From Saturnia japonica (Eukaryota > Arthropoda > Insecta > Lepidoptera > Saturniidae), in assembly GCA_033032175.1 (NCBI GenBank), contig CM065312.1, positions 5,642,001-5,706,000 of the forward strand: a DNA stretch of 64,000 nt, given 5' to 3'. The position numbers were made by a program, and so were the translations under genes. The notes under the pieces were generated by a model that made no database searches, was not told the DNA's origin, and worked only from the letters and a program-made list of their open reading frames with translations. Below, in pieces: positions 1-64,000 of the stretch (the stretch's first letter is position 1; every line of letters starts with the position of its first letter).

Positions 1-44
1 CTAAATGCATATGAAAGTATATACAATACATATAACAAAACACC

Positions 45-475
45 AATTTTTAAATTTTTGTCTGTCTTTCTGTCTGTTTGTTCCGGGTAATCTCCGAAAC
101 GGAGCGACCGATTTTGACGGGACTTTCACAGATAGATAGCTGATGTTATAGGAAGTAACTTAGGTTAGTTCTATTTTAGAAAAAGAATTAGGGTTCCCCA
201 CAAATAAAAAAAACTAGTCATGGTGAATCAATTCGGGCGCTTAAATGGCTTACGGTGAGTAAACCCTAAGAGATATAGCAAACTAATGTAGTACATGATT
301 GTAGGGATTAAAAAGGCCTACAAAAAAGTAAGGGAGAGTATACGTATATCTTCTAAGGAACACCCACAATAAGTATTTTTGTCTTTAAAATAGCCGGGAG
401 CGGGGGAGCAAGACTCGCATGGGCATTCTGTAGTCCATGTGAGCGAAGCCACGGGCACAGCTAGTAGATTATATA
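45..475 (+). mobile_element. Helitron-like non-autonomous element (Lep1-type end)
   Basis: It opens with a TCTG/TTTG-rich stretch (GTCTTTCTGTCTGTTTGTTC), then CCGATTTTGACGGGACTTTC, and ends GAGCGAAGCCACGGGCACAG followed by CTAGTAG. This 3' end, with a hairpin before CTAG, is typical of the Lep1 Helitron-like group in Lepidoptera. The naming is from memory of that group. Confidence 0.5.
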
Positions 476-1164
476 TATCGATATGGATAATTAATTTATA
501 ATATTTAAAGTATGAAATGTTATCTGTGATTAATAATATTTTTCTAATACTTGAGTTATTGCAACCTGCAACTTTATCTTTACTGATTACCGTAATTCGT
601 CCTAGGATGGAAAGCAAAACATATGAAATATGCCCGACAAATATAGAAAAATCTATTATAATTGTGTATACGTATAGATAGGTATATGATATATGTATTT
701 ATTCACGTATATTTCACTACTGTTTTTATTGTTAGTAATGGTATGTAAATAGCAAGTACATTTGAAAATTTGGAACTTTCAAATATTTGAATTTGAATTA
801 ATTGTCTTATCTGAATAAAATTTTCTTATTCCTTGTTAGTTAATTACTATTTGTTTATAACTATCCTATTAAGTCGAATGATATGGTTATTTGTGACATA
901 CTGACAATCGATGGATTATACATAATTTATTTCATAGAAATCTTGAACGACGGTCGTTTGAGATTAAACATTTGCAATTTACAAAGTAACTTGTGAACTT
1001 TGACCTCATTCTCTTCTATTAGGGAATAACTCTATTGCCATTTGATTTTTTTATTGTTAGAGAAACTAAGAAAAACGGTAACGAGATAAAAACGATTAAT
1101 TTATAAGATTGTGGTTTTTCTCTACTCATTATAAGTTGGTAGGTATATCAATGTAAAATACTCA
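476..1164. other. AT-rich intergenic, nothing recognised
   Basis: No exon-like segment or repeat match was seen. Confidence 0.5.
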
Positions 1165-1248
1165 ACCAGACCAAGCCCGGTGAAGCTGTAAACGCCTTCT
1201 GATGACTCAGGGTCCTTATGGCTAACAGTATAGTCAGGTCTTAAAAAA
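1165..1248 (+). mobile_element. LINE-tail unit, older copy
   Basis: CAAGCCCGGTGAAGCTGTAA … GGCTAACAGTATAGTCAGG followed by a short A tract. It starts at the same position of the LINE as the copies at 11.9 and 62.1 kb. No clear target duplication was seen. Confidence 0.65.
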
Positions 1249-1249
1249 A

Positions 1250-1780
1250 ATATTTAACAATTTATTCATATACAGCTGGACGACTTTGCTCAGTATCTTG
1301 CAAAAATACTGTCTAGAGAAATTGGAAAATAAAACCTTATCTAAATACAAAACTAAAAAATCGTTAAAGCTGTTTACGAGAAACCATTTATACTGTATAT
1401 ATTTATATATATACAAGAATTGTCCATTACGTACATTAATTTAATTAATGTGTATGATTTTGTAACTACCGTATATTCTAGTATACAAACGTCTGAAGAA
1501 AGCTCCGATATCGATATTCAATCTTATGAAAGTTCATCGATCGATATTGAACGTCAATGCCTCGAACATAACCTCATTCAAGGTCCTTATTCCATTGATG
1601 AATTGCACTCGTGTTAGTCACTATACACTACGGCGACGTATACTTACGTGTACGTCTGTGTGCGTTGTGACAATTGACGTCATTATGCCGAGCCGATCAC
1701 TTCAAATGTTAGTACGCCTGTGAATTTCTATATTAATTTCTACGGTTCGCTTTCTTTATATGTGCGTGTGTGTACATATA
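1250..1780. other. Region with a small acidic ORF, not annotated as a gene
   Basis: 1420-1617 reads an acidic, serine-rich 65-residue frame (SEESSDIDIQSYESSSIDIE). It has no signal or family resemblance and overlaps another frame. Chance is likely, though it lies directly before the exon-like segment at 1795. Confidence 0.3.
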
Positions 1781-1794
1781 TTTGTTTGTGACAG

Positions 1795-1869
1795 GACGCT
1801 CAACAATAGCCGGAATAGGAAGCGCCAACGGCAAAATGGGCGTGCAGACTGACACCCCAGACAAGATCC
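1795..1869 (+). CDS. Candidate coding exon of an unidentified gene
   Basis: It follows a pyrimidine-rich acceptor (TTTGTTTGTGACAG, ending 1794) and is followed by GTAAGC (1870). Only one of the three frames is open: GA, 24 codons (…GSANGKMGVQTDTPDKI), then C. Codon and base composition are unlike the surrounding AT-rich DNA. Reading through the donor gives KQVLATGISFCCLIR and a TAA at 1918-1920, so it could instead be a terminal exon. I do not recognise the protein. It may be the 3' part of a gene that starts left of the window, or a chance exon-like segment. Confidence 0.35.
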
Positions 1870-2179
1870 GTAAGCAGGTTCTTGCCACTGGAATCAGTTT
1901 TTGTTGTCTAATTCGTTAATCGAATGCAAACAATGCTGACGAAAAAACGGCTTTACGCATAGAGCACAACCGTGCTCTGTTTGTCATAGAAACGTTTAGG
2001 TAACAGTCGTCGGAAATCCTGGTTCATAATGGTTCATCTTACACGTGTCACTCGTTAAGGATTCTTGGGTCTCTTTATTTTACAGGAAAATTATTTGGAT
2101 AAAATTACAATATAGGTTTTCATTTTTATTATTCTTTTTAGGTTTAGCGCTTGGACATAATCTCACGTCTTTATGTTAG

Positions 2180-2435
2180 GTTACGATGTGACCTAGGATG
2201 GTGATACGCTAAGCCTAGTGACAGAACTAGCTCTCAAGTACAGCTACTGAAACACATTTGTAGGTGCTTTTTTAACTTCAGGGTGGTAGCTAACCAGATG
2301 GCCATTATGAAATGCTCATTCACCATGCTATTTATTCATCACGATGTTTTCCTTCACCGAAACCTCAGGCTCATCGTAGGATTCAAATTCACGCCGATCG
2401 AAATGCCATCATTGCTTCAAAAATTAGACACTAAT
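2180..2435 (-). mobile_element. SINE family 2 copy
   Basis: On the + strand, AGTACAGCTACTGAAACACA and ATCACGATGTTTTCCTTCAC, then CGAAACCTCAGGCTCATCGT, which is the reverse complement of the family order. Confidence 0.55.
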
Positions 2436-2689
2436 ATGATTCTGGGTTCGAGAACTATGTTTATTATTTAATTAATTATTTTTATTAATATACTTATTTG
2501 ATTCGTTATAATCCTTGCTAAAAAAATGTTCAATAGCCGTGGGCCCTATAAGATGTTCATTCTATTTTTAACTCTCTATTTAACACTCTTACGATATGAA
2601 TTACGTTATATAATAAAACTGCAATACAATATTTTATGCTGTTTATCATTTAAGTTGTACGCTATCTGTCAATCAGATTTATTAATTTT

Positions 2690-2835
2690 ATTAATAGAAG
2701 ATTTTTTTATAGCACGCGACATAGTGACGCAACTGTACCTAATAGAAAGCACACTACAATGCAAAACAGTGACGACCACCGAGAGATCAACTATCTATCG
2801 GCAGTCACCGTTGTTATGACGGCTCGCATAAATAA
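2690..2835 (-). mobile_element. Diverged LINE 3' fragment, same family
   Basis: It contains CACACTACAATGCAAAACAG, then GACGACCACCGAGAGATC and ATCGGCAGTCACCGTTGTTA in the order seen at 29.16 and 49.46 kb. No coding part remains. Confidence 0.4.
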
Positions 2836-2950
2836 AAACTGGATATACACCAGCTGATCTCAAAACAACGCGCATAAGCGAGAAACTATGGCGAGGTTTC
2901 ACCATATGTATGGTGGTCGCGACCAAGTCGGACAGTATAGCCCTACCGCC
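2826..2950 (+). repeat. 'GTGGTCGCGAC' unit, copy 1
   Basis: GGATATACACCAGCTGATCT and, about 75 bp later, ATATGTATGGTGGTCGCGAC. The same two modules recur at 61925-62070 (-) and 63690-63830 (+). Confidence 0.45.
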
Positions 2951-4718
2951 CCGATAATTCTTTACAGTGTATCTGTAATGCCTTCTCTACACAATCGTCC
3001 AACACTCGAACTGATCGTCCAACGGTCGATATATAGATGATAGAGTTGGCCTGAGATCGCTCCGGTAGCGATCCCAAAGAGTTCGAAGACGCTGGCCAAC
3101 TCGCAAAATCTGATCCTTCACACATCAGAGTGGGCGCGGTTGTCAGTTTCGTAATTAAATTATGTTAATATTTTTTGCAATTGTGTTCGATAATGCTAGA
3201 ATCAGTCAAAATTAAGAGGAGTAAAGTCATGCATACATGAATATGACAATATTATGCACTAATACAGTATAGTGAGACCACTACTATCACTACGACATCT
3301 ACCATGGTTATGAAGTTTAAAATTCGTTGTCGATATATGGAAGGCCGGTTTGGAAATTGGTGGAATTCACTCATGTCAAAAGTTATACCATTTCCATTTC
3401 TTTATTTTCTCGATGCCAGCTCCTGTGAAAACTTGAACGAGCGTCTTTTTACATTATGTATGCATTATTTTATAAAAATATGACGTTACCACACGTACAA
3501 GGTTATAACAGGGTCGGAGAAACTGATAGGTATGGAGCTATAACGATAAACGTAACATGATAATAGACCCGATATTTTTTACAAAATTTAAGAAACTAAA
3601 CTACTGCCGGATACTTTTGTACAAATTTATTAACTAATGTTATATTTCATTACAAGATGTTACACGTATTAATTCTTGATTGATAAAGCCAACTTCTTCA
3701 AAATTTTCGAAGCTGTTTTAAAATAAGTAAGTATAGGTAGGTACTCGACAATGAAACGAAATAATTATAACGACAGGTAATCTTTATTTATTTATTTTAA
3801 TCAAAATGTGATGAATCGTCGATATAATAAATATATGCGATCGATAGCATTACTTATTTGGTCACAACACTACAACTATCAAATTAGAACTGTCATCGAG
3901 AAAATAAAGAAATGGAAATAGTATAAAATTTGGAGTTCGGCTGTTGGACGATTGTATGGAGCCAGCATAACATGTAGTATGTAGTCTTCTTGTGGTATTC
4001 CGTCTGTAGTTTAATGTTTAAATTCCAGCAATTTCCTACTGTGGAAAGAACGGGAATTAAATTATTTTTTTGTGGGTTTATAGTCTATATAATAGAATAA
4101 TATGTAGGTTTTGTAGCGTCTCTGTCTCGCCTTCTGTCGAAAATTCGCTGACTTTTAAATGATTTTTTTTTACCTCAATTATTATTGTTTTTTACTTTTA
4201 TTGCTGCTAATTATATTAGACATTAAAACATTTTTTTACATCCTTTACTTACACATTTTGTATTTGATTATGTAAAAATAATTCTAATGCAAAACAGATA
4301 ATTTTTCTCAAATTTTATAGTAATTATTTCTATGACCTTCTTTCGATCTCATGATCGTGTCTGTAATATGACAGGTTGTAATTTCGATATAAGTGACCAA
4401 CTATGGTTGAACTCCGATGGACATAAAATTACAAACTAATTTTACCCTTGAATCATTTACTATTAAGTTCGATTTCTTAATCTTTATTATTGAACAACTA
4501 CTATAAACAGGGATTTATTAAAATCGGTTAAGTGTTCAAAAAGATCTAGGTCACGAAAACCATTGCTATAAGCCCCCAGGCCTAACTAAACAACGAACAT
4601 AAATACTAAATTATCATCAAAGGTAGTCAGTAACCGATCATTAGTTTGAATGTTTTATTAAACTGAATTTTTTAGCAATTTTGATTTTTTTTATTCAAAT
4701 GTTGTATTTTATTTTCAG
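2951..4718. other. Intergenic or intronic, mostly unremarkable
   Basis: If the segments at 1795-1869 and 4719-4755 belong to one gene, this is part of its intron. 2960-3130 is CpG-richer without a match. The rest is AT-rich. Confidence 0.4.
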
Positions 4719-4755
4719 GTTGTAGCAGCGAAACATATTGTCCGCTAATACTAAG
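4719..4755 (+). CDS. Candidate 37-nt microexon
   Basis: It sits between a strong acceptor (GTATTTTATTTTCAG) and a consensus donor (AAG|GTAAGT). The phase left by the segment ending at 1869 (one base, C) joins GT to make CGT (Arg) and opens the frame CSSETYCPLIL. The other two frames contain stops. It would end in phase 2. No downstream partner exon was identified. Low-moderate confidence; it rests on splice signals and phase agreement alone. Confidence 0.28.
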
Positions 4756-5654
4756 GTAAGTGTAATATTTTGTTAACGATGCTCTTTAAATTTATTTATT
4801 ATTACATAATATGAAATATAACATATGCCAATAAAATAGATTACAATAGAAATTTAAAAATTATATTACATTAAATGAAAAAGTGAACCTTAACTAACCT
4901 TAACAAAAATTACAATTTAGAAAAAATTTAAGAAATTTATTTACGGCACAAATTTTAAATAGGCTTAAATATACCCTTTAATATATCATATAGAGTTGTC
5001 AAATATATCTATTAAGGAGTATTTGGATGCGAGTTAATTGTGTAATCGAGTCGTACGTACAACGGGATTCAAATAGGATGTATTATTCTATATGTATTGA
5101 AAATAATGGCAATTAAAAAACATGTCATAAGAAATTGATAATTAAAATTTGTGTTGGAATTTACATATAATAGCGACATAATAAATAATCGTTTTTTTAA
5201 CAAAAACAAAACCGACTTCAAAATATTCAACTCCCTAAAAATGCACTAAAAGTAATGACATTAATTATTTACTTCAATTTGCTTAAAATTATCATTTTGT
5301 AACTCAATTTTATATTCTTACAAACTATGGGTCTGTGGCATAGTTTATTAGGACAATAACATATTGTTATTTTTGGTGTCGGCGCCAGCCCAAGTCAACA
5401 AACGTGTAACGATACTTACGTGTAACGGCTACTGCCTAAGGATATATTACATCTAATTTCATTAAATTTAAAGTTGATAGCAAACTAAGCATGTCTTTAT
5501 CAGTCGTGTCCGATAACTATATATTTTCGATGCGCTTGTATTCGATTGTGGTTGCTTGATGACATGAAATCTGTGTTCATTTGACGATAGATTTTCGAGT
5601 TGTCGCTTGAAACCTAGGACTTAATTCATTATTTTCGTTAATATTTTTATTTGT

Positions 5655-5740
5655 AACTAGCTGTGCCCGTGGCTTCGCTCACGTGGACAACAGAATGCCC
5701 TCGCGAAACTTGCTCCCCCTCTCCAGGCTATTTTAATTAA
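5655..5740 (-). mobile_element. Helitron-like end fragment
   Basis: ACTAGCTGTGCCCGTGGCTT, then CGCTCACGTGGACAACAGAA. This is the inverted terminal part, matching the end of the copy at 45-475. Confidence 0.5.
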
Positions 5741-6014
5741 GGTGTCGCTTTACGCTGTTGTTTTTTTTGTAAATTTATTTAATTAGATATTGTTGCATTA
5801 TCAAATTAACGTAACTTTTGACATATTTTGTCAATTTAAGGAAATTAAAATTTCTTAATAACTAGGCAATGTTTCTGCGGCAAGGAGTTACGGAGACACG
5901 ACTTGGAAATACGAATATTAATTACCATTAAAATCATGTAGAATTGCACCTCATGACAATTTCATTAAACCTAAAGACGGCTAGGTTACATTATTCTGTT
6001 GCGGAGTTCCGGTA

Positions 6015-6310
6015 CCTTTTTTTATACAACAAAGGTGGCAAAAAAGCATACAGCCCGCCTGATGGTAAGCGGATACAGTAATCTATAGACTCATGTAATA
6101 CAATCTAGGTATCACTAACGCGTTGTCGATTTTGATCACCCCTGCTCCAAAGAGCTCCGGAAACCCCACTCACTGTAGGAAAACATCACCAGGTTATTTG
6201 GCTGCGATCTTCTGTAGGGTGGAAGAATTCTTTCTACCAGTCCGACTGCCCCAAGTAGAGAGAAATCTTCAAAGAAATTTGTCTTTTCCCTACCTGTCTC
6301 CACCTTCCAC
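6015..6310 (+). mobile_element. Interspersed repeat 'ATGGTAAGCGG' family, copy 1
   Basis: CAACAAAGGTGGCAAA, CGCCTGATGGTAAGCGGATA, AAAGAGCTCCGGAAACC, TGCCCCAAGTAGAGAGAAAT. Two more copies occur at 22317-22610 (+) and 30260-30470 (-). The short ORF within it is not conserved. Confidence 0.55.
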
Positions 6311-6619
6311 ATTCATGCTGTTTATCGTTAAAGAGTTCGATTAATCCGTAACATCCTTGACCATAGTTAAGTACCTATTTAATCATGGATTCTCAAAAAC
6401 CTATCAATATATCTATAACTATACATTTCCTATTCAATTTTTCTCATGTGTATCTTCGAAATCCAAGGTCAAACGCCAATGAAATTAAAATGCGCGTAAA
6501 TTTACATGCGGGCTCCTTTTAAACTGTAGGTGAGCACTAAGGAAAGTGGTGAAAAGGGGAATGAAAATTTGTACGAAAACCCGACATTTTCTATCAAAAT
6601 TGGTATTTACCAATTCCGT

Positions 6620-7860
6620 TAGAATGAATTATAAAATATAATATAATGGGGCATAACTCAACTGCAACGCAAGCGAATATTGAATTAAATGCAGATATAA
6701 ATTCATTTTAATACAATTATCAGTATGGGGTTAGTAAACCAAACGTTTCGATTACAGAAATAATCATATTTAATTAAAAAAATACATTCACAGGTAAATA
6801 AGAGTCATACCTCTTTAGGTGTTTAACGCCTTACCTTATAAAGCCCGATCATACAATCTTTTTTTAAACTCACAAATATTTAGAAAAAACTCTTTAAACG
6901 TAGGACTTTTTGATAACAACAATGATAATCTTTCAATCGTCAACCATCTGGAATATAAATGACATTTATTTTATTTTGACACATTTCACGTAGACATTGC
7001 ATGTTCATTCATATCACTTTATGTAAATGTGAAATTTCGAATTGAATTTTATAAAAGTATTTTTCGTGATTCTATTTTTGAAGAAATTGTTTATTTATAT
7101 GTGGTGATGGTTAAATATCATGTGTTATAAATTGTTCGGAAGGGTTGATCACTTCGGTACATGTGTTAGGTGTGCGAGGAAAGAATTCTCAGGGCGATCA
7201 ACATGTTGAACGAATGGTTTCAGCGAGGGATAGAAGTAATTTACAAAAATATTTTTCAGGTATATTTTACTAATGTAACTAGTTGTAAAAAAATCTCAAT
7301 TTATCCTAAAAATCTAATTTATCATAAGAAATAGAAAATAAAGATTAAGCTATAAGGTACGTACATACCTACGCTAAAATTTACAAACACGTTGACTTCA
7401 TTGATACACCCCAAACAGCGAAATATTAATGAGATTGATCGACGTTCCACTATAAAGTCTAACTATATGATCACCACAACTTTTAGTAGGTATATAAGAT
7501 ATGGTCTAAATTTATTACAAAAGTATATAAATAATTAGTAATGCCTGCGACTTCGTTCACGTGAAAACATGCTTTGATATTCCACGGGAACTACAAGTTT
7601 TATCTTTATTAGTTGGCTTTCTTTATTTTTTTACCGTTTAGCTCCTCCAGAAAAATGCAATTAGAACTTTCCTGGGTTTCAGTATTTAAAACTAAATTTA
7701 AAACAATGAAAATTAAATGAAATACATTTACATGTTAAAAAGACTCGTGCCATCTTCTGTTTATTGATTCATATTGTTAGACACTCTCACGTAAGTGCCA
7801 GTAACAACTGTAGAAAGTTTTAATTGAATTAGATGTACGATGTACGTACATATATACCAC
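6620..7860. other. AT-rich, one weak Helitron-end motif
   Basis: Near 7548 the string TGCGACTTCGTTCACGTGAA resembles a Helitron-like end. Nothing else. Confidence 0.4.
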
Positions 7861-7869
7861 GAAATCATG

Positions 7870-8190
7870 GATATTAGTTTTATATATATAAAACTAACGT
7901 TTTCCCGCGGCTTCACTCGCGTCATAGTTGAGCTGTGTTCCATTATATATTTTATATCCCATTCTAAATGAATTGCTAAATACCCTTTTTTTATAGAATA
8001 TTACGGATTTTCATACAAACTTTCATCCTCCTTTTCACCACCTTAGGGGTTAAATTCCCAAAAATTGTTCCTTAGTGATCAACTACAGTGTAAAAGAAAC
8101 TAAATGCAAGTTTTGACATTCCGACATTTGCGTCAGTAGTTAAGGCTGTACGTTGATATATCACTCAGCCAGTTAGTTATCGTTATATAC
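7870..8190. mobile_element. Helitron-like related repeat, paired with 23600-23965
   Basis: Both copies have the CTCGTCATAGTTGA / CGCGTCATAGTTGA start, CACCACCTTAG(A/G)(A/G)GTT, a CAGTGTAAAAGA block and a CAGTCAGTTATC-like end, in the same orientation. Not coding. Confidence 0.45.
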
Positions 8191-8224
8191 TTAATTGGTA
8201 AAACAAAGGAACACCAATAGCCCA

Positions 8225-8922
8225 TACTAATATTATAAATGTGAAAGTAACTCTGTCTGTCTGTCTGTCTGTTATGTTTTCACGTCCTAAACCGCTGAAC
8301 CAATATTGATGATTTTTTGTATAGATATAGATTGGACCTTGGGAAAGGACATACGGTACTTCTTGTAGCGAAAATATTACTTTAAGGTTAGAAAATAGGG
8401 GATGAAAGTTTATATGAACAAAATATGGGATCACCAAATGCCCATGTTTTAGTTTTAACGTAACCTTTTAATGTTACCAAAACAGATACAAATAGTACAG
8501 CCAAAGAAATTTTATAACAAGTTTATACTTACGTTATGCGAAAACACTTTTTCCCCGACCTCATATTTACATAATTAATGGGCTTTAAGAATTGTCAATA
8601 TTACTTCTAGAATTAAAAAAAAAGTAATTCATAAGTTTAATTTTCATCAATTCTCAACCGATTCTGATCAATTTTGTAGACGGGAAACAAACATCACCTA
8701 CTATAATTGAGAGGCTATAATAATTAATAATGCATAACAAATTGTACATTAGAATAATTATTTTTTAATCGATTTTGATGAAAATGGTCCACGGTAAATA
8801 CATGCAACTCCTCAATTGATACGGCATATGAATTGTCAACAATATGAGTAAAAACAAAGGGATTAAAATAATTATTGCGTAGTAACAAACGCGTGCGGAG
8901 CCGCGGGCACACCGCTAGTAGT
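8225..8922 (+). mobile_element. Helitron-like element copy
   Basis: It starts TACTAATATTATAAATGTGA, followed by a (CTGT)n tract at 8251-8272, and ends GGAGCCGCGGGCACACCGCT then AGTAG. AT-rich inside, no coding capacity. Confidence 0.5.
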
Positions 8923-8924
8923 TT

Positions 8925-10639
8925 TATAAACGGGAATGTGACTGATACAATTATTTGTAGATCTATACTTAATTGAAATAAATATTACATTATATAGAAA
9001 ATTATTTCCAGACTTTTCTTAGATTTAGGTGTAACAAATTCGAAATACGTAACATTATTAATCTTATTAAAATAAGTATTTGATATAACTGAAATTTATT
9101 TACGTATTACAGGTATATATCTCTCCAAAAATAGATATTATATTAGAATTATAATAAAATTATTTAATTAAGGCATTCTCTGCGTTCGGAACTATTGCGT
9201 TAGAGTTAGGCCACGCTAGATATAAATATAATTTATTTTATAATAAATTTTCACGAATTGATTTTATAAAAGTTATTGAAACTTTAGACTACAGCGTATT
9301 ATACTTTAGTGTGTTTAGATTTCCAAACTGCGCACATGCCCTATTCCATGTATCTTTTTAAACTCTTCATAAATTGGTGGATCGTGTTATTTCTATTATA
9401 CGACAGTTAGATTTAAGCCAATCAGAGTCAAGCAGAGCAGTGTTTGCGGTTTAGCGAAACGCTTAATGATGCCAATCAACACTAGGTTATGTACTGAAAA
9501 AATAAGTACATATTAGAAAATGCTTTCAGTGATTTTAGGTTAACTTATTAGAGATTTCGGCTAGTCAATTTTAATGTACAATACTTTGTACATTATGTTT
9601 AAAAGATTACTTTTTGAATTGAAACTTCTTTATCGACGTATGGGAGAAATTTTGTAGCAATCGTCACGTTTTTCGGTTACGCGCCATGTTGCTTTTTTTA
9701 TCAAAGTTTAGTATAGTGACGTAAAGAATATAATGTAATATATTATTATAATAACAACAATATATTAGTTTTGAAGTTTGGTTTGAAATAAGAATAACAA
9801 TATATTAATTTGAAAGTGATAAAATAAAAAAACTTATTCAAATTTAAGTGAATTTACAAGATAAGTGAGAGTGATTATATATTTCGTTTTATAAATTCAA
9901 CACGTATGAGCATGATTTTAATATTTATTTGAGGTTAACCTCACTTTTGATTGTAAGTATCAGTGAATGTATATAAATCTGTTAAAATTAGCAAGTATTA
10001 ATAAATATGACTGTAAATCTAGTGAACATTATTAATTGTAAAAACAATAAAAAATATAAATTAAATAATAATTTAAAAATAAAACAAAACACGATTAGAT
10101 AATAAAAATATGTATACGTACATCTTTTTTAATATTCGTTTTTAATGATTTATTTATTCATTTTTAATTTTATAAAATCGTTGCATTTCTACAAGATTAA
10201 CTGTCATCATATAATTGTATTACTTTGAAAAGATAATTCCAATTATTTATTCATAACTTGTAAATATAATACAATAAATAAATAGCAATGATATTATAAT
10301 AAGAACAATGATAAAATAAATTACTCATTAATTGTATGCATGTCTATAATAATAAAATAGCTTTAATTTAATACGGAAAAAATTGTTTTTCTTAAGGCTT
10401 AAGCCTTATCTACCCCATTTTCGTGAAGTTGCAAATAGTAGAAAAATGATATGTCGTAAAGAAGTTTCACTTCTTACCTGTGTACTCTGGTACACACACA
10501 CATTTTTTTATTTAAAATTATTTATTTTAGAATATAAGTACTAGCTTATAAAAGTGACTTTTTCTTAAATATTTAATGTTAGCTAATGTTTTAGACCCCA
10601 TTTAACAATTTTGATTTATTTCCAATAGGTGTCTATCAA
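8925..10639. other. Very AT-rich, nothing recognised
   Basis: No exon-like segment. 9700-10400 is almost pure A/T with scattered poly-A runs. Confidence 0.5.
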
Positions 10640-10921
10640 ATAACTCCGTCATTAGCCTAGTGGGCGTAAGCGCGACTGCTATGCTTGAGGTCCTGGGTTC
10701 GACTCCCAAGTCTAGCAAAGTTTTTTTGTTTTTTTTTTTTCTATGAAATTCCCAATAGCAACTCGGTGTTTGGCTTCGTGTCCGATTAATGAGAATAGGC
10801 TCGCCCCCTACCTACTAACTACATGGGACCTAAAAACGTACCCGGCGAACTGTGGATGTACATTAGTACATCTCTGTCTAACCCTTCGGGGATACAGGCG
10901 TGATGGAATGTTATGTTATGT
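10640..10921 (+). mobile_element. tRNA-derived SINE (family 1)
   Basis: A tRNA-like head has an A box TAGCCTAGTGG (10653-10663) and a B box GGTTCGACTCC (10696-10706). After a T-rich link comes a body ending CCTTCGGGGATACAGGCG, and then TTATG repeats as tail. The same body occurs inverted at 47491-47735. RNA polymerase III promoter boxes look intact. Confidence 0.7.
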
Positions 10922-11804
10922 CTATAAAATACTTATTAAATTATTTTTACCCGGTTTCCGATTTTATTTATTCTTTTGGTTTGTTGTATCTCGGGATCAA
11001 AGGAAATTGACACTGGCTCTCAGCAGAGTTTCTAGACTATACTAAGTATACTTTCCATCAACTGCTACGTAATCGTTTTGCCAAGCGACTATAAAAAAAA
11101 AAAGACGAGTTTCAAGTCAATCTCTAAAAAATAAAAAACAATGCTTTTTGCTTGTGTATTTGAACGTGTTAATCTCTGGAACTGACAGTCTAATTTGAAA
11201 AATGATTTTTACATTAAATGATCTATTTATTATATTATCTTCACGCTATGATCCTTAGAAGTGGAACAGTGAACATAAACGTCAACCAATCTTGTAATTT
11301 TTAAGTAAGTAGTTAATGTATGTAATCCGACATTGGTTATGAGCAAAAGATTAATTAAATATTATAAGAAAGCTCTATATATATACGAGGCATGTTTATA
11401 AATCGGCTTCTCGTCGAGTTGTATTTTCCTGTATTCGAGTCCCGTTACTGTAATGATCCCATACATGTAGACAAGTCCGATGCCGATGAGTATTTTCACA
11501 CAGCCTTCTTTTCCTTGACTGACATAGATTTTATTATTATTACCAGATGTCCCATGTTTAGTATACAACGTTAAAAAATAGCAATACAATACAAATACAT
11601 AGTAATATACGATTGAAATTTAATCGATTATTTTTTTATTTCCAAAATATCTTTCAGACCTAATTTGTCACTTTTGATTTTTTACGAATTATTTGATAGT
11701 TTTTATATGAATGATAAGATACGGTAAAAATATTAATTAACTAAAGAATGATTCATATTACAATGGGCCCCGGGCCGAGTACCGGCCGGGACAAAGTCAA
11801 ACCT

Positions 11805-11805
<1 letters not shown>

Positions 11806-11855
<50 letters not shown>

Positions 11856-11937
11856 AACTGACTACACTGTTAGCCTTAGGGGCCCTAAAGCCGCTGCGGC
11901 TTTTACAGCTTCACCGGACTTGGATTCAAGTCAAACC
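11806..11937 (-). mobile_element. Tiny LINE-tail insertion with 48-nt poly(A) and target-site duplication
   Basis: On the + strand there is a T tract (11807-11854) and then about 83 bp that is the reverse complement of the CAAGTCCGGTGAAGCTG…GTCAGTTC tail. AAGTCAAACCTA flanks it as a direct repeat (11794-11805 and 11938-11949). This is target-primed reverse transcription of only the last ~80 nt of the LINE. Confidence 0.85.
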
Positions 11938-11959
11938 TAGTAAGTAGGTACACTTTTAT

Positions 11960-12075
11960 ACTTTTTTTTTCGGAATATTGACGGTATTGTTCCTGATTGT
12001 AAGCATACTACAATTCAAACACAACGGCGACCACCGAAAGATGTAAATCCATCGGCTCCGGCCAGGCACGGTGGC
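11960..12075 (-). mobile_element. LINE 3' fragment, same family, inside a fold-back region
   Basis: It contains TTCAAACACAACGGCGACCA followed by CGAAAGATGTAAATCCATCG, matching the 49.49 kb copy. It sits between the two arms of the inverted repeat at 11.63-12.23 kb. Confidence 0.45.
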
Positions 12076-13022
12076 ACGGAACTGGCCTGGTGTAACATGA
12101 ATCATCCTTTAGGTAATTAATATATTTACGGTATTGTATAGTTTATAAAAAAAATTATCAAATAATTTGTATAGAATCAAAAGCGACAAAGTAGATCTGT
12201 ATTTTGGAAATTTAAAAAATAACTATTAAGTTTTAATTATAACCTACTTAATACAAAATTGTTTTGACCGTATCCCGGCAGGGGCCCGGCCCGGATCCGA
12301 CCCGGTCCAGGTCTGGTGTAACATAAATCACCTGTAGGCGTTCACTTATTTGTATTAAATTTTATTTTAATAATTTAAAGCATATCATATTATTATCAAA
12401 TCGTGTGAAATAAATATTAGAAATTATTAATAATTAAGTATTATTAATTCTTATGGTATTTACCGAACTAATATGAAATTCAAATTAATTTACGAGATTT
12501 TTTTAATATTACACACTTATAGAATTTAAGATGAAGTTGCGTTTAATATTTAGGGTAGGTTATATGACAAAAAAGGTTTATTATTCGTAGGATATATTAA
12601 TGTTTACCTGCATCTCAAATAACTATATTATTTTCATTGTTTTGATGATTTAAAGTTTGTATTCATTAGTTTTAGGTTCAACTAAGTCATTCAAAATGTC
12701 GGAACATAAAACTTTATCGTAGGCATATCACGCGGCGCTTGTGACATTTAAAATATTATTAAACAGTATTGTAAAATGTTAATAAAATATTTACTGTTAT
12801 TATACTAGCTGAATGATAATTTTAATTTTATGGCGCTTTTAATTTTATTTCTCGCCCTTGGGTATTATACGACTTTAACGCATGAACTTAAACCGTACAA
12901 TCAGGGAAACAAACCAAATTATTAGAATGGAAACAAAAAACTCAACTGCAACAAATAGAGTAGATTTTTTTTCTATTTTTGCTTTTTATATGATTTCCAG
13001 ACAACATACTTAAATATTATGG

Positions 13023-13308
13023 AGCCTATGTCACTCCCACAAATAAGACGAATCTAACGACACCTCGTATACTAAATAAAATCCATCAAGCTTCAAGCCG
13101 TTTAGGGTACACAGCTTGCTAAAGAAATAGGCATACATATACTCGAAAAACATAACTCTCCTTTTTCGCAGTCGTAATAATAGTATGTATGTAATGTGTA
13201 ATAGTGTGTCTATTTCTTTGGCATGCTCTGTAGCCTAAACGGCTCGATGGATTTTAGCTAACGAGATGTCGTTAGATTTATCTTAATTGTGGGAGTAACT
13301 TAGGCTAT
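13023..13308. repeat. Imperfect palindrome (fold-back, arms of about 100 bp)
   Basis: Left arm 13023-13130 and right arm 13210-13308 are reverse complements at most positions. Landmarks include ACTCCCACA, AATCTAACGACA, AAATCCATC, GCCGTTTAGG and AAAGAAATAG. The left arm has a roughly 10-bp insertion. A 79-bp spacer separates them. Transcription would give a long hairpin RNA. It is probably two inverted copies of one interspersed repeat. Confidence 0.7.
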
Positions 13309-13344
13309 ATAACATTTAAGTATGACTTCTGGGATTTAAATAAA

Positions 13345-13561
13345 AAACAAAATTAGAAAAAAAAAAATTTGGATGTGACAACGTCTTATAATTCGATGGC
13401 GTTACCTCGCTCGGAGGCGTTCCATTTAAGGCTTGAAGTGCAAGCGAGAGCGCGGAACGAGCGAGAAAGAGGCACAATCAGCCTCCGCGTTCGGCAGCGT
13501 TCGACATCTGTCTTGCATTGCATTAAAATGATACCATTCCATCAGTATTTTCACACAGATA
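13345..13561. repeat. Moderately repetitive unit next to the LINE
   Basis: A CpG-rich stretch with an A/T tract at 13358-13369 and then GGATGTGACAACGTC and CGCGGAACGAGCGAGAAAG. The LINE frame starts directly after it at about 13562. The two short overlapping ORFs here look like chance. I could not identify the element. Confidence 0.3.
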
Positions 13562-14817
13562 CCGCAAAAACTCAAGGACAATCCCCTTGAACCCTTCGGT
13601 AATCCGATCCCCTGGGAAAAGGCGACCAAATATCTAGGTGTAACCCTAGACAGTAGACTCTCCTTTATACGCCACATCAATCTGGTTAGGAAAAGGGCCT
13701 CCTGGACCCTCGCCCGACTGCATCCTCTGTTATGTGCTGCAAGCAAAATGTCCACGAGACACAAGCTTACGCTCTACAAGATGTGTATCCGTCCGATCAT
13801 GACATATAGCTGCGTTGCGTTCGCACATATGCCAAGTTATAACTGGGAACGCTTACAAGCCATCCAGAACAAGTTTCTTCACCGCCTTACCGGTGCCCCC
13901 TGGTTTGTTCGTATGGAGGATCTCCATAGAGATATGGACCTTCCCTCGATACATGCATACGCCAAACACCTTTCTCGCTCGTATTTCGACACCGCGTCGA
14001 ACCACGCGAACCCCTTAATAAAAGCGGCAGCTTCTTATGTTCCCGACCCCAACGCCTGCCGGAGAAAACGCCGGCCGCGTAATATATTCACTGACCCGCC
14101 CGACCAAACCGAAAAAGCTAACGCGTTCTACGCCGACACCGTCTCTCCAAACAGAGCGTGCCACCGCCCACGCCCGCGTAACCACCGTTCTCTCCGCAGA
14201 GGACGGGCGGTCAACTTCGCTCCCGCACACCCGTCACGTCCACCCTCTCTAGCGGCAACCCAAGCCTAGGTCCGTTCCTCGGTGTGAAGCCCTTGGGTCA
14301 GGCAGCCGCCCGCGCGATACAAAGTGACACTATACGTGCAACACTTAGTTACCCACACACAACATTACACACGTATGAACACACACACGTGCACACCACA
14401 CAGGTACATAGGTTCTGTAAGGGACCTTTTTTTTTTTTTCTTTTTTTGCGCTAGTTAGACTAATGCGCTAGTTAGTGTAGAAAAACCATTCCGATTAACA
14501 AATACACATACGCATGGTCCACTCCTTCCTCCCAGGAGGAGGGGAACGTGCATATGAGTATATATTAGTTAGCTCGAATTCTCCTAAGATTAGGGAATTA
14601 GTTAGATCGCGACTTTTTCGCATTCGCGACGACCGCCCGAGCCGAGGTTCGGCCACTCTGGCACCCTCGTGCGGGTCGTCACAAACTTTCGCGGCTGAGT
14701 GCCCTAAGCGCTCGCCCCCAAGTCCGGTGAAGCTGTAAAAGCCGCAGCGGCTCTGTTTGACGACAGGGCACCTACGGCTAACAGTGTAGTCAGTTCTAAA
14801 AAAAAAAAAAAAAAAAA
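13562..14817 (+). mobile_element. 5'-truncated Jockey-type LINE with RT C-terminal region and poly(A)
   Basis: A single open frame from about 13562 to the stop at 14267-14269 encodes the end of a reverse transcriptase: NPIPWEKATKYLGVTLDSRL, the helix-rich thumb-like region (LYKMCIRPIMTYSCVAFAH, NKFLHRLTGAPWFVRMEDLH) and a basic tail (RRKRRPRN). 'YLGVTLD' and 'R…TY…W' motifs are typical of Jockey-clade LINEs. The 3'UTR ends in the structured CCGGTGAAGCTGTAAAAGCC motif (14718 on) and an A tract at 14799-14817. The endonuclease and the RT catalytic core are missing, so it is non-autonomous. The frame is intact to its stop, which suggests a fairly recent insertion. Confidence 0.8.
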
Positions 14818-14819
14818 CA

Positions 14820-15590
14820 GTATTTTCTTATGACGCGACGTTGTCACGTTCAACTATCGTCAGTAAACCGATTTTACAGACAACCGGACATTTTTGAGTT
14901 CAGACACGTAGTCAATATGATAAGACAATGAATGAAAATTTATATTGTTTACTTTGAAACAACAATCATAATGTCTGGAGCTAATCTCTATAAACGATTT
15001 TTTAAAGGTTTTTTGGTGACGCCATATCTCCCATATTTTTTCATCAACATTAATGAGCCATATATCATTTTAAAATTAAATTCCCCGCTACTGAATAAAA
15101 AAAAATTAAAACTTAATTATTATAAAAAAATTTATTAAATAACATATAATATTTTCAAAGAAACGTGACTGTTATTAGTTGGATTTTTTATATTCTACAA
15201 TGTGCGAATTATCCGCACAGGTCAACTAGTCAGTAATAATTTCATAGATTGAAAGATGTATGTAGCCTTTGATTTCCGCTGCTTTCATTAAAATGTATTA
15301 TTGATGCAGTCTTGTATACAATTTGCAACTTGTTCTTAAAAATATGACCGACCAATTTTCAGTAGGTACCAAAATTTATTTGAATAAAGATACGGTTAAT
15401 TTTTCACTTGTATTTTATGAATGTATCATAATATGCATTATTAATGGTATTAGTACAATATAAATCCGTATGTATTTACAAAGTGACACATCTGTATTAA
15501 AATTAATCTATAATTACAATAAAAAGAGGATCACTTCCCATTCCAGTTTTTACTACCATAATGACCTTCGATCTTAATTATCCGGGTAAT
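14820..15590. other. AT-rich, nothing recognised
   Basis: The 68-codon frame at 14932-15138 is low-complexity (Lys, Tyr, Asn, Ile) and not credible. Confidence 0.5.
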
Positions 15591-15897
15591 TACGACATAA
15601 TTTGACGACGACAAAGTAATGTTTTAATTGTGTACCCTTCTTGTATACTCTTGTTAATTAAGGGGTTATTATTACATAATCTATACATTAAATCGTTTCT
15701 CGGATTCCTTATGGATTGATGTAAAATTATGAGGTTTCGCGTGTCGCCGACATTTTGGTTGCGTGTTAGAACAAAGGTTTCCGAGAGGGAATATTTTTCG
15801 CGCTGATCGAAATTTCCGAATTCGAATATGGCGGGCAAAAAGTATAGAGGGGCCAACCGCTATAGTGCCCACCCAGTCCGTCTCGATACCAGCTCAC

Positions 15898-16004
15898 AGT
15901 GCCGCTCCATCACGGTCATTGACGAATACCGCCAATTCCTTACTCGTTACAACTACGATCCCATAGGACTTATTCTCCAATAGCATTTCTTCTGATAGTT
16001 CACT
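15898..16004 (-). CDS. Exon-like open segment on the - strand
   Basis: On the - strand an acceptor-like TTCACACAG precedes 16004 and a donor GTGAGC follows 15898. The enclosed frame is 35 codons plus two bases (SELSEEMLLENKSY, then GIVVVTSKELAVFVNDRDG). The open frame extends upstream to 16091, so it may instead be part of a decayed ORF. Past the in-frame TGA at the donor it continues as AGIETDWVGTIAVGPS. I do not recognise it. It is either a cassette exon of a - strand gene or a pseudogene/transposon remnant. Confidence 0.25.
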
Positions 16005-16279
16005 CTGTGTGAACAATTTTAAAGTTCTCTTTTGCATGCACATGCTGTTGTTAATTTTCTGCCAGAGATAATGATTAAATTGTTTCGGCATGTCAAATCA
16101 AACGAAATTATGCTGTTATATCTTGTATAATAGCGGTACGTTTATGTTTGTCCCTTACATGCCTTCGTGGATACCCCCGAGTGAGATTTTTACTTTAATG
16201 GATGCTTTGCAAATATCTCCACTGCTTGTTGGATGTTTAAGAAAAGCTTACATTTTTACCAGCTCCTTTTAAATTCCGT

Positions 16280-19200
16280 TTTTTTTAATATATGACATTT
16301 TCAAATAAAAGCTATATAATATAAGTTATATAAAATGAGATAATCATTTATATGTATAAATTTAATGTACTATATTTCTGTAATTTGTTATAATTACAAT
16401 GATTATAGAGTAAATATGAGGCTATGTGGTCGATTTGTACGTTGAAAAATAATAATATTGGGTAATAGAAACATTAAAAAAAAAATCCACAAAAGTATAT
16501 TAAGTCTTAAAATCCAATATTTTGTAAAATTTTAATAGTATTAGCTCTGTTATATCGCTCTTTCCAGCAAACAAATTTGACAAATACACTTAAACATACA
16601 AGCATAGTCCTTTGGCAAGTATTATCTATGCAAAGTATTATTATTTGTTCAACTTTGGAGGAGAAAACAGAGAAACACGAAATTATGATTTCGTCTCTTT
16701 GAAATAGGTATAATCAGTCCGAATTTCAGTTTTCTCTCTCGATCTCTACTCAATCGTTCAGACGTAGCGCGACAGAAATAGATTTCTGTTAGAACGTATT
16801 CTTCGAATGTTTTGACAACCGCTTTCCTATCAAGCTCAGCTTGTGAATGCAGTTTAAAACCGATCTTCATTTCAACACCTTTCTATCACAGTAGTCAGAA
16901 ATAAGAAAATGTAATTTTCTACCTTATATTCTAGTTTAAGCAATATTTAATATGACATCCATTAGCATTCGGGATTTACTTCAACTCGATGTAAACGACA
17001 TAATCTTTGTTTCGTAACCTCTTTAATAGAAAGGAAGAGAAAACACAAAGTATTGAAATATGTACCAACTTGAAGGCAAAGCAGTATTTTGTCAATTTTA
17101 TTTGTACAATACATTGAACTTATTATCTGTACAATAAATTGAACCAATATTTCTACAAAATAAATTTATTGTGTGAATATGACTTCAGTCGTAGATTTTG
17201 ATTAAGAAAATCATGAATTTATAAAAATTATGAAAAGATCATTACTGGAATAGAATTGAAAATAAAATTGAAACACAAACCCAGAAAAAGCTCAATTGTT
17301 GTATTCAAGAGCTCCTGAGTAATTGAATGTGCTATAAAAAGAAAAAAGTTGAAATAACAATAGATTATATGTTGCAATTTATAACTGAAAAGTTTTGGTA
17401 AAACAATATTTGTTTATTTATCCTGGAATATTACAGACATTTCAGGTTGCGATCGTTATTTGAAAATACTTATAAAAATTATTTATATTACTAATAACTT
17501 AAGTTTATTGTACCGTATTTTAAGAAGACTTAAATTCTTTATTCAAAATGATGATTTAATATGGCGGTCAATTTGATAAGAAAGGCTATTTGCTGATTTT
17601 TTGTCTCTGTATTTAAATCAGCTTTTACAACTGCTTTATGCCCAAGTTCGATGAAGCTGTAAAAACCGTAGCGGCTTCAGGGCCCCTAAGGCTAACAGTA
17701 TATTTAGACCTAAAAAAAAACTTAAAAGACTTAATCACTAATAACTTGAAAATAATGTTATCACATTTATTTTTCTAGTATTATGCTACCGTATTTTTTA
17801 CGATACAATTATGTGAATTGTAAGATTTTATATTTTATTGAGGGATTTAATTTATTAATTGAAAGATTTTGTGTTATTTAACAAACCACATAATTAACTA
17901 TATTATGATTACATAATTCAGGAAACCATGAAGTGTATACCTACCTCTATATGGTGAACTATTAAATAAAAAAATAAGATCGCTTGATTGGCCCACGAGA
18001 GATGCGATTTTGTCTGCTTTATTCCGTCTTCACATTAGAATGCTCAATATTTTTTCAGATAAACTTATCAAAGGGTATAAATTACTCGTACAGTTTTGCA
18101 ATTAGTACCAATTGGTGGCAACACTATTTTAGAAACACAATAAACTAGCAGCACATGAAATGTCAGTTTACTCCATGGGAATAAAAAACGCAGTATACTT
18201 ATTACATTTCTAACACGTTTCAGCAATAAGTGTTGAATATCTGCCATTTTTCCACACACTTCGAAGTTAGATGAATTATTTTTTTCATTTCAAATCATTA
18301 AATTTGTTCAGTGCTTTGTTACTTAGTTATCTCACTTTAATTCATATTTCAAACTCTTTATACGACAAAAGAATAATACAGATAGTCTAAATATTAAACA
18401 AAGCTGCTAGTAAATTTTGTAAATTCCAACATTATCGTGAGACACAGTTCATAGTAATTTTATGTGCGTGCCTCTATAAGGATTTGCTAAGTCATCTTAC
18501 ACATGAATTCAAACTGATTCGAAATGCAGGGAAACACCATATCCTGCAAGAAATTGATGACTAATAACTTCTTAGTTCTGAACATTGATCTAAAAATATA
18601 TGACCTCCAAATTGAGTAATATTTCTGCCTCCATTTTGACGTCACTTGTTACGGCAGATCGCACTACTCGTTTAAATACCGAACGAAACGATTTACATTA
18701 CCGGTTATGATCTTTATCTTTTATAGGACGATACGTTATTGCAAGCATCGGAAATTAAAAATTGTTAAGCTCCTCATAGTAAGTTAAGATAGATATGAAA
18801 TGACACAATGCATGTAGCCCGTAGCCCATAACAGTTAAAGCATAACAAAGTCCATTGAGAGGCTAATTCCGGTAAAATCGAGGTGATTCACTCTCGTGAC
18901 CTCAAACTGATTGCATTTTTTATTCAATGTTTATTGTTTTTGGGAAATATAGAGAAAGTTATATGATTTAATTGTGATGTAATATTTAGAAAATATGAGA
19001 AAAAGATTACATTTTCTTACCTGCACCTGTGGTGTACTCTGCTGGGTAAGGAAGAAGGAAATAGCGATAGTGTGATGGTAGGTTTGTACAGCCCGATTGC
19101 TGTGAAAAACACGTTTTATATGATTTGTTTATGCACGTCGCGTTTTAGGACCAGTCTGTGCATATCCAATTAATTTTTACACGGGATAGGTTTTGTATTT

Positions 19201-21440
19201 TTGGTGGTTGCCACTGTATTTTGATTGTACTGTTCTTACTATCCGGCATAGATACGTCACATTGACTATTAAAAAATAATTATTTAATTATAAAAAAAAT
19301 CATGCCATTTGGAATCACTTATCCTAATGAAAAGTTTACGATAATTATATTCGAATAACTTTAACGTGGAGATAAGAGTATGACGCCGGGTTGTAGCACT
19401 TCGATCATTATTAGATTACGCATCGAAGAAACACGCTACTCGCAAGTCTCGTAGTAACACGTAGTAACAGGTCGTTTCGTTGCATAAAATGTCGATTTGT
19501 CCTACATTCGATCGTTCCTCGATCCGCATTGACTCTCAATGTTTCGTAATAAAAATTAATTTCTTCGTGCCACTGACATTGCGATAATCGATTTTTTTAA
19601 GCGGTAAATGCTACATAATTAGTAACGTGTAAGTAGCTTTTTTTAAATTAAAATTATAATGCTAATGAAGTCCGAAGCACTATTTGTAGGTATAGAGAAT
19701 TTTAGACTTCATGATTCGACATATAGAAAATACCAGTGAAACAATAGTTGTCCTAACGACGCTTGGCAAAGCATTCTTGTGAATTTTTATGTATGTTCGC
19801 AAAAACTTAAATTATAAATGTTTTGTGTAAAGCGTTGTAAATGACCGGCATAATTTTAAAACTTGAAATAAATTAAAATCCGTTACATAACTCATATTTT
19901 AGATTCAGTAAGACCAATAAAAGTTTTTTGTTATGTTCTACAATAAGGTTCTGAACACATTACCCATTTGCCGGACAATAAGTTCAATAACCATGTCAAG
20001 CCGGTTTTAATGTCATATTTGTCATAGGTAGATAGTGATGTGTGAAAACAAATCCCTCTGTGTACATACACTAAAAATAATATAAATTGTTATCTGTAAA
20101 TACTACTTTAACAAACAAGAAAATGGATCATTTCAATCCAGTTTACTTCATTTCGATTTTGCTTCTAAGTTCTAACTAAGGAAGTGAAATTACAACGAAG
20201 CATGTTCACGGCTTTAACTTTTCGGCTCTCAACGTCACACAAAATGTGCGTAAAATTGCAAGTAATGCCATCCGTGGCAGTCAAGTTTTTACTTAGAATA
20301 ATACCAGTTAAAAGTGAGAATTAGAATGAGTGAAAAATAACACAAATTTAAATAGATTTTAAATTTAGATCCAAGGAAATATAGCCAGGAATATTCTAAG
20401 TACTATGTATAAAACGCCAGGAAATTTTTTGATCGATAAAAGAATTGTTTATAATGAGCAGTGTTACTTTTAGAAAGTACTTTAAACTGTTTAATAACCC
20501 TAATAAAATAGTACACTCAACATTATAAAATTTACATGATACGTTCTCTATTGGCGCCTTGTCTCGACTCACTAATCACCCTCGTAATCTTGTTTGACAA
20601 CCGAAAAACATCTCAATACAAGACTGATTCACCTTGAAATTGCCACACAACCTTAACCATGACACGACTATCCGCGTGTCGTAACATGTCCGAGGTCCGA
20701 GCGACTTCGGTTTTTTTACCCAACCGGAAAGGGGGCGTATTGTTGTAGAACAATTTATCAAACACCAAATGATACCTTTATTCACGCCGTTTTAAAAATT
20801 TCATTGCACCCTCTTGTCACAGACTTAATTGTGTTGCGTACGAAATGCAGGCTATTGTAACCGTTTGTTTTATATAGCCGACAGCGAAGCTTAAACAATA
20901 ATAGTGAACTTTTAAATGTCTGTTTTTACTTGGAGACTCTCGAGCGCTCTAAATTCTACTACCGTTAGCACAAAAACAAATGGGACCCTTTGAATAGGAC
21001 AATACACCGATTTATTGCATCATATACAACGTAGTGAAAGTTTGGCGTTTTGAACGTGGGACGAACGGTAAACAAAACTAATCAGCGACCGGACAAAGAT
21101 CGTCCTTGTACAGAAGTTGACTATTTTACAAGACTATAAAAATAGTTTGCGAAATTTTTATGACACCATCACCAAAGGGAAGAGAGTAATAGACACCCGA
21201 AAACACTGATTTTTTGGCAGAAGACATATTTATAATGCAAAACAATTCTTATATGAATTATGAACCTGTATTCTCACAAACATTAATTCTAAAATAATAA
21301 TAATTATATCAAAATGAGTTTGTATTAAGCTTTTTACCCGACTGCCCTAGAAAGAGGGAGGATTTTTCGAGTGTATATAATTATATATATTATGTCTGTT
21401 TGGCTCAAAGTATAGAATTTTAACATAATATGAGGTAGGT
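16280..21440. other. Intergenic, AT-rich with two CpG-richer spots
   Basis: Apart from the LINE tail at 17640, the only stretches that stand out are 19380-19560 and 20555-20790, both CpG-richer and without a repeat match. They could be conserved non-coding DNA. Confidence 0.35.
17640..17721 (+). mobile_element. LINE-tail unit
   Basis: CCAAGTTCGATGAAGCTG … GGGCCCCTAAGGCTAACAGT and a short A tract. Same start point and orientation as the other tail units. Mutated at several sites. Confidence 0.65.
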
Positions 21441-21446
21441 ATAGTT

Positions 21447-21484
21447 AGAATCAAGTCCAAGTCCGGTGAAGCTGTAAAAGCCGT
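21447..21484 (+). mobile_element. LINE-tail unit, 3'-truncated
   Basis: AAGTCCGGTGAAGCTGTAAA is followed by AGCCG and then unrelated AT-rich DNA. Only the first half of the unit is present. Confidence 0.5.
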
Positions 21485-22134
21485 CATTTTAAATTATAAT
21501 ATCTGCGAATCAAAAACAGGAGTGAAAGAAATTAAAAAGAACTTGTTATAATCCTTGTTATAATATTCATGATGTTAACAAATCTAAATACGGTATCGTT
21601 TCATTAATCATTTTAGTGTCATTAAACGGATATATAAGCAACTTATGCAAATTGTAATATGTATTACTAAAAATAAGTTAAGTATTAAATATTTAGCGTG
21701 TACGTAAATATTTTATCTAAATTGTTATTAAAATTAAACATTATATGTGGTAGCCCATTATCCAAAGTGTTATATGTATTATTACATAAGTTAAAAAAAA
21801 ATCCGGGCCTATTAACTTGTATAAAAAATTTGGAATGTTAATGTTAACCTTATACAAAATTTTATTTGTAGTAACAAATTTTTGTAATAATTGTAGTTTT
21901 TTTTTTGTGTTTGATCACAGATCAAAGCTCATGTTTACTGACGATGTGGCCAAAAATGCTGACAGACGTCCTTGATTAAAAAGGACAGTGATTGTCAAAT
22001 AAAACTGTATATAATATAGTTACCTATGTATTCGTATATGTTGGGAACAAATAGTCCACTTGTGATAGCCCTAGAAACAGCTTTTTTCTTTTTCTAACCG
22101 ACTTTAAAAAGAAACGGAGTTTACTCAATTTGAA

Positions 22135-22138
<4 letters not shown>

Positions 22139-22165
<27 letters not shown>
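22139..22165. repeat. (TA)n microsatellite
   Basis: About 13 uninterrupted TA units. The ORFs across it on both strands are artefacts. A second (TA)n tract lies at 43332-43352. Confidence 0.9.
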
Positions 22166-22171
<6 letters not shown>

Positions 22172-22316
22172 GGATGTGCAGCTTCTTTGTTTCGATGATA
22201 TTTGTCTGATAGGGGATACCTCAAAGGTGGTCCTAGTTTACTTTCATTGTCATTGGATCTTCAACTTCGAAGATACACCAGTGAACTCTTCAAAGTCATT
22301 GAAGTTGGTTGTCTTA

Positions 22317-22610
22317 TAGTATACAACTAAGGCAGCAAAGATGCGCACGGTCTGGCCGATGGTAAGCGGTTAATATAGCTTATGGATACTTGTAACACCA
22401 GAGGTGTCACTAGCGCTTTGCCAACCTTGAACCCTATTTCCTAAAGAGCTCTGGAAACGCCCCTAAAAGCACGAATACAACACAAGGATATTTCGCCACG
22501 ATCTGCAGAATGGATGTATTTCACTAGTCGAGCTGCCCCAAGTAGAGAAAAATCTTCAAAGAAATTTCACTGTGCTGTACCTCATTGAAATAACATATGA
22601 CTCAAATGCT
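22317..22610 (+). mobile_element. Interspersed repeat 'ATGGTAAGCGG' family, copy 2
   Basis: GGCCGATGGTAAGCGGTTAA, CACCAGAGGTGTCACTAGCG, AAAGAGCTCTGGAAACG, TGCCCCAAGTAGAGAAAAAT. It preserves the order seen at 6.0-6.3 kb. Confidence 0.55.
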
Positions 22611-23284
22611 TCCTACGGACTCCAAAACGGCTCGAGCGATTTTGATGAAATTTTCACGGGAGTGATCGTGTAAAGTTTGGTGGCGGTCGGATCAATGATA
22701 TCTACGGACTAAAAGCGGCACAGCAACATGTGGCCGGGTCTAGCAAACCGATTCATAAGGAACAAATTCCAGGCAACCGTATTTCTTTTATAATTACTTC
22801 TCCCCGACTTCATTAATAATTTTAACATCATAATGTTTGACTCGCGACTTTCCAAAGGGTACCCTGCCTACACCTGATTTAGGCAATAAGTCCTAAAATA
22901 TGTTATCTCTATAATTAACATGTACTGTATAAATTCAGGTTAAAAGGGTCTAGTTACTTATCCGTTCAGGTGAACGTCCAAAACTGAAGAATTGTCATCT
23001 AAACAAACTAGGTCTTACATGACGTAAGTGTCATTTTGATCATATTCGGTACAAGATAATATAATAACCTGAAACGTGAATGCCTCATCCAGTTGTTGTT
23101 TAAACTTCAAAAGAACTTATAGTGACAGTGTTCATTCTGAGATATAAATAACTTATAGAAATTAATCGTTCCATACTTTATTTATGATAAAAATATTTTT
23201 TTGTTATGAAACCTCTACATTCAGATTGTAAGTTTGTTTGTTTTTTTACATGGGTTAGTAACTAAGTAATAAAAAATAGTATCT

Positions 23285-23563
23285 ACTTTTGGAGCAATGG
23301 AGGCTCAATCGTATCGGGTTCGGACCCCGCGTCGATGGAAGTGACTTCGAACCGTACAATGAGCCTGAAGTCTCTTCGAAGGAAAACGTCGTAATGAAAT
23401 GATGAGTCGATTAACTAACACCCTCAAATTTAAAATCTGTTATCAAGCACTTGCATAGTTGTGTTCTGGCAGCAGTATTAAAAATCAGTCGCCTATGCTT
23501 ATCGTGTTACTTTCCTAGGTCACAGCGTAATTTAAAATTACGTTAATTGTGGCTAAACGTTAA
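23285..23563 (+). mobile_element. SINE family 2 copy
   Basis: The head is GGGTTCGGACCCCGCG (a good B box), then AATGAGCCTGAAGTCTCTTC, GGAAAACGTCGTAATGAAAT and GTTGTGTTCTGGCAGCAGTA. Confidence 0.55.
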
Positions 23564-23599
23564 AATGATTTTATGTTTATTGATTATTAATCTTATGTA

Positions 23600-23965
23600 T
23601 ATTCCTATATTCTAGCACTCTGGCCGTGGCCTACGGTCTCGTCATAGTTGACTTAGTCTACCCTTAAGTTTTGAATTTCAATAAAAAAACAATATAACAG
23701 GTTTTTTTTAACTTTCTAACTGGATTACTATATATCAATTTTCATAAATCTGTCTTCAAAATTGACAGATTTTTATAGAAACTTTTATTGTCTTTTGCAC
23801 CACCTTAGAAGTTGAAATTCCAAAAATACTTCGACAGCGCTTAGTTGCAGTGTAAAAGAGACCCGAATCCAAATTCTCACGATCCTAGCCTCAATTAGTT
23901 TGGACTGTGCGTTGATATGTCAGTCAGTCAGTTATCCTATTATATATATGGTATATAGATAAAAA
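23600..23965. mobile_element. Second copy of the 7870-8190 repeat
   Basis: It aligns by eye over most of its length with 7870-8190. A related shorter piece with CCCCTTAGGGGATAAA lies at 29800-29960. Confidence 0.45.
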
Positions 23966-24069
23966 TGAAGATTTAATATTTTTATATTGTTATATATTTA
24001 GCGTTTTGTGGCTACACCTCATCTGATCTTAAGTGACGATGTGGCTCAAGATGTTTTTATATGTAGCCG

Positions 24070-26760
24070 AAACGATTCTCTTTTATTGAATTCTTATTAA
24101 GTATATATAATTGACCATCGCGTCGTGAAAATAAAAAATACACACATGTGCATGTTATTTAAAGCACACGTAAAATAAACATATTTTACTCTGTACTGAT
24201 ATAGGAATGAAGTACGTCAATTAATTCGAATTCTGATATAGTTTTCCTTTTAACTGCACTTATTTTTATAATACGAGTTAAAATAGCACGAAACGTAACA
24301 GTTCCAGAAATAACTGTGGCTTCGAAATAGTTAGGTCCTTATAAGTTAATGTCAATATTACACGAGAATCTAAACTTAGCGTCGTTACTGACGTTCTATT
24401 GGTAATAAACTTGTGCGTAATTTGCTTTGTTTGTGTAGACGGTGTATATTTTTTAAACTAATTTAGGTAATAATCACGAGCTTGTTTCTTTGAACGCGCT
24501 GATATCTGATCTAACAGTAAACCCTGATCTAAAAAAAGACGATTTTCTGTTCTTTCCAATATTCAATAACATGACCACAGCACCGTACCACCTGTCTCGA
24601 TTTTTTCCCAGGACCATAACGAAAAAAAAGAGAAAATGGTAATATCAGTTTTCCAAAAAAAAATCTAATTTTCCCAGTAACTATACAAATTTATCTTTCC
24701 CAAAAAACCTTATTCAGAATATTACAAATTTTTGTTAAGTTAAAGAAAAATTACCAACCCGATCCAGCCGTTCTCGAGTGATACGCTAACGCAATTATAT
24801 ACAGCAACTATTATACAGGGTGTAGGTCAGAAAGTACAGTGAGAAAGAATTAAGTAATAGTCTAGGCGGCCCGACGAGAAACGAAAGAATTAAACTCGCG
24901 AAATAAAACCGAGGGGTACAGCTAACTTAAAATATTTATCAAATAATATCAAGGTTATGAATTTATATAAATATTATCACGTAACTCCTCTATCGGGGTA
25001 GGCACAGAACTGGAGAGTTACTGCGTTTAACTCTTTCGTTTTCATCACAAAAATTAATTCCTTCATGCATCCTTTCTTATTCCGCTACTTAGGTCTACTT
25101 TTGCTATGGTTAGGTTTTTTTTATGAGTATAACTGATTCAGTGAATCAAATAATGCGATGTTTTAATAATTACGTTAGTAATTTCAATTCAATTATAAAC
25201 TGTTATAAAGATTTCTAAGAAAGTTCTTGTCATCCGTTAATTAAATTAGTAAGCCAATTGTAAATAATTAATATGTAGTCAATGACAGAAAGATTTGAAT
25301 ATAGATTTCATTAAATTTAACAAATGCATCAAATATAATTAGATTGACAATTATTTAAGTATTTATTTAAATTTAAAGATAATGAACAGTTCATACTATA
25401 ATTATATTATAATATTAGGCCGTTGACGCCATTCCGTTTGTCGATGGAAAAAATAACTGATCAAAACACTTTTTAATTACAAACTAAAATTAAATTAATA
25501 ATTTTACGCAAGGGCTATGCTGAAATTTATTTATATAGGTCAATAAGTTATACCTAATATTCTGTTACATCAAACAATTTTAAAATGTCTGTAGCGCAAT
25601 TAAAAAAGTGTGGAAGGGGAATTTAAATGAAATATAATACAATACTCTTGCGCGTTACAAGCATTTAAAATTATTTTATGCCGTATTCATACACCGTAAA
25701 GTTACATTTAGACAATTGAAACAAAAATGCCAGTAAAATCAATTAACGCTATTATAATATTGATGGCTAACTTTATCATGTTGTTGGCAAGCTGGAAAAA
25801 TTTATTGAAATTATTTTTATTTAGTACGGCAAAGAAATATAACTTCTTACGTGCCTACATAAGTAGGAACACATAGATTTTTTTCATACAATTTATCATA
25901 TTGCCACAAGTTTCAATTTACACCATAAATACCGTGTAACATGCAGATAATTTTAATCTATTACGCAGAATTTGTATTTATATGTAAATAAAAAATTCAT
26001 ATCGGTAAATTCAGTGCCGCGTGCGCATGACCAATATGATTGCTTAGATTGTTTGCGAAGAGGTGTGGTGCCACTTTTAACACTTGTCATCTCGAAACGG
26101 TAATGAATCGTTTGGGATTTTGGAACGTCGGTTTAATGAGTGACACACACTATTGTACTGGTTGTCGTGATTCTGTCATCTTGTATGCGACAATGATATG
26201 ACGTAATGATACTACGAAATTAACGTTGCAATTTTTGTAACAGGTACATTATGTTCTAAATTAGTAACGCGTTCATAATCATTATTTTTTAAACTTCATA
26301 ATATGTTCAGCATTTGGCCTCAATTTCAGTGTGGTTTAATATAGAACTGAATATTTTATTTAATCAACAAATCTCTTTTGGAAAGAAATAATAGAGTTGA
26401 GTTGTAGGAATAGCTACTTTTTCTCTTTTTTTCTCTTTCTCTCTCTCTGTCTCTTGCTATTATATACGAGTGTGTGCGTGCGTGCGAGTATTGAACAGAC
26501 GAGCATCCCGCACGGCCGGTTGCATAACACTTTCTCAGGTGGCCGCCAAATTTCAAAACATTGTAATTCGGGCGGGTTCTCTCAGGGTGATCTCGCGATA
26601 TAGGCAAACATTAAGTAATTTATTGGTTTACCAGTTATTATGTATGGTGTTTTGGTTTATATGTATAAAACCTACATCTATGTGTTCTTTGTGAACTGGG
26701 TTAACTGATCTTGAAATAACATTTTACTTATTTCATTTTTTTAATAGTGTCTTCGTTCCT
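24070..26760. other. Intergenic, nothing recognised
   Basis: A (TCTC)n-like stretch at 26420-26450, then a CpG-rich 100 bp (26470-26590) with overlapping short ORFs on both strands. No support for a gene. Confidence 0.45.
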
Positions 26761-26769
26761 GACGGGGGT

Positions 26770-27255
26770 CCCCTAACCGCGCATTCTTTACTGTACTGCT
26801 CTCATCTTTGGGACGGATCGGCCAAGTACCGACTTGAAGCATTGAAGGCGAGCCAAAATACTCTTTGTCGACGATTCGCTAGTCGAGGCAAGGCTGCAGA
26901 GCCTTGAACATCGGCGTAAAGTTGCCAGTTTATCGGTTTTTTACCGGATACATTTCGGCGAATGTTATACAATTTAATTCCCCTATCCCCCTTCCACCAT
27001 CGGCCGACAAGAGATACGGTGAAGCGCCATCGATTTATGGTTGATTTTCCACCAGGTTTAAAGCTTTTTCTAGCACATTTATCATGCGCACCGCCAAAGA
27101 GTGTAACTTTTTGCAGGATATTGTATTTCCCGATAATTATTATCATGTCTTCAAGTCTCGAGTGAATAGGTACCTTCTAGGTAAGCGTTCTTTATCGTAG
27201 ACCACATCATCACTTACGATCAGGTGAGGTAGTGGTCCAACGCAATCCTTATCTA
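26770..27255 (+). pseudogene. LINE reverse-transcriptase C-terminus remnant (CR1/Jockey type)
   Basis: Frames shift several times, but conserved pieces can be read in order: YCSHLWDGSAKYRLEAL, VEARLQSLEHRRKVASLSVF, YRIHFGEC, then NLIPLSPFHH and HRFMVDFPPGLKLFLAHL. This 'LEHRRKVASLSVFYRI…GEC' block is characteristic of LINE RT C-termini in Lepidoptera. A 3'UTR with CATCACTTACGATCAGGTG and a short A tract (27261-27269) follows. Broken by frameshifts; no function is likely. Confidence 0.65.
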
Positions 27256-27259
27256 TATT

Positions 27260-28639
27260 TAAAAAAAAACATTCTCCTTTAATTTGTTTAGGGAGCTTTT
27301 GACAACATTCATACTAGCCCTATCATAACCTAATGATACCTACTGAAATTTAAACCTCTCTTGTTTGCAATCTCATAAAATCGTTGTTCACTAATTCACA
27401 AAACATTTTAGTAACTTCATTAAAAGGTTTGACTAAAATTCAATAAAATTAAAATTCTTAATCAATATTATTCTTGAGATATTCTATCAAAAAATGATAG
27501 ATGTTGTACAAAGCGAGGAAGAACGTTTCTGCGTGAGATATAGGTATAAACTTTTCTACAGAATGTAAACGATTTAATAACACTTCGTATTGTTTGGTTA
27601 ATATAATATCACAGAACCAAGGAGGTTGACTTTGTATAATGTTATACAGTATATCTTTTTTTTAGATCTATCTTTAATTTATTCCTACCACATACAATGA
27701 ATAAATTACCGTTTTTTTTTTAATTTTATTATATTTATTAATAGCCTATAAACCATAGAATTTTTTAATCTGACTGATATTTCTGGAGATTAGCACGTCC
27801 AAAGAAAAAAAAAACAATTTTTTGAGCTTTATAGTATTAGTACAGATTTGAATTTTAAAAATGTATTACAATGGTGGCGTCGCAACAAATCTTTGATGAC
27901 GTTGAACTTATTTGTAGAGTCATATTGTACCCACTTCGCTAACGTATCCCTATCTCAATTTCGGTTAAATACCACCTACGTTTACTACCGGAAGATGAGT
28001 TACGTCAGAGCTTAGTTCTGTGAATGGACATTGCGCTGCACGGCAGACACCTGTGCTGCATCAGCTGGGAGTTTCCTGTTGATAACGACAATGTATATAC
28101 TATTTTAATAAGAAATTACTCATAACATTCCACCTGGTCCGACGTCGTGCTGTCTGCGAACGTTTAGCAATTATTTTTTCCTTGTATGCTTATCAAATAA
28201 ATTGATGTAGGTATTGTTATTCCAAAATTGTTACTTATAATGTATTCGCATATAATAATACTTTGAAATATATTAATTTTCAATCGGTTATTATCAGATG
28301 ATACATTCATTGTATATTTATCGAAAGAAAGTAATTTATTTATAATTACGGCATATCCCTGTTAGTGTAGGTAAAAATATTGTGGATCAATTCTCTGAAC
28401 CCTTTCAAATCAACAATGAGGGTCCAGTCGAAGCATGTATTGGGTACGGTGTCGATCACCCTGAATTAGGATATTTGGAATACAATAGAATATTTATTTA
28501 TTTGACATGAAAAATAAAAGAAGAATTAATTAAAATAATAAAACAGAAAGAATTTATGAAAATATGTGTTTCATTGTGTGTGTGTGTGTGAGTGTAAGTG
28601 CGCACGTTAGTTTAGTATTTAATATTATAATATGAATGT
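27260..28639. other. Intergenic, nothing recognised
   Basis: AT-rich, with a short GT repeat at about 28577-28590. Confidence 0.5.
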
Positions 28640-28895
28640 GTCATTGTAACTTAAATACTTACAGTGAACTAGAGCTTTCGGTAAAGGAAAACATCGTGAT
28701 GAAACTATACCATAGTGGTAGGGTATTTTCTAATACACCCTTGGTTAGCTACCATCATTAAATTGAGAACCTATAGATATGTTCTGGCAGCTGCAGTTGA
28801 AAGCCGGTCCCCCTACTAGGCTTAGCATGGTTCTTGGCCCATATCGTCACTTAACATCAGGTGAGATTATAGCTAAACGCTAAAACCTGTTAAAA
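28640..28895 (+). mobile_element. SINE family 2 copy
   Basis: GCTTTCGGTAAAGGAAAACA, then TATGTTCTGGCAGCTGCAGT and CGTCACTTAACATCAGGTGA in the family order. Confidence 0.6.
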
Positions 28896-29154
28896 ATAGG
28901 TTTATTTCATTCATAAATTACTTCGTGTCTGTTTAATAGTGTTCATAAGTCACTTTTGGAGCCCAAATCGAATAAATTTTTTTTTTTATTCTTATGTATT
29001 TGTTTTTAATCCACATTCGATCAGAATCAGTAGGACTGAGCTTCTAATATCGCACACTATAATACGGTTATTTTCATCGCTCTATTTTTTTTTTGTTTAC
29101 GAGCCTGAAACTATAAAATATAAACCTAAAGACTGGCTAGGTTTCTTTTTATAA

Positions 29155-29375
29155 TAACTCGGCACATTGACGGCATTGTCTCTGGTGATGAGCACGGTTC
29201 AATCTAAATACAACGCTGACCACCGAGAGATGTAAATCCTTCGACGGTCACCGCTGTCATGCCAGGCTGCATAAATATCTCTTCACGTTACGCTTATAGG
29301 ACCCGATGTCGTAAGAAGGAAGGAACACGTTGGCCAGGAGTATGTTCCATAACTGGTTGGAACATCATTAGGCTT
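29155..29375 (-). mobile_element. LINE 3' fragment, same family as 49400-49740
   Basis: It shares the string CATAAATATCTCTTCA, the CCCGATGTCGTAAGAAGGA block and the CGACCACCGAGAGATGTAAA block, in the same order and orientation, with the copy at 49.4-49.74 kb. It is 5'-truncated and not coding. Confidence 0.55.
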
Positions 29376-29959
29376 TCAAGATTTGTAATTTATTGTAACA
29401 TCTTTATTTCTAATGTATTGTTTCGCGCCATTTCACAGTTTGCCTCTCGCGCGTTACCTAAATTAATGCAAATTTTAAAAAAACGAGCCGTCGTATGACG
29501 CCTGGCATATGGGAATCCTCGAAATTATTTTGTACAGAAAATATGAATAAAAACATATTTGAAGAACAGAAATAAATATGGCATTTTAACTAAAAATAAA
29601 GAGTATGGCATAATCAAAAATGTATTTTTCCTATTTTTGAAAAGAAAAAGATGATTGTTTATTTAAGCGAATAGCGACGCGTCTCCACACCTCATTATAT
29701 ATTTCATACTATCTAACATATATCGGTCTGACCCGCCGCATTTCATGTTTCACGTAAATAAAAAATACATATATTAGCCATGTACCTACATGACCCTGAT
29801 GGACCCGATGGGGTTTCCCATCAGTTACATCTTTATGTTTAACTCTCTATTTAACCCCTTAGGGGATAAATTTTCAAAAATCTTTTCTTAATGCTCACTT
29901 ACGTTATATATGGAATTTCTATGCAAAATTATATTCTTCTTGAAGCACTGGCTTAATCT

Positions 29960-30180
29960 GTGCGTTGTCATTTAAGTACTAATTATGTTCGTCGTAATAT
30001 TATTTGTACTCATATTTTTATGAATTTTCATAGCCTAAATAGTGGGTCAAACAATTTTTTTTTTCAATAACATATTCATGATCAGTGTCAATTTATAACA
30101 AACGTCTATCAGGGAATTTGGAAAAAAATTACATGTACAGAGATGTACAGAGAGAAGTACGGATTTATTTATGTAGATAT
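29960..30180 (+). mobile_element. Third copy of the 40050-40420 element, partial
   Basis: ATTTGTACTCATATTTTTAT and CTATCAGGGAATTTGGAAAA match the 40-kb copy. The 3' part is AT-rich. Confidence 0.4.
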
Positions 30181-30259
30181 ATTTTATTGTCAAGGTGTTT
30201 CTTATCTCTAAGGATTATATTGATATCACTATCCTATATGAGAGATGGGTTCCACAGAA

Positions 30260-30470
30260 ATTTATTTAGAGGTTTAGCTCTACTTAGGGCAGCTCGACTA
30301 GTGGAATAACTCCACCCTACAGAATATCGCAGATAAATAACTAATGAAATGAGTAGAGAGAGTTTCGAGAGCTACTTGGAGTGTGAGGGTTCAAGGTCAG
30401 CAACGTGCATGTGATTTCTATGGTATCGTATGGTCGTATGCATGCTTGCCACCTTTGTTGTATAACAAGA
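30260..30470 (-). mobile_element. Interspersed repeat 'ATGGTAAGCGG' family, copy 3
   Basis: On the - strand, CAACAAAGGTGGCAAGC, TTCTGTAGGGTGGAGTTATT and GAGCTGCCCTAAGTAGAGCT in family order. The middle is diverged. Confidence 0.5.
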
Positions 30471-30479
30471 AACATAGAT

Positions 30480-33400
30480 ATGACGTTTCTACTATACAAT
30501 TTTTATGAATGTTTCTAGCGAAATAGTGTGAGATGTTAGAGAATACCTAAATATGTAGGTACCTCAAATTAATTAGTAGATCGCTTGAGGTTTGAAGTGG
30601 CAATAATTTTGATTCATACATAAAGAAAAGAAGATTACCTCGTTATTATGAGATTCCATTATTTTTTAATACGGCATTCTAAAGCGCTACTAATTAACAT
30701 TTTCATATTTCACTTAGTTATTTAAATCCGATAACGATATGATTTTGATTATGCACTCTGTCAATCATAATTACGTAGTTAACGAAACCCTAATATTTTC
30801 TAGGAAGACTTGTAATATATAATGGTGTTTAATTTTGCTCGTCAAAGCACGCAATTACTATCGCAAATAGATAAATAATGAACCATTGTTAAAGGAGCAG
30901 GTAAGAAATTATGATACATATAGTTTACTTTATAATACGGGTATTTAAGAAATTTGCAGAAGTCGTCATACTTTGTAATTGTTATTTGCTTTGCTCTTCA
31001 TTAATATTTTTTATTACCTTGCATGATTAATGAAGAACCATTTGAGTGTTATGTCATCATATATAAATATGTATTACAACTATCCTTTACATCTATAGGT
31101 CAGTTATGTAGGTAGGTATACAGTTCATATATAATACAAATACATAAAACAATAAAAAAATGTTTTTAATGTCAATAATAGTTATTACTATTTATGAAGA
31201 TATATTGTTTTTTTTTTTTTTTATAACGACCAAATGAATAAGGAGTAAGAATTAGGAAAATTAACGAGGAAGAAAGTATTTAAGAATAACACTAACAAAA
31301 TGATAAAAAAATTAAATAAGTATGAAAATTGAAAATGTAAAACAAATTAAATTGATTAAATTATATAAATACAGGAATACTATTAAAAAAATGTTTATAA
31401 GCCGTTCAAATACATGATTTTGGCTTGATTTTTTTTTAATACCCCTGCTCCCAGGGTTGATATATATACCATCCCCGGGAGCAGAGCTATAACACAAACC
31501 TGTAGTTTTTGTTGTTGACAAAAAAACTTGTGATTTTTTTTATTAGTTACTATCAGTCTAACAATATTATTTTATGTCATAAGGTCATAAGTCAGCTTGG
31601 TCATATAGGCAATGATGACGAGCGACACCTCATCAGTCTGCTCGTGACTATAGCCTGTGTAGGTAGGTTGAAACTTTGAGATAAAGTCGTAAGTGTTAAT
31701 GCGTATTAAATCCAATTTCATGTTTATATATACATATATATAATAGTTATCCTAATTTTTGTGGCTTTACAAAGAGGGAGCCACTTCAGCGTCAATAACA
31801 CAAACAAAACACTTTTAAATGTACAAAATGATGAGCCTGAGCTTTCGGTGAAGGAAATTATATCAGAATTATATCACCTAGCATATATCGGTGTACCGTG
31901 AGCTAAATTTGGAAATCAGTTTCATTTTAGGTTTATTGAATTACAATACAGTCGATTGTGATCAACCGCTAAACAAGTATTTAAAATATTCAGGTATGAA
32001 TCTGCCATCGATACATCCTGTATTTAAATTACAGCTGAAAACTATATCGTAATACTCGAATATAAAACGAAATTTTTTATTTGTTCTAAAAGATAAGCAA
32101 TTCATTCGAGCAGATGATTAAAAAGTACGCGTACGCCTTATATAGTTTTGTCGTATTAGTTAAGAATATGAGTATTAACACATTCTGTTTACAATATTAC
32201 TGAGTCAACTGAATACTTCAGTGACTAACTATAAGAAGTTACGTGTATGCGATATGAGTCAAGGTAAAATAAAGACCTGGAGAAATTTTAACAGATGCCA
32301 ATCTAAATATTCCGCTCTGTTTATGAGAAATCGCGGGATCCAATGCCTATTGGATTATTTTCTAATTAGTCATTGTGTATAGCTTCTTGGCGCCGCCGGT
32401 GATGATGTTTACCTACAAAATTATATAAAGTCAATTTTATATTGTAACAGCTAATTTTATGAATGAATCAGAAGAGGATATCCTGTGTCACTATACTATA
32501 TACTTAAGTATATCGATACAATATCCGTATCCTCTTATCAGTTTACGTAATGACTTATAACTAGTAGGGTTTTCCCTGCATCGTAAGAGTGAATAGATTT
32601 CATTGATGTAGGTAGGTGAGTTAATCATCTAATATTTCCAAACATTGAAGAGGATAGAAACCCTTTTTTTTTAAATAAATATTACTTTTCGTTCATTCTG
32701 ATCAAAGGCCCTATAAAAAGTAACTTTCGTGCCCATGCTATTGAAGGCAAATATAATGAAAGGTACTTCGGTGAAAAAACCCATCTACGTGTTTTCTGGC
32801 AAAATCCTTGAAGGTAACTAACTCATTATATGAATTTGTCAGGGACACAAAAAAGAATATTTTTTGGATAAGTATTTTGCCGTATTTTTGTTCTGTATTA
32901 CACCCGATAAACGATATCATACCTTCTTGTTCTGTAATAAAAATTAACCGCAAGGGATAAGTAAAAGTTCATTTACAATGAAAGTTCACAAGTTAATATG
33001 GTATTCAGTCAGGAATATTTTGTATGGAACGGATAATATGAATCTTGAGTTGCCATGAAATTTCATAGAAGCAAAAGATTTTTGAGAACGTAATCAAGTT
33101 TCCCGTAGTCGCTATTAATCTTAGATACAATTGTGCTATTACTTTTAATTTATGAAAGGGACAGCAAATTGTGGGTAAAATAGTTCATTGAGCCAAGTAC
33201 TCACACCTCTTTAGAATATTTCGATGTTCTTTATGATAAAAGATAGAGTACATTGCTAACACGATAAAGATCTTAATTCGGTCAATGAGAACTGAAATAA
33301 TTTTTTGCTCATACAAACGGCCTTCTGTTCTATTATCAGTAGTAGTTTTCAATAAATAATCCAATTAAACAGTTATATGTAATAATATTTATTATTTTTT

Positions 33401-34799
33401 CTTTGTTAGAAATTATTGTATTACTGTTCAGTAACTTAGGAATTTAATCTATCAACGGTAATGTGGTGGATTTCATTTGATTTAAAACTGACGAACCTAA
33501 GTCTCGATTAAATAAAATTGATTATAAACATACCAGTAGTAGTTGGATTTGAACTTGACCGATAGCGTGCCGATGAATCAAGGGTAATATAATTAAAAAT
33601 AAGATACTCATAATACCACACCTACTAGAAATACCTACATATTTGTATTGTTCAGTTTTAATAATGAAAACAACTTCGCAGTGAAACAATAGTACCAATT
33701 GGTTAGCTTCCTCCTTTGGTATGTGCCTTTTTAGGGCCTTGTTTGGAAAAATGAAAACGACATTGATTTGGGAACTTTTTTTGTAAACAATTTCACAAAA
33801 AAAAGATATCCCTTTTTGCCTTCGATATGTGTAACCATGATACAGATACGACTGCAGTTGCCAAAATTTGACAGTGAAATGATACCCAACCTCATTAATT
33901 AAAATGAAATTATTATATACGACTTGGAGGATGTTGTTAATTATTTATTAACTTGATAGAATAATTAATGAAAATACTAATTGGCTACCTGCTCGCCCAC
34001 AGTCTTAGCTCAACGAAAGCAATCCCACACACAATATTCGTAGCCACTCATAGAAGAACATTGTGTTTAATAATTGTAATAATATATGTATGTGTGTAAT
34101 ATATATGTGTTTGTGTTATAATATACAAAAAACATAATAATTGCAGACGCCTGAATTTTTTAACAACTCTATTTTAATTTATTTGATATTCTATATTCTT
34201 TATTAGATTTTATGCTATAAAACAGTATATATAATTAATTTTTTTAATACTAAAAATATTTGACGAGTATTGAAGAAAAATTCTTCCGTTTAAGTGTTGC
34301 TAGGTTCATTACCTGTCGGAAGGGTTCTCTTTTATACTTATATGTTTTAAAATATTTTAACTGTACTTCTATTTTAAATGCAGTTTGTATGAAGTTTTAA
34401 CGTCAGACATAAGAAAAATAAAAACGCTATAGATTTGACAAGTATTACATAGCTATTACTAATATTTGGAAAAAAATATACCTGTTCCACTATATTGATA
34501 CGTAAGTAAACGTTGCAGGATATTGAGATCAACATGAATAAAAATGAGTCATTATTTTCCAGTACCGTGTATAGATTATACCTATATATTCTTGTTTTCA
34601 GTACCTATTGAATTTATATGAACATAAATATTTGAATTCTCATTATTTTATTGTAAGTTGAATACGCGCCGGTACATTTTATTTGGAATATTACTGCCTA
34701 GTACTTTTCCAAATATTACAAATTAGTTTTCTCATAAACCTGTAACCTGATTGTGGTGATTCATTTGTAAACGAGTTAAAAGTTTCAGTCTGCGTCACA
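30480..34799. other. Upstream flank of the cytokine-like gene, AT-rich
   Basis: Only the degraded SINE at 31.76-31.99 kb was recognised. No exon-like segment. Any distal promoter elements here are not visible by eye. Confidence 0.45.
31755..31985 (+). mobile_element. SINE family 2, degraded copy
   Basis: GATGAGCCTGAGCTTTCGGT and GAAGGAAATTATATCAG, then a weakly matching body ending near GTGATCAACCGCTAAAC. Confidence 0.4.
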
Positions 34800-35266
34800 G
34801 CGTAAAAACCCGTAGAAAGCCTCGTTGGCCTTAGCGAAATGTCGGCATATCGGGACAACTTTTTAACCGCAAGAATGCAAAAATCAGAACCGAAAAGTCA
34901 ACCCTTATCTACCAAAAGGGATCCGAGGCATATAAGGCCGAGTGCAACTGGGTGGCATCGTATCCGCCCTCCGCGGTCGCCGCCCACCTTCGGTCGCGGC
35001 TTGCCTACACGGGAGAACCCCATCGGTGATTCGTCCTTTCGTGAATGCCCCCCACTGCCTGTAAACACGTGGCTCAGTGTACACTAGCCTTTATCTTACG
35101 CGCGGTCACACAAATTCATTTAGTCTCTGACACGACAGCACGCGTGCCACATCGTAACACATTTTGGGGGATGTTAAATGCGATCGCATCTGTTATGGAT
35201 CACAATAACACTAATATATCACACGTGTGCTATAGACATATCGGTACGGTTATAGTAAGGTTCAAG
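34800..35266 (+). promoter_or_regulatory. CpG-rich 5' flank / 5'UTR of the cytokine-like gene
   Basis: This block is much richer in CG dinucleotides than the 3 kb before it. It holds a TATAAG at 34931-34936 and an arthropod-type initiator TCAGT at 35074-35078, but the two are not at the usual spacing and I cannot fix the start site. An 82-codon upstream ORF (34839-35087) in another frame would sit in the leader if transcription starts upstream of it, and could restrain translation. It looks non-repetitive within this window. Confidence 0.35.
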
Positions 35267-35453
35267 ATGGAAGTGTCCAGGGTATTCTGTTGCCAGCGTG
35301 AGGTGTGTCCGGCGTCACAATGTCCGGAATCAAAGCACAGACCGTCCGGATGTGAACAATGTACCAGAACTAGATTAATTAGTCAATACAGTGACTGTGA
35401 TAGTGATGTTATGGATAAATCTCGCCTGTACAAATCGAGTGCAGCCAGAAGTA
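35267..35453 (+). CDS. Coding exon 1 of the cytokine-like gene (two candidate start codons)
   Basis: The exon ends at a GTAAGA donor (35454) after one base of a split codon (A|GA, Arg), which matches the phase of exon 2. Two in-frame ATGs have good context: 35267 (A at -3, G at +4) and 35411 (G at -3, G at +4). The frame is open further up to an ATG at 35045, preceded directly by TGA. I prefer 35411 because it puts a basic stretch (MDKSRLYKSSAARSR) in front of the hydrophobic core, as in a normal signal peptide. Starting at 35267 adds 48 residues with eight cysteines (including CPASQC and CEQC), which would bury the signal and make it a signal anchor. The region is CpG-rich compared with the flanking DNA. 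A first exon elsewhere in the 12.5-kb intron cannot be excluded. Confidence 0.6.
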
Positions 35454-38400
35454 GTAAGATATTTTATTTCATATTTTTAACTAATAACATAATTAGTACT
35501 AACTAATGTGCACAGTATATATATTAAATTTAAATCTGAGCAAAACGGTAATTTACATAAATAATGTAATATTTTACCTTGATAGGTTAACTAAGTTCTT
35601 TATCATTTCTTCTTGCATTTACATTTACAGGATGTGTAAACTAATCTGAAAAATAATACAAGAATAGGATAATGTAGACTTTTATTAGTTTACTTTATGT
35701 AAAACAGGGGAATGTAAAATAAATAATATTAAAAAAAGACTTTATGAAAAAACAGGTTTTATAAAACGTTTGTGTATATTTTATAAATCAACATAATATA
35801 ATTTAAAAATAAAATGTCACCATCGCCTTGTGATTTGTAATTTAGACATTGATCCTTTGATCAGTGTGAAGTAGTCCGAATGTTAAAATTTTATTGTCTG
35901 ACATAGAGGCAATTTACGAAATTTCAATTAAGAAAGTATTCAAATATTTTTCAATAAATTAATATATTAACACTTGCCTAAATATGAGAAAGTAGAAAAA
36001 AAAAACAAACGTACACGAGCGGATGTCATTCGAAATAAATAATATTGCCGTAATATAAATAAGAACAAGTGTAGTACCTAATATGTCACTTATCATAACA
36101 AAAGCTCAACGGTTATGTTATTTATAAGCGGTATCCGGTCCGTGTAAATAATCACAGCATAGTTCTCACGTCACAATCTCCGTGTCCGTCTGTCTGTTCC
36201 CGTGCTTACAGTTTCATTACGCGCAAAAACTTGTGTGTTTTATATGATGTCAAACACGACGGTCCAGAGCTAAACAACTTGGTTCAAAGTGTAATTAAAT
36301 TAATGTACTCTTACTGTGGTCGCATATCTGACTAAATATTTCTACACTTAAGGGCGGGAAGTTAAGATATTTTTTTTTTAATGCCAATAAAAACAAATCA
36401 TTCAGGTATTAGTAATTACAGTAAAAATATAGGTTTATAATCATGCGTCTTTATGAATTTTATTAATTGCGTATTGTTATCATTTACAAGAGTTTTTGAT
36501 AAGACAATATCAGTGAAAAAAAAATTAAGAACGTATCATTTTTATCACTTTAATTTTTTGTACTTTCGTCATCATAATTTTTTTCAACATTTTTAGTTTT
36601 TTTATTTAGTTTACATAAATATACAGAAATATCTCCTTATTTTTTTTTACATACTTACATTTTTTTACATTTTTTTTTACTCAATAATTAAATTAAGAAA
36701 TTTGAGCTTACAGTTTCACCTCAATTAAAGTAATAAAAAATAACAAAAAAAATAATAATACAATGTGCCAATGACATTATGAAAATGCCTTAAGCCGCGA
36801 GACACGTATCTCTCTAGTTTACACACATGGAGAGAATTATTTCGTAATTAGTATTATCGCTCCGTCTCGATCTATCTAGGGCTAAGAAATGATTTAAGAG
36901 TCGCTATGTAAAAACTTGGTACCCATTAGATCACTAACCGTGGTTAAAACTTTTCTTTTTTTTTTGCTCGAATATTTTCTTTGTCGCTTGTAATATGGGT
37001 AGAGGCAGTTTATTTTATTTAATACGTGACAGCGGGCATGTGAGAATTCTTGTTATATGCAATTAGCTGCTGTATTAAAGACATGGATCCGAATGCCTTG
37101 ATCATTCTCTTTTTATAAAAGAGCGTCACTATTGCTAAGTTTTAAAACCGTATTATTGAAAAAAATGATATAATAATGAATGAAATAACGCATAACGGTT
37201 TGCCTAAAAATGATTATTGAATTATTTGATTTTTTTAATTGGTAATTTAAGTGATTAAAACTGACTTTGTACACTGTAACAGAGCATTAATGAAAGAATT
37301 AAATATGAAATATTACTTTCTTTTTCTTGTAAGGTCGAAAGCTGGCGATCATTAAAAATATACCTATCAATGTTCAGACAGTGTTTTTGTAGATTGTCGA
37401 AGTACTGGCGTAAAATATAAAACCATGTAACTTATGTAGCCCTTAACGATAATTTGTAGCATTTTATAAAAGGTATTGTTATTTTGTATAAATGCTATAT
37501 TTTTACGCAATAAGTAATGTTAGTATATGGGGTAAGACCTTCTATAACCCGTATAGCTTGTATAATAATTACTATTTTAATACGTGAAGCAAAAACTTTT
37601 TACCCCTTTTTAAGCGTATTGCTTGCACAGAAGACTGAGATTTGGCATGGTTACAGATTATATGGAGTGCAGAAAGCTAAAATTTATCTATAATATCTTT
37701 TACTAATATATTCAATTAAATAAATTAATACTGCGAATCCTAACCAGACCAGTGCTATTGAACGTAGACCCTCCAAAATATTGACATTGTCACTCAATGA
37801 AAAGTGACAGTAAGTGATATAATATTCATTGTTTAGGTTCATACTGCAAATCTCAAACAGAAAATAATTTATGATTAAAATGTCGCTGGTCCAATTTAGA
37901 TCATTGGGCGACCGCTAGTAATTACTATTATGCATTGAAAATGCGCTAGCATCTCAGTTAATTGAAACATTTTTTATTCAAGGTAAAATATTTTTATGTC
38001 AAATAGTGTTAATTATTATATTAAATACTTCATTAAATTTTATTATAATTATTATCCGGAGATATTCAATAAAAGAAAGATTATTTTTTGCAATGTAATA
38101 AATAACAATTTATATTGAATTATCATTTCCGTATCGTAATATAAAAAAAAAATTAATAATCGCTTAATACATTATTTAATATTAAAACAAATTATTTACA
38201 GAATCATGATCTTATTTTAGCTGACTGGGTAAGCAAATATAACAATTACTCTGGTATTATCTGGTATAATCAACAATTCAAGCGTCAATTTCCGTTAATT
38301 AATAAATAATCATTTAAACTTGATTACGCCAGCGACGTAATATGAGGAAAACCGTCATTTATATAAGAAATTAGTGCATAATCAGTAGATTTTATATTTT

Positions 38401-41400
38401 TATCTTATTTTACTAGAATACTACGTCCTTATCGATGACTATATCAATGCTGAATTTACGTCATCAAATGACTAATTGATGCACACATGATCATTTTATG
38501 TAGGCACTAGGGTATTTCCAATTTCATAGGATCTTCTACAGTAAGTTTACGTATAATTTCCTGTATAAACAAATATATCATTTTAACTACCAACTAAGGT
38601 CGCTTCTTAATTCCACTAGGGAGCGCTACTAGAACGAATAGAACGCTAAGATAATATTCGCATATTACTAAAATTTTCTGTAGGCCTTTTGTTTAGACGA
38701 CCCGTATACTGAACTATGGCAAATTACTCGGTAGGAGTATCATCGTAAGGGTTCAGAAGCAGTGTAAGGCTTAACTCATAGCTATATGTGGCCTTCGTGG
38801 TTTTTCGCAAACATGAAATCCACATTGATTTTTTTTTTCTTACAGGAGCTTAAATAAAAAATATCCACGTATTATTTATTATTTTCAATTGTGTACATGA
38901 ATATGGAATATCACTAATTTAAGATAATTTTCAGTATACTCGTTTTTATATTAACACAAAAACTAAAAATAAAACTTACATGCATTGTTGTTTTAGATTA
39001 TTGATAATGATAGTAAATATATCATGCTTGATAATTGATTACGTTCACTTTAAATTTACTCACGAAAATTAAAATTATTAATATTTATGAAAACGATAAT
39101 GTTTTTTTTAATTGAGAACTCCCCTTTTTCGTTGTCTACAAAATGAAACACTTGTACGCCATCAATTGTAAAAAAATGTTCTAATTCAGAAAATCCCGAA
39201 AATCCATTGCATTCTGATGAATGGTTTAGGAACGCATACGGAACAAACAAACAGATATATTTATCTTTGAATGTCTAATAGCAGAATATTAATCTATTAT
39301 TGGTTTAATTTAGGTTTCAATCAATCGTAGTACATGCCTTGATATTATTGTATGTAACCCTACTAATATGATATTCGTAACTGCCAGCGACTTTGCAGAT
39401 AGAATAATTAAAAGCAATAATATATATAGGCTATGCGTCTCAGGGAGTACGTAGATTTCTATCGGTGAAAGAACTTCCAAAATTGTTATAGTAGTTTCAA
39501 AATATTTATAGAAGAATTACCGTAACGTATAAAAATAATTTGTATCCGACTTTTAAAAAAATCATGGGGAAGGGACATTACTGTGCAAGGTGAACAATCC
39601 TTTAATGACACTATGTCACCTTTATACCTACAGGCAGGCGGCGAGTATATTATTTTGTAATTTGTTCAACCGCACTGGTTTATCGTGACAATTAAATAAC
39701 AATTAACATTTTCATGTGCAAATATTAGTAAATATTTTATTTTAATAAATTAATAACTTTAATGTTTGATTTGAAAATGGTTTTGTGTATTATAGGTTTT
39801 CAATATCTAATTTCATTATTTTTATTAATAATAGCTTTCACAGTAGGTAATTATTAAAACTGTTGCTTATTATCAAGTACAAGCGTAGCTATAACTTTTA
39901 CATGGTGAGGGGTGGTTCCTGAAATACACATAAGTAAAAGCGATTTTGACAATGACTTCAAACAATAAAAAGCAGTTATAAACGCTAATAAAATCAATTA
40001 TTTGAAAATTACAGTTTACTTATATAGTAAGCTAATGATGTACTGCGGTTCCGCGTGCGCTTATTACGTAGTAATTATTTTCGACTCGTAATTTTATTTG
40101 TACTCATATTAACGACAATTTTCGTAGCCCGTCAATTTAAGTAGTTTTCCCAAGTTTTTACGATTTCTAAAAAAAATATTGAAAATTCTTATAGCCTATT
40201 AATTGAGGAATGAGATAAGCTTTCTGTGTATAAAATTTAATAATAATCGATCAAGTAATTTTTGAGTTAAATCTGGAGCTACAGACAGACAGACAGACAG
40301 ACAATTTAATGTCATATTCGTGATTAATGTTTTTTATATATGGATGTCTATCAGGAAATCAGGGAAAAAATACATGTACAGACAGAACTACGGTTGTATT
40401 AGCCTTTCAGCTTAGACTATAGAGTTCGGGGACCACTAAAACAACTCCCTATACGACCATGTTTTCAAGTAGAGACGTAAAAATTATGTTTGAATCTAGT
40501 ATCAGTTTAATTTCATGCCGAAGTCATTGCGCTGATTAGTTAAATTTGAATTGGTTAAAGCAAGGAGTATAAATATCCTTTTAAGCTAGTAATATCTGAC
40601 GCAGGACGCACTTGATCGCTTACGTCATAAAAGAATGAACGTTGCAGCGAGACTAAATCCAGGAATCGGGAGTTAGTCAGGACTTTAATTAACGTAAAAT
40701 GCACTAGTGTGAAGTAGTAATGTCATTCATGGGTATGACTAAATGAAGATGTTATTTAATAAGTCAATTCAATCGTACCAGAGTACATCCCGTAATATTA
40801 TAATTGGCGTCACTGTTTTGATGCGAATCAAAGTAATATATCTAAAGTATCTGTATTATTTTGAATCACATTTTATGAAAAATTGAACTACTAAATTAAT
40901 TTCTTTAAATGAGAATTTGGTAAATTAAATTAAAGCGTTGTGTTCAAAATACTTCAAAGAAAACTACTCAAGAATCTTTATAATTATTTTCTTTACATAG
41001 GAAGGAAAGAAAGCAATGTCACAGCAATTAAAACAATGTTAGTACAACTTAGCTCGATTTCATAAACTATTTCCAAGCCATTAACGCCGCGATCCACATG
41101 CTCATTAACAACATTTTCACATAAAATGTTGTTCGTTTACGAGGCAAAAAGCTTCTACAATTACCAACAGTTATTTCAGTAAAGACAAGACTCATAATTG
41201 CAGTGTTTAGCTATCACCCGTTTAGCGCTATATGTCGATCCCTGTTTAGAACGAATTACTCGTTTTATTCCCTAAAAATAAACATTTTAGAAGTAACAAG
41301 ACTTTTTTGGTTTTTACCAAAATTAATTAAAGAAATATTCGTACTCGTTTTACGAAGTCCGTTATACGTGCGACGATATTATCATTTAAAGTGACTTTCA

Positions 41401-44400
41401 GTTAATGCAAGTGGTAACAACGCGTGCCTTGTGATATCAACCGCCACGCGCCTCTCCTTCAGATGATTGTACTTATTATACGCAGTCAAATTTTACGACC
41501 GCATCGGTTGTTAGCTCGCTACCAACAAAAATAATCGTTTCATATTAAAAAACAGTTAACGCTTCACTTGATTCCTCTATGTCACTTTGACAGTATCGGT
41601 TAATATAAAACGTAATTTATAATTCGGGACGTCCCTTTTATATTGTGTTTTTAAATATTAACAAAAAAAGTGCCGAGATCCTTAAAAGATAAGGACGTCA
41701 ATAATTTGGCCGGTATTCCGGTAACGAGTCGAGCACAACTCTCGGCATATTTTTTAACGTATTTATAACAATCATAATCAAAATTTACATAATTATTGCG
41801 CGGGCGCTTGCGTCGTCCGGCGTTCCGGTCGTAGTGCCGCGGAACTTTTCTCGGTTTTCGAGCCGTAATTCTAGTTAGTCGACGCGCGATTTCTTTTTAA
41901 AAAGGTTAACAAGATGGTCTCGTTTGGTTCTTTTTCCGTGCCGCGAAGCCTTCTTTTGTGAACGGGCGAGCTGTTAAAAAATAAACGAACTCATTGTTTC
42001 TCGGGTAGTCAGTCCGACCTCCGACGCGGTCCCTGCTTTTTTTATGCCCCCTTATAACCTGTGTATTACCTACGTGTAGGTATCTACGGTTTTTATAGTC
42101 GCCCGGTCAGTTCTTCAATGGGCTAAGGAATCCGATCGAGTCTCATTATATATCTCAAATATCTCCACGTCTATACTGTGGTTACAAGGAGTATAGCAAT
42201 TAAGTATTTGTTGTCTTTTTAAAACACACACAAATTATTGCAATTAATATTGTGTAAGTGTTATTAAAACTTTGTATAAAGTTTAAAAAACTGGTAGGCT
42301 CTCGTTAATACAAATAAAATGTAACCGATCGCATGTGTGACATTTCTTTTTAAAAATATATATGAGAATATCTTAATTAATGAAATTATCTAGATATTTA
42401 TAGTTGTCTCAACTTTGTTTTCTTTTTGGAATGATTCGATGATTCCATAATTTTTTAAATATTATCTCAACATGATCTCGGAGAAAATATATATTTTACA
42501 GTGACTCCACGTCTTTTATGAGCTGACCTGTTATGTTATATCTTTTTTTTTTAAATGAACTTTTGACGGCGCGGTCTCGCGTTTGCTTTTGGCCGGCGCA
42601 CTAATAAAATGTTATGATCGTATGTTTAACGCGTGTTGTGTTGTGTCGGTCCTTCCTTTTGACATGATCGTTATTGCCCCTTTGCGGTCTTTTGTACCTC
42701 CAATAGCAACAACATTATTATAGTGTCAATTAGAGGGCAATATAAACTGAATCACGGCTAGTTAAAGCTTCGATACTTTTTTGTTTATGCAAATCGTGTG
42801 ATCGTGCTGTGAGACGCTAGCATATAGGCATCTCTTTCTTTCTAAAATAAGGGGGCGGTTATCGGGATTTCACAAACCCTAGTTAAATAATAAGCGGCGA
42901 AGCGCCCTATAACTATAATTTTCTTTTATTTGACCGCGCCGAAGTGCCTCCGGGCTCTGGAGCGAAATCGACGCAAAACACTAACGAGATGTTGGGAAAA
43001 AAATTAAACGCACACATTATGGCTTACATCGTGCGAGTGTATTGATGAATTTGACTTTGGATACAAATATAATCTCTTCTTGACCGTTCTCACACGTAAA
43101 ACGTATTATTTTTTATAATAAAACATTTTGCATGACGTAGTGCAAGAGTCTTCCATGTTAGTCACATTCAGACATAAATACCTGATTCATAAAAATAGTG
43201 CAAACACGTCTTCTAGTCAAAACAGTTGAAAAATGCTTTCTATCTGAGTAATGAGAAATAATTTTTATGTTATCGTAAAAATAGAGATATTTTTTATAAA
43301 TTGGGAATTGAAGATTTTGGACACTCGTTCTGTATATATATATATATATATATTTTGATCAAAAATGTCACCTGATTTTAAGTGACGTATGTAGCGGAAA
43401 ACAGTAACTGGTTTAACCAAGAGCAACTGCCTCTCAAGTGCAGTTATCGTAACATACCAATAGGTGGTTGGCGATAGATTTTCAACTTGAGAGTGGTTGC
43501 TAGCCAGGCGAGTATTAGAAAACCCCCTACCACCATGATATAGTTTTGTAACGCTGTTTACCTTCACCGAAAGCTCAGGCTCATTGTGAAATTCAATCCT
43601 ACGTCAATCGACATAGTGTCTGAATACTCTGCCCACACATACTGAACCATCATCGCTTCATAGATGATTGTATTAAAGTCACTATTACGCAGGTATGTGG
43701 AGCAGCTAGAGAATTAAAGCTTCAGCAAAATAAGATCGAGCTACATCGAACCTTATATACACTAGAATTTCCAATTCCGGTGAAGTTGTGAAAGCCTTCT
43801 GAGGCTTTAATGTATATAAGGATAGCAGTCAGATCTAAAAAAATATATTTGATTATTAAAAAAAAAATTGTCGTTGCGCCCCTTCGAAAGCCTAGCTATA
43901 AACAGGCTACCCTAGTTGAGCAGTAAAAATTTCGGAATACAAATATAATCATTATTATAAAATTTTGAAGTACAGTGTACAGAAAAGTAAATACTATACT
44001 ATAATATTTGTTTGTTTGAACGTCCTAAACGCTGGAATTTTAATTTTGTATTTCATAGCCTATTTATTGTAGAGTATTCTAGGTCATATAATTTCACGCT
44101 ACAACCCTAAGGAACGGAGCAGTAACAATTAACAATAAGTGATCTGTCAAGCTGTAGGAACTGAAGTGAAAACAACGATAGGCTAAACGGGTGCGAAAAA
44201 AAATTAACACGAGTGAAACCGCGCCACACAGCTAGTAAAGGTATAAAATAATAATACTGGCAGTACGAATATGGCCTGCTGGTGAATGAATGAAAAAAAT
44301 TAATGTGGTTTCATATAACTATTATTTTCCATATAAGCCCTAAAGTATAATAATATCCTTCTTTAAACGACTAACAATAAGAACATTTATTATTTATTTA

Positions 44401-47400
44401 TTGCAAATTAAATACATTGTTTGGGTCAACGAAGACAGGTGTTGTAACTACAAAGCATCTTGTTAATAATCTAAAAAAAAATTGATGTCAATCACACATC
44501 AAATTAATATTACTTTTTAAAGTAAATTTATTCAGTTACAATGAGTTTACGAAGAAACTTCCATAAATATAGCGACATCAGTGACAAAGCGACTGTGACG
44601 TCCTGACAGTTGCGGGAAAGAGTTATTATTATTGTAATTAAAGTGGCTTCTATTCATATATTTATTAGTACTTAGGAGACGCAGACACTACGCAGGCGGT
44701 ACTAAATTATTCAAATAGTACTGTCAAGTAAAAAATTTTAGTCATTAGATACCATTCAGTTATGTTAATACGAGACCCTACTAAGGGTAAACAAAAATAA
44801 AATGCGCAATAATCAGGCAGGACTCAATGTCGTTATATATTATCAAATACATAAATATGGAAATGCGAAGTGCATACACTACGGGTTACGTTTAAAGAAT
44901 ATAAAGGCGAGCTGATACGATTAAAATAATGCTATATTATATTATAATTTAAACTGTTCTCGAGCACTGTTTCAAGAATGGACCATGCCGTTTATACGTA
45001 TGTATTGGTGGTGCCCCGCGACAACTGACATCCTACATCGCGATATAGAAATTAACCGAACAATTGAGTATATATATCAGAACCCGACAGAGGAGCCTCC
45101 CTTCTCAGTGGTTACCCATACGTTCAATTATTTTCACCTCCTAATTTCATTTATTCTCATATTAATGACAATTTTTATAGCCTATCAATTGAGGCCACGC
45201 GAACCAGAACGGCCTATTTGCTTTTTTCAATAAATTGACTTATTAACATATTCATAATATAAAAATATGCTTTTACATGCTCAATAATTGAAACAATGAC
45301 AAAAACTTCCCGCGTACAAAATTTAATAATAATCGGTCAAGTTAATTTTGAGTTAAATACATACGTACAAACAGACAAAAAAATTTAATAGCATACTCGT
45401 GATCGGTGTCCTTTATATGGGTTTATCTTTAAGGAAATCTGGATTTGAATTTAGACATTTTATCAGCTTAATACCTATGACAGTCGTGTCCAACATGAAA
45501 AACGATTTTATTGTGGTAAGTATATTCCAATAAATCAATGTTTTTTTTTTAATTATTACTAGCTGTACACCACGGTTTCACTCAAATATATTTCACCAAC
45601 TAATTCTCGATCACACCGCGTAACGTAGATAAATTACTCGTGTAGCCTATCGTTGCTCTTGAGCTTGCCAGGTTACATGACGTTCATAGTTATTGCTCCA
45701 CTACTTAAACCCCTAGCGTGAAGTTACGTAGCCTAATAACCTTGCTCAATATATATGTTATAAAATAGAAAAAAATATTTTCTCAAATCTGACTCGTAAT
45801 TTCAGAGATAAGTGTGTTTAACTATAAAAAAAAAAAAAACAATGTCTGGAGCTTTATTATATTTAATATTGATAAAACTGGTTGGTGGCAAGTCGTCAAA
45901 ACATGTTCGATCTGATTACGCAAGGACGATGCCGCAACGTAGTAATCGATATAAGAATGTAACGCGTAACGTCTACAGTCTACACAGCAGCACCACAAAA
46001 GTGGCACACTGTGATTCACACAAGTTCAGTGCACAATTAGCAAAGGCTGTCCACCTCTGGGGCGCGATGTATTTATTCATCGGATGTCCAACGATTACCA
46101 TAATCGATAGCATCGCGCGCGCCGCATACCGAACAACCTCTCGAACGTTTTCATTGAATGAGATGCAAGGGAAAAAAAACGTGTGCTTTCGTCAATCAGA
46201 GATTATTTGAATACTTCTTATTACGTCACGTTTTGCATACTTCACTCTATTACCAGTCTAAGTTTTTACTCACCTGTTTACATAATTTCCAACTCTGTTA
46301 ATATATAATATAATATTTGCGATATATTCTCTAATAAAATAACTAAGCTCAAAAGAACAACATTGATATACCTATCTGTCTTCTATCGTCTAAAATTTTC
46401 AATAATATAATTTGTTTATTTATTTATAAAGGTTCGTCTAAAATTGCTTACACTATAATATTACAATAAAATAATGTGACGTATGGACTATGCTAAATGT
46501 AACAATTTCTTACAGGCAAACACCGCATGAATATTTTGTGTTACGACTTTATTAGTTTAGATACATTATACACACTCCCAACAAATAGAAACCAAGATGG
46601 AAATCAGTAAAAAAAACTATTATACAGTACCCTTTACAAGTTTGTAGACCGCTCGAATAGATGCATCATTAGATTTATTTGAAATGTAAAAAAATAAATA
46701 ATATCAGAAAGTAAGTGCCCGACTGCTGGGCAAGGGCCTCTTTCTTCAGTGTATTCGCATCTGACTATAGTATATATCAAAAAATAAAAATAGGTACTTT
46801 GTTTAATTGAGAACCTAAGAAGGCACTAATTTTCGGTTCGGAAAACATCCCGGTTATCGAGAAGAGCCGGAAGGAAGCTCATTCGGCAAAAACATGAATG
46901 AATATATAAATATCATCATTTTGCGTAAGCTTACCTTAACACAATACTTTACAACACTATATAGTTAAACTTATCAAAAAAAAAAAAAAACATACTTTTT
47001 GATCATTAACAAAAAAAGATATATATTTTGAAACAAAAATATTAGTTTACTATTATACTAAACTTGTATTCTTAAATTTTTTGATATACTTACCTAAGAA
47101 GTATCAAACTACAAAGAAAATTTATAGAAGTGTGGATTTTTTGGCGTTTGAAATTATTGTCAATACGTCATGGGTTTACGTGGTGAATAAGCTCATACTT
47201 TTTTTTGTGAAGAGGCTTTTGCCTCGCAGAGAGACCAACTTTTAAATCTACGAGTTTAGTTGAAACAATTAGTATAAATCATTTAGTCAGGCAGAGCTAT
47301 AAGGAGCTTTTGTATTTTGTATTTTTTTTTTACTTTGCATTAGATATAAGAGGTTAATAAAATTGTTTATACTATATACATACGCACGTACGAAGTCTTT

Positions 47401-50400
47401 GGCGTAACAAAACTAAAATAGCTCCAAAAATACTACATCTCGTCAACAACATGATGAAGTTAATGATATTAAAGTAATGTTTATATAAAACATAACATAA
47501 CATAAGCCTGTATCCCCGAAGAGTTAGGTGTAGGTGTACTAATTAATGTACACCCACAGTTCGCCAGGTATGTAGGTATGTTTTTGGTCCCATCGGGCAC
47601 AAAGGCAAACTTCAAGCTGCTACTGAGAATTTCATAGAAAAACCCAATATCTCTTTGCTCGACCTGGGAATCGAACCTAGGACCTCAAGCATAACAGTCG
47701 CGCTTAGAACCACTTGGCGAGTGAGGCAGTTACAACGTTAAATTTTTTTTATACAATTAAAAAGTTATTAAAATGTCTTCACAATATTCACACTCACACA
47801 CAAACACACACGCATACACGCGATACGTGCATAGCTCTCAATTTTCTCCTCAACTAAACGCCCCAAAAGTTGTACTTTCAATAATATTAAATTTTATATT
47901 GTATCTCAACAGGATACGTCAACATCTGTGCGGCAGTTTGTTTGCTTCTGTTGGTTGGCAGCCTTCCTTCGCAGTCTTCAGCGGCACCTCGTAGAACCCG
48001 TGCAGCCATGGAGCGTCAGCGACGTCAAGCCAACTCAGAAAATTCTCTTTGGGGGAATCCTTGTGATTATGAATCCGTGAGTCCTTATAATGATTATTAT
48101 CTATACTAATGTTGCAAAGCTCAAAAATTTGTTGCACTGATCGTTTGAACGCGCTAATTTAAACATCAGTCAGATTTGAATAACTCTGTTTGTGTTTATA
48201 GCCTATTTATTGAGAAGGTAATATGCAAGATCACGCTACGGCACTTTAGGAGTGGAGCAGTAACGATCACGTATACACGGGCTAAGTTTCGGCAAGTCTA
48301 CGTTCTATATGTGCCTAATTTACGTGTTAGTGAATGATTTTAGTTAGGCCAGCTCAGTTCCTCCAAGAAGTCCACTAGTCGGTTGATGTTGTTGAATACT
48401 TCCGGTTGGGTCCTCGGTGTACCAAGGTTTTTGACCGGATATCGAGCCAGCTTTTTGCATTTCACGTCCCTTTTCCATGCACGTTTGGCGTATAGGACTT
48501 TCAGTGACAACTAAATTTAAAAGATGTTTCTGTAATGTCCATGTTCTATTAAGGCTTCGGTGACCATTCGCCTTTGGCATCTGGTTAAGCGTAAAATGGC
48601 CTTAGAGATTTTGGCATTGCCACAGGGTAGTAATTTCCTTTATTGTCTGCAGTAACGACAAAGTACTGTAAAAGTACGCGAAGTGAGAACAGACATAGGC
48701 ATAGGTTAGGCATAGACATAGGTTGCGTTGATGGCGCCGCAGTGGAGAGTTGGTCGAATAAATTTAACACGGGTGAAACCGTAGGGCACAGCTAGTCATA
48801 TAAAACTAGCCTGATAGTGGCTCTACCACAGGGTAAAGACCTCCTCCTGAGGGAAGGCATACGCTTAATCAGTAAGCCTATAACGTATTGTCGAGTAACA
48901 CCATAGGATCTATATTTTCTACTGTATATGTGTTACTATAGGTTTTTTTCGATGTGTTTATTTCCTTCAACGTCATTCAAGAATTCACTAATTTATATTA
49001 AATGAATTTGCACTAGTTTTCAATTATTCATTCGTTGTTGATCAAAAAAATGACCCTGTTAGAAAAAAACGTGGAATGAATGCACTGATTCCAAGCTCAT
49101 GTTTTTTTTAATTCTCCCTAATAATGAACAACTTTGAATCAAATTAATTAATGAAATATATTTTAAATTAACTGAGTGCTGATGTTCTATGCTATTTATT
49201 TAAACTTTCCACAACTTCTGATAGTTTGTGTAGTTAAGTTGATATATTATTTCATTACGTATATTCGTATAGTGCTTGCATTGCTGAATAGAAGTAAAAT
49301 GATAATTCAATTAAAAGTTTATTCAACAAATAATAATTAATAAAAAAAACATAACATTTTTACTTAGGCATTCCAAGTATTAAAACTTTTAGTATATTTA
49401 TTTATATGTTTAGAGTTATGGCGCCAATCTCCCACTTTTATAATAGCACAACACATTAACGGTGCCCTTGATAGTAAACATAGCACAGTCCAAACACAAC
49501 GGCGACCACCAAGAAACCTAAATCCATCGGCAGTCGCCGCTTTCATGCCAGCCTGCATAAATATCTCTTCATTTTACGCTTAAAGAACCCGATGTCGTAA
49601 GAAGGAGGGAACACATTGCCCGAGAGAAGGTTCCAAGGTTTCACGCTACGACAAAGATAAGTCATAGAGAACTTTTTAGTTCGTGCCGAAATGGAGGTTA
49701 ACGTAAAACTGTAACTCCGAAGCCCAGAGCAGCCCACACCTCATGTCACATGACAGTGGCCCAAATGGTAGCACGTTGAGCCTACTGGGGGAAGTGGCTC
49801 TCAAATGCAGTTGCCGGAACATACTTATAGGTGCCAGGCGAGAGATTTTCAACATGATGATGGTTGCGAGCGAGGCGGGTATTTAAAATACCCTACCTTA
49901 ATGTTGAAGATTCATCACGATGTTTTCCCTCACCGAAAGCTCGAGCTTATTGTAAGGATTCGTTTGGAGCATTGTCTGTAAATGCTACCATTGCTTCAAA
50001 TTTGCTTATATCTAACATCATCAATTATTTTCCAGCCAAATACGGCCAACGTGCCCGATCCTAAAGATATCGCGCCCAAACTCATCGCGCAAGCGAAAAA
50101 CGCTATCACATCTACGGCTAAATACAAGGATGCATTCGTAAGTACTTTATATTATTACATATTCGAAGGCCTCTCTTCGCTTTCATTCATCGATAAAGGC
50201 TTGCCTCAGTATAAATCAAACAGTATGACACTTCCTTATAACATTATTAATTCAAGACTTACACAATACATAAATTTCAATGTTGTCCAGATAGTCTTTG
50301 AAGGTAATGATTGATAAAAGAATATTTAATTTCTATTTAACGTAGAACTTCAACAGAAATGTTTTACTAAAAGAAATTGAGATTATATATAATAGTCAGA

Positions 50401-53400
50401 TAAAAAGATTTCACAATTATTTAGCAGATCTGTATAAACAGATAAAATTCTTCCATATTTCTATTCACTAGATAAAACCTTAATAACATTGTCATATTAT
50501 ACTCATACTGCTATTAATTTGGTCATAAATTTCGTCTTTTAGAGTTTTTTTAAAGTTTACTAAGTTCAGTATTAGTCCTGCGTATATGGTCCATAATAAT
50601 AATTACAAATTATTTATTGCAATTAAAATACGTTTGTAACAAACTATTGTTTATTATTAAAACTGTTAAAGCGCTTTGTTTCGGTGGTAACATCAATACT
50701 CGAAGTTTAATATACTTAACATATTCTGACTTATCATTATATTACAAAATTATATTGAATTTTTATTCCTGTAAGTTGTGTCACTGTTCACTTGTTACAC
50801 GGTGGCGATATGACAAGACGATCGCGTAGTATTTGCGGTCGCATCTGTATGCCCGCCGCGTTATTTTAAATGAACGGACGGAGCTCGCTGCCGGCCAATA
50901 CCAATAAAACTTAAGCTAACGTCGACGCATGCCTTCGCCGCTTCATTTGCACGGTGATATTATTGATTTATTAAAGAGAGCCTGTACTTTTCCAACGCGA
51001 ATGACCAAGACGTAAGCGCCTATTAGGATGTCCTGTGAAACGTTTTAGTTGGTCGTTAAACTTTGATACTGATCGAATTCCTCTTCCAATATTGAAATAT
51101 ATTTTATCATTACATTTCATTCATATTAATGTTGAAAGCAACGCAAATTGGTCTCTATTTATAAGCATGTTTCAATTCACAAATAATCTCAGTACATATA
51201 GTTACTTGGTTTTAAATGATATTATCAATCATGTCAATATTCTGGGGTTGTGATAGGATTTTGATCTGTTATGTTCTTGTTTTTATTTTATTTTATAAGT
51301 GGCCCTATATTATCATACTGTCGGTGGTATTAAACGTGATAGTTTGGTTATTGTGCACAAGCGAAGTGAATTCTAAAAAATAATAATTAGAAGCATAAAT
51401 TGTAAGTTACTCTAAAAACTCTCTGGGGCACCATTATGTTAAAACATTGCTTGAACTCTGTAGATATGAAAAAAAAAATGTACTGGAGATTGGCATAATT
51501 ACCATTATATAAAAAAAAATATGAAAGTCTTTTTACATACATAAACGTAGGTACATTGTCTGTACTAGGCTATAGAAAAATAATTAGCTTGCTACTCATA
51601 ATCATTGTAATTATATAGTCTTAATATTTTACAAAAATACTGTACTGTACTGTTTCTTCTGTTATTACATAAGTTCTTGATAAGTAATGTTAGAGAAACT
51701 GTCTAGAACAAGTTAGATTTTATTTCTTACAATAGAGTTTCACAGAAATGTTGAATGATTAAATATTCAGAAGGTGTACGTTTTTGGTGCGGTTTTCTCA
51801 CCGGCCGCAGCCGCGACAGTGAGCTTGGTTGTTTAACGCGCGCCGTTGCATTGAGATTGCATCGCTGCGCAGGCGCCGCGCCGGTTTTGCCTCCAAACGT
51901 CCGGTCGGCGCTTCCTCCCTTTTTAATTGTTTTTGCACTGTAGTTATTATACGTTACGCAATCACAGTGTTAAGTCGGTTAAATAATACTTATTCTCTTT
52001 CATGTTTTATGTGATAGCTACATTGTTTTTTTTTAATTTCTTTAAAGGACATTAATATGAATCGAGAAAATAAAGACATGAATATCGAATAATCGAGAAT
52101 ATGAAGGTAAATGATAAAATGTATAAAGACAAGGAAAATCGTAATCAAGATACAAAAGCTACAAATATAACAGTTTTGCTATTTACGAATTACATTCTTA
52201 TAAATATGGGAACACAATGTTAAATATGGTGACACAATTTCGCACACGGCCATTTAATTCTAAACTAAGCAAAGCTTGTATTATGGTAACTAAACAGCTG
52301 ATATACATACATATATATATATTTAACATCCAGACACATAACTGACAATAATTATGCTCATCACACATAAGTCCGTCATGGGCGAGGATCGAACATGCGA
52401 CCTCTTGGTTCAGTAGTAGGGCTTAATACTAATGGGCCACGAGACCTGTCAAATAATGAAAATTTAAATTAAATATGGCTATATAATATATATAATAAGA
52501 ACAGTTATCGGAATTACTATTTATGTGATATTAATCAATGATTAATTGTAAAGGACGAATTGATTAATTCTCAATGTGAACAAGGATATAAAATATAATA
52601 ATTTTCATGATACGTATTTAAGGAAATATCAATATACATTCTAGTATAAATGCGACATAGTTTCACGGTCACCCAAGAATCGCAGACACCTCAACCTACA
52701 TTCTGGAATTCATAAAACATTCACGAATTTATTAGAAACAAACGTTTGGCATGTTAAACAACGATTCATATGACGTTTCTATCATTCCAGTCCTAGGAAT
52801 ATAATAATTTCCGAATCGGAAGTAAGGTGGGCCGATCAACGAGAAATAATGCGATGTCGATGTCGCGCCTCGAATCATTTATGGACTTCTCTCTACCACT
52901 GCACGTTCGAACGATGCCAGGTCTATACGCTCAGCGAATACATTTCGGTGATTGTATTGATGTAATCGATTTATCGGGTGTGCAGCAGTCAATGGTAGCG
53001 AAACAATGGATGAGTTTATATCTGTATTGTCCAGTTATTGTGGACAATGTTCGCGCATGAGGTATGGTAGCATTGTAATAGGCTCGACGGTCGTAACGAC
53101 GGCGACGTCCTGTCCGCTGCCTCCTCGTAAAACGACATTATCGACTCACAGTAGCCGGAACGAGGTACAGGACGGTGCGCGTACGCTTCGAATACTGATT
53201 GCGCATTAGTATTGCGCGACACACCTGCCCGATGATTTTTTTTCTGTCTCTCCCCTTAATGTCGGTCATTCGGTACTAATGTATCATATTCATTGCGATT
53301 TAGCCACGGCTCGATGGCGATGAACCGTGATTTGTCGCCGTTACAAGGACGTTTACGCCTTCTTTGTTTAACTAGTCGATTTTAACTAGACGACCGTCGT

Positions 53401-56400
53401 ACTAAATTTATTAGTCATAGTCGAGTTAAGCGTCTCGAGTTTAAATATAAAAAAATATGTCTTAATAATTCAACGAGAATAAATCAGAAGTTCACATCTG
53501 TCGTGGAGACCATTCCGTATAAATAATAACTGGCCGCGTGGTACTAAGAACGCAATAACAAATTCAACGAACTTTACCGGTACTGTGTGACTCGCCACAG
53601 GCCACCGTGTGAATGTGTCATAACACTCATGCTTTTGACAACACCGGTGTCATATTATCGCATCGCATTTTCGAACGTCGGAATTCTGCTGGCTTCCTTA
53701 AAAATGTCGCCGTGTACTTTTAAACGTAATTACGATAAACGAACCGGCCGATTCGGTCCTGTAATCCGATCGGGTAGCGTGATCGGGTCTCGTTCGTATA
53801 CGGTGAGTCGATACTAAGAGACGGTGCGCATCAGCGTAGCTTATGCAATATCGCTATGTAAACATTGAATTACATAGTATTACATATATGTACGTACATA
53901 GTACGATAGCGTTGTTCACACGGGCGACATGCTGTCTGCTGCGTTGGGTGTGTACGTGTTCCGTAAATATACCAGCGAGCTGCGTATGTGTGGGTGCATG
54001 TTTATTTGATAAGCTTCCGATGTTTCGAGCTAGGCACTCGGATGCTAAGTCGTCGAATTTCTCAGTCGATCGCCCACCCACCGGCTCTTTGAATGTAGAT
54101 GATATCGTTGCTATCAATCGTGGTGATCGGAAAGTATTCCCGTAATGTTAAATATAATTAAAATTATATTAAACAAAAACAATCTAATTTTTATTTGAAG
54201 TTTTTAATTTAGGAAGCCTAAAATTCAATGAATCAAATCTTGTATGTAAATTTTATTAATTTTTACGACTCAGTTTAGATATCATTTAATGATACAATAA
54301 AATTTGAATACAGATACAGCTTTTGCTATGTATGCTATACTATAACTGTTGCTAATATGAATTGTTATTGCTCGTATGTAGTGTGGTTAGCGTTTCGGAT
54401 ATGGCATGATGGACCGGACGCGCACCTGTGTATTTGTTATACCAATGGGTACATCACTACGAGTTCATGACGCATTCCATCTCTGAACTATTTGATTACA
54501 TATATAAATATCATGTTTATACATTCTTTGTGATATGTTGATCTCAACGTTAGGTCAATCATAGATAATGTTTCGTATATATTAATAGGGGTAAATGAGG
54601 AATTTCAGAGAACATAGTGATATAGGAAAAAAAAAACAATGACTCTTATTAATTTATTAAAGTTTGTTTTTTTTATTTTCATTGGTTTACTGTTTATGGT
54701 CAGAGTAATATTATAGGCAAGTAGTTTCATATAAACTTACAATTAAAAGTTATAATATTTATAACTTGCAAATTATACACTGAAACGTTATTAACATAGA
54801 TTCCTTGTCATCCTTTTTTAATGAAAATGTCAACTTAAATTATGTAACACGTAGTTGCAGATAATTATTTGTACTGGACTGGACACGATGAAAACAATAA
54901 TCTAAGTAGATACCTAACATTGTGTACACTGTATAAAGTATAACATTTTACAATATTTGCTTTTTTAATAGCCTAATAGTTTTTTTTTAAATCTAATTAG
55001 ATAACTCTTCTACTTCCAAATCTCGTTTTAACTCACTCGATTTAAAAAAAAAAAATTAGCTATACATTCATTTACCAGCGATCGTCCTAAGGTCGAAATT
55101 CGACTAGTGACTTTTTGATCATACACTATTTTCTGTTTGACATTTGCAGTATTCATGAACCTAAAAATAAGTATTATCTAAATCACTAGCTATCACTTTC
55201 CGTTGAGTGACAATGTCAATATTTTGGGGGGTCTAAGTTCGATGGCTAAGTTCATAAGCGATAGTTAATATAATTTTGCAAGAATGAAGGCGTCCCGTCT
55301 GGGTTATTAATATTCAATACCACCACAATTTAAGCATAATCATAACTTAAGATCTGCTTATAGCAACCGAATGTAAAAGCATGTACAAAGAATATCGTTT
55401 CGAACTTTTAACTTACCTCGTGTATTGAATTAAATTTAGATTTCAATAATATTTTGTGTCACTCAAACCCCGTGAATTATTTTAATATCCGCCGATCAAC
55501 TTTGAATTCGGTATTTAAGAATCCTTATTGAAAATTTGCAAGTTTGTCCAGTTATCCCGTATCAGATTATGTACAAAATACTAATCGTAAATTCACTTTA
55601 TTACACCTATTATCAGCGCAGTTTGCGTTAACCGGTATCTCAATTCCGATCGGACAAATTAATTTTTGTCGACGCTTTTGAAATTTTCAATCGGTTTGTG
55701 AATATTGCAGAGATCGTATCGCTAAGTAGATAACGTTATTGCACAATGCAATATTATTTTCGAGGGTTTCACGTCTCGTATAATTGTAACCGCACTTCAT
55801 CAATCGAATTGTTAGTGGACAATATTTACTACAATAGCGATTGCTCATATTTGTTACATCTGCCGTCGAACTTGCGCAGTTAAAGGTTTTTGAACTTTGC
55901 CTTGGTGATACAGAGTTGGTTTTTGGTTTGTCGCAACCTGTCACGTATGCTCTGGCGGTAGCGTCAAATTTTAATGTCGAAACGGTTTTGTTACGTGCCA
56001 TGTCGCCGACAAACCTCCGGTCGCGATCTCATCTTTCACGCGTCCTTCATCACTGACGAATAGAAATAGAAGTTACAGATAGATAAATAGAATATGCATG
56101 TAAATAAATATAATTTACATTCGGTTTAATGACTCTTTTTAATCTAGCAGCCATTAAGAACATATTAAATGAGTAGATTATGGCTAGAAAGCACTTAATC
56201 TAATATATTCGTAGATCAAATAGTATTAATGCGATTTGCGTTTTATTTTTCCAATAGACCTAAATTATTCTGCAATAAATTTTATGGGATTAGAAATATA
56301 ATAAAAATAAAATAAATTAAGTTTTGTCTTTATAAACAAAGTACTAGGAAATTATTTAATATGATTTAGCATAATTTCTTTATTGTGGACTAGAAACATA

Positions 56401-58240
56401 GATACATATATGACATTACCAATAAATACAACGTAATAAGTGAATTCAAGAAACTAAAGTATCGACGTGGATTTCCTTCATTATTTCTTTTCCATGAAAG
56501 CTAGTTATTGACATGTGTCTACTACATTATCTTATATTACTGTTTACTATTATCTTTCATAGAATTCACCAGTGTAGGTGGCAATGATTGGAAATAATTA
56601 CAGCATATTTCTTTAACATTAATTATCTTGCAAACAACTAATATTTTTTTTATTAATTAAGCAAAATATTTTGTACAACATATCTTTAATATGTTCATTT
56701 CTTTTGTTGCAGGCTCAGAAACTACATAGTTATGATAGTTTTGACGATCTCATCAGTACATGGGATGGCAATGAATGGCTACGCAAATTTAATCTCCCCG
56801 AACAAGTACTACCTAAAGAGAAGGTGCTTTATAAAGACGTGCCAAATGAATATTTAGATAAATTGATGGTAAGTTACTAAAACACACCTTGTTTTTTAAT
56901 CAAAGTAAAAATTATTCTCTTTAAATTTGACATCTCTTACTTGATGGAGTGTATTAAGAACAAGACCGAAAAGGATTTGTTGATGAAAAGCATGAATTTA
57001 AACTATTAAAATATAGGTGTGTGTCACGACATTTTTGCAGAGACTTGTTCAGACCAAGGCAAGATTTAGGTACCTAACTAATGTGGCTTAGTAGTGCTAT
57101 CTCATCAGCGACTCTCTTGATTTGGTTCTAGAAAGAATAGGGTACAATGAGGCTGATATATTCGATAGAATAAAAGTCCAAAAAAAAACTTATAATGAAT
57201 CTGTTTTTGAAGATGCGATTTTTAACTGAATAAACCATTGTGTCGAATATATATACAATTAGTATTCAAGATGAACGACTTTATCTTTTTAAAGCCGTTT
57301 TAATTCAACGACACGAACGTTGCCAGATCGACGTTTCCTAAATGAAAACAATCATCGAAGGGCGGCGAATTCGCTGATGCCAAAAACGTGCATCCGTATG
57401 AGTTTTTCAATCGATTTCAAAGAATCAACATCGTCGGTGGCACTCATTGTTGTCGTCCGACTATCGCTTACGTGAGAACACAATGGTTTCGTAATTTGAT
57501 TGATGTTATAATCGCGAATGTTACCAACCGATTCAGGATAATAATCTTATATTTTAAATTTGTACTATCTTTTCTTACTTTATTCGAAGATACACCATGT
57601 TTGTCGTGATAATATTCTCACTGAACATTTCAGTACTTATAAACAACTTTTTATCATATTATTTGTTCAAATGTTGACGTAATATTAAAGTACATAAGCA
57701 AAGAATCTGCTTATTTAGATATCTGTATTCTTTTCAGCCGGACATCGATAAAGTGTTGCCGTCAATGTATAAGGCTTTGAAATTGATCGTCGCCGGTCTA
57801 TATGGCTTCTCCAATGAAGGCCTCAATGACAATATAATTGCCGATGAAAGCCTGAGGGACAGTATAAACAACACCATGCATGACGTGAGAGCGGTTCTAT
57901 GTCACTTCAATGTGAGTATTTTAATTTGGTATACATATGATAACTAAATTGTTATTATTTTTCTATACCTACTTTATTATATTCGTTGCCTACTTTAGTC
58001 CCATAATCAAAATTTCTATCAAACACAAATATTTTCTAAATATTTATATTATATAAATTATTATTATTTGTATCTTTGCAGAACATAATGAAGGGACGCA
58101 AACTTGAGATATTGCCGCTACCGGATTCAGAGGCTCCTGAGTTTACGCCGGACAATATGCTGACCAAAGGGCTTCTTCTCTACAGAGATACGCTGAACTA
58201 CTTGGAGTACTTAGTACAAGTCTTTCAAAAGCTTTACTAA
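35411..58240 (+). CDS. Secreted four-helix cytokine-like protein (six-exon gene, span of coding exons)
   Basis: Joining 35411-35453, 47913-48076, 50036-50137, 56713-56868, 57738-57911 and 58082-58240 gives an open frame of 265 residues. Seen: a basic n-region (1-15); a hydrophobic core (19-30, ICAAVCLLLLVG) with likely signal cleavage after A38; basic pro-region with RQRR at 49-52; Cys65 and Cys210 as the only cysteines after the signal peptide; an NNT sequon at N199. Helix-prone amphipathic stretches lie at about 78-103 (A), 157-179 (B), 191-220 (C) and 239-265 (D), with a long A-B loop encoded by exon 4. Known of the family: long-chain class I cytokines are roughly 200-residue secreted four-helix bundles whose exons are mostly separated by phase-0 introns. 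Inferred: a ligand of the insect Domeless/JAK/STAT type (Unpaired-like), acting outside the cell. I did not recognise the primary sequence with certainty. Other possibilities are another helical hormone or a lineage-specific secreted factor. The gene model is strong; the family call is moderate. Confidence 0.75.
37758..37920 (+). mobile_element. Small non-coding element, copy 1 of an inverted pair (intron 1)
   Basis: Its sequence runs in parallel with the reverse complement of 55072-55246. Shared: CCAAAATATTGACATTGTCA, GTTCAT, CAAACAGAAAATA and CGA(C/T)CGCT at the end. About 160 bp, no coding capacity; probably a MITE. Confidence 0.6.
40050..40420 (+). mobile_element. Interspersed element with (ACAG)n tract, related to 45130-45450 and 29960-30180
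   Basis: Shared strings include AATTTAATAATAATCG(A/G)TC, TTTTTGAGTTAAAT, TCGTGAT(T/C)(A/G)(A/G)TGT and ACATGTACAGA. The ACAG tract is at 40281-40303. There are three copies in the window, all in the same orientation. Confidence 0.45.
41440..42980. promoter_or_regulatory. CpG-rich non-repetitive block in intron 1
   Basis: Clusters such as GCGCGGGCGCTTGCGTCGTC (41798 on), CCGACCTCCGACGCGGTCCC and GACGGCGCGGTCTCGCG stand out from the AT-rich flanks and match no repeat in the window. No convincing exon was found. It could be an enhancer or an alternative promoter region of the host gene. Confidence 0.25.
43355..43685 (-). mobile_element. SINE family 2 copy (intron 1)
   Basis: GTCACCTGATTTTAAGTGAC, then CAGTTATCGTAACATACC and TTACCTTCACCGAAAGCTCA on the + strand. 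It follows a (TA)n tract at 43332-43352. Confidence 0.55.
43765..43850 (+). mobile_element. LINE-tail unit, diverged (intron 1)
   Basis: CCAATTCCGGTGAAGTTGTG … GGATAGCAGTCAGATCTAAA. Same start point as the others, more mutated, in the sense direction of the host gene. Confidence 0.5.
43980..44236 (+). mobile_element. Helitron-like element copy (intron 1)
   Basis: GTTTGTTTGAACGTCCTAAA, a body with CAACCCTAAGGAACGGAGCA, and the end GTGAAACCGCGCCACACAGC then TAGTA. Confidence 0.5.
45130..45450 (+). mobile_element. Second copy of the 40050-40420 element
   Basis: ATTTATTCTCATATTAATGA and CAAAATTTAATAATAATCGG match the 40-kb copy. The 82-codon ORF at 44985-45233 runs into it, so it is not a real gene. 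Confidence 0.45.
45555..45760 (-). mobile_element. Helitron-like element copy (intron 1)
   Basis: ACTAGCTGTACACCACGGTT, then body AGTTATTGCTCCACTACTTA, which is the reverse complement of the 44.1-kb copy's body. Confidence 0.45.
45842..46210 (+). CDS. Orphan 122-codon ORF in intron 1 (uncertain)
   Basis: From an ATG right after an A tract (45828-45840), it encodes MSGALLYLILIKLVGGKSS, which is signal-peptide-like, and then a basic region with five cysteines, ending at 46208-46210. The upstream edge is a repeat, while the ORF body is CpG-rich and unlike any repeat here. No family recognised. The length alone is weak evidence. Confidence 0.15.
   Translation: MSGALLYLILIKLVGGKSSKHVRSDYARTMPQRSNRYKNVTRNVYSLHSSTTKVAHCDSHKFSAQLAKAVHLWGAMYLFIGCPTITIIDSIARAAYRTTSRTFSLNEMQGKKNVCFRQSEII
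46690..46900 (+). mobile_element. LINE/RTE-type 3' fragment (tentative)
   Basis: AGTGCCCGACTGCTGGGCAA followed by GGGCCTCTTTC is a string common in lepidopteran LINE 3' regions, and CATCCCGGTTATCGAGAAG follows. No coding part. The identification is from memory of such repeats. Confidence 0.3.
47491..47735 (-). mobile_element. tRNA-derived SINE (family 1), intron 1
   Basis: On the + strand it starts with CATAACATAACATAAG (the tail), includes CCTGTATCCCCGAAGAGTTA, and ends with the head. The B box complement GGAATCGAACC is at 47667-47677 and the A box complement is near 47710-47724. Antisense to the host gene, about 180 bp before exon 2. Confidence 0.7.
47913..48076 (+). CDS. Coding exon 2: signal-peptide core, pro-region and RQRR site
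   Basis: The acceptor is CTCAACAG (to 47912) and the donor is GTGAGT (48077). The frame is GA plus 54 codons. Upstream of the acceptor this frame hits TAA codons at 47882 and 47888 with no ATG between, so the exon needs a spliced-in start. It encodes YVNICAAVCLLLLVGS, then PSQSSA|AP (likely signal-peptidase site), a basic pro-segment (APRRTRA), RQRR, and the start of the mature protein with LWGNPCDYES. Cleavage at RQRR would leave an N-terminal Gln. Base composition is clearly more GC-rich than the introns. Confidence 0.8.
48098..48797 (+). mobile_element. Helitron-like element copy (intron 2)
   Basis: It starts TATACTAATGTTGCAAAGCT and ends CACGGGTGAAACCGTAGGGC then ACAGCTAGT. The internal short ORFs on the - strand are not conserved protein. 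Confidence 0.5.
49400..49740 (-). pseudogene. LINE 3' fragment with end of RT (- strand)
   Basis: The - strand reads FSMTYLCRSVKPWNLL, then GNVFPPSYDIGFFKRKMKRY, which is the familiar '…RSV.LWN.LP..VFP.SYDIG.FKR' C-terminus of CR1/Jockey-like LINEs. Its 3'UTR (GGTTTAGGTTTCTTGGTGG side) continues to about 49400. It lies inside intron 2 of the cytokine-like gene, opposite to the gene. Confidence 0.6.
49750..50002 (-). mobile_element. SINE family 2 copy abutting exon 3
   Basis: On the + strand, CAGTTGCCGGAACATACTTA, then ATCACGATGTTTTCCCTCAC and CGAAAGCTCGAGCTTATTGT. It ends in CTACCATTGCTTCAAA at about 50000, 36 bp before the first base of exon 3. Confidence 0.6.
50036..50137 (+). CDS. Coding exon 3: predicted helix A
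   Basis: The acceptor is ATTATTTTCCAG and the donor is GTAAGT (50138). It is exactly 34 codons, phase 0 at both ends. After PNTANVPDP it reads as an amphipathic helix (DIAPKLIAQAKNAI then STAKYKDAF). A SINE copy in antisense orientation ends only about 35 bp upstream, so part of the branch-point and pyrimidine region may be SINE-derived. If skipped, the reading frame would be kept. Confidence 0.8.
51780..51935. promoter_or_regulatory. Short CpG-dense block in intron 3
   Basis: CTGCGCAGGCGCCGCGCCGG and ACCGGCCGCAGCCGCGAC within 150 bp. CTGCGCAGGCGC is close to an NRF-1-type site. The two short ORFs here overlap each other and are probably not coding. Confidence 0.25.
52310..52448 (-). mobile_element. 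tRNA-derived SINE fragment (another family)
   Basis: On the - strand, TGGCCCATTAGTATTAAGCC resembles a tRNA D-arm/A-box region and GTTCGATCC is a good B box, followed by CTCGCCCATGACGGACTTAT. It lacks an acceptor stem, so it is not a tRNA gene. Confidence 0.45.
52800..54130. promoter_or_regulatory. CpG-rich block in intron 3 with one exon-like segment
   Basis: Dense CG across 1.3 kb, unlike its flanks, with many short open frames on both strands. An exon-like stretch ends at a GTGAGT (53803) in phase 0, from an ATG at 53629 (58 codons starting MLLTTPVSYYRIAFSNVGIL). That phase would fit coding exon 4. It could be an alternative 5' exon or just unmethylated regulatory DNA. Confidence 0.25.
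55072..55246 (-). mobile_element. Small non-coding element, copy 2 of the inverted pair (intron 3)
   Basis: On the + strand it reads CAGCGATCGTCCTAAGGTCG … GTGACAATGTCAATATTTTG. It is the opposite-strand partner of 37758-37920, in the same gene. Confidence 0.6.
55600..56060. promoter_or_regulatory. CpG-richer block in intron 3 with a 104-codon - strand ORF
   Basis: The - strand frame 55687-56001 starts MARNKTVSTLKFDATARAYV in good context (G at -3, G at +4) and has seven cysteines. I do not recognise it. A separate consensus - strand donor (CGAG|GTAAGT, exon end 55417) lies 270 bp downstream. Either an antisense transcript or conserved regulatory DNA. Confidence 0.2.
56713..56868 (+). CDS. 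Coding exon 4: predicted A-B loop
   Basis: The acceptor is CTTTTGTTGCAG and the donor is GTAAGT (56869). It is 52 codons, phase 0 at both ends. The residues are hydrophilic with aromatic anchors (YDSFDDLISTWDGNEWL) and then a proline-containing stretch (NLPEQVLPKEKVLYKDVP). This fits a long crossover loop between helices A and B rather than a core helix. The assignment to a loop is inferred from composition and position only. Confidence 0.85.
56869..57737 (+). other. Intron 4 (869 bp)
   Basis: GTAAGT to TTTTCAG. It contains a somewhat CpG-richer stretch at about 57290-57540 with no clear exon or repeat match elsewhere in the window. Nothing else was seen. Confidence 0.6.
57738..57911 (+). 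CDS. Coding exon 5: predicted helices B and C
   Basis: The acceptor is CTTTTCAG and the donor is GTGAGT (57912). It is 58 codons, phase 0 at both ends. PDIDKVLPSMYKALKLIVAG is a strong amphipathic helix (B). After a GFSNEGLN turn, ESLRDSINNTMHDVRAVLCHF begins helix C, which continues into exon 6. It carries the single N-glycosylation sequon (NNT) and the second mature cysteine (C210), which could pair with C65 ahead of helix A. Confidence 0.88.
58082..58240 (+). CDS. Coding exon 6: end of helix C, C-D loop, helix D, stop
   Basis: The acceptor is TATCTTTGCAG and the preceding intron is only 170 bp. It has 52 codons plus TAA at 58238-58240. It encodes the end of helix C (NIMKGRKLEI), an acidic and proline-rich C-D loop (LPDSEAPEFTPD) and a C-terminal amphipathic helix (LLLYRDTLNYLEYLVQVF, ending QKLY). 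The protein ends directly at helix D, as many long-chain cytokines do. Confidence 0.88.
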   Translation, partial: NIMKGRKLEILPLPDSEAPEFTPDNMLTKGLLLYRDTLNYLEYLVQVFQKLY

Positions 58241-59200
58241 TAACCAGATTGATGACGTCAGTGAATACTCCGGTTGTGTTAACTAGACTTCGCTAAGGCC
58301 GCTAACGATTCAGGAAGCGCTGAGCGTTTCAATTCGACTATATTATCGGTTATTGTACTTAAAACTTGGTGCTTTAAAAAAGTTACGTTAGCAAGTACTC
58401 TTCAGTTAAGTTAGATGGACTCGTTAGATGAATTGTTTGCACCTTTGGCTGTTGCTTTAACGAGTTAACGTAGTAAAACGTCTTTGCCATTACATTGCCA
58501 TTTTGGTCTAGAACGAATTAGTTCCTCAATATTGTAAATAGTGACGAATTTAAATTGTATTATTTATTATTCTGCTGATTAACATTCTAAATTTTCCGAT
58601 TATCCTAGTCAAGGTCTTATTTATTTTCTTGCTTAACTCCACTTTAGTTTCAATTTGTTTATTAATAATTATATTATTTAATTTAGATTTTAAGGTGTTA
58701 GACTCCATTCCATCATTTCGTTGATGTTGATCGTCAATGTTGATAAATTTGTTGAGTTGGCTTTTTTGATATATCGGACGATGAATCATAGCGGTGTCTA
58801 ATATTGATGTAGAATATAATAATGATGATATAATTACTGATTGATTTGTCGAGGCTGCGACGAGAATAATTTTAATTGTACATTCTATTCCTATTTTCTT
58901 TAGTATTACTCTTTGTTAACTATTTATATTACTACTGTTATAAAAATCCAATGAAGTATGACAAGCTTTAATAGAGCTGTTAATTATATTATTGTAAAGT
59001 ACAGAGCCAGTGTATTTATGAATTAATCATTATTTGTATAGTTCAAATAGTACCTATTTATAGCTGTGACAAACATGATATCTATGTTTGTGAAATTAAA
59101 TTATTATTGCATTTAAGCTGTATTTTTATTTACCTCTCATTCCTTTTTTAACAGTATTATTTTAATTGATAACTGATTGATAAAAAAATTAATAAATTTA
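58241..59200 (+). promoter_or_regulatory. 3'UTR of the cytokine-like gene with AU-rich elements
   Basis: No ORF of note follows the stop. The nonamer TTATTTATT occurs at 58560-58568 and 58617-58625, and TTATTTAAT at 58674-58682. All three fit the class II ARE consensus UUAUUUA(U/A)(U/A). Candidate poly(A) signals are ATTAAA at 59095-59100 and AATAAA at 59191-59196. AREs are typical of short-lived cytokine mRNAs, but the genome is AT-rich, so chance matches are possible. Confidence 0.45.
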
Positions 59201-59209
59201 TCCTTACTA

Positions 59210-60400
59210 AATTTGATATATGCTTAAAATAATATAGTTGTCGAAAAATTTTAAATGCAATTATATAATGCAAATCTATATAGAAAGGACACACGACATT
59301 CTGTTTGTGAATTTATATTTTCTCATCAGGTATGTTCCCATGGAGTGGAACAATTTCACATCTTTACAAAAGACATTCACGACACTGCCCTATTTGCATT
59401 GGTGACTTAGTCGCCCTGACAAATTAGTGCGTTGACGATGGGAGTATGGGAAATAACAAAAAAAACCTTACAAAAATAAATGTAGTCGTAAAGAAATTTA
59501 AAAGCGCTCTCGTAACTGACAACTAAGGCTCAAAATCCGGAGAAAAGCTACCTCAGAAGTGTAATGTGTAAGTCGTTTCCAGCAACCGATCACAAAGCGA
59601 ACATTCAGACGTCGCCCGCCGTATTTATTTAATGTGTTAGTGGTGACGAGGTTATAATTTGTAGTCGGGAGCTCACTAAGTGTTAGGTTTGGTTTGGATT
59701 AGGCGGAGGAATCAAAGTGTACTAATATGGCCGCCTACATTGCGACAGTTCTTTGAAGGATATATGTTAAGAACCGGCTCGCTTCTGTTATTGGGTCGGA
59801 AGAATCTGAAAATAGTTGGAAATATGGATTCAATAATATTAGCTCTGGCGGTATTGTGTAGCAAAGATCAAGTAAATTAATAGAGAGGACTCGCTTATTT
59901 ATATAGATTCAGAAACTGTGTATAATTAAGCATGTAGTATTCCAGGTAAAATGGCTTTAGTAACTTCCTGTATTAGCCCTTAAAATCCCTATAAAATCTA
60001 ATTGTTACTTTTGCAATTGAGGTAAAGAAATAGGAAGGAGAGAGAAAGAAACATCTCTCACCTTATAATCTCGTTAGGTCTGGGTAAACCATGACAGTAA
60101 TTGTCTAACATACACCGAATACAGAATATAACTTCCACTACAACGCTGTGGTCCCATATGTCATATTTTCTTTTACATAATGAGAGTAACCAATATTACT
60201 TATATTGCAAAGAGTTAGGCAAAAATAATGTGGGTTGTAAAAGGTTTAGAAAAAAAAGTATGTAACAAATAAGTTATGTTCTTCAATATCTAATATTTCT
60301 TGTAAATCTTTGTAACTTCTTTTCATTATATTATAGAGTTAAAGGATTTTAATTGTTTCCTTACTAAAATATGCTAAGTTACTAATTGAATAAACTATTG
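59210..60400. other. Downstream flank, mostly unremarkable
   Basis: 59500-59800 is less AT-rich than its surroundings. The possible small signal-peptide exon at 59824 is listed separately. Confidence 0.4.
59824..59871 (+). CDS. Possible short signal-peptide first exon (uncertain)
   Basis: ATG in good context (A at -3, G at +4) reads MDSIILALAVLCSKDQ and runs into GTAAAT in phase 0; without splicing it stops two codons later. The 200 bp before it are less AT-rich than their surroundings. It lies 0.6 kb past the cytokine-like gene. No downstream exons were found in the window. Confidence 0.12.
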
Positions 60401-60404
60401 ATAT

Positions 60405-60690
60405 GTATGGGTGCTGAAGCAATGTTGGGTCAATAGTAGCGTGTACGGACACCACGTCAATCGACATGAGTTCGTATGCCTACAATGAGCCTGAGGTTTC
60501 AGTGAAGGAAAACATCGTGATAACACCATGGTATGGTGGTAGATTATTTTATTATACTATTCTGGCTAACCACTAGCCTCAAGTTGACAACCTGTCGTCA
60601 AGCACTTGGCTTAGGTTGTCACCATCTTGGGTCAAATCATTAATTGCCGGGTGATATTGTGGCCATAAAGCTAAATTTATGAAGGATAAA
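60405..60690 (+). mobile_element. SINE family 2 copy
   Basis: Head-like ATAGTAGCGTGTACGGAC, then AATGAGCCTGAGGTTTCAGT and AAGGAAAACATCGTGATAAC. The 3' part is diverged. Confidence 0.5.
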
Positions 60691-61574
60691 AAATTAATAT
60701 AGAATACCAAACATAATTTATTTTACTGTACATATCATATAGGAACTATATGACAATATTGCATGCAAGATCTTAGAATCCCAAGAAACAGAGTATTTAT
60801 TTAACTTATTAAAGTATTGGTTCTAGATCGGACTCCAAATTAATTAATACTATTGTCAAAAACAAGAAGAAGCTTATGAAAGTACTACGCAAAATTCTTT
60901 AAAGACATACCAGAAGAGTGATGATTCTTGGAAACCTCTAGGAATTGTCCTTAACGTAATTTTATAGGCAGATGCCTTAAAGCAATAGTGATATAAATTG
61001 TACTTATTGCGTACCAAATAAAATTCAATAAGAAGTTATACAAAATTATAAAAATAAATAAGAATCATAGCAGTCTAATTATTTATTTAATGTAATGTAC
61101 AAAACTGATAATAAATTTAAATTAAATAAAGCAGCATTTGAGTAACAAGATGTTGCGTGTGTTCGTATTTAAAAAGCAAACGACTACAAACTACATTCCG
61201 ACTTTTTGTCGGTTGTCCCGGGTCGACGTGTCGTGGACGCGTAAATACGAAATACATATTTACACATTAACAACCAAACTTCAATGAACTTCTCATTGAC
61301 CTACCACATTGTGTATCGAGTTAGGTCATTTTTTTTTTTTTTGATAAACATTATATAATGTAGCTTGAACCTAAACTGCTATGTGTTCCGTAAGTTTTCT
61401 AACAATTTAAGTTGACAATGGTTACGTCCTTAATTACATATTGATATTCTAATCAATTAAACTTCAGTCATACTACTTCAACTAGTTTTTTAAATGTTTT
61501 GTTCTAATATTTAAGTAGTTATGTTAAAAGGTCTGGGTTAAAGGACACAAAAATTAAGCAACATTGAGCACAGG
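60691..61574. other. AT-rich intergenic, nothing recognised
   Basis: A short CpG-richer stretch at 61195-61245 (GTCGGTTGTCCCGGGTCGAC). No match elsewhere. Confidence 0.4.
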
Positions 61575-61895
61575 ATTGAGCAATAATGGCTCGGTGGTAG
61601 CGTGTTTGAGTATCACAGTATCGAATTCCCGTAATGAGGCTGAGCTTTCGGTGAAGGAAAACATCGTGATGTTACCATAGCATGCTGGTAGGGCATTTCC
61701 TAATAACCGCCTGTCTAGCTACCCCAGATCCCAAACATTCTAATAACCCTCAAGTTAAAAAACTGTTGCCGAGCGTCTATAGGTATGTTCTGGCAGCTAC
61801 AGTTGAGAATCAGGTCTCAACTAGGCTTACCGTGTTCGGGCGACATCGTCACTTAACATCAGTTGAGATTGTGGCCAAAATGCTGAACCTATAAA
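61575..61895 (+). mobile_element. SINE family 2, longest copy
   Basis: The head TGGCTCGGTGGTAGCG matches a tRNA A box, and GTATCGAATTCC resembles a B box. The body has CTTTCGGTGAAGGAAAACAT, GGTATGTTCTGGCAGCTACA and CGTCACTTAACATCAG, in that order. It serves as the reference for the copies at 2.2, 23.3, 28.6, 31.8, 43.4, 49.8 and 60.4 kb. Confidence 0.6.
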
Positions 61896-61924
61896 GAATA
61901 TTGAAGATAATGTGTTCAACGTGA

Positions 61925-62070
61925 TTGCGACCACCATACACTAAGTGTAATACCAGCTAAAGTGCCACGATTAGGCGTGTCGCATTCCAGAATCAGCCGG
62001 TGTATATCCAGTAATCAAGCCGGGTAGGTATCTGTACTTGACTGGGTCGCGACCACCATGCGAGTGGTTA
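61925..62070 (-). repeat. 'GTGGTCGCGAC' unit, copy 2
   Basis: On the - strand: GCATGGTGGTCGCGACCCAG, TGGATATACACCGGCTGATT, then CTTAGTGTATGGTGGTCGCA. The box occurs at both ends, as in a tandem repeat remnant. Confidence 0.5.
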
Positions 62071-62099
62071 TATAAACCCGTCACAACAACATTCTTTTA

Positions 62100-62165
62100 C
62101 CAAGTCCGGTGAAGCTGTAAAAGCCGCAGCGGCTTTAGGGCCCCTGAGGCTAACAGTGTAGTCAG

Positions 62166-62240
<75 letters not shown>
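62100..62240 (+). mobile_element. Tiny LINE-tail insertion with 71-nt poly(A) and target-site duplication
   Basis: The body starts CCAAGTCCGGTGAAGCTG and ends GTAGTCAGTTCT before an A tract at 62170-62240. CATTCTTTTA occurs directly before it (62090-62099) and directly after the A tract (62241-62250). The body is about 70 nt, and the long unbroken A tract suggests a young insertion. Confidence 0.85.
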
Positions 62241-62241
<1 letters not shown>

Positions 62242-62727
62242 ATTCTTTTAATTTGAAGACGACAACTGATGATGGATTGTCGACCTCGCAGTGATCACCG
62301 TTATTTTGTATTGTACTATGCTTACCTTCAGACAAAGTGCAATAACATTGCCTTAGTACTTCATTAAAAAAATGCAGGAAACGTAATAAAAGCAATGAAT
62401 ATTCACTATCTCCTAAAAGTTGTATCGAAAATCAAATTGTACGCTATTTATGAAATCCTCATATATCATAATAGTAATTCTATGTTTACTGAAGTATATT
62501 TAATGCAGCGTTTGACCATAATAATATAGGAAAGTTGCTGGTTTTCATTGTACATGTGTAGGAATAGTCGCGATGTGTTATGATAAATTTGACTGCTCTT
62601 TGAATTTCAATATATTTAAATGTAATTAAAACAGTCAAAATACGGTCTAAACTTTTCTCAGTAAAAATAATATTGATACCATTCTAAGTACGCTTAATTT
62701 TAAGCGAAGAAAAACAAATGAACTTAC

Positions 62728-62870
62728 CCCGGGCTTAATTCCAATTTACCGGATTTTCCCTTCCGCAGGTGGAACTCTGAAAAGGGTACAAAATATTTTC
62801 ACATTCGTTTAACGAACCGTGGTCGGCGGGTCACAATGGCGTTTAGGGCACACCGAACGCGCATGCGCTC
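62728..62870 (-). promoter_or_regulatory. Candidate - strand promoter and non-coding first exon
   Basis: A perfect NRF-1-type palindrome GCGCATGCGC (62859-62868) lies in a CpG-rich stretch. About 130 bp downstream on the - strand, GCCCGGG|GTAAGTT is a consensus donor (exon end 62728). The only ATG between is followed at once by TGA, so it would be 5'UTR. The partner gene would lie to the left but was not found. On the + strand, a good acceptor (CCCTTCCGCAG, ending 62768) is an alternative reading. Confidence 0.25.
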
Positions 62871-63689
62871 TTTATCTCACTCACGTTCCCTTGTTTTATT
62901 TATTAGAAAGATTTATTATTTACCACGGGGCACACACACGATGTGTCACGAATTTGGACCGAAAAAACCGGGTTATGTTAATGCAAGGTCCGTTCGCACG
63001 TGACAATGCTTTTTTTCTTTGATCACCCTCACCCATGTTACTTGAATTAACTTGTAAAGGAACGCTTCGCTATTAACGATTTGGGGCGATTTCAGTTTAA
63101 GCTTCCGAGTGAGTTAATTAAATACAACAAGCTACCGACACTTAGTAAAGCCAAATTTATAAAGCGAACATTAAAATTGTATCCGACTTGGTCACGACCA
63201 ATAGGCACATGATAACTTATTTCGAGATGACTCAAGGTGCCAGGAGGCTACCCATGTCCATCAGCAGACTTATATAGGTTCATGTTGAATATAATATAAT
63301 TAACATATTACATTTCGATCTTTCGCCGTAACAGCAGCACGACTATGGAATTCGCTTTAAACCCTCGGGATTTCTTCAAGTATTCGCCACGTAGATTATA
63401 CTTGAAGTAGTTGAATATTGGCATACAACTTTCTCTTGTACTCCTGGAAGACTGGTAAAGAATGCTTTTTATCATTAAGTCATCCAGTTGTTCATTTTTG
63501 TGCAATAAAGAATATACATTATTTTTTACCATTGCCCTTCGAAAAAGAACATTTTATTCATCGATAACATTGAATAAAACTCTCTTTTACTTACAAGTAA
63601 ATAAAAACTTTTTAAATTTGGAACAAGCACGAATTATACAAATTATGTACAAAACTATTGCGCGTGCATATACGTGATAGAAGTGAAAC

Positions 63690-63830
63690 TTATCACTATG
63701 TGTGTGGAGATCGCGATCTCTACCACCTCATTTTATTACTGCATATACACCAACTGATCCCGGAATGCGACAAACCGAAAGAAAATGAGTAATGGTTTTA
63801 TCATTATGTGTCTGGTGGTCGCGATGTTTC
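63690..63830 (+). repeat. 'GTGGTCGCGAC' unit, copy 3
   Basis: GTGTGGAGATCGCGATC, GCATATACACCAACTGATCC, CATTATGTGTCTGGTGGTCG. A box lies at each side of the ACACC module. Confidence 0.5.
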
Positions 63831-64000
63831 TTCTCTCTCGTGTAACGCCTAAACTTAACGCGTCCTTGAAATTTCACTCTCCATTCTCGTCCAATTATCG
63901 AATCCCCGCCTAAGAAGTTTTCTCGCAGTCAATAGTACAAAATAGAGTACATAACTCGTGAAAAAATATTAATCTCGGTCTTTGTATCTCTCGCTCTGCT

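Follow-up and report, generated by a model that had tools for sequence, protein, structure and literature searches.

A candidate lepidopteran long-chain class I helical cytokine encoded by a six-exon gene of Saturnia japonica

Introduction

What does a 22.8 kb gene of the moth Saturnia japonica encode, and which receptor might its product serve? An earlier note on the 64,000-nucleotide stretch that holds the gene (contig CM065312.1, positions 5,642,001 to 5,706,000 of the forward strand; referred to here as the window) had proposed a secreted, probably four-helix cytokine-like ligand, perhaps of the Unpaired type. Receptors, kinases and STATs of the JAK/STAT pathway have been reported from several arthropods in which an Unpaired ligand is unrecognised. 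The accessible portions of the relevant reports describe JAK/STAT with a 'currently unrecognized ligand' in the honey bee (PMC1847501) and no recognisable Unpaired in soft scales (PMC11084805) or Varroa (PMC12027997); those on Ostrinia furnacalis (PMC3895045) and the silkworm (PMC11447326) report Domeless, Hopscotch and STAT, mention no Upd ligand, and do not contain the term 'upd'. In excerpts from the open-access literature, a scope that leaves most subscription papers and bioRxiv preprints outside, we found no lepidopteran Unpaired and no function for the lepidopteran cytokine-like family described here. Further background came from parts of reports on an aphid (PMC13409945) and the eel leptin receptor (PMC4422726), and of a review of fish cytokines (PMC4929537).

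We consider the best explanation of this locus to be a gene for a secreted lepidopteran cytokine of the long-chain class I helical type, which would act via Domeless and JAK/STAT, and give this a probability of roughly 0.75. The computed basis consists of a spliced open frame, orthologues, a predicted helical bundle, the intron plan, and conserved processing and disulfide-capable residues. With a conserved and structurally convincing class I cytokine candidate in the silkworm and other Lepidoptera, the ligand question becomes testable in existing cell lines.

Gene structure

The six exons proposed earlier (35411-35453, 47913-48076, 50036-50137, 56713-56868, 57738-57911 and 58082-58240, all on the plus strand) were recovered with GT..AG borders, intron phases of 1, 0, 0, 0, 0 and an open frame of 265 aa. 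Alignment places the leader, the furin-type site, the pre-helix-A segment and the first mature cysteine in exon 2 (47913..48076), which ends in phase 0. Helix A is encoded by exon 3 (50036..50137), in phase 0 on both sides; the A-B crossover loop with its short helices and the initial 8 residues of helix B by exon 4 (56713..56868, phase 0); most of helices B and C by exon 5 (57738..57911, phase 0); and the final 5 residues of helix C, the C-D crossover loop, helix D with a conserved YRDT motif and the stop codon TAA by exon 6 (58082..58240).

The spliced frame is not a product of chance, because the relative P0001 shares 98% identity with the window protein along 83% of the query (exons 2-6), and the Bombyx protein (P0002) shares 67% along 100% of it. 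The contig of P0001 has 1,527 nt; since the introns would not fit in it, it is taken to be a transcript. Exons are joined on this contig and on those of P0010 (1,311 nt) and of the long form P0032 (2,160 nt for its longest contig), and all three are interpreted as transcripts since they are far shorter than the window's gene. The chance that we are dealing with a gene-model artefact or pseudogene is thus negligible: the start codon first assigned is not conserved and the first exon of the short form was not located in the window, but the frame is intact, the borders are consensus-like, exons are joined on cDNA-sized contigs, and the conserved orthologues already contradict it.

The assignment of the start codon did not hold. 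The ATG at 35411 is not common to the aligned relatives, and the frame remains open further upstream, with in-frame ATGs at 35045, 35171, 35195, 35267 and 35411. Relatives share an upstream protein of the form MDxxxIP..GTVIVRxK-MEV..CEQCxRTR..SDCDSD. Because this conservation begins at the position of 35195, the long form most likely starts there, giving a protein of 337 aa with about 87 residues ahead of the leader. The long-form coding part of exon 1 would therefore span 35195..35453 (plus strand), as indicated by the open frame, its in-frame ATGs and the conservation among relatives, and ends at the donor GTAAGA in phase 1. This donor is backed by P0046, whose frame is that of P0002 up to ..STARS and then diverges, and the border is visible when P0046 and P0047 are compared with P0002 and the window.

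Alternative records, several titled 'isoform X2', open with a different short exon (MVSxx..SGYVN..). Among the 37 leader-bearing rows, window included, the leader is preceded by more than 50 residues in 24, by fewer than 30 in 12 and by 35 in one. Script searches for a short-form first exon within the window gave only poor candidates; MVSFG at 41914-41926 is not proposed because its donor fits just 4 of the 9 consensus positions. Intron 1 has a GC content of 0.48 at 41780-42060, as against 0.32 for the whole intron, with the richest 280 nt starting at 41798. This stretch, which includes the MVS start at 41914 with the poor donor, may be a second promoter that serves the short form.

Distribution of relatives

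The earlier note had suggested a homologue search in other Lepidoptera, and this yielded relatives that, by our tally, represent 37 named species of the order. A database search (E up to 1, 866 candidates) returned 42 proteins, and two profile searches (E up to 10) returned 42 among the best 7,993 candidates scored and 38 among 5,600, for 49 ids from all searches together; the profile searches, whose candidates need shared 5-residue words, have limited sensitivity. All matches with a printed species name are lepidopteran, from tortricids, gelechiids, butterflies, noctuoids and bombycoids, and within that filter and threshold neither profile search gave a homologue with a species name from outside the order. 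The orthologues, of which Bombyx mori LOC101739051 is an example, have 38-67% identity among species-named members, and the named relatives among the matches listed are called 'uncharacterized', 'hypothetical' or 'unnamed'; LOC101739051 was not found as a term in the open-access papers searched.

A 43-row tree, built from the window and 42 of the 49 ids and leaving out the alternative models or fragments P0036, P0039, P0042 and P0046-P0049, broadly tracks lepidopteran groups and places the window beside P0001, near Bombyx and Manduca, a placement that points to a bombycoid. Leptidea, Choristoneura and Leguminivora each have two proteins, which by inspection look like isoforms or alternative gene models. 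The gene therefore appears to be single-copy, with no sign of paralogues among the matches listed, as judged solely from protein listings.

Domain and sequence searches gave matches that we read as chance. Pfam returned one match for the window protein, far below the curated cut-off, and for 40 aligned rows (alignment A2) a best E-value of 0.0089, with the commonest family in 3 rows and one match far below the cut-off for the first row; PDB searches gave best E values of 0.79 by sequence and 0.13 by profile. In IMG/VR, 91 stretches fit a search pattern for a viral homologue and none was confirmed.

Leader, processing site and cysteines

The leader, YVNICAAVCLLLLVGSLPSQSSAAP (47915..47989, plus strand), is a signal peptide or signal anchor with a hydrophobic core (KD19 of 1.91) ending in SSA|AP, and the protein is probably secreted, with a signal anchor as a possible alternative. 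Its conservation is very strong: mean pairwise identity over its 27 columns is 0.87, compared with 0.44-0.64 for the mature segments (23 aligned rows, alignment A1). Signal peptides usually tolerate more change than their cargo, and a leader far more conserved than the mature cytokine is the reverse of this expectation. Possible explanations are that the leader anchors the protein in the membrane, that the long form has a targeting role, or that the constraint lies at the level of RNA.

A furin-type site, claimed in the earlier note, is present as RQRR at 48014..48025 (plus strand), and R-x-K/R-R lies between the leader and the mature part in 39 of 45 proteins (P0001-P0045). The six exceptions comprise two with R-x-x-R only, two with neither and two that are unscorable (P0024 and P0037). 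No R-x-x-R follows the leader in Danaus or Euphydryas, and in the gelechiids Tuta and Phthorimaea only R-x-x-R is present (P0013, P0015, P0041, P0045); cleavage by furin may therefore have been weakened or lost in these species.

These features bear on a tentative extension of the main reading, with which it is compatible, namely that furin releases the long form from the membrane, where it would sit as a type II pro-cytokine with its cysteine-rich tail in the cytosol, and that the short form is soluble. The 24 rows in which over 50 residues precede the leader (as opposed to the 12 with fewer than 30 and the one with 35), a tail conserved as protein (mean pairwise identity 0.54, 23 aligned rows, A1), a leader KD19 of about 1.9, and the 8 residues between the leader end and the furin-type site all fit such a protein; the apparently short hydrophobic core with its signal-peptidase-like ending, and the absence of R-x-K/R-R in four species, argue against it. 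The tail of the long isoform (35195-35453 in the window, and the long-form relatives in A1) is cysteine-rich and conserved, with CEQCxRTR..SDCDSD. Pfam gave no match to the Bombyx tail, and a folded tail is not supported, with pLDDT below 50 across residues 1-96 of the Bombyx long-form model; the tail is probably disordered, as modelled.

The two mature cysteines noted previously are well conserved. The first, in an NPC motif before helix A (48062..48064, plus strand), is kept in 38 of 40 alignment rows, with P0024 (apparently mis-modelled) and P0037 (a fragment) as exceptions, and the second, near the end of helix C (57900..57902, plus strand), in 40 of 40. They are probable disulfide partners. 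From the NPC motif onward, exactly two cysteines are found in 41 of 45 proteins, with three in P0009, one in P0036 and two proteins unscorable. Spatzle cytokines are built on a cystine knot with several conserved disulfides, a pattern that the present family does not show: 41 of 45 proteins carry two mature cysteines, and the model is mostly helical. An N-glycosylation sequon, NNT in helix C of the window protein (57867..57875, plus strand), is present at this position in 28 of 40 rows, suggesting that the mature protein is probably N-glycosylated in most species.

Predicted fold and intron positions

The earlier note had named structure prediction as a check, and a confident fold other than an up-up-down-down four-helix bundle as grounds for dismissing the proposal. 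The AlphaFold2 model (pLDDT 88.8, pTM 0.88) is a confident four-helix bundle in which the anticipated helices A-D are present, with predicted lengths of 20, 36, 30 and 26 residues; the A-B and C-D connections are long and the B-C connection is short. The up-up-down-down topology is taken from the structural matches, not from the model coordinates. The 50 matches that VIA-align lists all belong to the long-chain class I cytokines. CNTF, IL-11 and prolactin match over nearly the full length, and the two best matches are CNTF and IL-11, which are ligands of the gp130 family; CLCF1, IL-27 and G-CSF are also named. Erythropoietin and leptin are absent among the matches listed, which excludes neither, and a Foldseek search of viral structures gave as its best match a fish herpesvirus IL-10 homologue at an E of 0.75, which is not meaningful. 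The confident bundle and the cytokine matches support the proposal of a secreted four-helix cytokine-like ligand, and we are highly confident of a class I cytokine fold together with a secreted signalling role.

The intron positions provide a line of evidence separate from the fold. When mapped on the model, phase-0 introns follow residues 57, 109 and 167, at distances of 6, 7 and 5 codons from helix borders, and they partition the protein into helix A, the A-B loop with the start of B, B and C without the end of C, and the C-D loop with helix D. This is a cytokine-type partition, for which we used the intron rule given in the available part of PMC12327624. There are two extra introns, one in phase 0 after residue 23 and one in phase 1 in the leader region. 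The chance of four random introns doing as well is 0.007, and of their doing so with all four in phase 0 about 1e-4 to 4e-4, although the estimate is only a guide because the 7-codon tolerance was chosen after the data had been seen.

It is improbable that the gene encodes a secreted four-helix protein without receptor signalling, whether lost or never acquired, that acts instead as a carrier, an antagonist or a ligand of a receptor outside class I. Likeness of fold is no proof of function, and conservation is much higher in the leader than in the putative receptor-binding body; against this stand the near full-length matches, only to long-chain cytokines among the matches listed, the cytokine-type intron partition, and invariant charged residues in helices B and D (D113, K124, R202 and D203 in P0001 numbering), which suggest a retained interaction surface or core salt bridges.

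As modelled, then, the window protein has the fold and gene plan of long-chain class I cytokines, and we return to that reading. Compared with the vertebrate IL-6/CNTF/IL-11/LIF group, and with prolactin, G-CSF and IL-27 p28, identity in structural alignments is 8-15% and there is no meaningful match at the sequence level. The moth gene differs from those of vertebrate long-chain cytokines in having an extra phase-0 intron between the pre-A segment and helix A, and the protein in having a furin-type pro-site and an isoform with a long N-terminal tail. A bolder and rather doubtful proposal is that the moth protein is the JAK/STAT cytokine so far missing from Lepidoptera and, since it keeps both the fold of long-chain cytokines and the intron partition of the vertebrate ones, descends directly from the ancestor of insect and vertebrate four-helix cytokines. 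It would be made both as a short secreted form and as a membrane-tethered, furin-released class I pro-cytokine, the long form, in which a hyperconserved leader follows a conserved, cysteine-rich tail in the cytosol. If the homology with vertebrates indicated by intron positions is true, it bears on whether a class I ligand predates the insect-vertebrate split. Fold and intron partition, not sequence, also suggest themselves as a search strategy for further ligands.

Receptor and proposed function

In the mechanism that we favour, the hydrophobic leader would take the pro-protein into the ER and secretory pathway, and furin would cut after RQRR to give a mature protein of about 213 residues, with a single disulfide presumably bonding its N-terminal cysteine to helix C. 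The mature protein would then bind the gp130-like receptor Domeless and activate Hopscotch/JAK and STAT, as fly Unpaired does. Domeless is the likely receptor; it is described as a distant gp130 homologue in the portion of PMC7378365 available.

The chief rival receptor is CRLF3, the other insect class I receptor, although a class I cytokine that binds it instead of Domeless seems unlikely. CRLF3 is an orphan class I receptor, the insect form of which is activated by erythropoietin and protects neurons via JAK/STAT according to the accessible text of PMC8063046, and the fold suits class I receptors generally. The best structural matches, however, are gp130/LIFR-type ligands (CNTF, IL-11 and CLCF1) and prolactin. 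Moreover, the same text reports that locust haemolymph protected beetle neurons via CRLF3, from which its authors conclude that the ligand is conserved among insects, whereas the present family was found only in Lepidoptera, by searches of limited sensitivity.

With Domeless as the favoured receptor, Drosophila Upd1-3 are the natural comparison. These are likewise insect helical cytokines, secreted as the moth protein probably is; Upd3 is mainly alpha-helical by CD (PMC7378365) and Upd2 has been modelled as a leptin-like four-helix bundle (PMC5385356). N-glycosylation belongs to the Unpaired profile, and the helix-C sequon in 28 of 40 rows is a putative site for it in the moth family. Flies have three upd genes, whereas no moth paralogues occur among the matches listed, and no fly relative was reached by sequence in the database search or in the profile searches with their 5-residue-word filter. 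The moth protein may work like Unpaired, but the label is not warranted at present: no sequence link was found, and the searches are too weak at such distance to deny one. A further parallel is the shrimp C-type lectin MjCC-CL, a secreted protein with a helical coiled-coil segment that, in the available part of PMC5645147, is reported to bind and activate Domeless; unlike that lectin, the moth protein has no lectin domain by Pfam.

Other features of the window

Elsewhere in the window, an open frame of 173 aa at 13748-14269 (plus strand) resembles by eye the C-terminal region of a reverse transcriptase from a non-LTR retrotransposon, with no Pfam support. Unbroken runs of 71 A at 62170-62240 and 48 T at 11807-11854 are possibly the tails of retroposed elements.
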